DNA of 64,000 nucleotides, taken from Bugula neritina. Taxonomy: Eukaryota; Bryozoa; Gymnolaemata; Cheilostomatida; Bugulidae. The stretch's first letter is position 1, and each line of letters begins with the position of its first letter. Where the stretch lies: contig OZ037768.1 of assembly GCA_964035545.1 (NCBI GenBank), positions 12,958,175 through 13,022,174 on the forward strand. The letters run 5' to 3'. Both the position numbers and the translations under genes were made by a program. The notes under the pieces were generated by a model, which saw only the letters and a program-made list of their open reading frames with translations, did no database searches and had not been told where the DNA came from. Of the stretch, positions 1-64,000 are shown piece after piece.

Positions 1-47
<47 letters not shown>

Positions 48-512
48 TGTGTGTGAGTGTGTGTTTGTGTGTGTGAGTGTGTGTGTGTGTGTGAGTGTGT
101 GTTTGTGTGAGTGTGTGTTTGTGTGAGTGTGTGTGTGTGTCTGTGTGCCGTGCGTGCGTGTGTGAGTGTGTGTGAGTGTGTGTTTGTGTGTGAGTGTGTG
201 TTTGTGTGAGTGTGTGTTTGTGTGAGTGTGCGTGTGTCTGTGCTTGCGTGTGTGTGTGTGTGTGTGAGTGTGTGAGTGTGTGTTTGTGTGAGTGTGTGTT
301 TGTGTGAGTGTGTGTGTGTGTGTGTCTGTGTGCCGTGCGTGCGTGTGTGAGTGTGTGTGAGTGTGTGTTTGTGTGTGAGTGTGTGTTTGTGTGAGTGTGC
401 GTGTGTCTGTGCTTGCGTGTGTGTGTGTGTGTCTGTGTGCCGTGCAGGCGTGCGTGTGTGTGTGTGTGTGTGTGTCTGTGCTTGCGTGTGTGAGTCTGTG
501 CATGTGCAGGTA
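1..512. repeat. GT-rich compound microsatellite, intron 7 of ankyrin copy 1
   Basis: This is a (GT)n tract interrupted by GTGAGTGTGTTT and CTGTGTGCCGTGCGTGCGTG blocks. The ORFs it yields (Cys-Val-rich or His-Thr-rich) are repeat artefacts. By comparison with units 2 and 3 it lies in the intron between ankyrin exons 7 and 8. Confidence 0.95.
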
Positions 513-552
513 CGTAAGGAATTGATACTGTATCAATTATGAATATTGACTG

Positions 553-555
<3 letters not shown>

Positions 556-618
<63 letters not shown>
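556..618. repeat. (AT)n microsatellite
   Basis: This is an uninterrupted TA dinucleotide run about 60 bases long. It sits between the GT tract and ankyrin exon 7, and the same pair of arrays recurs in units 2 and 3. Confidence 0.97.
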
Positions 619-621
<3 letters not shown>

Positions 622-815
622 CATGTTTTGAGGGTAAAGATATTGCTGGTAATTAACTAGGCCTCTAACTATGCGTTCGTGAAATAAAATTAGCTGTGGG
701 TTTTACCATTATGCATAGCTATGAATTAATAATAATCAATTCGAAAAATCCCCAACAATTTAATACTGCAAATAATTGCCAGTATGAAAAACAGTAATTG
801 GTAAGTTTTTATTAC

Positions 816-3800
816 CAGCAGAGGCGACGCTACGTAAAGCCCGCCTGATTTTCGATGTACGAGGTTTTGTCTTAACGCTCTGCATGCCATACACCTACAA
901 GGAAATTATTGCATTGCTATTGTACAATCACACTAAATATACGTTTTCATGGATAGACACTTCAATAGGCGTTTATAATATACACAATAATGATATAATG
1001 TACTGCAAACACACTAACTCAATTCTCCTAATGTTGTGACCAACTTACCAAGTGAACAGTGCCTAACTACAGAACCAGTAACTATAAAAGGTCTTAAATA
1101 AACAGAATAATTGAAAAGTTATCATCCTTTTGGCAGTTACATTGATTTACATAAAATTACCGTCTTGTATATCTCAATGCTTAGCAAAACATGACCGATT
1201 TCTAGTAAATTACCTACTCCAAATATTTTAAAGCTCTATCTAAGTTCAGTTGGTATCTGTAACTTCCATTGATGTTATATTTACCAGGTAGCTGACTCAA
1301 TGAATCAATAATTGACCAAAAACAGAACTGACATGCATTGGAAAAACGCTTATATCGAAATGAGTAAAAATGATGCACTTTTAGCTCGTGACTTAGCAGT
1401 AGACTGTGATTCAGATAAACACTAGACAGAGCCAGATTGACTATTAATTTCCTCACATGTGCAATTAGTTTGAGGGACAAAAGCTTGTGAGACAAAGTTT
1501 AGAAATGGTTTGATTAACTCATTGACTAATGACCCAGAAGATGTTGTAGAAATAATCTGCTGACACGTATTTAAATGTGAGACTAGGTCAATGTGAACAC
1601 AAGCATAACACGCGTAATGAAATATGTTTAGTCCAGGAAAACTTACAACATTGAATACTACAATGTTTTGATGCTAATCTCAATCAGTAGATGATTTTAT
1701 AACAGATAATGTAAGGGCAATTTCTACTTCTGCTTCATGTTTTGATAGAGATTTTACAATATTTACCTGGCCACTATGTCTGTCAGCACCATACTTCAAG
1801 AGAATCTCTGCTGTGAGAGCATGATTTTTTTGCCTGCACAGGTGAATTGGGGTTAATCCGTCCTAAAATGTGCCATAGCAGTAGCAACTCAATCAAATAT
1901 TCAATATTCAATACTCAAATAATATTTAATAAGAAAAGCTTTCAATTTTATGTTTTCCACTTCATGATAAGGGTCATAGTTCATGATAATAATCAGTTGG
2001 TATAACAGTTGCAGTTGTAACATTAATGGCACAGTTTGTGTTGTCACATTATTTTGGTAACTTGGAGTTATCTTTTTTTATATTTGTAGTTTCTCAACTT
2101 ATGAGCTGATTTAAAATAAAAGTTAACTTCCTCTTTGACAGATTCAGGACCTTGATTTAAATCATTTATAAATAAAAACTAATCAACTATTAATCACTTA
2201 TAAAATAGATATTTGCTGAATAAAAAAGTAATGGAAGTTTGAATAAAGAAACTTAGAACAGCAAATGTTGAGATAGTATGCTGCCGCACTGGCAGTTGAT
2301 CACAAAAAGTAACTGTAACATTGCTAGCTGTTAGGAATTGTAAACTTACTTTGGTATAGCAGTTGGGACTAGCACCATTTTCCAACAGCATCGATACAAT
2401 ATCACTGAGTCCATCCTTAGCCGCAATGTGTAGCGGGGTGAACCCATCTTCCGACTCTGCGCTTACTCTTGCGCCATACTCAATCAGAGCACAGACTGTA
2501 TCCATGTCACCATGTTCCACAGCATAATGTAGAGGCGTGTAGCCATTCTGTAAACACAATTACTAGTAACCGTTTAGTAGACTTTATGACTCATCAGAGA
2601 TTAGAATAAAGAATATAATTAACAAGATGAAAGCATTCTTACTAACATTATAGTGAGTGTTCCTAGATTCGAGAAAATATGACAATTCCACTTCTAGGTT
2701 ATGTAGTTCAACAGTAAGCAGAACATAAACATGGCCATTTACAATGTAGGTAATTTTTAACCATTAAAAGTAATATAATGAAGCTAACGTATATTAATCA
2801 AACTGACTCCAAAATGTTCATAGTTTTGCTGAGCTATCACAAGCTTAGCAGAAAAATTCTCACCTTAGCCCTGCTGTCAGGGGAGACACCATATTTCTCC
2901 AGCAGAAGTAAAACTATTGCAGCTTGACCATGCTGAGCAGCTAGGTGCAGAGCTGTATGTCCATCATCATTTTTGAGTTCAGGCTTTGCGCCTTTTTGGA
3001 GTAACATTCTAGTTACTGCCTGTTGATTGTTTCCAATGCTGACATGGAGAGGTGTCATTCCATTCTACAAGCATCAGCATGCACTGTGTACATTGTAACT
3101 CAAAATACTTTAAGAGAAAATTATACAACTACATCAGAAGTGAATTTCAGAAGAACATTTATTACCAGTCCTAATCAACATACACAACTATTTGTTTTTC
3201 TCAAGTTGAAGCACTGAATACACTAAATTGTTACCTTAGTCACAGAATGGAATAGTTTTGAATGTTTTGGAAATGAACTTATCACTTGTTCATTTCCGTC
3301 TTTTGCTGCTACATGCAGCAGGGAATAGTTATCTCTAACCTCAGCATTCACATCAAATTCATGCTGCAACAGAAACAGTACACTATCTACACTATTCACT
3401 ACTTTAATTTTGTTACATACTAAGCAAACACTACTTATACAGCTATACAGGTTTCTTATAGTAATGATGCAACAGAAAAGTCACAAAAAATGAACCATTT
3501 TTAAAATAGTCAACCAGGAACTTCAAGTCTTCTTAATTTAAAACTAAATGTGACTGTGGAACTCATTGCAGTGTAGTTCTACAGTTACTCCTAACTCTTT
3601 AAGTTTAGTGTGTGCTTACTGAAGATGGGTCTTCATTGTCTAGAGAAGAGGGTGTATGTAGTTGACTACTACTGATCTCACTGTGATCAATAGATAGTTC
3701 CTCACTGTCAACCTCTATTTCAGATTCATTAGCTCGGCAACATACTAAAAGTGACAAAACTGTCATGTATAAACTCAGATATATTCATTTTACAATCTGA

Positions 3801-4345
3801 TTCAAAGAGGTCCATGGGATTTGAATACCACTTCAAAATATCAAATACACCATTAGCCGATATCTTAACTTTATGCCTAGATTCTAGTTATTAATTTTAC
3901 TGTATCCATTTGCCCAAAACAAAATAGTAGTTCAAAAAATAATACTGTGATTTTGGTTCATTTTCATCTAATGGGATTATATTCACAAGATTGATGGGGA
4001 TTTTTACTGTGTGCAAACACTTGAAAGAAAATATTTAAACTTCTGCCAGATTGGCTATAATGATGACAAGATGATATGGTCAATTTTCCAAATAGTGATG
4101 CAGGCAGCTTTAATTAGCCAAGCTGATAAGGATATGACAAACATTCATATGATGCAGCTACGATAAGAGTGTACATACATGTAACTCATTAATATATTTA
4201 TATTGGTGCAAAATCAGCTAAACCCAAGTGACTAAGATATAAAATATTGCAGTTAGACAAGTTTGCAAATTATTTAGCTTTTCATGTAAAACTTACCCAA
4301 ATTGGTGATTGAGGCCCGAAAGCTTCTGAATAATTCTAATATCAT
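816..4345 (-). CDS. Ankyrin-ZU5 family gene, copy 1, exons 1-7 (3' part off window)
   Basis: Seven minus-strand coding exons: 4345-4297 (start ATG), 3744-3620, 3363-3235, 3064-2864, 2547-2350, 1862-1767 and 894-816. All introns are GT-AG. Phases agree: exon 1 ends with one spare base, exons 2-6 end in phase 0, exon 7 ends with one spare base. Exon 1 starts MILELF; exon 2 is acidic and Ser-rich. Exons 3-6 carry ankyrin repeats with motifs such as TPLHVSI, TALHLAA, TPLHYAV, TPLHIAA and TPIHLC. Exon 7 is basic (KTKPRTSKIRRAL). The ZU5 exons should lie to the left of position 1. Exon 6 is 24 nt shorter than in copy 3, which removes eight residues from one repeat loop. The role of the protein (scaffold or adaptor) is inferred from family only. 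Confidence 0.82.
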
Positions 4346-4704
4346 TTTCGCAGTATAAGCATATTAACATTCAACATAATATCAAAACAATAATGTTTTC
4401 AATAGAAATGTAGACTAATAATTATGATGTAAGCAGTTTTTGTTGTGGGTAGTATTATGATTGTGATGTCATACAACAATGGTATCCCAATTTAAATTTA
4501 GCAAATATTTAAATTTACTATTACATTAACTTCAATATCTTATTATTAGGACTTATAAGCCGCAATTGCGGGTTGTCCATATTTTACAAAGTTGTAAATA
4601 AATTGTTTTAAAAATAGTTCTTAATATATAAGTTAAGTAGCTGCAGGCCAATTGGCTCTAAGTGAATGCATTTTGAATAACTTTTTCACTGCAGGTTTTT
4701 AAAG

Positions 4705-4708
<4 letters not shown>

Positions 4709-4765
<57 letters not shown>

Positions 4766-4766
4766 C
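4709..4766. repeat. (AT)n microsatellite upstream of ankyrin copy 1
   Basis: A TA-dinucleotide run about 360 bp upstream of exon 1. In unit 3 the equivalent array was invaded by a Penelope-like element; in unit 2 its right side is deleted. Confidence 0.95.
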
Positions 4767-7191
4767 TTATAAGAACAATTGAGTACTATTTATACTCTAT
4801 TTTCAGCATGTTTTTTTATTTACTTATATATGGTTGTGCATGCAGTTCACCATTATACAACTTGAGTAAATTAGAATAGTTATAATTGTTTATTGGTAAC
4901 TGTAATTATGAACGTCCCATTATTATTGGTCTCAGAAAAAAATTCAATTATTTCGATACAACGTGCATGTACATAATACAGGAAAATTAATCAGTTTGTG
5001 AATATTAGGGGTAAGGGGGGGGAGGAGGGGGGCATAACGGGGTGAAATTTGAGTTTTTCCTCTCATTCGTCTGTTTTTCATGTTACTAATTCAATAATCT
5101 CTAATCTAAATGCTACATCAGTTGTCTATTATTGGTATCAGTTGGTTGGTTGCTTCTATTTCTTTCACAACTAGTGAAATGCTCATGACGAAAAAATGGC
5201 CCATTGTACCCTGATACGGGGTACAATGGGCTACTGGGTGGGACACAACAAATATATTGAAACTTTGATAATTTGGTTACATCCATTTTTTTAATTTAAT
5301 ATTACAAATAAATAAGAAATATTTTTTCAGATCTACAGGAAAAGTCATGTTTTATCTGTACAGTTTGTGCCACCACAGATAGCAGGGGAGGCAAAATCAA
5401 ACGCACATAACTCATTACTGTTTAAAACTAAAATTGTTTTTTTTCTATTTCCACTTCACAGGAACTTTCATCGGAAAAAACCTTCACTAACATGTACTAA
5501 AAAGTTCCGAGCAGATTTTTTTTGTGAACTGTAGCTAAGGTGTATGGCTGAGGTTTGTGACTGGCGTGCAGAAGAAGGAGGGTGGGGGGAAATGAGCAAA
5601 TCACAATTTATTTTAGTCAATTACATGTATATTTGCTCAATGAATTAATGTATAGTGAATATCATAACTATCCATTAGTAGCAAAAGCAGAGTGCTTGGT
5701 ATGATGTATAAAATGGCAAATTGCTATAACCTCACCAGATGTATGTTAGGGGAGCTTTACCTTGAAGTTTGGTAGTTTTACTATGATGTCTTTGATATTT
5801 TACAAAAATGTCAGAAATGGCTATATCTATAGATTTTAATATTTGAACTATTTTTTTGGGCAAACAAACTAATAACAGTGATCATGGTGCAATGATCAGG
5901 TGGCCAATTGTGGCCCAATCAGCATGGCCAAGTGGCCAAGTTGAAAATAAATGTGGCTCAAGAAAAATTTATTTTAGAGTTTGCTATCATACTAGTTAAG
6001 CAATGTAGAGACAAGCAATGGTAACAATATCAGTAAAATCTAGGCTTGTTACTTTTGAGTGCAAAAATTTACCAAGGTTTAGAGACATCTTAAAAAAAAT
6101 TAGGTAAAAACAGTTTTTGACTTGCCTCTTCAACATGTATGCTCCACGAGTGTTGAAACTGCAATGGCTGAATAATTATGTCAATACCACTTTTTTTATT
6201 AAAAAAAAATCACAATTCTAATAAGTCAACAAGTTCTCACAATTTGATCGGCTTTTTGTACCCCTACGACTGTTGTACTCCCCTCTCCCTACTATTAAAT
6301 TTTAATAACCCGTGAGAGAGAGTTATTTTCTCTCTACTATATTGACTGCTCTTACGAATCTGGAACTAAATTAAATTCTGTAAACCAACTTCAAACTTAT
6401 GTCAGACTGCACTGGCTAGTCAGAAAGATACTTTATAATATTTCAGTTGCCTCATTAGAATTGGAAGCCATTATTGTACCCCATGTAGTGCGGAGTAACT
6501 GTTACTCCTTGCTTTACTATTTTTAAATGAAAACCTGAAATATCGCTTTTCTTCCTTCTTTATATTAATCTTCAAATCTCAGTTCTGATATGAATAAATT
6601 TTTCAGTTGTTGGTGCAAGCAGTTAACTGGTCAGATTGGTTGTTGGCAAATATTGAGAAACGGGGCTTTTGAAAATATATTAAAATATATCTGTTTATTT
6701 TTTCCAACTGTCTCGGAATTAGTGCCACACTACTGAATTATTGATTAATACAAAATGAAAACATTTCCTAATCAATTTGCTTTAAAAATGATGGCTTAAC
6801 ATAAGCTACAACCTCTACATTTCAATTTTGAATCATTGAAATAAAACACGTTTTAACGTGTTAAGTTATGATGAGGATCAACGTTGAGCAAAATAAAAGG
6901 ACATAACACCCATTTACCACATAAAATATATCCCAAGATGCATTGGTAGAACAGACAGTAAAAGTGCACTACATTAAAACATTATATAACATGCCAAGTA
7001 AGAGGTAGAAACAGATAACAGATACTTTCAGTTAGTTACCTAACATCAATATTCTAGATTATCATAACACAATGTAAACTAACTATTAAGACAGTACATA
7101 AGACAGTACATATAAACAGTAATTGTCAAATTAGTATATACTTATGTAAACTAGAGTCTAACTAGAATATTTAATGAACCGTATCAGGGAG
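4767..7191. other. Intergenic stretch without a supported gene; contains a short palindrome
   Basis: I see no credible exon here. It has G-rich (about 5010-5033) and homopolymer tracts. It also has a 33-nt palindrome at 5199-5231 with 13-bp arms GCCCATTGTACCC around a 7-nt spacer. The segment from 4767 to about 5930 is also in unit 3 but missing from unit 2. Confidence 0.6.
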
Positions 7192-7346
7192 TTACGTCTC
7201 CTTTGCTTTAGACATGTCCAGTCTGTACTGGTTTCTGCTGAAAAAATCCTTGAAACTTAATGCGTATCGATTCTTCACAACAGCCAAAGTTGTCAACAGG
7301 TTACCAGAACCAAGTTATATAAAGAAATGCCACTCAAAAATGGTAC
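7192..7346 (-). pseudogene. Orphan terminal exon of a membrane-protein gene, unit 1 copy (frameshifted)
   Basis: This is homologous to the intact exon at 63658-63810. It keeps the polypyrimidine-CAG acceptor and the C-terminal codons ending in DMSKAKET and a stop. A lost T plus three extra bases in the hydrophobic segment give a net +2 frameshift. Its upstream exons are absent because the duplicated segment ends about 160 bp further upstream, so the copy could not have been functional. Confidence 0.6.
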
Positions 7347-7719
7347 CTGAAGTATACAATATACACGTATCTTACAAATGATCAAATGCTCTGCATTGCA
7401 TACAACTAGGTTGCAAGATATTTGTCTTTGTTTATCGCATAATAGTCGATAAACATCTAATAAGAAATATTAGAGAAAAAGCTCTAGGTTACAATAAGAT
7501 TGGTGTCTGTCCTGATTGGTGGTTACTAGTGGTGCCACTGCTGTCCATAGCTACATGCCGACGTAGTCAAACTCACAATATAATAAACAGTATAGAATGA
7601 ACCTTTTCGATTAATACCAATAATGATTGCACCACTAAAATCTATCACAGTATATAGTTTTACAGTAAGTGATTCCAATAGACAATGGACACCATCTTAG
7701 GATAGCTAAGGTTGGCTAT

Positions 7720-8062
7720 TGTTGTGAGTTTTAGCACAATTATCAAGCGTGGATTGCCTGCGTATTTAGTTTCAATTTAACTAGCAACTACTAACGGAGC
7801 TTGTGTACGATAACCTTTATTTAATTCAATAAACATAATTATAACAGTATGTCAAAACCACAATACATCAATCAATTATAACACGTCTTACTACTACGAG
7901 CCCCTGCTCTCAACACACATGGTTTCTGCTAGCTAACCCGCGAACAGTCACTTGACCGGAACCTTGCCTTCCGGTCCTTCTGATTGGATAGTAAAACATA
8001 GTTATAAGTATTCCCATACAGGATGGGACGAATCCATTATTATACTACGTAATCCCATTACA
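7720..8062 (-). repeat. LTR-1 3' LTR
   Basis: A 343-bp terminal repeat matching 12529-12870, flanked on the left by the target duplication CTAT. It is next to the polypurine tract at 8063-8073. Confidence 0.93.
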
Positions 8063-8339
8063 CCGCCCCCACCAGCAGAAAGACCTACTTTCTGATAAAA
8101 ACAAAAATAGTATAATAATGCAAAAATAACATAAGTCAAGAAAATCCACAAAGAGAAAGAAAAGAAATATCAAATGTACGACATATGTGATATACAAGTA
8201 AGATAACGAATGGCCAGCGTACAACTGGCCAGCTATAAAGAGAGAGTCCTGGATCGTAGGTCATTAGTAGTCGAGCATTTACACGATCACAACAAAGTAT
8301 CTCGGGAACATGCGTGGTGGAATTGCCAACTGCCAGCTC

Positions 8340-9365
8340 CTATTTTTGCAGGGACTGGATCCGGTGTCGTGCCTGCCGTGCACGTAGCCTACGCTTTAGG
8401 CGTCCTACTGAGCCCTTCAATTCACTAAGACCCATTGTAGTACTGAGTAAGTCGGGGGCCAACTGGGTGAATTCATCCTGCAGCCGCAGGAATCTATCTT
8501 CGACAGTTGCTAGTCGGGTAGGCCTGGTTGGGGTTGGCGTCGCTTCTTCTGGAGAGTCTGATGCTTCCATGGGGGTATTGTCTAGCCGCGGTATGATTGC
8601 AGCGACCGTTTTCACCATAGGGGACTTTTGACGGGTGGCTGTTAGCAATGTATAGAATCCGGAGGATAATGCGGCCCAGGTTAAAGCCTTCTTAACCACT
8701 GGTTTGACCGCTTCTAGGTATTGGTCGTAGTTGTCCGCGTCTACTACATAGCCCTCGCCCGCGAAACAGTCCATCATGTGAGCCAGGACAGGGTATGGGT
8801 ACACGTCGTGAAATCTACACGGACAGAAACGTAGCAGAAAGTGTGCATTCACATGCAGCCGTAGTCCTTGGTGTGAGGGAATCTCTTCGTAACACACATG
8901 GCAGGTATGTTGTGACCTACTCGGTCCCAAGGCTTCTTCAATTTGCGGCTCCGTTCGTCGCGACACCCATCTGTGTCTTCGACGCAGCACCGCGGGCAGT
9001 CCGTTGTCCGTTTCTGGTCCGTTATCCAAGGAGGAGAGAGAGTGTAGATCCTGTGACCTGTTGGTCGATCGAGTGTGATCTGCAAGAGTATAACAGTGTA
9101 AGAGGGTACACTGAGTACAACCGGCGTATACAGCCTGGTGGGTACTTAACTCAATTAGACACTCGTGAGACTCAGTTAATGAATAGTTGATCGAAAACAC
9201 ACACTGCTGTAACGGACTGTTCAGTCTTAGAGTCAATGTGAATTCTCACCACTAAAAATTATTACCGAGTCTCCAGCTTACTCTATTATAGTTAAGCTGA
9301 TTAATACAGTTTAGCCCTCGTACCAAAAACATAACTAACTCACCTCTCGATTCTTGGCAAGCCAT
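8340..9365 (-). CDS. LTR-1 accessory zinc-finger ORF (ORF3), probably spliced
   Basis: The main exon 9079-8340 encodes most of the protein. A tiny upstream exon, 9365-9344 (ATG, seven codons plus one base), ends at a GTGAGT donor. A CAG acceptor at 9080-9082 restores the main frame, giving about 253 residues. Near residue 60 is a classic C2H2 finger (C-x2-C-x12-H-x3-H), followed by a second C-x-C-x12-H-x3-C finger starting CPC. The C-terminal part is helical (RLATVEDRFLRLQDEF). There is no signal peptide or membrane segment, so it is not an envelope. Function unknown; nucleic-acid binding is inferred. The unspliced frame is open from 9236. LTR-4 keeps the same frame intact. Confidence 0.68.
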
Positions 9366-9394
9366 TGTGAATGAGAGTGGTATGTTTATGATTT

Positions 9395-10339
9395 CTACGT
9401 ACGTCTACTCAAAGCTGTATTAATGTGATGAAAGAGCGAGCAGCGTGGTTGTGAAACGTGACTATGACTTATTACCTCCGGCGTATAAATCTTATTTGAA
9501 TTTCCGCCGAGGCAAAAGTTGATATTTTCGTGGTGCTCACAACTCCCACGCTCTGCTCTCTTCCCCTCACGACGCCTCGTAGGGCGTTTGACCGCGCCCT
9601 GAACGGAACGTGGTAAGTCCTTGCAATACGCGGGGCCTGGCTTAGGACACCGTTTCCGAGGTGTCGTCACTAACCAAGGCGGTTTACGCACCCGTGGACG
9701 GTCACGTCTCACAGGTGGTGCTTCCAGCCAATTTGTTACAAATGGAGCTTTCCCAGTACCTCCGCATGGAGCCCCTCCCTTGGGGAGTTTTTGCACTTCC
9801 AGGTCGGTTCCTGACCTAGGAAGTGGCGGTGGCGGCTTGCACGCTGACGGCGGTGAGCGCACTTCCCTGAACGGGTGTGGTTTTTCCTGCCTCGCCACTG
9901 CTTTGGGTTGCATCCTAGGCGGTTTGTCGACCAGGTCAGCAGTCTCCGTCTGCCCGGGTCTTTCTGCACTTTGCCTTCGCCACCCTACTTCGTCAGTATG
10001 GGGGCCGTGCTTACTGACCCGGCAGACTCCGCACTGCCCAACTCTGCGTCGTACATCACGCTCCATGTGAGGCCAATACCACAAGAGTTGTAGTTCGGTG
10101 AACACCTGTTGGGCTCCCCCGTGAGCCTGCTGGTGTACCTCTTCTATCAACTCTCGGCGGATGGCAGCAGGACAGAGGGTCCTCTCCTGGTCTGGCTGGT
10201 GGTGGTTATCGGCCAAAGATATGGTCAGTAGACCATCCGGCCCGATCCGCAGTGCGTTCCAACGTCGGCAGTACAGCTGCCACTCGGCGCAGCCCTGCTT
10301 CCGTTGTCTGTCACTGTGTCGTCGCCCTTCCCGTTTCAT
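9395..10339 (-). pseudogene. LTR-1 integrase remnant (zinc-binding domain, core deleted)
   Basis: The first ~115 residues align with the pre-integrase linker and HHCC zinc domain of LTR-3. Visible are the H...H pair in RRELIEEVHQQAHGG and a Cys pair in QCGVCRVSKHG. After this the frame jumps into a Pro/Arg-rich C-terminal region; the catalytic DDE core is absent. It ends near the conserved NINFC-x-GG segment found after pol in all three families. It is out of frame with the preceding protease ORF. Confidence 0.7.
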
Positions 10340-10353
10340 TCGATAGACGTCGG

Positions 10354-11667
10354 CTACACCCCCGGAATATGTTCCTGGAGGTATCCTAGCTCCTTGACGC
10401 CATCGGTTGAGACGGGTTCGGCGTGGGGGTCCTGTGCCACCTCTGGGGGCATGTCAGGGTCCCCAAGGTGAGGTGTAGCCTCAGTTTTGTGTAGTGACGT
10501 GACCGTCTCTGGGCGCTGTTCGTCATCTACGCAACCGTCTGATGTTCTATCACGGGTCCCCTGGCTGTGGGGTGAGGCAGTCCTTCGCCCGGAAGGCGGG
10601 TTCTCTAGAGGACTTTTCATCGCGGTTTCCCACGATGGCCTGCTGTTATCTTCTTGAACAGAAGGAGTACAGCTTGGTGGAGAGGTGGGTGGTAGGCTCA
10701 CTGTCTCCGAGGGGGAGTGGAGGCATGGCACCGAGGTCTTTCCTTTCCGTGTCAGCTGTTTAGAGCTGCGGACAGGTGGGACCTTCGGGTGCGCGCTCTC
10801 TACAGCTCCCGGCTTTGAGGTACGGCCACCGTCTACCTGGTGGTGGACGGTGTCCCGGGAGTGGCCGGGCATAGTACAGGCACGTACTATTGGCTCTTCT
10901 CCCGTTAGGGGATGGCCAAACTTATCGACACAGGCGAGCTCCCTGCCGCCCATAATCATCGCAGATTTACCAAAATCAATGCGACATCCGTGTCGTTGTA
11001 AGAATGGCATCCCAAGGATGGCGTCCTCCTGGAGTTGTCCTACTATGAACCTCTCCTGGATGGTCTGGTCACAGACGCTCCCAGGGAGTTCAATGATACC
11101 GTAGAAGGGGATGCACGACCCGTCTGCCAGGGTGCCATGATCGCCTTCATACGGTTCCAACCTGCTTCGGATCTGAGCACTGAGTGTGTCGAAGAATCGA
11201 CGACCCAGGAGGTTGGTGGTACAGCCTGTGTCCAACAGATATCTGGCAGGTTTGCCGGCTATCTGTCCTGGTAGAAACAGGCTGCTCTCGTGAGGATGTA
11301 GTGGTCTCTTGGGTGACCTCATCTCCCTCGCCTTGGCGGAGGGGTTAGGTTCTTGACGACGACTCGGGACCAGCTGCCGAGGGATTTGGGCACCTTTCCT
11401 CGCAGACTCTGCGGTCCGTCGTTTGTCAAACCTGTTGCGGGGTGGCATTGAGAACACCGGCAGCGAGCGGCTTGTACAGCCTGCTTGCCATCCTGGTGGC
11501 CGTTCCGCGAGGTCCCGGACGGGTGTCCGGCGTGGTAGATGCCACTGTGTCCTCTCTTGAGGTTTTAACGGCGGCCCGACGGATGTGGGAGCATCCGCGG
11601 GCCGTCGTAGTTTAACCCTGGTTGAAGTCGGGGACAGTGTTTCTGGAAGTGTCCTGGTCTTCCGCAC
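10354..11667 (-). pseudogene. LTR-1 protease region fused to the integrase linker (RT deleted)
   Basis: A 437-residue frame with a basic N-terminal region and a retropepsin-type protease with DTG at about residues 146-148 (YLLDTGCTTNLL). It has the flap-like GTLADGSCIPFYGIIELPG and the ILGMPF strand. After a Pro/Ser-rich stretch it joins sequence that in LTR-3 lies just before integrase. Reverse transcriptase and RNase H are therefore deleted. The reading frame breaks near 10350. Confidence 0.75.
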
Positions 11668-12494
11668 CCCCAGCAGGAGGGGTGTCCTCTACCAGGCGAC
11701 CGCACCGGTGGCCCGTCAAGCTCACGGGTGGTGCCTAGCTGGCTTTCCAAGGCGGAGACCAGTTCGGCTAGCATGTCAGTCATTTGTGCGACCTGTGATG
11801 CCACCGTCATCTGCGTCACCTTGGCCACCGCTGGAGTTTCCGCGTGAGAAGCGGTAGGAGCAGCAGAGGGCTCCATGTCCACCTGACGAGAAGTCACACG
11901 GCTCCGGTGCAGCTGGCTGGCCAGAAGGTAAGCCTCCCCTTCTGCCAGCGCACCTTCGACCGTGGTGACTCCCCTCGCCAAGAGTTGGTGATGGAGTCCC
12001 AAGTCGTTGATGGACTGCACGAAGGCATCATAGGCATACCTCTCACGGTTTACTTGCGGCAGATCGCGGAACGCAATCTGCGCCAGTCTCATAACCGTGG
12101 TAGCCTGCTCTTGTAGCGGCGTGTGAGGATCACGCCGTAGTCTTTGAAGACGGGCCCGCGCATCCACAGCGGAGATACCAAAACAGGCCCGCAAGGAAGC
12201 AAAGATGCCGTCAATGTCCGGTCCCACTCCATACGGCTTGGCTTTGTCTGACAGCGCCATCCTGAGCTTGAGCAATGCTATTCTAGGTGGCCATTGTGCA
12301 ACCTCCATTACATCTTTGAATTCCTGAACGAATTGCTCCACCGGCTCTTCACCTGAGAAGGTGGGTACCCTCAGCCGGTACTTCTCTTCGTAACATTCCC
12401 TATGTACTCGCACTTCTGGTTCTATAGGTATAGCAATGTTATCTTCCTCACCTTCATTCCTCTGAAGGGGTAGCTCTGTGCCTCTTTCTGTCAT
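11565..12494 (-). CDS. gag: LTR-1 gag with CCHC zinc knuckle
   Basis: An open 309-residue frame starting 35 nt inside the 5' LTR, just after the primer site. The central alpha-helical gag domain (RVPTFSGEEPVEQFVQEF, about residues 42-60) resembles capsid-like domains of Ty3/gypsy elements. A CCHC knuckle (CWGCGRPGHFQKHC, about residues 274-287) has the usual C-x2-C-x4-H-x4-C spacing. Its 3' end overlaps the protease frame, as expected for frameshifted gag-pol. Confidence 0.88.
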   Translation of the reverse strand: MTERGTELPLQRNEGEEDNIAIPIEPEVRVHRECYEEKYRLRVPTFSGEEPVEQFVQEFKDVMEVAQWPPRIALLKLRMALSDKAKPYGVGPDIDGIFASLRACFGISAVDARARLQRLRRDPHTPLQEQATTVMRLAQIAFRDLPQVNRERYAYDAFVQSINDLGLHHQLLARGVTTVEGALAEGEAYLLASQLHRSRVTSRQVDMEPSAAPTASHAETPAVAKVTQMTVASQVAQMTDMLAELVSALESQLGTTRELDGPPVRSPGRGHPSCWGCGRPGHFQKHCPRLQPGLNYDGPRMLPHPSGRR

Positions 12495-12528
12495 CTTGAA
12501 ATGCGCGAAATCCCACCGCTGCCACCAC

Positions 12529-12870
12529 TGTTGTGAGTTTTAGCACAATTGTTAAGCGTGGATTGCCTGCGTATTTAGTTTCAATTTAACTAGCAACTAC
12601 TAACAGAGCTTGCGTACGATAACTTTCATTTAATTCGATAAACATAATTATAACAGTATGTCAAAACCACAATACGTCAATCAATTATAACACGTCTTAC
12701 TACTACGAGCCCCTGCTCTCAACACACATGGTTTTGCTAGCTAACCCGCGAACAGTCACTTGACCGGAACCTTGCCTTCCGGTCCTTCTGATTGGATAGT
12801 AAAACATAGTTATAAGTATTCCCATACAGGAGGGGACGAATCCATTATTATACTACGTAATCCCTTTACA
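12529..12870 (-). repeat. LTR-1 5' LTR
   Basis: A 342-bp terminal repeat followed on the right by the target duplication CTAT. The adjacent primer site (12510-12527), read on the minus strand as TGGTGGCAGCGGTGGGAT, complements the 3' end of animal tRNA-Leu. Confidence 0.93.
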
Positions 12871-14170
12871 CTATTTATTGTATCTTTATAAACAGAAATA
12901 AAATTATTGTTGTTTGCTGAAGCACTGCTGAGTAAATTGCCTCACAACATTAATTCACTAGTATTTCTACAAGGTCAAATGTGCTTCCTATATTAATGAA
13001 AAACGAAAAATGAGAGAGAAGTTGAACTTGGACAACTCAAACGTAGACATGCAAAATTTGTCAATCAATCTAAAGTTTCCAGTCAAAATAATGATTCTAG
13101 CAAACCACCCAGTAAATAAAAATATTATACACCTCAAGGTATATGAGTAGAGTATTTTATTCATTTAGGCTAGATATACAAAAGAATGTTTGTACTAAAA
13201 AGAAGACGCTGATAGACATAAGGGTCAAGTCAATACAATGGAATTTCTTCCCAAACATAAAGCAGAAGTAAGCTTAATTCTTGCATTATCTGTCATAAAA
13301 TCATCTACAGTCTTTTATTGTCATCAAAATGTTGCACTCTTCTAAGAGAATAAAGTTGGTGTAGCAGTGAATCTCAGTAAGTAAGATGAAAGTGTTGACT
13401 CAACTGCCAGAGCTGGTTGCACCCACAAGACTGCCAGGGCTGGTTGCACCCACAAGACTGCCAAAGCTGGTTTATAGTCTACTTTTATGTCACCAGCCAA
13501 AAGTGAATCATTGTTTGATAACTTTGATAGAGATGACTTCCATATACAGGTTACTTCTGCTTATAATCAATTATAGTAATTTATTGAGTTAGCTATATAA
13601 CTCATAAATAGCATTATTGTAGCTTCTAGATACAGTTTGAGATTGTATAGAGTTGTAATAGATTCAACATAATTTACTAGTTACTATAGTCGCTGATTCT
13701 TTACCTTGCTTAATAAATAGGTCACAGTAATATGAGAGAAGAACTTTTGTAACTGAGCACATATTGAGGTTTCAATAAATGATCAAAACATATTATACTT
13801 GCTGTGATTGTACAATAAGGTCGAAATGATTTTCTTTTAGGTGAATGGTATGCAAGATATTGATTGTGAGACTGTAAAAAATTTGCCATTGGTCCATACT
13901 AACAATCTAGCTGCAGACGACACCTTATACAGGGAAAGTGAGGCGGGCTTCAAGCTGTATCACCTATGTTGGTAATAACCATACTGAAAGTCCCAGCTAC
14001 AGGTCGAGATGATATAGTTGTATTCAAAATAATTTACTAGATTTTTTTCAAGTTTTCTTAGCATAAAGATATATACAAAATTGGTAAGTTTTCCATGCTC
14101 CCACAACTTTGATGCAATGAGATATAGAACATGTTTCTTGCGATAATATTGAGTATGGATATAGTACTAT
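12871..14170 (+). pseudogene. Relic or small plus-strand gene, exons 1-2, unit 2 copy (frame broken)
   Basis: A candidate first coding exon 13487-13549 starts MSPAKSES and ends at CAG|GTTACT. A second exon 13841-13971 follows a TTTTCTTTTAG acceptor and ends at a GTAATA donor. Compared with unit 3 exon 44621-44747, exon 2 here is 131 rather than 127 nt. It is a hybrid of two neighbouring exon copies, and the extra 4 nt shift the frame. The exon and its donor resemble ankyrin exon 7 in inverted orientation. A 27-nt tandem repeat (CTGCCAGAGCTGGTTGCACC...) occupies 13404-13473. The final exon would be 21898-22073, beyond LTR-2. Function unknown. Confidence 0.35.
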
Positions 14171-14476
14171 TGTGGTGGCTCGTGGAGCTACCAACAGCAC
14201 AATACGCAGGGTCGCGTATTGACCAGGAACAATGTACTCAGCCAATTAGCGAAGCTGCTAGTGAGTAGCAGTAGTTAGCTTCGCGCTACTAGTCAGTTGT
14301 GAATAGTGTGATAAATTAAATAGACGTGTAGGTTTCTGGATATTCTGTACCGTTTTTATTATGTATCTTATACTCAAAATATACTCTTATTAACTCGATC
14401 TATCCTGGTGAAGTTCTCTGGCAAGTAAATAGACTCTCTTGATTACACATCAACCCTAATTCTGAAAAATACAACA
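14171..14476 (+). repeat. LTR-2 5' LTR
   Basis: A 306-bp repeat, TGTGGTGGC...ATACAACA, identical to 21332-21637 apart from about three bases. It is related to the LTRs of LTR-3. Confidence 0.95.
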
Positions 14477-14509
14477 GTGGTGGCAGCGGTGGGATAGTGT
14501 ACATCAAAG

Positions 14510-15376
14510 ATGGAGACTGAAAATGCTAGATTGCAGCCACCCCCAGTAGAAGGTGAGCGTAGAAATGATGTTATTCCTGTAGATCAGGTGGGAGAAGAGG
14601 CTTATCAATATCGCTTGAAAGCCCCCACCTTTACTGGGTCAAAAGATGTCGAACAGTTTATACAGGAGTTTAGAGAAGTAATGGATATTGCACAATGGCC
14701 ACATAGAGTGGGCCTTATCCAGTTGCGGAGAGCGTTGGCGGAGCAAGCCAAGCCGTACGGAATGGGAACGAACGTAGACGGGATATTGGCTGCGTTGCGG
14801 GGCCGCTTTGGCATCTCCGCAATAGACTTCAGGACCCGGTTACAGAGATTGTGCCGCGCCCCGCAGATCTCGCTGCAAGAGCATGCCGCGACGGTGAAGA
14901 AGCTGGCACAAATTGCATATGGTGACCTACCAGTACAACACCAAGAGCGTTACACCTACGACGCTTTTGTCCAGTCACTAAACGACCTGGGCCTACACCA
15001 CCAACTACGAGCTAAAGGGATCACCACGATAGAGGATGCCCTAAAGGCTGGAGAAGCTTATCTGTTGGCTATCCAAATGCATCGAGCGCAAGGGAACCCA
15101 CCAGCAGTTGAAGTCAATGCTGCCAGAGCTACGGCGGGCCCCGAAGCTCCCCCCTTGGAAGCCGAAGTAGACCGTATGGTAGAGATGTTGGGACAGCTGG
15201 TAACGATTCTTGCCAGCGCTGGCCCCGGTCAGGACCTGCGGTTGCTCCCAGCACCTGCGGGGCCTGGCTGGAGTAGTGCTGGTCAAGACCATAGAGAGCA
15301 AGGACCACCCCAACACCAGGGGGCGTTAAACTATCACGGCCCGCGGACGCCCTTCCTCCCCGCGGGCCAAAACTGA
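14510..15376 (+). CDS. gag: LTR-2 gag (zinc knuckle degenerate)
   Basis: An open 288-residue frame starting METENARLQ. It aligns with LTR-3 gag through the capsid-like region (APTFTGSKDVEQFIQEF, about residues 38-54). Where LTR-1 and LTR-3 have a CCHC knuckle, this copy reads GPGWSSAGQDHREQGP, so all three zinc-binding cysteines are lost although the His is kept. This would weaken RNA binding. Coding is open end to end. Confidence 0.85.
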   Translation: METENARLQPPPVEGERRNDVIPVDQVGEEAYQYRLKAPTFTGSKDVEQFIQEFREVMDIAQWPHRVGLIQLRRALAEQAKPYGMGTNVDGILAALRGRFGISAIDFRTRLQRLCRAPQISLQEHAATVKKLAQIAYGDLPVQHQERYTYDAFVQSLNDLGLHHQLRAKGITTIEDALKAGEAYLLAIQMHRAQGNPPAVEVNAARATAGPEAPPLEAEVDRMVEMLGQLVTILASAGPGQDLRLLPAPAGPGWSSAGQDHREQGPPQHQGALNYHGPRTPFLPAGQN

Positions 15377-15664
15377 AAGAGCAGGGTAAGACACGCCGCC
15401 GCCTGTCCGTACGGACACGACGGCATACTCCCCCCGAGTGGCAGGTACCACGCAGGACTAGCAGGCCTGCACAGCGGCCGAGTACCTTCTCCCTGTCACT
15501 CACCAACCGGTTCCACCGGTTACCTCGGGAAGAGGAGCCCGCCACTGAATTAGAGCCAGAAGGCCCAGTGGAGAGCTCTGAACCTCGCCAGCACCGACCA
15601 CGCCGCCGGAAACCCCATAAACCACGGGTAAAACCCCCGCCGTCCTACCCATTTAGGACAACAC

Positions 15665-16996
15665 ATGCGGGGGGGGGTGAAAGTGCAACCACACGGAGAG
15701 AGCTATTTCCTACCCGGAAAGGTGGCGGGTAATGCCGTCACCTTCCTGCTAGACTCCAGTTGTACTACCAACCTTCTCAAACGTAGAGTCTTTGAGGCAC
15801 TGCCCCGCCAAAACAGGGATAGAGTACGACCGTATACAGGAGAACATGGCACCCTAGCAGGAGGGTCGTGTATTTCCTTCTACGGTATTATCGAGCTCCC
15901 TGGGCGTGTCCAAGACAAGGCTGTACAAGAGACCTTTGTTATAAGCCAGCTGGAGGAAGATGCTATCCTCGGAATGCCTTTCTTGAAGCAGCACCAATGC
16001 CGCATATACTTTAGCAAGTCGGCAATGCTGATGGGCGGGCGAGAACTCGCCTGTGTGGATAAGTTTGGGCGTCCTCTGGTGGGCGGTGTTCAGGTAGTTC
16101 GAAACTGCACTGTACCCGGGCGCTCTAGAGCCACTATCCACTGCCGAGTGAACAGCAACCGGATAGCAAGACTCGGGGTCGTTGAAGGCGCGCACGAAAG
16201 GATCCAACTCGCCAGTAGTTTAAACCAACTGACTGAGCGAGGGGAAATCTTAGTGCAGTGTGTCAACCCCTTTACCGAGCCCATCAAGCTCCAAGCTGGG
16301 TCAATGCTGGGCCGGTTCCACTCCGTCCAGGAGGAGGACGTGGGCCCGTCGCTAGGTGATGCGACGGAGGCACCCCCTCGGCACCCTACTCAAAGGCAAG
16401 GGGTGGTCCCAACACACATCTGGGAGTTATATGAAACAGCCTGTGGTGGCTGCGCGAGTAACAAGGAACGCCAAGCTATGGCGAAGTTACTACGCGACTA
16501 CGGTGATGTGTTCAGTAGCGGAGATCATGACGTGGGACTGACTGGAGTTGTCAGACACGAAATACCGCTGACTGCAGGGACAGCCCTTGTCCGGCAACCC
16601 ACACGCAGGCTGGGGCCGGAAAAAGAGAAGGAGGTTAGCCGACAAGTACGGGATCTTCTGGACCGCGGCCTCATAGAGCCCGCCCATAGGGTGTGGAGCT
16701 CGTCGGTCGTACTGGTCCGGAAGAAAGACGGCAGTTGGCGGTTCTGTGTGGATTACCGCAAACTCAATAGCGTAACCATACAGGACGCCTACCCCCTACC
16801 TCGTATTGACGAGTCACAGGATGCCTTAGCCGGCAGCAAGTACTTCAGTACGTTAGACTTGCTGAGTGGCTACTGGCAAGTTCCTCTGAGTCCCGACGCC
16901 CAGGAGAAAGCGGCGTTTATCACACGGGACGGTTTGTGGAAGTGGAAGGTGTTGCCTTTCGGGTTAACCTCCCCCCAGCCACTTTCCAGAGGCTGA
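15665..16996 (+). pseudogene. pol: LTR-2 pol part 1: protease and N-terminal reverse transcriptase
   Basis: A 443-residue frame. The protease active site reads LLDSSCTTN: the Gly of the D-S/T-G triad is replaced by Ser, unlike DTG in LTR-1 and DSG in LTR-3. RT motifs follow: VRKKDGSWRFCVDYRKLN, FSTLDLLSGYWQVPL (first catalytic Asp) and VLPFGLTS. A 1-nt deletion just after FGLTS (near 16972) ends the frame before the YLDD box. LTR-5 shares the deletion. Confidence 0.85.
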
Positions 16997-17790
16997 TGGA
17001 GCAAGTCCTCAGCGGGCTCCATTGGAAGACACTGCTGATCTACCTCGATGATGTTATCGTGATCTCCCCAGACTTCGAGACGCATGTCAGTCATCTGCGG
17101 GACGTCTTCGAGAGACTCCGAGGTGCCGGTCTTAAGCTCAAACCTTCCAAGTGCGCTCTATTGCAGCCGGAGGTCAAGTACCTGGGGCACAGTGTCGGTC
17201 GAAACGGCGTGGCAACGGATCCCGAAAAGGTACGGGCGATAGAAGACTGGGTCACCCCCCAAGACTTGATCGGACTTCGGGCTTTCTTGGGGCTGGTAGG
17301 GTATTACAGGCAATACATACCGGACTTTGCGCGCATAGCCCAGCCGTTAAACCGGCTCACCACAAAGGGAGTGACGTGGCAGTGGACCACAGTCGAACAA
17401 AGAGCGTTCGACCGCCTCAAGGGCTGCCTACTAACGGCGCCCATCTTGGCCTACCCAGACCCCACTCTGGAGTACATCCTCGACACGGACACCAGTGACC
17501 AAAATGTTGGCGCTGTGCTGTCACAAGTGCAGGAAGGCCGAGAGGTAGTAGTAGCCTACTACAGCAAGTCTCTCTCACCCGCTGAACGAAATTACTGCAC
17601 TACCCGCAAGGAGCTGCTGGCAGTAATCAAGTCAGTGAAGCACTTCAGACCATACTTATACGGCAGGGAGTTCCGGCTGCGTACGGATCATGCCTCGCTG
17701 ATCTGGTTGTGCAAGAGAGCAGCGCCCTCCAGTCAGGTCGCCCGGTGGCTCGAAATCCTAGCTGAGTTCTCGTACCGGATCGAACATTGA
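16936..17790 (+). pseudogene. pol: LTR-2 pol part 2: C-terminal RT and RNase H
   Basis: This continues RT after the frameshift, with the catalytic YLDD box (LLIYLDDVIVIS) and the thumb/connection motif CALLQPEVKYLGH. An RNase H domain of the Ty3/gypsy kind follows (YILDTDTSDQNVGAVLSQ, YYSKSLSPAERNYCTT, LRTDHASLIWL). It ends at a TGA at 17788-17790 where LTR-3 has an Arg codon (EHRPGKRH), so this is a nonsense change rather than a natural end. Confidence 0.88.
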
Positions 17791-19617
17791 CCGGGCAAAA
17801 GACACAGCAAAGCGGATGGGCTGAGCCGCCGACCTAATGGAGGTTGCAAACAGGGTCTCAACATCGAGAGGAGGGACGGAGGTCCCACGCGATGCGAATT
17901 AGAGACACTGGCTCACCACAGAGCACAGTTTGACTGGGATCAGGGTCAGCTCAGGCAGAAAGTTAACGAGTCCCCGGAGGTTGTACTAAACCTCCGCGCC
18001 AATCCTGTACTGACCGATAATGTCCGGGAGCTGAAGAAGCTCCAAGGAGAGCTGTCTGGGGTAGTAGCGGACATATATCGGACCAAAAAGGAAGGGCGGC
18101 GACCCAGCAAGGAACGCATACGGCAGGGATGCGCTGAGTTCCGGCTATACTGCCAGCGTTGGGACTCGCTGCGGATCAGGCAGGATGGTCTACTGACCAT
18201 TTCTCTAGCTGCCAGCGGCAGACATCCGGAGAGGAAGAGGGTGGTCTGTCTCACTGCCATCCGCCGTGAGTTGATTTGGGAGACTCACAAACACGCTCAC
18301 GCAGGAGTCAAGAGAGTGATCTTCAAACTACGACTCCGGTGGTATTGGCCACAAATGAAGCGGGACGTCCGACTCAGAGTCAAGCAGTGCGAAATCTGCC
18401 AGGCCAGTAAGCATGGCCGTTTCCCTGGTGAAGCCGGACAGCGGAGGCTATATGCTGGCAGGCCCTGGCAAGTGGTAGCTGTTGACCTGGTCGGACCCAT
18501 GCCCCTGACCCCCAGAGGCAATAGTTGGATATTAGTATTGACAGACCACATTACTATGTGGGCAGACGCTCTGGCTATCCCAGATGCGTCAGCCCCAAAA
18601 GTGGCCAGGGCGCTAGACCAACATGTATTCTGTTATTTCGGGCTTCCCGAACAGATACACTCTGATCAAGGCACGCAGTTTCAGTCCCAACTGATGAGCG
18701 ACCTTTGCCGCCTCTAGAGAGTAAATCAGAGCAGGACGACTCCCTATCACCCCCAAGGTAACGGGGTGGTGGAGCGCAATAACCGGATGCTAGGTGATGC
18801 GCTCCGAAGTCTCCTCCTTGGACGCGGTCAAGAGGAATGGGACACGGTGTTGCCGCAAATCATGCGTGCATACCGTAGCACCCCACACACCAGTACTGGT
18901 GAGACCTCAAACCTCTTGATGCTCGGGAGAGAGACTCGTATCCCTGACCATCTTACCTACCACGTTCCAGAGCAAGACAACTCGGTTCACGAGTATGCCA
19001 GTGAACTAGTGGAACGGATGAAGGTCGCACACGATATACTGCGCGAACAGCAGTGGAAGGTGCGACACGAAGATTCCAAGGAACCACCCCTATACCAGAC
19101 GGGAGATAAGGTGTGAATGGTCAATTACCGTAGGCGTCGCGGACAAGCAGCTAAGCTACAGCCTAAGTTCGTGGGACCCTACGTGATCGTCGAGGCGATG
19201 CCCAACCATACGTACCAGATCGAGCGCTCAGGACAGGTGTCTTTTCAGAATGAGTCTCGCTTGAAGCCGTATTGGGCTAGCCCTGACACAGCGGGAGAAG
19301 CCCCCCCCCCGTTGTTGGAGCCTAGAAGGCAGACAACAACGCGTCGGCGACGGCGGCAGGGACTTGAATATGAAGTCGTCATACCGCGGGAGGAAGACTT
19401 GGTGAGAGATGAGCGATCGCTTTTACCAACAGAAGCGCGCCCGCCACCGCCAAATCTAATTCCATCACTTCCAGAAACCGAGCCGGTTCCGGAAGTGCAA
19501 AACCCCATCGAGGGAGGGGTTCTATCCGGAGAACAAGAAGAAGTGACCACCAACGGTGAAGTAGAGACGCCACCAGAGGCCCCTACTAATAAACCGGCGA
19601 GCGTGTCACCCCCCTAG
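17791..19617 (+). pseudogene. pol: LTR-2 pol part 3: integrase with two internal stops
   Basis: One continuous frame carrying the H2C2 zinc domain (THKHAHAG ... CEICQASKH) and the DDE core with D in VAVDLVGPMP, D in HSDQGTQFQ and E in NGVVERNNRM. The C-terminal segment has FVGPYVIVEAM, like the GPY/F module. TAG at 18715-18717 replaces a Trp codon (LTR-3 reads DLCHLWGVNQ). TGA at 19114-19116 replaces a second Trp (KVWMVNYRRR). The frame ends at 19617 after a C-tract indel relative to LTR-3. Confidence 0.86.
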
Positions 19618-19913
19618 AACGGGGACAACGTACGAGGAAACCCCCACCATATTTAAAAGACTTCGTATGTGACTGCATTAAAAACGGCACGCATGAAAGT
19701 CTAGGGGAAAACCGTACGAGAAAATGTTAGAGTTGCAAGCCCCACGCAAATATCAACTTTTGCGAGGGCGGAGTAGTGGGAGGAATTAATGCGCATAAAG
19801 CAAATAGTTCCGACCTCGTGTCACAGAAACAATGCCCAGCCTTTTCTTACGCTGACATCGCCAAGGGCAGACGTACCTCACAACTAGCTCCAACCTTACC
19901 ACGAACATTGAGT

Positions 19914-20996
19914 ATGGACACTAATACCGAGTTCACAGGTAAGCCAGTATAAGTCTTGTATTCCTATCTATGGAAACAGGCCCGATGCCAGTAAATGCTG
20001 AGCTAATCCATCAGATTGAATCAGAATTACTGGGGACCACGTTTCACGCGAATGACGACGAGGACACAGTAATGGCCGACGGTCTGTTAGACCTGGAGCT
20101 AGACACTGTTCTTGATCAGTCCACACGTGATTCACTGGTCTCTCGAGTGCTTTCTAAAAGTTGTGACTCTCAGACTAGTAACAGTCGACAGCCATCAGAA
20201 TTATGTTGTAAAGATCCACCGCGATCTAACAACAATTCTACCTTTGTAGACGCACTCGCTCCCGTCTCTCCGGGCATGCCTTCCCTAGAGATGGCGTAGG
20301 ACCCAGAGCCGGCCTCACCAACTTCCACAACTAGACAACTGCCACAACAGCTAGAAGTAACCTCCAGCTGGACAACCCCCGCCACGGAGACGGAGATTAA
20401 GAAACATAGAGGGGATGACAGTAACCGGGAGTGCCGCCTATGTCAACAGCGGTTTACAACACACCGCAGATTGAGAGTCCACTTGCCGCAGCATTTTATT
20501 ACAACGTTCTGCCCCTGCGGGGAGTATAGTTACAACCGTGACTACGTGCTGCGTCACCAATGCACCATGCACTGCTTTCAGGGCCACGTGTACGACGTGG
20601 ATAAATCTTCCTACTCAGCATTCCTCGAAGTTATCCGACCCCTCATCACAAACTCAGCTCGGCTATCTCGCCTGGAGCAAGGCTTTCCCTCCCCCCGACC
20701 CATCATCTCTGAACCAACGGATAAACCTTCGAAATCATCTAACTCCCCACCTCTCAGTTCCGTGCGGCGACCCCAGACACTCCCCCGTGTCGTATTACAG
20801 AGGGTTGACACGCAGACATACACACTTCCTCCCCCACTCCCATCCGCAGAACGGAAAAGACACCGACAGCAGCAGATATTCTCCTCTCTCATCCCCTCCG
20901 GCCCGCAACCTACGAGAGGTCGAGACTAGGGCAAATGAACTCGAACAAGAGGTGTATAGACTAGCCCCCCCCCAGTATTCATGCAGCATCCAGTGA
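19914..20996 (+). pseudogene. LTR-2 accessory zinc-finger ORF (ORF3), broken
   Basis: A short ATG exon 19914-19938 (MDTNTEFT plus one base) ends at a GTAAGC donor. Joining to the acceptor at 19978/19979 would keep phase into GPMPVNAEL, but the implied intron is only 41 nt. Translation could instead start at the ATG at 19970. An in-frame TAG at 20297-20299 precedes the fingers: CRLCQQRFTTHRRLRVHLPQH (C-x2-C-x12-H-x3-H is visible within it) and CPCGEYSYNRDYVLRHQCTMH. Frameshifts near 20900 and in the C-run at about 20965 separate the coiled-coil-like tail (REVETRANELEQEVYRLA). LTR-5 has lost this region by deletion. Confidence 0.65.
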
Positions 20997-21331
20997 GCTC
21001 CGGTCACTACAGGAGTCCATCAGATGGATGAAACGAGCAGCCCAGGATTAATATGGGTCTCCCCCCTCCAACCTCACATCTCGCTTCTCTACTACCTCTC
21101 CGTGGCGTTCCCTGGCATTGCTGTGGCACGTACTCTATATGTATATAGACTTACTAATTACTTAGTGTTGTTTTATTGTGTATTTTTATACATATATATA
21201 TATGTATCTAGCCAATTTGGATCTTGTATATACATTTTATATCTTGTCTCCCGTTTAGTCCACTGATGTACGTGTTACTTGTGAATTATATTTTTTATAT
21301 CAGAAAGAGGGCTTTCTGCTGGTGGGGGCGG

Positions 21332-21637
21332 TGTGGTGGCTCGTGGAGCTACCAACAGCACAATACGCAGGGTCGCGTATTGACCCGGAACAATGTACTC
21401 AGCCAATTAGCGAAGCTGCTAGTGAGTAGCAGTAGTTAGCTTCGCGCTACTAGTCAGTTGTGAATAGTGTGATAAATTAAATAGACGCGTAGATTTCTGG
21501 ATATTCTGTACCGTTTTTATTATGTATCTTATACTCAAAATATACTCTTATTAACTCGATCTATCCTGGTGAAGTTCTCTGGCAAGTAAATAGACTCTCT
21601 TGATTACACATCAACCCTAATTCTGAAAAATACAACA
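21332..21637 (+). repeat. LTR-2 3' LTR
   Basis: A 306-bp repeat preceded by the polypurine tract GGTGGGGGCGG (21321-21331) and followed by the target duplication CTAT. Confidence 0.95.
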
Positions 21638-21897
21638 CTATCACTAATTATAGGAATTACAAGAGTTTCTCTTTAGCAATATTCCAAAACATCCCATCTA
21701 GCTGGCTAGTGATATTCAAGCTGATACTTTAAGTATAAGACAGAGAGTTGTAACACTCAGCTCTCTGATGACTCTATTCCTCCAGAAAAGGTTTGCTACT
21801 TCCAGACATCTCTTTATGTATATCTACTTTGTTGAACTTATGTTCACATTGATGTTGTAAAAACTTCTACTTGCATTTGTTGTTCTGTTTTCTTCAG

Positions 21898-22073
21898 TGA
21901 AAGTTCCCAAGACAAGAGGAGCAGCAAATCGTCATGCACACAAAAAAGTCGACATAACAGGTTATGACGAAGCCAAGACTTGTGAACATGTTGGCACATT
22001 CTTCTTAAATCATGTGACCAGTAAGAACGTCCCAGCTCCGGTTCACACCAAAACTAAGACTCAGGAGTTTTGA
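21898..22073 (+). CDS. Candidate terminal exon of small plus-strand gene, unit 2 copy
   Basis: A TTTTCTTCAG acceptor is followed by a 176-nt exon encoding VPKTRGAANRHAHKKVDITG and further, ending TKTQEF and TGA. It needs one base from the previous exon, which is what unit 3 exon 44621-44747 supplies. LTR-2 lies in the intron before it. I do not recognise the family. Since the unit 2 second exon is out of frame, this copy is probably not functional. Confidence 0.4.
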
Positions 22074-22570
22074 GAGCTACACCTAAAACTATTGAAACTA
22101 CAGAGAAAGACATACACAACATTTTTAAACAGCATGGTTTAAGAATCGCAATTAAGGCAAATAAAAGAGCAGTAACTTCTTTTAGATATTTACCTCAATC
22201 TCACAAACCAAATATACAAACCATACAACAAACCAAACAACATTCTCACATACCTGTATGCAAAAGCAAATCATTCACTATAGATTCTCCAAAACAAATC
22301 AGAATCTATAAACAGACGACTCTCATCCATCTCGTTTAATTCTGCTACATTCAGCAACAATGCAATCACCTATCAAGAATCACTCTTCAAAAGCGAACAC
22401 AATCACAAACTAGAATTTTATAAACCTAGAGCAAGCCCCAAGGAGCCGAATCGTTATTATAAGAGGAAAATAACATGTTTCAACCCCCCCCCACGCTCCC
22501 CCCTCCCCCTTTCTTTCAGTAGAAACATAGTGAACAACATGAGCAAGATTGTTTGTGATAAGTTCCCTGC
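22074..22570 (+). mobile_element. Decayed Penelope-like reverse transcriptase fragment, unit 2
   Basis: Fragments in different frames line up with the thumb region typical of Penelope-like elements. In order they are: IFKQHGLRIAIKANKRAV; then, in another frame, LDIYLNLTNQIYKPYNKPNN; then INRRLSSISFNSATFSNNAI; then FYKPRASPKEPNRYYKRKIT; then CFNPP and FSRNIVNNMSKIV. Several frameshifts and stops show it is old. It is present in both units 2 and 3, so it predates the duplication. Assignment rests on recognised motif order, not a search. Confidence 0.55.
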
Positions 22571-24640
22571 ATAATGCTGCATAAAAGCCATAATCTATCA
22601 AACAAAGGTCAACAATAATAGCAATGCAGCAACAGAAACATATCTGGTTCATTTTACTTAATCTAGTACACACTGAAAATCTCCAGTTTTTAGCTATTTT
22701 TTATAATTTAGCTGCTAATGAACATGGGTTTTTGCCCAAAACTAGTAAAATATAAATGAATGCACACCTAAATAGTTAAGGTTCTTCTTAATTTTGCTTG
22801 ATTTCCCATGTTTTTTTCTAATTATTCAGCTCCTTTTCATTTTGGAGAGTTTTTTTTTCATAACACTCTGCAAAAAATGTTTCTATATCAAGACTTTGTG
22901 CTGATTCTGAATTTGCAAACTCTAAAATTGTAGATCTACCCATGCTAGAGTTATTGAGTAAAACAAGTATAAATTATGAGCACATAATATTGTAGCCTAC
23001 AATATACGTAGCATCAATTATTAACTATAGCTGTCTATAAACAATAATATTTTGTCGGATATGAAAGTAGATTGCTTCGTTTTTAAATTCTACACGGAAT
23101 ATAAATTTATAGATTGCAAAACACTATATTTTTTCTTATTCAAAATGAAGTTTTCAATAGAAATGCATGTCCGCTATATAATATGATCATGACACATAAT
23201 AACATTTGACAGAAGCATTTGTAATAATTATATAAAAGAAGCTAGTTATGTAAGATAGAAAGTATTTTATGTGAACGAGTCAAAGAATTAAATATTTAAA
23301 AGCAATATCATGGATGCATACATGTTGAAATCTTTTTAGCATCTTTTAACTCAGTCTTCTGTTGATTTGACAGTAATCTTTAAATGTAATATCTGCAATT
23401 AAGGAAGGAGATAATAGCAAAGCTTAGAGTTTTTCCTTTGAAAATATTATAGCTGAGCCAAACAAATTTTAACTTCCAAGTGATAATTAAAATAAATACT
23501 ACAAAGAGTATGCATTTTAACCAAGAACATTGTTTTGAAAATACTGTTTATATAATATATTGTTCAATTTAAGTCTGTTGGTAAATGTCAACGAACACAT
23601 AACAAAACTAGCCACTAAGATTACTTGTTTTATTGGTTTAGTTTGACAAATACAACGTTTTGCCGTTATGTTTTTGGATACAATTTCACTAAATAGATTG
23701 ACATTATACGTTATACACAAATAATATTATACAACTACTTTCTTTGAGGAAGCAACTCCCAAGTTTCCTTACAAATGCTCATATGCTGGTTGCTACCAAC
23801 ACGCTTAGAGGATCCTATATTATGTATCAAGTCAAGATGTGTCAAGCAGAGAGTTTTTAATAATTCAAATGACTTTTGTCAAAGTAACAAGGTAATTAAC
23901 GTTTGACAACTTAAACAACACAGACAAATTAATTCTAATAACTTCTTGTTAGAAAAAGTATGCTAATAGTTTTTAAAACTTTCTGTCACTAATGGCTGTT
24001 TGGCAAGTTTCTATAATAATCATATTTATTCATTACTGGTTTGTGGTAAAATGTATAATCAGTGTGGTTGACTATGCATATCAACATTACATGCACCAGG
24101 GATCTATGTGGAATACTTAATCAACAACAAAGTATGTTTTGGTGTAAACTTTATATGTGTGTATTGAAGGAGAAAAATAACTTTACCCCCAAAAATATTG
24201 GCACAGAATATCACACACTAAATTGCTGCAATATAACATACAAGTGTAATTACACAAAATCGCTTGCGATAGACAAATATAGGTTGTATGTTGGAGCAAG
24301 CAGTATACACTCAACAAGTATTTAGAAATAAACATTAGGTAGGCACGTGAAAATAATTTTAAATTAGGATGCTTTAGTAATTTCACGCTAGTCGGTAGTC
24401 TAATATAGTTTTAAAGCTCCTGACGTTGAAGAATAAAAATCAAAATAACAACATGATGGCTGGAAAAAGCATTGAAGTCTAAAGCATTGAATAAAGCACA
24501 CTTCATTTTAAATAACAAAAGCTAGTTCGAGAGCCAAGAACTTATTCTTTTCCAATGCAACATAATAAATATTTATATATAGCAGTTAATGATAATAATG
24601 TCTTTTATATAGTTTTCTGTAGTTTTTATATAATAGTTTT
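22571..24640. other. Non-coding stretch downstream of ankyrin copy 2
   Basis: AT-rich sequence with only short unconvincing ORFs. It probably includes the 3' untranslated region of the ankyrin-ZU5 gene, whose stop is at 24641-24643. I could not fix a polyadenylation site. The region is conserved in unit 3 (52434-54488) at the same level as other non-coding parts. Confidence 0.55.
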
Positions 24641-26065
24641 TCAAATTTCAGAAGGCAGAAGTATTTTCCCTTTCGCTTTTGAGACCAAAGCAAAGTGTTT
24701 ATACACCTTTGATGTTACAATTCTTGTGAATTTCATTTCTTCTATTCTGTCCAAAGTCTCAAAGCCTAAAAAACACATAATACTAGATTTATTAGATTTA
24801 TCCTGCATAATTATTTTTTTTGTGATGCTTTGATAAAATTCAACAACTTAGTATTTCGATCTAAGTAAAAAAGAAATAAAATAAAAAACAAAACTATAAA
24901 ACAGAAATTTTTTTACAGGTTGTCAGTAACTCAAAATTAGCAAAATCATAGATTAAGGACCAAGGTTACTTGCCATAGAGGCTCTCATTTTCTGTTTGTA
25001 GCGCATCATTGGTCAACTGTTTATGTTCCTGCCATGTTACACCATCATCACTTGCAATGACAATGGTTTCCTGTTCATCTTGACTAGCAGCAACATCTAT
25101 TATGACAGGGCTAAAAAGGAAAAACACAGGTGCAATTTTTAGAAAACAGTTATACTTTTTACATGTACTGTGTTTGAATAAAGATGTAATAAATTTTAAT
25201 GAAAACATGAAAAAGTAATAAAAATGGGAAAAAAATTGATTTCTTTCCTACAAAACTAAATGAATGAAAGCTTACCCAATAAAGGTGGCACAAGCAGGTT
25301 CTAGAGAGAGAATGGGGAAGATGAGTGTTTCGCCCTTTGGAAGAGAGGGCATCACTCCTTTCTCAAGGAGACGGCACACAATTCTCGTAGGTCCGGTTGC
25401 CACACCGGCTGGAATAAAAATCGGACTTTCTCTCGGCATCCTTGGAAAAGTCCTCCTCTGACGTCTACCAGAAAACTGATGCGGAATCTAAAGTGAGAAG
25501 CATATAATATGTCAACACAGTTAATAATTAAGTAGCTAGTAATTCATTTATGTGTGCATGTGTGCGTGTGTGCGTGTGTGCGTGTGGGTGTGTGTTGTTA
25601 TTGCAGTAGCAGTTTTCCTACATATAAAAATGCTTCTACTTCAACTATTAAAACAAACCCAATAAAACTGAAGTAATGTTTGGCAACAGTTTTAACTGCA
25701 ACAATTCTTCCAAGTCAGTTATCATTACCTTTTCAATTTGAGCTTCTCACTACAAATAAAAAAGAAAAAACTGATTTTATATAACAAATTTACAAAATGT
25801 CTTCCGTAAACCGCTTTTGAACTACATACAGCCAAAGAATGAGAAACATGCTCATTGCATTTCTTGTCTACATAATATATAGAAAAAATATGTCAAATTT
25901 GTTCATATATAGTTGGGTACATATACTAAACGTACTTAGTATTTCTAAGGTTTTCATTTTTCAATGAATTGTCAGAGTTTAGATCCTTCTGAGAATGAGG
26001 TGCGCTGTGGGCCTCCTTACAAGTCTTTCTCTTTTTCGGTGTAAAGACACTCTTGCAGTTCAAAC
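24641..26065 (-). pseudogene. Ankyrin-ZU5 gene copy 2, exons 8-12 (ZU5 domain, frameshifted)
   Basis: Exons: 26065-25936 (basic linker, VFTPKKRKTCKEAH), a 21-nt microexon 25749-25729 (EKLKLK), the main ZU5 exon 25487-25276, then 25110-24974 (PVIIDVAAS ... DGVTWQEH) and 24765-24641 (terminal, stop at 24641-24643). Exon 10 is 212 nt instead of the 213 in copy 3: the A-run at 25416-25420 has five rather than six A. This shifts the frame inside ZU5 and gives an early stop. The other splice sites and phases are kept. The exon 11 donor is GCAAGT, shared with copy 3, so this intron is GC-AG. The lesion should be confirmed against reads because it is in a homopolymer. Confidence 0.8.
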
Positions 26066-26090
26066 CTAAAATGAATAGAATACATTACTA

Positions 26091-26176
26091 GTGTGTGTGC
26101 GTGTGTGCGTGTGTGCGTGCGTGCGTGCGTGTGTGCGTGTGTGCGTGTGTGCGTGTGTGCGTGTGTGCGTGTGTGT

Positions 26177-26273
<97 letters not shown>

Positions 26274-26278
26274 AGTCT
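26091..26278. repeat. (GT)n microsatellite, intron 7 of ankyrin copy 2
   Basis: GTGTGTGC repeats followed by pure GT. It is simpler in make-up than the compound tracts in units 1 and 3, so the tracts have diverged since duplication. Confidence 0.96.
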
Positions 26279-26333
26279 GTGCATGTGCAGGTACGTAAGG
26301 AATTGATACTGTATCAATTATGAATATTGACTG

Positions 26334-26334
<1 letters not shown>

Positions 26335-26424
<90 letters not shown>

Positions 26425-26451
26425 TATATATATGAATATATATATATATTT
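26335..26451. repeat. (AT)n microsatellite
   Basis: About 115 bases of TA repeats with two ATGAATAT interruptions near the right end, between the GT tract and ankyrin exon 7. Confidence 0.96.
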
Positions 26452-28450
26452 ACATGTTTTAAGAGTAAAAATATTGCTGGTAATTAACTAGGCCTCTAAC
26501 TATGCGTTCGTGAAATAAAATTAGCTGTGGGTTTTACCATTATGCATAGCTATAAATTAATAATAATCAATTCGAAAAATTCCCAACAATTTAATACTGC
26601 AAATAATTGCCAGTATGAAAAACAGTAATTGGTAAGTTTTTATTACCAGCAGAGGCGATGCTACGTAAAGCTCGCCTGACTTTCGATGTACGAGGTTTTG
26701 TCTTAACGCTCTGCATGCCATACACCTACAAGGAAACTATTGCATTGCTATTGTACAATCACACTAAATATACGTTTTCATGGATAGACACTTTAATAGG
26801 CGTTTATAATATACACGCAATAATGATATAATGTACTGCAAACACACTAACTCAATTCTCCTAATGCTGTGACCAACTTACCAAGTGAACAGTGCCTAAC
26901 TACAGAACCAGTAACTATAAAAGGGCTTAAATAAACAGAATAATTGAAAAGTTATTATCCTTTTGGAAGTTACATTGATTTACATAAAGTTACCGTCTTG
27001 TATATCTCAATGCTTAGCGAAACATGACCGATTTCTAGTAAATTACTCCAAATATTTTAAAGCTCTATCTAAGTTCAGTTGGTATCTGTAACTTTCATTG
27101 ATGTTATATTTACCAGATAGCTGACTCAATGAATCAATAATTGACCAAAAACAAAATTGACAAGCATTGGAAAAACGCTTATATCAAAATGAGTAAAAAT
27201 GATGCACTTTTAGCTCGTGACTTAGCAGTAGACTGTGATCCAGATAAACACTAGACAGAGCCAGATTGACTACTGATTTCCTCACATGTGCAATCAGCTT
27301 GTGAGACAAAGTTTAGAAATGGTTTGATCAACTCATTGACTAATGACCCAGAAGATATTGTAGCAATGTTTTGCTGACACAAAATTAAATGTCAGACTAA
27401 GTCACTGTGAACACAAGCATAACACGCGTAATGAAATATGTTTAGTCCAGAAAAACTTACAACATTGAATACTACAATGTTTCGATGCTAATATCAAACT
27501 GTAGATGATTTATTAACAGATAATGTAAGGGCAATTTCTACTTCTGCTTCATGTTTTGACAGAGATTTTACCATATTTACCTGACCACTATGTCTGTCAC
27601 CATACTTCAAGAGAATTTCTGCTGTGAAAGCATGGTTTGTCTGCCTGCACAGGTGCATTGGGGTTAATCCGTCCTAAAATATACCATAGCAGTAGCAACT
27701 CAATCAAATATTCAATATTCAATACTCAAATAATATTTAATACGAAAAGCTTTCAATTTTATGTTTTCCACTTCATGATAAGGGTCATAGTTCATGATAA
27801 TAATCAGTTGGTATAACAGTTGCAGTTGTAACATTAATGGCACAGTCTGTGTTGTCACATAATTCTGGTAACTTGGAGTTATCTTTTTTTATATTTGTAG
27901 TTTCTCAACTTATGAGCTGAGTTAAAATAAAAGTTAACTTCCTCTTTGACAGATTCAGGACTTTGATTTATATCATTTATAAATAGAAACTAATTAACTA
28001 TTAATCACTTATAAAATAGATATCTGCTGAATAAAAAAGTAATGAAAGTTAGAATAAAGAAACTTAGAACAGCAAATGTTGAGATAGTATGCTGCCGCAC
28101 TGGCAGTTGATCACAAAAAGTAACTGTAACATCGCTAACTGTTCGGAATTGTAAGCTTACTTTGGTATAGCAGTTGGGACTAGCACCATTTTCCAACAGC
28201 ATCGATACAATATCACTGAGTCCATCCTTAGCCGCAATATGTAGCGGGGTGTACCCATCTTCCGACTCTGTGCTTACTCCTGCGCCATACTCAATCAGAG
28301 CACAGACGATATCCATGTCACCATGTTCCACAGCATAATGTAGAGGCGTGTAGCCATTCTGTAAACACAATTACCAGTAGCCATTTAGTAGACTTTATGA
28401 CTCATCAGAGATTAGAATAAAGAATATAATTACCAAGATGAAAGCATTAT

Positions 28451-28757
28451 TGTTATGATTTCCAGAATTAGGGTTGATATGCTATCCAGAGAGTCTATTT
28501 ACTTGCTATAGAACTGCACCAGGATAAGTCGAGTGAACGAGTATATATTTTACACACAATAATACATTATAAAAACGATACAAATACATCTGACAATTGA
28601 CACATCTAGTCTATTCAGCACTCTAACTTCGACTGAGTTAGCAGCCGGAAACTATACTTGCTGCTAACTATTAAACACGCTAATTGGCTATCCATTGTTC
28701 CGGGTCAATTACGCGACCCTACATGTTGTGCTGCTAGTAGCTCCACGAGCCACCACA
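28451..28757 (-). repeat. LTR-3 3' LTR
   Basis: A 307-bp repeat, TGTTATGATT...CCACCACA on the plus strand, next to the polypurine complement CCGCCCCCACC (28758-28768). Confidence 0.95.
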
Positions 28758-29024
28758 CCGCCCCCACCAGCAGAAAGCCCTCTTTCTAATATAAAAAAAC
28801 GTTCATCATTAACCACATACATCAGTAGACCAAAGATACATAATAACAGACAGAGTCATTATAACAGCAAGTTACATACAATTGACCAGCTATAGAGGAG
28901 GAATACCGGCTAGCTGTGGTATTGGACAAGGAGTAGGCCTGTCGAGCAGTCAAGCATTTACACGACATTCTTGGGTCTCCCAAGAGGAAGAAGTTGTGGA
29001 TTATTCCGGGTAGCAGAACTAGAG

Positions 29025-30097
29025 TCAATGTTGGGCACGCCGGTGCTTGGCTTGGCATGTACGTAGTTTCCGTTTAATCCGGCCTACTGATCCCTTTAGT
29101 TGGAAGAGCCCCGTCGTAGTATTGAGCAGATCCGGTGCTAACTGGGTAAATTCTTCTTGTAGTCGGAGGAGGCGTTCCTCTACTGTGGCCAGGCGAGTGG
29201 GGTCTGGGGACGGTGTCCGTCTGCGGCGCAGAGGGGGACTGGGAGACCTGGTTCGTCTCTTCATCGGGATAGGGGAGACCTCTCCTTCTTCTGGATAGGC
29301 AAACTCCTCGGGGGTGTACGCAATCTGAGGGCGGTCAGACACCAATGGGGATTGTTGCCTGGCATAGTCTAATACGCGTTGGAAACCCGAGGTCAGGACG
29401 GCTAACAACATTGCCTTCTTTACTAGGGGCCGTATCAGAGTGAGGAATTCCGGATAGAGCTGGGCATCCACCACGTAATTCTCTCCAGAGAAACAGCTTG
29501 TCGCTCGATGTCTGGTGACGGGGTAGGGGTAGACATCATTGTATCCGCAGGGGCAGAATGTGAGTTGGAGATGGGCGTTGACATGTAGCTTCAAGGAGCG
29601 GTGAGAGGCACATTCTTCGCCACAAATCTGGCATCGCGTCCGTCCTCTGGACCCCCAGGCCGTTTCTATTTCCTCCTCTGTTTTTGGAGACACCCACCGC
29701 CAACGGCGGCGCAGTGGCTCGGGTCGGTCACCATTGGCATACTCCTCAGGATGCGGAGCGGGAAGTGCCCTATCCCGTACCCTGGTTGTAGCGGGTCGAG
29801 TGTAATCTGAAAAAGTTTGAGCAGTGTTAATACAGTACACTGCCGTGTTGTCAGCTTGAATAGCTTGGCAACTTCGCATTCAGTTACCTTGTAGAGATTT
29901 ATGGTAGTGAATAGTCAGATAGAACACGTATTGCAATGAGATTATAAAAATCTCTAAGTCAAACTGAGTTCTTACTACGGTATTTCACTAACCTATCTCC
30001 AGCTCGATTGACTCAGTGAGTCGGAGCTGAGCGATGCAATCTAGTTTCCATATTAAGATATAGTTAACTCACCCCACGATCTGTTGTCGTAAGACAT
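29025..30097 (-). CDS. LTR-3 accessory zinc-finger ORF (ORF3), probably spliced
   Basis: A tiny exon 30097-30073 (MSYDNRSW plus one base) ends at a strong GTGAGT donor. A TTTTTCAG acceptor leads into the main exon 29806-29025. The join is in phase and gives about 268 residues. Finger 1 is C-x2-C-x12-H-x3-H (CQICGEECASHRSLKLHVNA then H). Finger 2 starts CPCGYNDVYPYP and has C-x-C-x12-H-x4-C. Next comes a conserved block (F-x-G-E-x-Y-V-V-D) and an Arg/Ser/Pro-rich hinge, then a helical tail RLATVEERLLRLQEEF. No membrane segment is seen. Function unknown. The frame is intact although pol is broken. Confidence 0.72.
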
Positions 30098-30121
30098 ACT
30101 GAATGTGTGAAATGGTTTGAA

Positions 30122-31445
30122 CTACTGCTTAGAAATACGTCTACTCCTGACTGCATCAGCGTATGATAGGATCGAGCAACGTGGTTGGGGTGCGTGATTA
30201 AGACTTTGTGCACCCGGCGGATGAATTTTGTTTCTATTTCCGCCGATACAAAAGTTGATATTTTCGTGGTGTTGACAACTCCCACATTTGCTCGATACTT
30301 TTCTCGTACGGTTTTCCCCTAGACTTTCATACGCGCCGCTTCTAACGCAGTCGCATACGAAGTCCTTCAAGTATGCGGGGGGTTGCCTCGTACGCTGCCC
30401 CCTTTCTAGGGGGGGTGACACGCTCGCCGGTTCGTTAGTAGGGGCCTCTAATGGCGCCTCTACTTCACCGTTAGCGGTCACCTCTTCTTGTTCTCCGGAT
30501 GGAGCCCCTCCCTCCGTGGGGGTGTGCACTTCCGGAACCGGCTCGGTTTCTGGAAGTGATGGAATTAGACTTGGCGGTGGCGGACACGCTTCCGTTGGCA
30601 AAAGCTGTCGCTCCTCTTTCACCAAGTTTTCTTCCCGCGATATGACCACTTCATATTCAGGTCCATGCCGCCGTTGCCCGCGTGTTGTTGTCTGCCTCCT
30701 GGGCTCCAACAACGGGGGGGGGGGCTTCTCCCACCGCGTCGGGGCTAGCCCAATATGGTTTCAAGCGAGACTCATTCTGGATAGACACCTGTCCTGAGCG
30801 CTCAATCTTGTACGTATGATAGGGCATAGCCTCGACGACCACGTAGGGTCCTACGAACTTAGGCTTTAGTTTGTCAGCCTGTCCGCGACGCCTACGGTAA
30901 TTGACCATCCACACTTTATCTCCCGTTTGGTAGAGAGGTGGTTCATCGGAATCTTCGTGCCGCACCTTCCACTGCTGTTCGCGCAGTATATCGTGTGCGG
31001 CCTTCATCCGTTCCACTAGTTCACTGGCAAACTCGTGAACCGAGTTGTCTTGCTCTGGAACGTGGTAGGTAAGATGGTCAGGGACACGAGTCTCTCTCCC
31101 GAGCATCAAGAGGTTTGGGGTCTCACCAGTACGGGTGTGTGGGGTGCTACGGTATGCACGCATGACTTGCGGCAACACCGTATCCCATTCCTCTTGGCCT
31201 CGTCCGAGGAGGAGACTCCGGAGCGCATCACCTAGCATCCGGTTGTTGCGCTCCACCACCCCGTTACCTTGAGGGTGGTAGGGGGTGGTCCGGCTCTGAT
31301 TTACTCCCCAGAGGTGGCAAAGGTCGCTCATCAGTTGAGACTGGAATTGAGCGCCTTGATCAGAGTGTATCTGTTCGGGGAGACCAAAATAACAGAATAC
31401 ATGTTGGTCTAGTGCCCTGGCCACTGTTGGGGCTAGCCAGAGCAT
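30122..31445 (-). pseudogene. pol: LTR-3 integrase C-terminal half
   Basis: Frame 31445-30657 holds the second Asp (HSDQGAQFQ) and the Glu (NGVVERNNRML) of the DDE core, then FVGPYVVVEAM. A G/C-run indel near 30715 shifts into frame 30712-30122, which carries the Pro-rich tail, the YLKDFVCD motif and the NINFCIGGN segment found after pol in all three families. A 14-nt deletion near 31440 separates this part from the N-terminal half. Confidence 0.8.
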
Positions 31446-32376
31446 CCGCCCACCTAGTAAAGTGGTCGGTTAGTACTAAGATCCAACTATTGCCTCTGGG
31501 GGTCAGGGGCATGGGTCCGACCAGGTCTACAGCGACTGCTCGCCAGGGCCTTCCAGCATATAGCCTCCGCCGTCCCGCTTCACCAGAGGGACGGCTATGC
31601 TTACTGGCCTGGCAGATCTCACACTGTTTGACTCTGAGTCGGACGTCACGCTCCATTTGTGGCCAATACCACCGGAATCGTAATTTGGACATCACTCTCT
31701 TGACCCCTGCGTGGGCCTGTTTGTGAGTATCCCAAATCAACTCACGGCGGATGGCAGTGGGGCAGACTACCCTCTTCCTCTCTGGGTGTCTGCCGCTGGC
31801 GGCTAGAGAGATGGTTAGTAACCCATCCTGCCCGATCCGCAGCGAGTCCCAACGCTGACAGTATAGCCGGAACTCGGCGCATCCCTGTCGTATGCGTTCC
31901 TCGCTGGGTCGTCGCCCTTCGCTTTTGGCCCGATATATGTCTGTCACGACTCCAGGCAGCTCTCCTTGGAGCTTCTTCAGCTCTCGGACATTATCGGCCA
32001 GTACAGGGTTGGCGCGGAGGTTTTGTACAACCTCCGGGGACTCATCAACTTCCTGTCTGAGTTGACCCTGGTCCCAGTCAAACGGTGCTCCGTGGTGAGC
32101 CAGCGTCTCCAACTTGCATCGCGGGGGACCTCCATCCCTCCTCTCGATGTTGAGACACTGTTTGCAACCTCCGTCAGGTCGGCGACTCAACCCATCCACA
32201 TTGCTGTGTCTCTTGCCCGGTCGATGTTCGATCCGGTATGAGAATTCAGCTAGGATTTCGAGCCACCGGGCGACCTGACTAGAGGGCTCTGCTCTCTTGC
32301 ACAACCAGATCAGCGAGGCATGATCCGTACGCAGCCGAAACTTCCTGCCATATAGGTATGGTCTGAAGTGCTTCAC
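31360..32376 (-). pseudogene. pol: LTR-3 RNase H end and integrase N-terminal half
   Basis: It begins in RNase H (FRLRTDHASLIWLCKRAEPS) and runs without a stop through EHRPGKRHSN, so the Arg codon lost in LTR-2 is present here. The H2C2 zinc domain follows (THKQAHAG ... CEICQASKH), then the first catalytic Asp (VAVDLVGPMP). The frame breaks after SPNSGQ because of the deletion near 31440. Confidence 0.82.
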
Positions 32377-32425
32377 TGACTTGATTACTGCCAGCAGCTC
32401 CTTGCGGGTAGTGCAGTAATTTCGT

Positions 32426-33757
32426 TCAGCGAGTGAGAGACTTGCTGTAGTAGGCTACTACTACCTCTCGGCCTTCCTGCACTTGTGACAGCACAGCGCC
32501 AACATTTTGGTCACTGGCGTCAGTGTCGAGGATGTACTCCAGAGTGGGGTCTGGGTAGGCCAAGATGGGCGCCGTTAGTAGGCAGCCCTTGAGGCGGTCG
32601 AACGCTCCTTGTTCGACTGGGGTCCACTGCCACGTCACTCCCTTTGCGGTGAGCCGGTTTAACGGCTGTGCTATGCCCGCAAAGTCTGGTATGTATTGTC
32701 TGTAATACCCTACCAGCCCCAAAAAAGCCTGGAGTCCGGTCAAGTCTTGGGGGGTGACCCAGTCTTCTATTGCCCGTACCTTCTTGGGATCCGTTGCCAC
32801 GCCGTTTCGACCGACAACGTGCCCCAGGTACTTAACCTCTGGCTGCAATAGAGCGCACTTAGAAGGTTTGAGCTTGAGACCGGCACCTCGGAGTCTCTCA
32901 AAGACTTCCTGCAGACGACTGACATGTGTCTCGAAGTCTGGGGAGATCACGATGACATCATCGAGGTAGATCAGCAGTGTCTTCCAATGGAGCCCGCTGA
33001 GGACTTGCTCCATCAGCCTCCGGAAGATGGCTGGGGCGGAGGTCAACCCGAAAGGCAACACCTTCCACTTCCACAAACCGTCCCGTGTGATAAACGCCGC
33101 CTTCTCCTGGGCGTCGGGACTCAGAGGGACTTGCCAATAGCCACTCAGCAAGTCTAACGTACTGAAGTACTTTCTGCCGGCTAGGGCGTCCAACGACTCC
33201 TCATTACGAGGTAGAGGGTAGGCGTCCTGTATGGTTACGCTATTGAGTTTGCGGTAATCCACACAGAACCGCCAACTGCCGTCTTTCTTCCGGACCAGTA
33301 CGACCGGCGAGCTCCACGCACTATGGGCGGGCTCTATCAGTCCCCGGTCCAGAAGATCCCGTACTTGTCGGCTAACCTCCTTCTCTTTCTCCGGCCCCAG
33401 CCTGCGCGTGGGCTGCCGGACAGGGACTGTCCCTGCAGTCAGCGATATTTCGTGTCTGACAATTCCAGTCAGTCCCACGTCATGATCTCCGCTGCTGAAC
33501 ACATCACCGTAGTTGCGTAGTAACTTCGCCATAACTTGGCGTTCTTTGTTACTCGCGCAGCCGCTACAGGCTGTGTCATACAACTCCCGGAGATGTGCTG
33601 GGACTGTCCCTCGCCCTTGAGTAGGGCACTGAGGGAGTGCCTCCGTCGCATCACCCAGCGACGGGCCTACGTCTTCCTCCTGAACAGAGTGAAAACGGCC
33701 CAGCATCGACCCAGCCGGAAGCTTGACAGACTCGGTAAAGGGGTTGACGCACTGCAC
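32426..33757 (-). pseudogene. pol: LTR-3 reverse transcriptase and RNase H
   Basis: A 443-residue frame with an uninterrupted RT palm and fingers: GSWRFCVDYRKLN, FSTLDLLSGYWQ, LPFGLTSAPAIF and the YLDD box. RNase H then starts (YILDTDASDQNVGAVL). A 2-nt deletion in SKSL (near 32430) ends it. Here the FGLTSAPAIF junction is intact, which shows that LTR-2 and LTR-5 lost one base at this point. Confidence 0.88.
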
Positions 33758-33893
33758 TAAGATCTCCCCTTGCTCAGTCAGCTGATTCAGACTGCTGGCA
33801 AGTTGGATCTTTTCCTCCAGAGATCCGGCTATTGTTCACCCTGCAGTGAATGGTAGCCCGAGAGCGGCCTGGTATGGTACGGTTGCGTACCAC

Positions 33894-34718
33894 TTACACA
33901 CCTCCCACTAAAAGACGGCCGAACTTGTCGACGCAGGCGAGTTCTCGCCCGGACATCATCATCGCAGATTTACTAAAATCGATGTGACATCCGTGCCGTT
34001 TTAGGAATGGCATCCCGAGGATGGCGTCCTCCTTGAGCTGACTGACGATGAACGTCTCTTGGATCGTTTGATCACGGACTCGTCCCGTCAGCTCAATTAT
34101 ACCATAGAAGGGAAGGCACGACCCGTCAGCTAGGGTGCCATACTCCCCCTCGTATGATTCCATCTCGCCCTTGACCCTAGCACTGAGGGTGTCGAAGAGT
34201 TGGCGGCTTAAGAGGTTCGTGGTACAGCCCGAATCAATGAGGAAAGTAACAGCCTTGCCTTCCAGTTTACCGGGTAAGAAATAGCTGTTCCTATGGGGCT
34301 GCACCTGAACTCTCCCTTCAGGCCTTACTCTCGCAGGGAGTACCTCCCTCGCTTTGGGTCGCGAAGGAGGTCTCTTGGGGCGGTGGTAAGTAGGCCTCGG
34401 GGGTGCCGAGGCTAGATTCCCGGCTACCTTTGTGGGCTCCCATCCAGATTCTTGGGCTTGTAGCCCTGTGAACCTGTTGTGAAGGGGCACGGAAAAGGTA
34501 GCGGCGGGGCGGAGCCCCTTGCTGGTCCGTCGTGGCTGTTGCCACGGTTGGTTACCAGTACGCGGTACCCGTCTGGGTGACCTGCGTTTCTTCTTCCCTG
34601 GAGGTTTCATCGTTGGCCCGCAGGAGGTGGGAACATCTGCGGGCCGCGGTAGTTTAACCCCTGATTTAGGAAGGGACAGTATCTGCGGAAATGTCCTTGA
34701 TTTCCGCATTCCCAGCAA
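33894..34718 (-). pseudogene. pol: LTR-3 protease region
   Basis: A 274-residue frame overlapping the end of gag. Retropepsin active site FLIDSGCTTNLL (D-S-G), flap GTLADGSCLPFYGIIELTG, strand ILGMPFLKRHGCHIDFSKS. It ends at a TAA where the LTR-2 frame continues (VGGV then Gln), and about 28 nt further on are missing relative to LTR-2, so the protease and RT frames are separated. Confidence 0.82.
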
Positions 34719-35560
34719 AAACTGACTGTTTCTCCCTGTGGCGGCGCCGGTGGCCGTACGGGCTCAGTGGCAGTACCTACTGGGGTTTGGGGTGTCAGTG
34801 TTGCTATCAGTTTGGCCAGCATGTCTGTCAGTTGAGTGACTTTCGATGCCGTCGCCAGCTGAGACACGGCAGCCGCAGCGGGGGTTTCCTCCCCTTGTCC
34901 CACGGCCGTGTCTGCGCGGTCTACCTCCACTTGACGGGAGCTCCCGCGACTTTTATGCATTTGATTAGCTAGGAGGTAAGCTTCCCCCTCAGTCAGAGCA
35001 CCTTCAACGGTGGTGACTCCCCTAGCTAAAAACTGGTGGTGGAGACCCAAATCGTCGACAGATGCTATGAAAGCGTCGAGGGTATACCTCTCGCGGTTGA
35101 CTGGGGGCAAGTCGCTGTATGCGATCTGTGCCAGCTTCATGACCGCGGCGGCGTGCTCCCGCAGCGGGGTGCGGGGATCACGCCGCAACCTCTGCAATCG
35201 GGCCCTGGCATCTGTAGCAGAGAGGCCGAAGCGGGCCCGCAGAGAAGCAAAGATATTATCAATGTCTACGCCCAGCCCATAAGGCTTGGCTTTGTCCATC
35301 AATGCCATTCTAAGCTTCAGCAGGGCCACCCTAGGGAGCCACTGGGCGACGTCCATTACGTCGCTAAACTCTTGGATAAATTGTTCCACCTCCTCTTCGC
35401 CCGTGAAGGTGGGCGCCTTTAACCGGTAGCGGTCTTCAGTTAGTTCTCGCGGAACCCTTCGCTCTTCTACTACATGGTTAACAGGCATTGTCTCTACAGC
35501 ATTGTCTCTACGCTCACCTTCTACTGCCGGTGGTTGCGTTCCAACATTTTCAGTCTCCAT
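34607..35560 (-). CDS. gag: LTR-3 gag with intact CCHC zinc knuckle
   Basis: An open 317-residue frame starting METENVGTQ shortly after the primer site. It has the capsid-like region (KAPTFTGEEEVEQFIQEF) and a CCHC knuckle CWECGNQGHFRRYC (about residues 282-295). It is the best-preserved gag of the LTR-2/LTR-3 lineage in this window. It overlaps the protease frame by about 110 nt. Confidence 0.9.
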   Translation of the reverse strand: METENVGTQPPAVEGERRDNAVETMPVNHVVEERRVPRELTEDRYRLKAPTFTGEEEVEQFIQEFSDVMDVAQWLPRVALLKLRMALMDKAKPYGLGVDIDNIFASLRARFGLSATDARARLQRLRRDPRTPLREHAAAVMKLAQIAYSDLPPVNRERYTLDAFIASVDDLGLHHQFLARGVTTVEGALTEGEAYLLANQMHKSRGSSRQVEVDRADTAVGQGEETPAAAAVSQLATASKVTQLTDMLAKLIATLTPQTPVGTATEPVRPPAPPQGETVSFCWECGNQGHFRRYCPFLNQGLNYRGPQMFPPPAGQR

Positions 35561-35591
35561 CTTGGATGCACTATCCCACCGCTGCCACCAC

Positions 35592-35898
35592 TGTTATGAT
35601 TTCCAGAATTAGGGTTGATATGCTATCCAGAGAGTCTATTTACTTGCTATAGAACTGCACCAGGATAAGTCGAGTGAATGAGTATATATTTTACACACAA
35701 TAATACATTATAAAAAAGATACAAATACATCTGACAATTTACACATCTAGTCTATTCAGCACTCTAACTTCGACTGAGTTAGCAGCGGGAAACTATAATT
35801 GCTGCTAACTATTAAACACGCTAATTGGCTATCCATTGTTCCGGGTCAATTACGCGACCCTACATGTTGTGCTGCTGGTAGCTCCACGAGCCACCACA
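35592..35898 (-). repeat. LTR-3 5' LTR
   Basis: A 307-bp repeat followed by the target duplication TTAT. The primer site (35573-35590) is one base inside. Confidence 0.95.
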
Positions 35899-37935
35899 TT
35901 ATTACTAACATTATAGTGAGTGTTCCTAGATTCGAGAAAATATGACAATTCCACTTCTAGGTTATGTAGTTCAACAGTAAGCAGAACATTAACATGGCCA
36001 TTTACAATGTAGGTAATTTTTAATCATAAAAAGTAATGAAGCTAACATACATTGATCAAACTGACTCCAAAATGTTCATAATTTTGCTGAGCTATCTCAA
36101 GTTTAGCAGAATAATTCTCACCTTAGCCCTGCTGCCAGGGGAGACACCATATTTCTCCAGCAGAAGTAAGACTATTGCAGCTTGACCATGCTGAGCAGCT
36201 AGGTGCAGAGCTGTATGTCCATCATCATTTTTGAGTTCAGGCTTTGCACCTTTTTTTAGTAACATCCTAGTTACTGCCTGTTGATTGTTTTCAATGCTGA
36301 CATGGAGAGGCGTCAATCCATTCTACAAGCACCAGCATGCACTGTGTCTACATGTAACTCAAAATACTTCAGGAGAAAATTATACATCAGAAGTGAATTT
36401 CAGAAGAACATTTATTACCAGTCCTAATCAACATACACAATTATTTGTTTTTCTCAAGTGGAGGCACTGAATACACTAAATTGTTACCTTAGTCACAGAA
36501 TGGAATAGTTTTGAATGTTTTGGAAATGAACTTATCACATGTTCATTCCCCTCTTTTGCTGCTACATGCAGCAGGGAATAGTTATCTCTAACCTCAGCAT
36601 TCACATCAAATTCATGCTGCAACAGAAGCAGTACACTCTCTACACTACTCACTACTTCAACTCTTGTTGTTACATAATAAACAAACACTATTTGTATAGC
36701 TATACAGGTTCCTTAAAGCAAAGCACCATTTCTGAAATAGTCAAATAGGAACTTCAAGTCTTCTCAATTTAAAACTAAATGTAAAAGTGAAAATCATTGC
36801 AGTGTAGTTCTACAGTTACTCCAAACTCTTTAAGTTTAGAATGTGCTTACTGAAGATGGGTCTTCATTGTCCAGAGAAGAGGGTGTATGTAGTTGACTAC
36901 TACTGATCTCACTGTGATCAATAGATAGTTCCTCACTGTCAACCTCTATTTCAGATTCACTAGCTCGGCAACATACTAAAAGTGACAATACTGTCATGTA
37001 TAAACTCAGATATATTCATTTTACAATCTGATTCAAGGAACACTATGTGACTTGAATACCACTTCAAAATATCAAACACACCATTAGCCGATCTTCTAAT
37101 TTCATGCCTAGATCTTTACTAAATTTACTGTACCCTTTCGCCCAAAACAAAATAGTAGGTCACAAACTAATACTGTGATTTTGGTTCATCTTCATCCAAT
37201 GGGATTATATTCTGAAGATTGATGGGGATTTTACTGTGTGCAAACATTTGAAAGAAAATATTTGAACTTCTGCCAGATTGGCTATAATGATGGCAAGATG
37301 ATATGGTCAATTTTCCAAATAGTGATGCAGGCAGCTTTAATTAGCCAAGCTGAAAAGGATATGACAAACATTCATATGATGCAGTCACTATAAGAGTGTA
37401 CATACATGTAACTCATCAATATATTTATATTGGTACAAAATCAGCTAACCCTAAGTGACAAAGATATAAAATATTGTAGTTAGACAAGTTTGCAAATTAT
37501 TTAGCTTTTCATGTAAAACTTACCCAAATTGGTAATGGAGGCCCGAAAGCTTCTGAATAATTCTAATATCATTTTCGCAGTATAAGCATATTAACACTCA
37601 ACATAATATTAGGACAATAATGTTTTTAATAAAAATGTAGACTAATAATTATGATGTAAACAGTTTTTGTTGTGGGTAGTATTATGATTGTGATGTCATA
37701 CAACAATGGTATCCCAATTTAAATTTAGCAAATATTTAAATTTACTATTACACTAACTTCAATATCTGATTATTAGGACTTATAAGCAGCAATTGCAGGT
37801 TCTCCATATTTTACAAAGTTGTAAATAAATTGTTTTAAAAATAGTTTTTAATATATAAGTTAAGTAGCTGCAGGCCAATTGGCTCTAAGTGAATGCATTT
37901 TGAATAACTTTTTCACTGCAGGTTTTTAAAGTCTA

Positions 37936-37950
37936 ATATATATATATATA

Positions 37951-37986
<36 letters not shown>
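37936..37986. repeat. (AT)n microsatellite upstream of ankyrin copy 2
   Basis: A short TA array with ATATAATAT interruptions. It is followed directly by GTGGCCAAGTTG, so the ~1.17 kb present here in unit 1 (about 4767-5930) is missing. Confidence 0.93.
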
Positions 37987-39240
37987 ACTGTGGCCAAGTT
38001 GAAAATATATGTGGCTCAAGGAAAATTTATTTTAGAGTTTGCTATTATACTGGTTAAGCAATGTAGAGACAAGCAATGGTAGCAATATGAGTAAAATCTA
38101 GGCTTGTTACTTTTGAGTGCAAAAATTTACCAAGCTTTAGCGACATCTTAAAAAAATTAGGTAAAAACAGTTTTTGACTTGCCTCTTCAATATGTATGCT
38201 CCACGAGTGTTGAAACTACAATGGCTGAATAATTATGTCAATACCACTTTTTTATTAAAAAAAAATCACAATTCTAATAAGTCAATAAGTTTTCACAATT
38301 TGACCGGCTTTTTGTACCCCTACGACTGTTGTACTCCCCTTCTCCTATTAAATTTTAATAACCTGTGAGAGAGTTATCTTCTCTCTACTATATTGACTGC
38401 TCTTACGAATCTCAAATAAAATTAAATTCTGTAAACCAAATTCAAACTTATGTCAGACTGCACTGGCTAGTCAAAAAGATACTTTATAATATTTCAGTTG
38501 CCTTTTCAGACTTGCAGGCCATTAATGTACCCCATGTAGTGCGGAGTAACTGTTACTCCTTGCTTTGCTGTTTTTAAATGAAAACCTGAAATATCGCTTT
38601 TCTTCCGTCTTTATATTAATCTTCAAATCTCAGTTCTGACATGAATAAATTTTTCAGTTGTTGGTGCAAGCAGTTAACTGGTCAGATTGGTTGTTGGCAA
38701 ATATTGAGAAACGAGGCTTTTGAAAATATATTAAAATCTTTTTGTTTATTTTTTCCATCTATCTCGGAATTAGTGCCACACTACTGAATCATTGATCAAT
38801 ACAAGATAAAAACATTTCCTAATCAATTTGCTTAAAAATGATGGCTTAACATAAGCTACAACCTCTACACTTCAATTTGAATCATTGAAATAAAACACGT
38901 TTTAACGTGTTAAGTTATGATGAGGATCAGCGTTGAGCAAAATAAAAGGACATAACACCCATTTACCACATAAAATATATCCCAAGATGCATTGGTAGAA
39001 CAGACAGTAAAAGTGCACTACATTAAAACATTATATAACATGCTAAGTAAGAGGTAGAAACAGATAACAGATACTTTCAGTTAGTTACCTAACATCAATA
39101 TTCTAGATTATCATAACACAATGTAAACTAACTATTAAGACAGTACATAAGACAGTACATATAAACAGCAATTGTCAGATTAGTATATACTTATGTAAAC
39201 TAGAGTCTAACTAGAATATTTAATGAACCGCATCAGGGAG
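37987..39240. other. Intergenic stretch, no supported gene
   Basis: AT-rich DNA shared with units 1 and 3. Short ORFs at 38174-38368 and 38365-38577 have no recognisable family and are not well kept in the other units, so I do not call them. Confidence 0.5.
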
Positions 39241-39394
39241 TTACGTCTCCTTTGCTTTAGACATGTCCTCCAGTCTGTACTGGTTTCTGCTGAAAAAATC
39301 CTTGAAACTTGATGCGTATCGATTCTTCACAACAGCCAAAGTTGTCAACAGATTACCAGAACCAAGTTAAAGAAATGCCACTCAAAAATGGTAC
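39241..39394 (-). pseudogene. Orphan terminal exon of a membrane-protein gene, unit 2 copy (frameshifted)
   Basis: Same exon as 63658-63810. Two single-base losses in the hydrophobic segment and a 3-nt gain before DMSKAKET give a net frameshift. Upstream exons are missing because the duplication boundary (39552) is about 160 bp upstream. Confidence 0.6.
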
Positions 39395-39767
39395 CTGAAG
39401 TGTACAATATACACGTATATTACAAATGATCAAATGCTCTGCATTGCATACAACTAGGTTGCAAGATATTTGTCTTTGTTTATCGCATAATAGTCGATAA
39501 ACATCTAATAAGAAATATTAGAGAAAAAGCTCTAGGTTACAATAAGATTGGTGTCTGTCCTGATTGGTGGTTACTAGTGGTGCCACTGCTGTCCATAGCT
39601 ACATGCCGATGTAGTCGAACTCACAATATAATAAACAGTATAGAATGAACCTTTTCGATTAATACCAATAATGATTGCACCACTAAAATCTATCACAGTA
39701 TATAGTTTTACAGTAAGTGATTCCAATAGACAATGGACACCATCTTAGGATAGCTAAGGTTGGCTAT

Positions 39768-40110
39768 TGTTGTGAGTTTTAGCACAATTATCAAGCGTGG
39801 ATTGCCTGCGTATTTAGTTTCAATTTAACTAGCAACTACTAACAGAGCTTGTGTACGATAACCTTTATTTAATTCGATAAACATAATTATAACAGTATGT
39901 CAAAACCACAATACATCAATCAATTATAACACGTCTTACTACTACGAGCCCCTGCTCTCAACACACATGGTTTCTGCTAGCTAACCCGCGAACAGTCACT
40001 TGACCGGAACCTCGCCTTCCGGTCCTTCTGATTGGATAGTAAAACATAGTTATAAGTATTCCCATACAGGAGGGGACGAATCCATTATTATACTACGTAA
40101 TCCCATTACA
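39768..40110 (-). repeat. LTR-4 3' LTR
   Basis: A 343-bp repeat matching LTR-1 7720-8062 almost exactly. Confidence 0.92.
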
Positions 40111-40387
40111 CCGCCCCCACCAGCAGAAAGACCTACTTTCTGATGAAAACAAAAATAGTATAAAAATGCAAAAATAACATAAGTCAAGAAAATCCACAAA
40201 GAGAAAGAAAAGAAATATCAAACGTACGACATATGTGATATACAAGTAAGATAACGAATGGCCAGCGTACAACTGGCCAGCTATAAAGAAAGAGTCTTGG
40301 ATCGTAGGTCATTAGTAGTCGAGCATTTACATGATCACAACAAAGTATCCCGGGAACATGCGGGGTGGAATTGCCAACTGCCAGCTC

Positions 40388-41413
40388 CTATTTTTGCAGG
40401 GACTGGATCCGGTGTCGTGCCTGCCGTGCACGTAGCCTACGCTTTAGGCGTCCTACTGAGCCCTTCAATTCACTAAGACCCATTGTAGTACTGAGTAAGT
40501 CGGGGGCCAACTGGGTGAATTCATCCTGCAGCCGCAGGAGTCTTTCTTCGACGGTTGCTAGTCGGGTAGGCCTGGTTGGGGTTGACGTCGCTTCTTTTGG
40601 AGAGTCTGATGCTTCCATGGGGGTATTGTCTAGCCGCGGTATGATTGCAGCGACCGTTTTCACCATAGGGGACTTCTGACGGGCGGCTGTTAGCAATGTA
40701 TAAAATCCGGAGGATAATGCGGCCCAGGTTAAAGCCTTCTCAACCACTGGTTTGACCGCTTCTAGGTATTGGTCGTAGTTGTCCGCGTCTACTACATAGC
40801 CCTCGCCCGCGAAACAGTCCATCATGTGAGCCAGGACAGGGTATGGGTACACGTCGTGAAATCTACACGGACAGAAACGTAGCAGAAAGTGTGCATTCAC
40901 ATGCAGCCGTAGTCCTTGGTGTGAGGGAAGCTCTTCGTAACACACATGGCAGGTATGTTGTGACCTACTCGGTCCCAAGGCTTCTTCAATTTGCGGCTCC
41001 GTTCGTCGCGACACCCATCTGTGTCTTCGACGCAGCACCGCGGGCAGTCCGTTGTCCGTTTCTGGTCCGTTATCCAAGGAGGAGAGAGAGTGTAGATCCT
41101 GTGACCTGTTGGTCGATCGAGTGTGATCTGCAAGAGTATAACAGTGTAAGAGGGTACACTGAGTACAACCGGCGTATACAGCCTGGTGGGTACTTAACTC
41201 AATTAGACACTCGTGAGACTCAGTTAATGAATAGTTGATGGAAAACACACACTGCTGTAACGGACTGTTCAGTCTTAGAGTCAATGTGAAGTCTCACCAC
41301 TAAAAATTATTACCGAGTCTCCAGCTTACTCTATTATAGTTAAGCTGATTAATACAGTTTAGCCCTCGTACCAAAAACATAACTAACTCACCTCTCAATT
41401 CCTGGCAAGCCAT
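40388..41413 (-). CDS. LTR-4 accessory zinc-finger ORF (ORF3), probably spliced
   Basis: Tiny exon 41413-41392 (ATG, seven codons plus one base, GTGAGT donor) and main exon 41127-40388; the join is in phase and gives about 253 residues. It differs from the LTR-1 protein at only a handful of positions and has no stop. Finger motifs CHVCYEELPSHQGLRLHVNA and CPCRFHDVYPYP are intact. It has stayed open in both duplicates although the element has lost reverse transcriptase. Confidence 0.68.
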
Positions 41414-41442
41414 TGTGAATGAGAGTGGTATGTTTATGATTT

Positions 41443-42449
41443 CTACGTATGTCTACTCAAAGCTGTATTAATGTGATGAAAGAGCGAGTAGCGTGGTTGT
41501 GAAACGTGACTATGACTTATTACCTCCGGCGTATAAATCTTATTTGAATTTCCGCCGAGGCAAAAGTTGATATTTTTGTGGTGCTCACAACTCCCACGCT
41601 CTGCTCTCTTCCCCTCACGACGCCTCGTAGGGCGTTTGACCGCGCCCTGAACGGAACGTGGTAAGTCCTTGCAATACGCGGGGCCTGGCTTAGGACACCG
41701 TTTCCGAGGTGTCGTCACTAACCAAGGCGGTTTACGCACCCGTGGACGGTCACGTCTCACAGGTGGTGCTTCCAGCCAATTTGTGACAAATGGAGCTTTC
41801 CCAGTACCTCCGCATGGAGCCCCTCCCTTGGGGGGTTTTTGCACTTCCAGGTCGGTTCCTGACCTAGGTGGTGGACGGTGTCCCGGGAGTGGCCGGGCAT
41901 AGTACAGGCACGTACTATCGGCTCTTCTCCCGTTAGGGGATTGCCAAACTTATCGACACAGGCGAGGTCCCTGCCGCCCATAATCATCGCAGATTTACCA
42001 AAATCAATGCGACCTCCGTGTCGTTGTAAGAATGGCATCCCAAGGATGGCGTCCTCCTGGAGTTGTCCTACTATGAACCTCTCCTGGATGGTCTGGTCAC
42101 AGACGCTCCCAGGGAGTTCAATGATACCGTAGAAGGGGATGCACGACCCGTCTGCCAGGGTGCCATGATCGCCTTCATACGGTTCCAACTCTGCGGTCCG
42201 TCGTTTGTCAAACCTGTTGCGGGGTGGCATTGAGAACACCGGCGTCGAGCGGCTTGCACAGCCTGCTTGCCATCCTGGTGGCCGTTCCGCGAGGTTTCGG
42301 ACGGGTGTCCGGCGTGGTAGACGCCACTGTGTCCTCTCTTGAGGTTTTAACGGCGGCCCGCCGGATGTGGGAGCATCCGCGGGCTGTCGTAGTTTAACCC
42401 TGGTTGAAGTCGGGGACAGTGTTTCTGGAAGTGTCCTGGTCTTCCGCAC
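41443..42449 (-). pseudogene. LTR-4 protease and post-pol remnants
   Basis: Frames 42449-41757 and 41844-41443. The 246-bp deletion removed the protease active-site region (no DTG remains). The flap-like GTLADGSCIPFYGIIELPG and ILGMPFLQRHG are kept. The 1020-bp deletion then joins this to the Pro/Arg-rich tail, ending with the NINFCLGGN segment. Confidence 0.72.
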
Positions 42450-43276
42450 CCCCAGCAGGAGGGGCGTCCTCTACCAGGCGACTGCACCGGTGGCCCGTCA
42501 AGCTCACGGGTGGTGACTAGCTGGCTTTCCAAGGTGGAGACCAGTTCGGCTAGCATGTCAGTCATTTGTGCGACCTGTGATGCCACCGTCATCTGCGTCA
42601 CCTTGGCCACCACTGGAATTTCCGCGTGAGAAGCGGTAGGAGCAGCAGAGGGCTCCATGTCCACCTGACGAGAAGTCACACGGCTCCGGTGCAGCTGGCT
42701 GGCCAGAAGGTAAGCCTCCCCTTCTGCCAGCGCACCTTCGACCGTGGTGACTCCCCTCGCCAAGCGTTGGTGATGGAGTTCCAAGTCGTTGATGGACTGC
42801 ACGAAGGCATCATAGGCATACCTCTCACGGTTTACTTGCGGCAGATCGCGGAACGCAATCTGCGCCAGTCTCATAATCGTGGTAGCCTGCTCTTGTAGCG
42901 GCGTGTGAGGATCACGCCGTAGTCTTTGAAGACGGGCCCGCGCATCCACAGCGGAGATACCAAAACGGGCCCGCAAGGAAGCAAAGATGCCGTCAATGTC
43001 TGGTCCCACTCCGTATGGCTTGGCTTTGTCTGACAGCGCCATCCTGAGCTTGAGCAATGCTATTCTAGGTGGCCATTGTGCAACCTCCATTACATCTTTG
43101 AATTCCTGAACGAATTGCTCCACTGGCTCTTCACCTGAGAAGGTGGGTACCCTCAGCCGGTACTTCTCTTCGTAACATTCCCTATGTACTCGCACTTCTG
43201 GTTCTATAGGTATAGCAATGTTATCTTCCTCACCTTCATTCCTCTGAAGGGGTAGCTCTGTGCCTCTTTCTGTCAT
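42347..43276 (-). CDS. gag: LTR-4 gag with CCHC zinc knuckle
   Basis: An open 309-residue frame, nearly identical to LTR-1 gag, including CWGCGRPGHFQKHC. Both duplicates remain uninterrupted. Confidence 0.88.
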   Translation of the reverse strand: MTERGTELPLQRNEGEEDNIAIPIEPEVRVHRECYEEKYRLRVPTFSGEEPVEQFVQEFKDVMEVAQWPPRIALLKLRMALSDKAKPYGVGPDIDGIFASLRARFGISAVDARARLQRLRRDPHTPLQEQATTIMRLAQIAFRDLPQVNRERYAYDAFVQSINDLELHHQRLARGVTTVEGALAEGEAYLLASQLHRSRVTSRQVDMEPSAAPTASHAEIPVVAKVTQMTVASQVAQMTDMLAELVSTLESQLVTTRELDGPPVQSPGRGRPSCWGCGRPGHFQKHCPRLQPGLNYDSPRMLPHPAGRR

Positions 43277-43310
43277 CTTGAAATGCGCGAAATCCCACCG
43301 CTGCCACCAC

Positions 43311-43652
43311 TGTTGTGAGTTTTAGCACAATTATTAAGCGTGGATTGCCTGCGTATTTAGTTTCAATTTAACTAGCAACTACTAACAGAGCTTGCGTACG
43401 ATAACCTTTATTTAATTCGATAAACATAATTATAACAGTATGTCAAAACCACAATACATCAATCAATTATAACACGTCTTACTACTACGAGCCCCTGCTC
43501 TCAACACACATGGTTTTGCTAGCTAACCCGCGAACAGTCACTTGACCGGAACCTTGCCTTCCGGTCCTTCTGATTGGATAGTAAAACATAGTTATAAGTA
43601 TTCCCATACAGGAGGGGACGAATCCATTATTATACTACGTAATCCCTTTACA
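43311..43652 (-). repeat. LTR-4 5' LTR
   Basis: A 342-bp repeat followed by CTAT, matching LTR-1 12529-12870. Confidence 0.92.
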
Positions 43653-44266
43653 CTATTTATTGTATCTTTATAAACAGAAATAAAATTATTGTTGTTTGCT
43701 GAAGCACTGCTGAGTAAATTGCCTCACAACATTAATTCACTAGTATTTCTACAAGGTCAAATGTGCTTCCTATATTAATGAAAAACGAAAAATGAGAGAA
43801 GTTGAACTTGGACAACTCAAACGTAGACATGCAAAATTTGTCAATCAATCCAAAGTTTCCAGTCAAAATAATGATTCTAGCAAACCACCCAGTAAATAAA
43901 AATATTATACACCTCAAGGTATATGAGTAGAGTATTTTATTCATTTAGGCTAGATATACAAAAGGATGTTTGTACTAAAAAGAAGACGCTGATAGACATA
44001 AGGGTCAAGTCAATACAATGGAATTTCTTCCCAAACATAAAGCAGAAGTAAGCTTAATTCTTGCATTATCTGTCATAAAATCATCTACAGTCTTTTATTG
44101 TCATCAAAATGTTGCACTCTTCTAAGAGAATAAAGTTGGTGTAGCAGTGAATCTCAGTAAGTAAGATGAAAGTGTTGACTCAACTGCCAGAGCTGGTTGC
44201 ACCCACAAGACTGCCAGGGCTGGTTGCACCCACAAGACTGCCAAAGCTGGTTTATAGTCTACTTTT

Positions 44267-47200
44267 ATGTCACCAGCCAAAAGTGAATCATTGTTTGATA
44301 ACTTTGATAGAGATGACTTTCATATACAGGTTACTTCTGCTTATAATCAATTATAGTAATTTATTGAGTTGGCTATATAACTCATAAATAGCATTATTGT
44401 AGCTTCTAGATACAGTTCGAGATTGTATAGAGTTGTAATAGATTCAACATAATTTACTAGTTACTATAGTCGCTGATTCTTTACCTTGCTTAATAAATAG
44501 GTCACAGTAATATGAGAGAAGAACTTTTGTAACTGAGCACATATTGAGGTTTCAATAAATGATCAAAACATATTATACTTGCTGTGATTGTACAATAAGG
44601 TCGAAATGATTTTCTTTTAGGTGAATGGTATGCAAGATATTGATTGTGAGACTGTAAAAAATTTGCCATTGGTTCATACTAACAATTTGAAGGTGACACC
44701 TCATATAGGGAAAGTCAGGTGGAAGTTAAGCTGTATCATCTATGTTGGTAATAACTATACTGGAAGTTTCAGCTACAAGCCGAGGTAATATAGAGCTTTA
44801 TGACAGTCAAAATAATTTACTAGAACTTTTCAAGTTCATTTTAGCATGAAGTGTCTATCCACGAGAACTTATACCCAGTGTGATTTTACAATAGCAATGC
44901 AATAATTTCCTTTTAGGTGTATGGTATGCAAGATAATGATTGTGAGACTGTTGAAGGTTTGCCATTGGTCCATACTAACAATCTAGCTGCAGGCGACACC
45001 TCATACAGGGAAAGTCAGGCGGGCTTCAAGCTGTATCACCTATGTTGGTAATAACCATACTGAAAGTCCCAGCTACAGGTCGAGATGATATAGTTGTATT
45101 CAAAATAATTTACTAGATTTTTTTCAAGTTTTTTTAGCATAAAGATATATACAAAATTGGTAAGTTTTCCATGCTCCCACAACTTTGATGCAATGAGATA
45201 TAGAACATGTTTCTTGCGATAATATTGAGTATGGATATAGTACTATTGTGGTGGCTCGTGGAGCTACCAACAGCACAATACGCAGGGTCGCGTATTGACC
45301 CGGAACAATGTACTCAGCCAATTAGCGAAGCTGCTAGTGAGTAGCAGTAGTTAGCTTCGCGCTACTAGTCAGTTGTGAATAGTGTGATAAATTAAATAGA
45401 CGCGTAGATTTCTGGATATTCTGTACCGTTTTTATTATGTATCTTATACTCAAAATATACTCTTATTAACTCGATCTATCCTGGTGAAGTTCTCTGGCAA
45501 GTAAATAGACTCTCTTGATTACACATCAACCCTAATTCTGAAAAATACAACAGTGGTGGCAGCGGTGGGATAGTGTACATCAAAGATGGAGACTGAAAAT
45601 GCTAGATTGCAGCCACCCCCAGTAGAAGGTGAGCGTAGAAATGATGTTATTCCTGTAGATCAGGTGGGAGAAGAGGCTTATCAATATCGCTTGAAAGCCC
45701 TCACCTTTACTGGGTCAAAAGATGTCAAACAGTTTATACAGGAGTTTAGAGAAGTAATGGATATTGCACAATGGCCACATAGAGTGGGCCTTATCCAGTT
45801 GCGGAGAGTGTTGGCGGAGCAAGCCAAGCCGTACGGAATGGGAACGAACGTAGACGGGATATTGGCTGCGTTGCGGGGCCGCTTTGGCATCTCCGCAATA
45901 GACGCCAGGACCCGGTTACAGAGATTGTGCCGCGCCCCGCAGATCTCGCTGCAAGAGCATGCCGCGACGGTGAAGAAGCTGGCACAAATTGCATATGGTG
46001 ACCTACCAGTACAACATCAAGAGCGTTACACCTACGACGCTTTTGTCCAGTCACTGAACGACCTGGGCCTACACCACCAACTACGAGCTAAAGGGATCAC
46101 CACGATAGAGAATGCCCTAAAGGCTGGAGAAGCTTATCTGTTGGCTATCCAAATGCATCGAGCGCAAGGGAACCCACCAGCAGTTGAAGTCAATGCTGCC
46201 AGAGCTACGGCGGGCCCCGAAGCTCCCCCCTTGGAAGCCGAAGTAGACCGTATGGTAGAGATGTTGGGACAGCTGGTAACGATTCTTGCCAGCGCTGGCC
46301 CCGGTCAGGACCTGCGGTTGCTCCCAGCACCTGCGGGGCCGGGCTGGTGTAAAGCTGGTCAAGACCATAGACAGCAAGGACGACCCCAACACCAGGGGGC
46401 GTTAAACTGTCACGGCCCGCGGACGCCCTTCCTCCCCGCGGGCCGAAACTGAAGGAGCAGGGTGGGACACGCCGCCGCCTGTCCGTACGGACACGACGGT
46501 ATACTCCCCCCGAGTGGCAGGTACCACGCAGGACTAGCAGGCCTGCACAGCGGCCGAGTACCTTCTCCTTGTCACTCACCAACCGGTTCCACCGGTTACC
46601 TCGGGAAGAGGAGCCCGCCACTGAATTAGAGCCAGAAGGCCCAGTGGAGAGCTCTGAACCTCGCCAGCACCGACCACGCCGCCGGAAACCCCATAAACCA
46701 CGGGTAATACCCCGCCGTCCTACCCATTTAGGACAACACATGCGGGGGGGGGTGAAAGTGCAACCACACGGAGAGAGCTATTTCCTACCCGGAAAGGTGG
46801 CGGGTAATGCCGTCACCTTCCTGCTAGACTCTAGTTGTACTACCAACCTTCTCAAACGTAGAGTCTTTGAGGCACTGCCCCGCCAAGACAGGGATAGAGT
46901 ACGACCGTATACAGGAGAACATGGCACCCTAGCAGGAGGGTCGTGTATTTCCTTCTACGGTATTATCGAGCTCCCTGGGCGTGTCCAAGACCAGGCTGTA
47001 CAAGAGACCTTTGTTATAAGCCAGCTGGAGGAAGATGCTATCCTCGGAATGCCTTTCTTGAAGCAGCACCAATGCCGCATAGACTTTAGCAAGTCGGCAA
47101 TGCTGATGGGCGGGCGAGAACTCGCCTGTGTGGATAGGTTTGGGCGTCCTCTGGTGAGCGGTGTTCAGGTAGTTCGAAACTGCACTGTACCCGGGCGCTC

Positions 47201-50200
47201 TAGAGCCACTATCCACTGCCGAGTGAACAGCAACCGGATAGCAAGACTCGGGGTCGTTGAAGGCGCGCAAGAAAGGATCCAACTCGCCAGTAGTTTAAAC
47301 CAACTGACTGAGCGAGGGGAAATCTTAGTGCAGTGTGTCAACCCCTTCACCGAGCCCATCAAGCTCCCAGCTGGGTCAATGCTGGGCCGGTTCCACTCCG
47401 TCCAGGAAGAGGACGTGGGCCCGTCGCTAGGTGATGCGACGGAGGCACCCCCTCGGCACCCTACTCAAAGGCAAGGGGTGGTCCCAACACACATCCGGGA
47501 GTTATATGAAACAGCCTGTGGTGGCTGCGCGAGTAACAAGGAACGCCAAGCTATGGCGAAGTTACTACGCGACTACGGTGATGTGTTCAGCAGCGGAGAT
47601 CATGACGTGGGACTGACTGGAGTTGTCAGACACGAAATACCGCTGACTGCAGGGACAGCCCCTGTCCGGCAACCCACACGCAGGCTGGGGCCGGAAAAAG
47701 AGAAGGAGGTTAGCCGACAAGTACGGGATCTTCTGGACCGCGGCCTCATAGAGCCCGCTCATAGTGCGTGGAGCTCGTCGGTCATACTGGTCCGGAAGAA
47801 AGACGGCAGTTGGCGGTTCTGTGTGGATTACCGCAAACTCAATAGCGTAGCCATACAGGACGCCTACCCCCTACCTCGTATTGACGAGTCACTGGATGCC
47901 TTAGCCGGCAGCAAGTACTTCAGTACGTTAGACTTGCTGAGTGGCTACTGGCAAGTTCCTCTGAGTCCCGACGCCCAGGAGAAAGCGGCGTTTATCACAC
48001 GGGACGGTTTGTGGAAGTGGAAGGTGTTGCCTTTCGGGTTAACCTCCTCCCAGCCACTTTCCAGAGGCTGATGGAGCAAGTCCTCAGCGGGCTCCATTGG
48101 AAGACACTGCTGATCTACCTCGATGATGTTATCGTGATCTCCCCAGACTTCGAGACGCATGTCAGTCATCTGCGGGAGGTCTTCGAGAGACTCCGAGGTG
48201 CCGGTCTTAAGCTCAAACCTTCCAAGTGCGCTCTGTTGCAGCCGGAGGTCAAGTACCTGGGGCACGTTTTCGGTCGAAACGGCGTGGCAACGGATCCCGA
48301 AAAGGTACGGGCGATAGAAGACTGGGTCACCCCCCAAGACTTGATCGGACTTCGGGCTTTCTTGGGGCTGGTAGAGTATTACAGGCAATACATACCGGAC
48401 TTTGCGGGCATAGCACAGCCGTTAAACCGGCTCACCACAAAAGGGGTGACGTGGCAATGGATCCCGGTCGAACAAAGAGCGTTCGACCACCTCAAGGGTT
48501 GCCTACTAACGGCGCCCATCTTGGCCTACCCAGACCCCACTCTGGAGTACATCCTCGACACTGACGCCAGTGACCAGAATGTTGGCGCTGTGCTGTCTCA
48601 AGTGCAGGAAGGCCGAGAAGTAGTAGTAGCCTACTACAGCAAGTCTCTCTCACCCGCTGAACGGGACTACTGCACTACCCGCAAGGAGCTGCTGGCAGTA
48701 ATCAAGTCAGTGAAGCACTTCAGACCATACTTATACGGCAGGGAGTTCCGGCTGCGTACGGATCATGCCTCGCTGATCTGGTTGTGCAAGAGAGCAGCGC
48801 CCTCCAGTCAGGTCGCCCGGTGGCTCGAAATCCTAGCTGAGTTCTCGTACCGGATCGAACATTGACCGGGCAAAAGACACAGCAAAGCGGATGGGCTGAG
48901 CCGCCGACCTAATGGAGGTTGCAAACAGGGTCTCAACATCGAGAGGAGGGACGGAGGTCCCCCGCGATGCGAATTAGAGACACTGGCTCACCACAGAGCA
49001 CAGTTTGACTGGGATCAGGGTCAGCTCAGGCAGAAAGTTAACGAGTCCCCGGAGGTTGTACTAAACCTCCGCGCCAATCCTGTACTGACCGGTAATGTCC
49101 GGGAGCTGAAGAAGCTCCAAGGAGAGCTGTCTGGGGTAGTAGCGGACATATATCGGACCAAAAAGGAAGGGCGGCGACCCAGCAAGGAACGCATACGGCA
49201 GGGATGCGCTGAGTTCCGGCTATACTGCCAGCGTTGGGACTCGCTGCGGATCAGGCAGGATGGTCTACTGACCATTTCTCTAGCTGCCAGCGGCAGACAT
49301 CCGGAGAGGAAGAGGGTGGTCTGTCTCACTGCCATCCGCCGTGAGTTGATTTGGGACACTCACAAACAGGCTCACGCAGGAGTCAAGAGAGTGATCTTCA
49401 AACTACGACTCCGGTGGTATTGGCCACAAATGAAGCGGGACGTCCGACTCAGAGTCAAGCAGTGCGAAATCTGCCAGGCCAGTAAGCATGGCCGTCTCCC
49501 TGGTGAAGCCGGACAGCGGAGGCTATATGCTGGCAGGCCCTGGCAAGTGGTAGCTGTTGACCTGGTCGGACCCATGCCCCTGACCCCCAGAGGCAATAGT
49601 TGGATATTAGTATTGACAGACCACATTACTATGTGGGCAGACGCTCTGGCTATCCCAGATGCGTCAGCCCCAAAAGTGGCCAGGGCGCTAGACCAACATG
49701 TATTCTGTTATTTCGGGCTTCCCGAACAGATACACTCTGATCAAGGCACGCAGTTTCAGTCCCAACTGATGAGCGACCTTTGCCGCCTCTAGAGAGTAAA
49801 TCAGAGCAGGACGACTCCCTATCACCCCCAAGGTAACGGGGTGGTGGAGCGCAATAACCGGATGCTAGGTGATGCGCTCCGAAGTCTCCTCCTTGGACGC
49901 GGTCAAGAGGAATGGGACACGGTGTTGCCGCAAATCATGCGTGCATACCGTAGCACCCCACACACCAGTACTGGTGAGACCTCAAACCTCTTGATGCTCG
50001 GGAGAGAGACTCGTATCCCTGACCATCTTACCTACCACGTTCCAGAGCAAGACAACTCGGTTCACGAGTATGCCAGTGAACTAGTGGAACGGATGAAGGT
50101 CGCACACGATATACTGCGCGAACAGCAGTGGAAGGTGCGACACGAAGATTTCAAGGAACCACCCCTATACCAGACGGGAGATAAGGTGTGAATGGTCAAT

Positions 50201-51936
50201 TACCGTAGGCGTCGCGGACAAGCAGCTAAGCTACAGCCTAAGTTCGTGGGACCCTACGTGATCGTCGAGGCGATGCGCAACCATACGTACCAGATCGAGC
50301 GCTCAGGACAGGTGTCTTTTCAGAATGAGTCTCGCTTGAAGCCGTATTGGGCTAGCCCTGACACAGCGGGAGAAGCCCCCCCCCCCCGTTGTTGGAGCCT
50401 AGAAGGCAGACAACAACGCGTCGGCGACGGCGGCAGGGACTTGAATATGAAGTCGTCATACCGCGGGAGGAAGACTTGGTGAGAGATGAGCGATCGCTTT
50501 TACCAACAGAAGCGCGCCCGCCACCGCCAAATCTAATTCCATCACTTCCAGAAACCGAGCCGGTTCCGGAAGTGCAAAACCCCATCGAGGGAGGGGTTCT
50601 ATCCGGAGAACAAGAAGAAGTGACCACCAACGGTGAAGTAGAGACGCCACCAGAGGCCCCTACTAATAAACCGGCGAGCGTGTCACCCCCCTAGAACGGG
50701 GACAACGTACGAGGAAACCCCCACCATATTTAAAAGACTTCGTATGTGACTGCATTAAAAACGGCACGCATGAAAGTCTAGGGGAAAACCGTACGAGAAA
50801 ATGTTGGAGTTGCAAGCCCCACGCAAATATCAACTTTTGCGAGGGCGGAGTAGTGGGAGGAATTAATGCGCATAAAGCAAATAGTTCCGACCTCGTGCCA
50901 CAGAAACGATGCCCAGCCTTTTCTTACGCTGACATCGCCAAGGGCAGACGTACCTCACAACTAGCTCCAACCTTACCACGAACATTGAGTATGGACACTA
51001 ATACCGAGTTCACAGGTAAGCCAGTATAAGTCTTGTATTCCTATCTATGGAAACAGGCCCGATGCCAGTAAATTCTGAGCTAATCCATCAGATTGAATCA
51101 GAATTACTGGGGACCGTTTAGTCCACTGATGTACGTGTTACTTGTGAATTATATTTTTTATATCAGAAAGAGGGCTTTCTGCTGGTGGGGGCGGTGTGGT
51201 GGCTCGTGGAGCTACCAACAGCACAATACGCAGGGTCGCGTATTGACCCGGAACAATGTACTCAGCCAATTAGCGAAGCTGCTAGTGAGTAGCAGTAGTT
51301 AGCTTCGCGCTACTAGTCAGTTGTGAATAGTGTGATAAATTAAATAGACGCGTAGATTTCTGGATATTCTGTACCGTTTTTATTATGTATCTTATACTCA
51401 AAATATACTCTTATTAACTCGATCTATCCTGGTGAAGTTCTCTGGCAAGTAAATAGACTCTCTTGATTACACATCAACCCTAATTCTGAAAAATACAACA
51501 CTATCACTAATTATAGGAATTACAAGAGTTTCTCTTTAGCAATATTCCAAAACATCCCATCTAGCTGGCTGGTGATATTCAAGCTGATACTTTAAGTATA
51601 AGACAGAGAGTTGTAACACTCAGCTCTCTGATGACTCTATTCTTCCAGAAAAGGTTTGCTACTTCCAGACATCTCTTTATGTATATCTACTTTGTTGAAC
51701 TTATGTTCACATTGATGTTGTAAAAACTTCTACTTGCATTTGTTGTTCTGTTTTCTTCAGTGAAAGTTCCCAAGACAAGAGGAGCAGCAAATCGTCATGC
51801 ACACAAAAAAGTCGACATAACAGGTTATGACGAAGCCAAGACTTGTGAACATGTTGGCACATTCTTCTTAAATCATGTGACCAGTAAGAACGTCCCAGCT
51901 CCGGTTCACACCAAAACTAAGAAAAAGGAGTTTTGA
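44267..51936 (+). CDS. Candidate three-exon gene of unknown function, unit 3 copy (LTR-5 in last intron)
   Basis: Exons 44267-44329 (MSPAKSESLFDNFDRDDFHI plus Q, ends CAG|GTTACT), 44621-44747 (starts VNGMQDIDCETV, ends KVRWKLSCIIYV plus one base, GTAATA donor) and 51761-51936 (starts VPKTRGAANR after the junction, ends TKTKKKEF and TGA). Phases agree (0, then 1) and the joined frame is open, about 120 residues. A second, longer copy of exon 2 lies at 44917-45047 and does not keep phase. Exon 2 resembles ankyrin exon 7 in inverted orientation, including its acceptor, its donor and a KVR/KIR core. No known domain. The start exon is the least certain part. It may be a relic. Confidence 0.38.
45247..45552 (+). 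repeat. LTR-5 5' LTR
   Basis: A 306-bp repeat, TGTGGTGGC...ATACAACA, preceded by CTAT. Confidence 0.94.
45586..46452 (+). CDS. gag: LTR-5 gag (zinc knuckle degenerate)
   Basis: An open 288-residue frame matching LTR-2 gag. The knuckle region reads GPGWCKAGQDHRQQG: one Cys and the His remain, the other two Cys are absent. LTR-2 has lost even that Cys, so decay continued independently. Confidence 0.85.
   Translation: METENARLQPPPVEGERRNDVIPVDQVGEEAYQYRLKALTFTGSKDVKQFIQEFREVMDIAQWPHRVGLIQLRRVLAEQAKPYGMGTNVDGILAALRGRFGISAIDARTRLQRLCRAPQISLQEHAATVKKLAQIAYGDLPVQHQERYTYDAFVQSLNDLGLHHQLRAKGITTIENALKAGEAYLLAIQMHRAQGNPPAVEVNAARATAGPEAPPLEAEVDRMVEMLGQLVTILASAGPGQDLRLLPAPAGPGWCKAGQDHRQQGRPQHQGALNCHGPRTPFLPAGRN
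46569..48071 (+). pseudogene. pol: LTR-5 pol part 1: protease and N-terminal RT
   Basis: A 500-residue frame; it opens earlier than in LTR-2 and includes the basic region before protease. The protease triad is DSS as in LTR-2. RT motifs GSWRFCVDYRKLN and FSTLDLLSGYWQ are present. It ends at the same 1-nt deletion after LPFGLTS. Confidence 0.86.
48011..48865 (+). pseudogene. pol: LTR-5 pol part 2: C-terminal RT and RNase H
   Basis: Contains YLDD and the RNase H motifs, and ends at the TGA shared with LTR-2 (after YRIEH). One private change replaces a Gly of LVGYY with Glu. Confidence 0.87.
48866..50482 (+). pseudogene. pol: LTR-5 pol part 3: integrase with internal stops
   Basis: Same frame and same internal TAG (49790-49792) and TGA (50189-50191) as LTR-2. 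HHCC, D...D...E core and GPY-like segment are visible. After the C-run near 50380 the C-terminal tail continues in another frame at 50389-50694. Confidence 0.85.
51195..51500 (+). repeat. LTR-5 3' LTR
   Basis: A 306-bp repeat after the polypurine tract at 51184-51194, followed by CTAT. Confidence 0.94.
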
Positions 51937-52433
51937 GAGCTACACCTAAAACTATTGAAACTACAGAGAAAGACATACACAACATTTTTAAACAGCATGG
52001 TTTAAGAATCACAATTAAGGCAAATAAAAGAGCAGTAACTTCTTTTAGATATTTACCTCAATCTCACAAACCAAATATACAAACCATACAACAAACCAAA
52101 CAACATTCTCTCATACCTGTATGCAAAAGCAAATCATTCACTATAGATTCTCCAAAACAAACCAGAATCTATAAACAGACGACTCTCATCCATCTCGTTT
52201 AATTCTGCTACATTCAGCAACAATGCAATCACCTATCAAGAATCACTCTTCAAAAGCGAACACAATCACAAACTAGAATTTTATAAACCTAGAGCAAGCC
52301 CCAAGGAGCCGAATCGTTATTATAAGAGGAAAGTAACATGTTTCAACCCCCCCCACGCTCCCCCCTCCCCCCTTTCTTTCAGTAGAAACATAGTGAACAA
52401 CATGAGCAAGATTGTTTGTGATAAGTTCCCTGC
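51937..52433 (+). mobile_element. Decayed Penelope-like reverse transcriptase fragment, unit 3
   Basis: Duplicate of 22074-22570 with the same order of broken motifs, starting IFKQHGLRITIKANKRAV. It is not connected to the private Penelope-like insertion at 60.6 kb. Confidence 0.55.
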
Positions 52434-54488
52434 ATAATGCTGCATAAAAGCCATAATCTATCAAACAAAGGTCAACAATGATAGCAATGCAGCAACAGAA
52501 ACATATCTGGTTCATTTTACTTAATCTAGTACACACTGAAAATCTCCAGTTTTTAGCTATTTTTTATAATTTAGCTGCTAATGAACATGGGTTTTTGCCC
52601 AAAACTAGTAAAATATAAATGAATGCACACCTAAATAGTTAAGGTTCTTCTTAATTTTGCTTGATTTCCCATGTTTTTTTCTAATTATTCAGCTCCTTTT
52701 CATTTTGGGGAGTTTTTTTTTCATAACACTCTGCAAAAAATGTTTCTATATCAAGGCTTTGTGCTGATTCTGAATTTGCAAACTCTAAAATTGTAGATCT
52801 ACCCATGCTAGAGTTATTGAGTAAAACAAGTATAAATTATGAGCACATAATATTGTAGCCTACAATATACGTAGCATCAATTATTAACTATAGCTGTCCA
52901 TAAACAATAATATTTTGTCAGATATGAAAGTAGATTGCTTCGTTTTTAAATTCTACACGGAATATAAATTTATAGATTGCAAAACACTATATTTTTCTTA
53001 TTCAAACTGAAGTTTTCAATAGAAACGCATGTCCGCTATATAATATGATGATGACACATAATAACATTTGACAGAAGCATACGTAATAATTATATAAAAG
53101 AAGCTAGTTATGTAAGATAGAAAGTATTTTATGTGAACGAGTCAAAGAATTAAATATTTGAAAGCAATATCATGGATGCATACATGTTGAAATCTTTTTA
53201 GCATCTTTTAACTCAGTCTTCTGTTGATTTGACAGTAATCTTTAAATGTAATATCTGCAATTAAGGGAGGAGATAATAGCAAAGCTTAGAGTTTTTCTTT
53301 TGAAAATATTATAGCTGAGCCAAACAAATTTTAACTTCCAAGTGATTATTAAAATAAATAGTACAAAGAGTATGCATTTTAACCAAGAACATTGTTTCGA
53401 AAATACTGTTTATATAATATATTGTTCAATTTAAATCTGTTGGTAAATGTTAACGGACACATAACAAAACTAGCCACTAGGATTACTTGTTTTATTGGTT
53501 TAGTTTGACAAATACAACATTTTGCTGTTATGTTTTTGGATAGAATTTCACTAAATAGATCGACATTATATGCTATACACAAATAATATTATACAACTAC
53601 TTTCTCTGAGGAAGCAACTCCCAAGTTTCTTTACAAATGCTTATATGCTGGTTACTACCAACACACTTAGAGGATCCTATATTATGTATCAAGTCAAGAT
53701 GTGTCAAGCAGAAAGTTTTTAATAATTCAAATGACTTTTGTCAAAGTAACAAAGTAATTAACGTTTGACAACTTAAACAACACAGACAAATTAATACTAA
53801 TAACTTCTCATTAGAAAAAGTATGTTAATAGTTTTTAAAACTTTCTGTCATTAATGGCTGTTTGGCAAGTTTCTATAATAATCATATTTATTCATAACTG
53901 GTTTGTGGTAAAATGTATAATCAGTGTGGTTGACTATGCTTATCAACATTACATGCACCAGGGATTTATGTGGAATACTTAATCAACAACAAAGTATGTT
54001 TTGGTGTACACTTTATATGTGTGTATTGAAGGAGAAAATTAACTTTACCCCCAAATATATTGGCACAGAATATCACACACTAAATTGCTGCTCTATAACA
54101 TACAAGTGTAATTACACAAAATCGCTTGCGATAGACAAATATAGGTTGTATGTTGGAGCAAGCAGTATACACTCAACAAGTATTTAGAAATAAACATTAG
54201 GTAGGCACGTGAAAATAATTTTAAATTAGGATGTTTTAGTAATTTCACGCTAGTCGGTAGTCTAATATAGTTTTAAAGCTCCTGATGTTGAAGAATAAAA
54301 ATCAAAATAACAACATGATGGCTGGAAAAAGCATTGAGGTTTAAAGCATGGAATAAAGCACACTTCATTTTAAATCACAAGAGTAGTTTGAGAGCCAAGA
54401 ACTTATTCTTCCAATACAACATTTTAAAGACCAAATAATGATAATAATGATTTTATATAGTTTTCTGTAGTTTTTATATAATAGTTTT
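52434..54488. other. Non-coding stretch downstream of ankyrin copy 3
   Basis: Counterpart of 22571-24640. AT-rich, with no supported gene; probably includes the 3' untranslated region of ankyrin copy 3. Confidence 0.55.
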
Positions 54489-60119
<5,631 letters not shown>

Positions 60120-60478
60120 TTTCGCAGTATTAGCATATTAACATTCAACATAATATCAAGACAATAATGTTTTCAATAGAAATGTAGACTAATAATTATG
60201 ATGTAAGCAGTTTTTGTTGTGGGTAGTATTATGATTGTGATGTCATACAACAATGGTATCCCAATTTAAATGTAGCAAATATTTATATTTACTATTACAT
60301 TAACTTCAATATCTTGTTATTAGGACTTATAAGCAACAATTGCGAGTTCTCCATATTTTACAAAGTTGTAAATAAATTGTTTTAAAAATAGTTCTTAATA
60401 TACAAGTTAAGTAGCTGCAGGCCAATTGGCTCTAAGTGAATGCATTTTGAATAACTTTTTCACTGCAGGTTTTTAAAG

Positions 60479-60601
<123 letters not shown>

Positions 60602-60630
60602 GAAGTAAAATGAGATTTGATTAATATAAT

Positions 60631-60690
60631 GGCAGTTATTACTAGTAGTTTCGTACACAAGAACGATGTGCACTCGTCAGATTTTACCAT
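60631..60690 (-). ncRNA. Hammerhead ribozyme motif, inverted copy (weak stem I)
   Basis: On the minus strand, CTGACGA is at 60680-60674, the 7-bp stem II and its loop are at 60673-60653, and GAAA is at 60652-60649. A 3-bp stem III follows, with cleavage expected after the A at 60640. Core and stems II/III match the plus-strand copy. Stem I is poorly paired near the core because the left flank differs (TAAAAT instead of TAATTTAT), so activity is doubtful. Confidence 0.6.
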
Positions 60691-60977
60691 ATCCTGGAAA
60701 ATTCTCAGAAAAGCTCAACCATACAACAACAACACTAAAAACTGTCAGCTATGCTCATGGGAGAAAAATTTTTTATTCTTTATAAGCCACAGTTGTCTTC
60801 CCTCAATAAGCGCTATGACTTTTTATCCATATGCAGACATAGTAGTAAATTTCTACTCAAGAATGCTGTAACATAGCCAATTAATTCCAATGCTACCTCT
60901 TTGTTATATTTTGATCTTCTAGCTTTAATCTGTGTATATTTACATATTACATTATTTATAGTTGTAAGCAATCATAG

Positions 60978-61040
60978 TGGCTAATTTATCTGACGAGTGC
61001 ACATCGTTCTTGTGTACGAAACTACTAGTAATAAATGCCA
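60978..61040 (+). ncRNA. Type I hammerhead ribozyme, complete-looking
   Basis: All conserved parts are visible. Core CTGACGA is at 60990-60996 and GAAA at 61018-61021. Stem II pairs GTGCACA (60997-61003) with TGTGTAC (61011-61017) in seven pairs, one of them G-U, around loop TCGTTCT. Stem III is 3 bp: A61021-C-T with A-G-T61029, loop ACT. Cleavage would follow A61030 (GUA). Stem I pairs ATTTAT (60984-60989) with ATAAAT (61031-61036), then TGGC (60978-60981) with GCCA (61037-61040), with a TA bulge on the 5' side. In Penelope-like elements such ribozymes are thought to process element RNA. Confidence 0.85.
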
Positions 61041-61137
61041 TTATATTAATCAAATCCCATTTTACTTCTTCTAATGTTTATGCTCTAGATTTATTTCTAT
61101 AGAGCACTCTAGTAACGTTTTATAAACACTCATTTTA

Positions 61138-61138
61138 C

Positions 61139-61201
<63 letters not shown>
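61138..61201. repeat. (AT)n microsatellite, right of the Penelope-like insertion
   Basis: TA repeats with one ACATAT interruption, continuing into the ACTTATAA sequence that follows the single array in unit 1. Confidence 0.95.
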
Positions 61202-61203
<2 letters not shown>

Positions 61204-63657
61204 TTATAATAACAATTGAGTACTATTTATACTCTATTTTCAGCATGTTTTTTTATTTACTTATATATATGGTTGTGCATGCAGTTCACCATTATACATC
61301 TTGAGTAAATTAGAATAGTTCTAAATGTTTATTAGTAACTGTAATTATGAACGTCCCATTATTAATGGTCTCATAAAAAAATTCAGGTATTTCGACACAA
61401 CGTGCATGTACATAATACAGGAAAATTAAACAGTTTGTGAATATTAGGGGTAAGGGGGGGGGGAGGGAGAGGAGGAGGAGGGCATAACGGGCTGAAATTT
61501 GAGTTTTTCCTCTCATTCCTCTGTTTTTCATGTTACTAGTTCAATAATCTCTAATCTAAATGCTACATCAGTTGTCTATTCTTGGTATCAGTTGGTTGGT
61601 TGCTTCTATTTCTTTCACAACTAGTGTAATGTTCATGACGAAAAAAATGGCCCATTGTACCCCGGTACGGGGTACAATGGGCTACTGGGTGGGACACAAC
61701 AAATATATTGAAACTTTGCTAATTTGGTTACATCTGATTCTTTTTATTATTTAATATTACAAATAAATAAAAGATATTCTTTCAGATCTACAGGAAAAGT
61801 CATGTTTTATCTGTACAGTTTGTGCCACCACAGATAGTAGGGGAGGCAAAATCAAACGCACATAACTCATTACTGTTTAGAACTAAAATTGTTTTTTTTC
61901 TATTTCCACTTCACAGGAACTTTCATCATAAAAAACCTTCAATAACATGTACTAAAAAGTTCCGAGCAGATTTTTTTTGTGAACTGTAGCTAAGGTGCAT
62001 GGCTGAGGTTTGTGACTGGCGTGCAGAAGGAGGAGGGTGGGGGAAATGAGCAAATCACAATTTATTTTTGTCAATTACATGTATATTTCCTCAATGATTT
62101 AATGTATAGTGAATATCATTACTATCCATTAGTAGCAAAAGCAGAGTGTTTGGTATGATGTATAAAATGGCAAATCGCTATAACCTCACCAGATGTATAT
62201 ATTAGGGGAGCTTTACCTTGCAGTTTGGTAGTCTTACCATGATGTCTTTGATATTTTACAAAAATGTCAGAAAAGGCTATATCTATAGATTTTAATATTT
62301 GAACTAATTTTTTGGGCAAACAAACTAATAACAGTGATCATAGTGCAATGATCAGGTGGCCAATTGTGGCCCGATCAGCATGGCCCATTGTGCCCCGTGT
62401 GGCCAAGGTGAAAATAAATGTGGCTCAAGGAAATTTTATTTTAGAGTTTGTTATTATACTGGTTAAGCAATGTAGAGACAAGCTATGGTAACAATATCAG
62501 TAAAATCTAGGCTTGTTACTTTTGAGTATAAAAATTTACCAAGCTTTAGCGACATCTTAAAAAAATTAGGTAAAAACAGTTTTTGACTTGCCTCTTCAAC
62601 ATGTATGCTCCACGAGTGTTGAAACTACAATGGTTGAATTATTATGTCAATACCACTTTTTTTATTAAAAAAAAATCACAATTCTAATAAGTCAATAAGT
62701 TCTCACAATTTGACTGGCATTTTGTACCCCTACGACTGTTGTACCCCCCTCTCCCTACTATTAAATTTTAATAACCCGTGAGAGAGAGTTATCTTCTCTC
62801 TACTATATTGACTGCTCTTACGAATCTGGAATTAAATGAAATTCTGTAAACCAACTTCAAACTTATGTCAGACTGCACTGGCTAGTCAGAAAGATACTTT
62901 ATAATATTTCAGTTGCCTTATTAGAATTGGAAGCCATTAATGTACCCCATGTAGTGTGGAGTAACTGTTACTCTTTGCTTTGCTGTTTTTAAATGAAAAC
63001 CTGAAATATCGCTTTTCTTCCGTCTTTATATTAATCTTCAAATCTCAGTTCTGATATGAATAAATTTTTCAGTTGCTGGTGCAAGCAGTTAACTGGTCAG
63101 ATTGGTTGTTGGCAAATATTGAGAAACGAGGCTTTTGAAAATATATTAAAATCTTTTTGTTTATTTTTTTCATCTATCTCGGAATTAGTGCCACACTACT
63201 GAATCATTGATCAATACAAAATAAAAACATTTCCTAATCAATTTGCTTTAAAAATGATGGCTTAACATAAGCTACAACCTCTACATTTCAATTTTGAATC
63301 ATTGAAATAAAACACGTTTTAACGTGTTAAGTTATGATGAGGATCAACGTTGAGCAAAATAAAAGGACATAACACCCATTTACCACATAAAATATATCCC
63401 AAGATGCATTGGTAGAACAGACAGTAAAAGTGCACTACATTAAAACATTATATAACATGCTAAGTAAGAGGTAGAAACAGATAACAGATACTTTCAGTTA
63501 GTTACCTAACATCAATATTCTAGATTATCATAACACAATGTAAACTAACTATTAAGACAGTACATATGACAGTACATATAAACAGTAATTGTCAGATTAG
63601 TATATACTTATGTAAACTAGAGTCTAACTAGAATATTTAATGAACCGTATCAGGGAG
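61202..63657. other. Intergenic stretch with a 33-nt palindrome
   Basis: Counterpart of 4767-7191. The palindrome at 61650-61682 has 15-bp arms GCCCATTGTACCCCG around a 3-nt spacer. A further GGCCCATTGTGCCCC occurs at 62382-62396 and is absent from unit 1. I found no gene. Confidence 0.55.
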
Positions 63658-63810
63658 TTACGTCTCTTTTGCTTTAGACATGTCCAGTCTGTACTGGTTT
63701 CTGCTGAAAAAGTCCTTGAAACTTGATGCGTATCGATTCTTCACAACAGCCAAAATTGTCAACAGATTACCAGAACCAAGTATAAAGAAAATGCCACTCA
63801 AAAATGGTAC
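63658..63810 (-). CDS. Terminal exon of a putative membrane-protein gene (intact copy)
   Basis: A TATACTTCAG acceptor is followed by 51 codons including the stop. The exon has a hydrophobic segment (FLSGIFFILGSGNLLTILAV) followed by a basic-aromatic tail (VKNRYASSFKDFFSRNQYRL) and DMSKAKET. The frame is open only in this copy. The array ends about 160 bp upstream at 63969, so the rest of this gene should lie beyond 64000. It would be the single-copy neighbour from which the orphan exons at 7.2 and 39.2 kb were copied. The hydrophobic part followed by KNR resembles a transmembrane helix with a positive inside end; I do not assign a family. Confidence 0.5.
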   Translation of the reverse strand, partial: VPFLSGIFFILGSGNLLTILAVVKNRYASSFKDFFSRNQYRLDMSKAKET

Positions 63811-64000
63811 CTGAAGTATACAATATACACGTATCTTACAAATGATCAAATGCTCTGCATTGCAGACAACTAGGTTGCAAGATATTTGTCTTTGTTTATT
63901 GCATAATAATCGATGAACATCTAATAAGCAATATTAGAGAAAAAGCTCTAGGTTACAATAAGATTGGTACTGAAAGACATGTTGAAAAGTCTTGCCATAT

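Follow-up and report, generated by a model that had tools for sequence, protein, structure and literature searches.

How a Penelope-like element (PLE) is inserted, and what the ribozyme that it carries contributes, are open questions, and both are raised by a short insert in a TA tract of the bryozoan Bugula neritina. The insert lies in the window analysed here, meaning the whole stretch of 64,000 nucleotides, and the compact genome makes both questions countable: this one genome supplies more than 100 clean ends of each of two types, in TA tracts. The ends suggest that each of two reverse transcriptase (RT) start sites serves once in most insertions, and the starts suggest that the RNA copied is not usually a cleaved linear molecule; either point can be put to the test in vitro or in further genomes rich in PLEs. 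The ribozyme is genuine and of a PLE kind already known, and the value of the case lies in the genome-wide record of ends, template, and targets.

The window insert is a broken, 5′-truncated, decayed copy of a known PLE type (Table 1; element positions are counted from the first base of CTGACGA as 0). It interrupts a (TA)n tract, which is unbroken between the same flanks elsewhere in the window; the left flank is found again at 37860-37986, but with a different right flank. Any target-site duplication would be masked by the (TA)n surroundings. The two arms form an inverted repeat of 94 nt (60589-60682 and 60988-61081) that is 96% complementary, and both hammerhead cores point outwards. Since the left arm starts about 2 nt before its core, stem I has no 5′ strand there; the sequence preceding that start is the right arm's 5′ end. 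A strict descriptor found no complete motif on the minus strand, where the fold has a z of 0.03, and the left core is probably inactive on its own.

Table 1. Coordinates, within the window, of the insert, its target, and the parts of its right-arm hammerhead.
Feature	Position	Strand	Basis or detail
(TA)n tract, left flank of insert, part of target	60483-60594	.	sequence; uninterrupted paralogous tract at 4709-4771
Left arm, inverted element piece from about -2 to short end (TTCTTCTAAT meeting (AT)n), no tail	60595-60681	-	
Second hammerhead core, 33 letters identical to those of right one	60648-60680	-	pattern match
Right arm, element from about -308 to tail end (CACTCATTTTAC meeting TATATA)	60680-61140	+	
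Remnant of Penelope-like ORF 3′ end, residues 643-706 of 706-aa relative	60680-60873	+	tblastn; two reading frames
Tail, extra ~58 nt, on one arm only	61082-61140	+	
(TA)n tract, right flank of insert	61141-61202	.	sequence
Paralogous empty site, same flanks, (TA)n without insert	4640-4860	+	
Complete type I hammerhead ribozyme	60974-61044	+	predicted cleavage between 61030 and 61031; structure, Rfam model, descriptor
CTGACGA	60990-60996	+	
Stem II	60997-61003 / 61011-61017		7 bp, 7-nt loop
GAA	61018-61020		plus A15.1 at 61021
Stem III	61021-61023 / 61027-61029		3 bp, loop ACU
Triplet GUA	61028-61030		predicted cleavage gives 5′ end at 61031
Stem I, inner part	60985-60989 / 61031-61035		5 bp
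Stem I, bulge	between inner and outer parts		asymmetric UAA/U
Stem I, outer part	60974-60981 / 61037-61044		8 bp

A sequence-only reading had described a complete hammerhead at 60978..61040, and every part that it named (CTGACGA, a 7-bp stem II, GAAA, a 3-bp stem III, GUA, and a bulged stem I) can be read in the right arm, with the 5′ end that it predicted agreeing with the GUA triplet. Its position was right, although the motif proves slightly wider once the whole of stem I is traced; and one copy is indeed complete, although the mirrored core on the minus strand had been overlooked. The motif has the CUGANGA...GAA core, A15.1-U16.1, an NUH triplet, closed stems II and III, and an open stem I, which are the marks of type I. 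Chance occurrence had been judged very unlikely, and the counts bear this out: the full descriptor (three stems, core, and NUH triplet) matches once in the window and never in 300 dinucleotide shuffles, both strands considered, while the looser pattern CTGANGAN{5,35}CGAAAC matches twice against 0.12 expected. The covariance-model check that had been proposed gave a divided answer. Rfam RF00163 (Hammerhead_1) matches the right-arm motif with 28.3 bits and an E value of 9.5e-5 in a search of 701 bases, or about 0.01 when scaled by length to the whole window; however, a scan of the whole window at the gathering score reports nothing, because 28.3 bits lies under the RF00163 value of 34, which is a curator's threshold and not a structural feature. 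The motif fits the hammerhead by structure despite this sub-gathering score.

The insertion had also been called Penelope-like, and rightly so, given the ORF remnant and relatives that keep the full ORF. These same-genome relatives retain an ORF of 706 aa whose RT fold is telomerase-like, and in L073 and L078 it is the only long ORF between the repeats. Both the RT of the telomerase-like kind and the pseudo-LTRs (pLTRs), direct or inverted and with an optional tail on one, place the family among PLEs. The Pfam GIY-YIG model finds no match in the element's own protein; among 18 aligned homologues it matches a single one (E 1e-5), at the position corresponding to YIGIS, and across the genome its sole match is on C1 (E 5.9e-8). 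Neither the ORF nor an alignment, used as the query, yielded a usable match among PDB sequences. A second PLE family, whose protein is ~50% identical, likewise forms a mirrored pair (L012/L013), and its ribozyme, when read by eye, has stem sequences that differ yet still pair. Judged by its letters, the window element appears to be an endonuclease-type Penelope-like retrotransposon in a (TA)n microsatellite, with a type I hammerhead in its pseudo-LTR. The hammerhead had been placed at the end of the insertion; it lies within the insert, but the predicted cleavage site is ~110 nt inside that end.

The exact 20-nt core occurs 174 times in the genome, and its reversed control not once. Among the 100 core places listed, neighbours within 5 kb comprise 35 divergent, two tandem, and two convergent pairs, with 10-52 nt between cores in 20 of the 35 divergent pairs among the matches listed. 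In 20 fetched pairs (19 of the short-gap class), the tail is on exactly one arm in 19; the exception, L089, has a shortened right arm and is tailless on both sides. One set of 20 loci was chosen by similarity to the window, which favours the tail arm, and the other set of 20 mostly by short gaps between exact cores. Counted without regard to the ribozyme, exact ends number 125 tail and 119 short genome-wide. The count on C1-C6, free of the selection that shaped the fetched sets and limited to exact ends by two patterns that both take in the adjoining TA run, gives 95 tail and 85 short ends; these form 63 divergent pairs against one tandem, and 54 of the 180 ends are without an exact partner within 5 kb. 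Sixty-one of the 63 divergent pairs combine a tail with a short end, two are tail/tail, and none is short/short, a split with a chance of ~2e-16 if pairs are treated as independent. No earlier statement of this one-tail, one-short count was found in the openly licensed literature searched, and its absence from print is not claimed. The only two tail/tail pairs lie at C3:14446252-14446511 and at C4:13178671-13178745, the second spanning just 75 nt.

Ten further loci with a seemingly single core (L102-L111) were read individually. Four (L104, L108, L110, and L111) are mixed pairs in which the tail arm ends before its ribozyme core, and in L107, also mixed, the partner core is altered; L102, L105, and L109 show a direct junction to (TA)n, and the fetched pieces of L103 and L106 end before any partner. 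As for the target, 72 of 83 typed arms in L062-L101 have at least 12 nt of alternating TA in the first 20 nt outside the element. The other typed arms meet a shorter or interrupted TA run, form the ORF side of the direct repeats in L073 and L078, run into element-like letters in one instance, or have unlocated ends in two. A first typing had left three of 38 divergent pairs untypable and used a weak 'TAend' flag that fires inside L073, and the flanks were therefore recounted.

Both arms of a copy go back to a single template. They agree in all 35 readable pairs (22 C/C and 13 T/T; three more are half-readable) at a C/T site dividing the family, and in an 86-nt comparison they show a mean of 0.47 differing sites, against 1.09 for shuffled partners. 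Across the 38 of 40 pairs compared, no shuffle out of 20,000 is as similar; L089 and the second pair of L071 were left out because their arms are not alignable without gaps. The likeness could have been raised further by later gene conversion. The arms are nevertheless truncated independently, at -1359 and -698 in L063, at -583 and -1635 in L062, and at -2 and -308 in the window.

Short junctions show where these truncations tend to fall. In 19 of them (18 of the 19 short-gap loci together with L002; L087, which has variant upstream sequence, and L101, with a 303-nt gap, were excluded), 21 of 38 arms stop at -15 or -16, where the outer end of stem I lies in the predicted fold, with end positions of overlapping arms being ambiguous by the length of the overlap. 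An RNA 5′ end at -15/-16 is the simplest reading of these cDNA ends; alternatively, the RT may have been halted by stem I. That the clustering reflects mere microhomology is weakened by the overlap-free arms in L083, L084, L095, L096, L097, L098, and L099. A junction of 21 nt recurs in five of 20 loci, and a single composite that later spread was considered as its source; it occurs, however, both where the tail arm is the longer and where the short-end arm is, and in both the C and the T subfamilies, and was therefore made more than once. The junctions of L084 and L097 carry extra C/G letters exactly at their -16 ends, such as could result from the copying of a cap, in these two cases.

Each insert is thus very probably a pair of head-to-head partial copies of the same kind of RNA, laid down by two-strand priming into a TA tract from an uncleaved template. 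The element protein would cut both strands of the tract, and each cut 3′ end would prime reverse transcription on element RNA, one per start site, so that one arm would begin at the 'tail' site and the other ~58 nt upstream at the 'short' site. The two cDNAs would then be joined near their 3′ ends, with an overlap of at most a few nt. The template RNA would remain uncleaved by the ribozyme, and the many cDNA ends at -15/-16 would fit an RNA 5′ end there. The ribozyme itself would probably act outside the insertion step, on tandem or dimeric transcripts or with the help of the element protein.

The best-placed rival, albeit an unlikely one, is self-priming, in which the first cDNA, once folded back, serves as its own template and the insert becomes palindromic. 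For Adineta Penelope this was proposed on an antisense template (PMC3846280). It would explain the head-to-head layout, the common template of the arms, and the many junctions that are near-perfect palindromes; however, a fold-back copy is expected to give two tails, whereas 61 of 63 pairs have only one, and the arms are often truncated far apart, as in L063 and the window. Two cDNAs begun on RNA at two sites are favoured because a folded-back cDNA should have copied the tail too, and such a two-site start fits both the behaviour of the Anolis PLE protein and the inverted pLTRs with one-sided tail of Adineta. A stricter version of priming on two strands, possible and put forward tentatively, would make it obligately double and asymmetric: a two-part element particle would cut both strands of the TA tract and, on one RNA species, begin one cDNA at the tail and the other at the short site, on a transcript running from the outer end of stem I, with the ribozyme employed elsewhere, for example in trimming or releasing RNA that has dimerised via its near-palindromic stem III. 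If this were true, the two start sites would be halves of one reaction and not alternatives.

Could the ribozyme instead make the insertion template, with RNA cleaved at the equivalents of 61031 being reverse transcribed? Such a role would give a reason for the motif being kept in copies and in the second PLE family with different yet pairing stems, but it is highly improbable. No junction has both arms at AATAAATGCC, the cleavage-site start, or within 30 nt of it, and a one-sided test for arms starting there returned two places, at each of which both arms continue past the site; among the arms read, the closest end is that of the L110 tail arm, ~6 nt downstream. The 22-mer downstream from the cleavage site occurs 229 times in the genome, of which 222 remain when it is extended by 6 nt across the site and 221 when extended by 6 nt at the other end (the three counts include 6, 5, and 6 copies, in that order, from the 110-nt array of L112). 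Three of the seven lost across the site are, among the matches listed, small changes in continuous copies (C1:33615907, C2:7172998, and C3:9894209). Loss across the site is hence not in excess of that at the other end, and copies that begin at the cleavage site are not over-represented in the genome, in a test that is blind to a circular template. In addition, ribozyme mutants of the Anolis PLE insert normally in vitro (PMC11167929). There is, in these counts, no sign of cleaved linear RNA as the usual insertion template, which says neither yes nor no on cleavage in the cell.

Hardly tenable is the reading of the family as a non-autonomous metazoan retrozyme, a small ribozyme-bounded repeat that spreads as self-cleaved, circularised RNA. 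The type I hammerhead, the numerous short copies whose outer spans measure 134-291 nt, and one 110-nt tandem array built of element sequence would suit it, and metazoan retrozymes are likewise described with type I hammerheads in small repeated units (PMC7229834). The same source, however, describes non-coding direct tandem repeats, with RNAs of ~170-400 nt (PMC7229834), whereas the present family is mostly inverted (63 divergent pairs against one tandem, and not direct tandem repeats bounded by hammerheads) and comes from a coding PLE. Its longer copies bear an RT ORF, there is no surplus of starts at the cleavage site, and the 110-nt array lacks CTGACGA. It is barely conceivable that this is a DNA transposon with terminal inverted repeats and an accidental hammerhead, for although the inverted arms face outwards, they differ by a fixed tail, their inner truncation varies from copy to copy, and the ORF is from an RT family.

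What the ribozyme may do outside insertion is suggested by its folding. The monomeric active fold has -15.9 kcal/mol against -17.8 for the minimum-energy fold, and the 3-bp stem III stabilises nothing in cis (-16.0 when it is left out, against -15.9). Between two molecules, the 9-mer ACUACUAGU would form 8 bp and one C.C mismatch. Self-cleavage, of which the sequence-only reading had judged the motif apparently capable, would be likelier via a dimer or with protein help than by a monomer in cis, because stem III in cis offers 3 bp and no gain in stability, against 8 bp between two molecules. Two other hammerhead families in the genome, read by eye, have a palindromic or near-palindromic stem III, ACTATATAGT and ACAGCTGCTGT, the former belonging to the hammerhead of the second PLE family (L012/L013); its stems, which differ yet pair, together with the palindromic stem III support selection on structure and a dimeric form. 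A dimeric form of PLE ribozymes was reportedly described by Cervera and de la Pena in 2014. Newt and viroid hammerheads (PMC6155905) and axolotl retrozymes (PMC7229834) are also recorded as cleaving in dimeric form with a lengthened helix III, and the Anolis PLE ribozyme cleaved only when the element protein was present (PMC11167929).

Among the closest known systems is PAc, a Penelope/Poseidon-type PLE of Anolis carolinensis that has an ORF with RT and GIY-YIG and pLTRs with a hammerhead (PMC11167929). Its protein cuts and extends both strands at an AT-rich target and starts internally at two adjacent sites, which explains the tail, and its ribozyme is unnecessary for insertion in vitro (PMC11167929). 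The present family shares the PLE ORF, the hammerhead in the pLTR, two adjacent start sites that would explain the tail, and the AT-rich target. Unlike PAc, its ends lie in alternating TA (which in 72 of 83 arms makes up 12 or more of the first 20 nt), its tail of ~58 nt ends upstream of the ORF start whereas that of PAc ends inside the ORF, and most of its paired ends are mirrored inserts in which each start site is used once. Pen2a and its relatives in Adineta vaga are similar in their inverted, head-to-head pLTRs, 5′ truncation, and palindromic junctions, and also carry an optional 31-bp tail on one inverted pLTR, like the tail here (PMC3846280). That paper treats individual copies, proposes self-priming, and does not contain the word hammerhead; in contrast, the rule described here is counted over 63 pairs and argues against simple self-priming. 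Minimal PLE hammerheads, as summarised in PMC6155905, are located in PLE repeats and have a short or absent helix III. The present ribozyme shares that location and the short helix III, but with its 13-bp bulged stem I and 7-nt loop II it is nearer the canonical type I.

Other hammerheads and repeats accompany the family. A loose hammerhead pattern gave 1049 matches against 571 for its reversed control, a high background, and these counts were not used. A third hammerhead family, CTGATGAGGGGACAAATCCCGAAAC with close variants, occurs for example in L011, L014, L020, L028, and L029, and in these five has (TA)n close behind it; forming direct repeats in places, it is possibly retrozyme-like. The array in L112 (433-1255, within C3:9893550-9895150) comprises 7.5 copies at 99% of a 110-nt unit that corresponds to about +20 to +129 of the element. 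The CTGACGA half of the ribozyme is absent from it, its 3′ end, lying in (TA)n, is a short end of the ordinary kind, and it could stem from copying round a small RNA circle or from later expansion of the DNA.

The window also carries duplicated segments. Two diverged fragments of Penelope-like RT on the plus strand, at 21919-22418 and 51811-52413 (30-32% amino acid identity), belong to two copies of one such segment. Duplicated stretches with retrotransposon ORFs extend over 8340-20000, 29025-35560, and 40388-49792, and the ORFs of the first match RT, RNase H, and integrase models and, weakly, that of aspartic protease.
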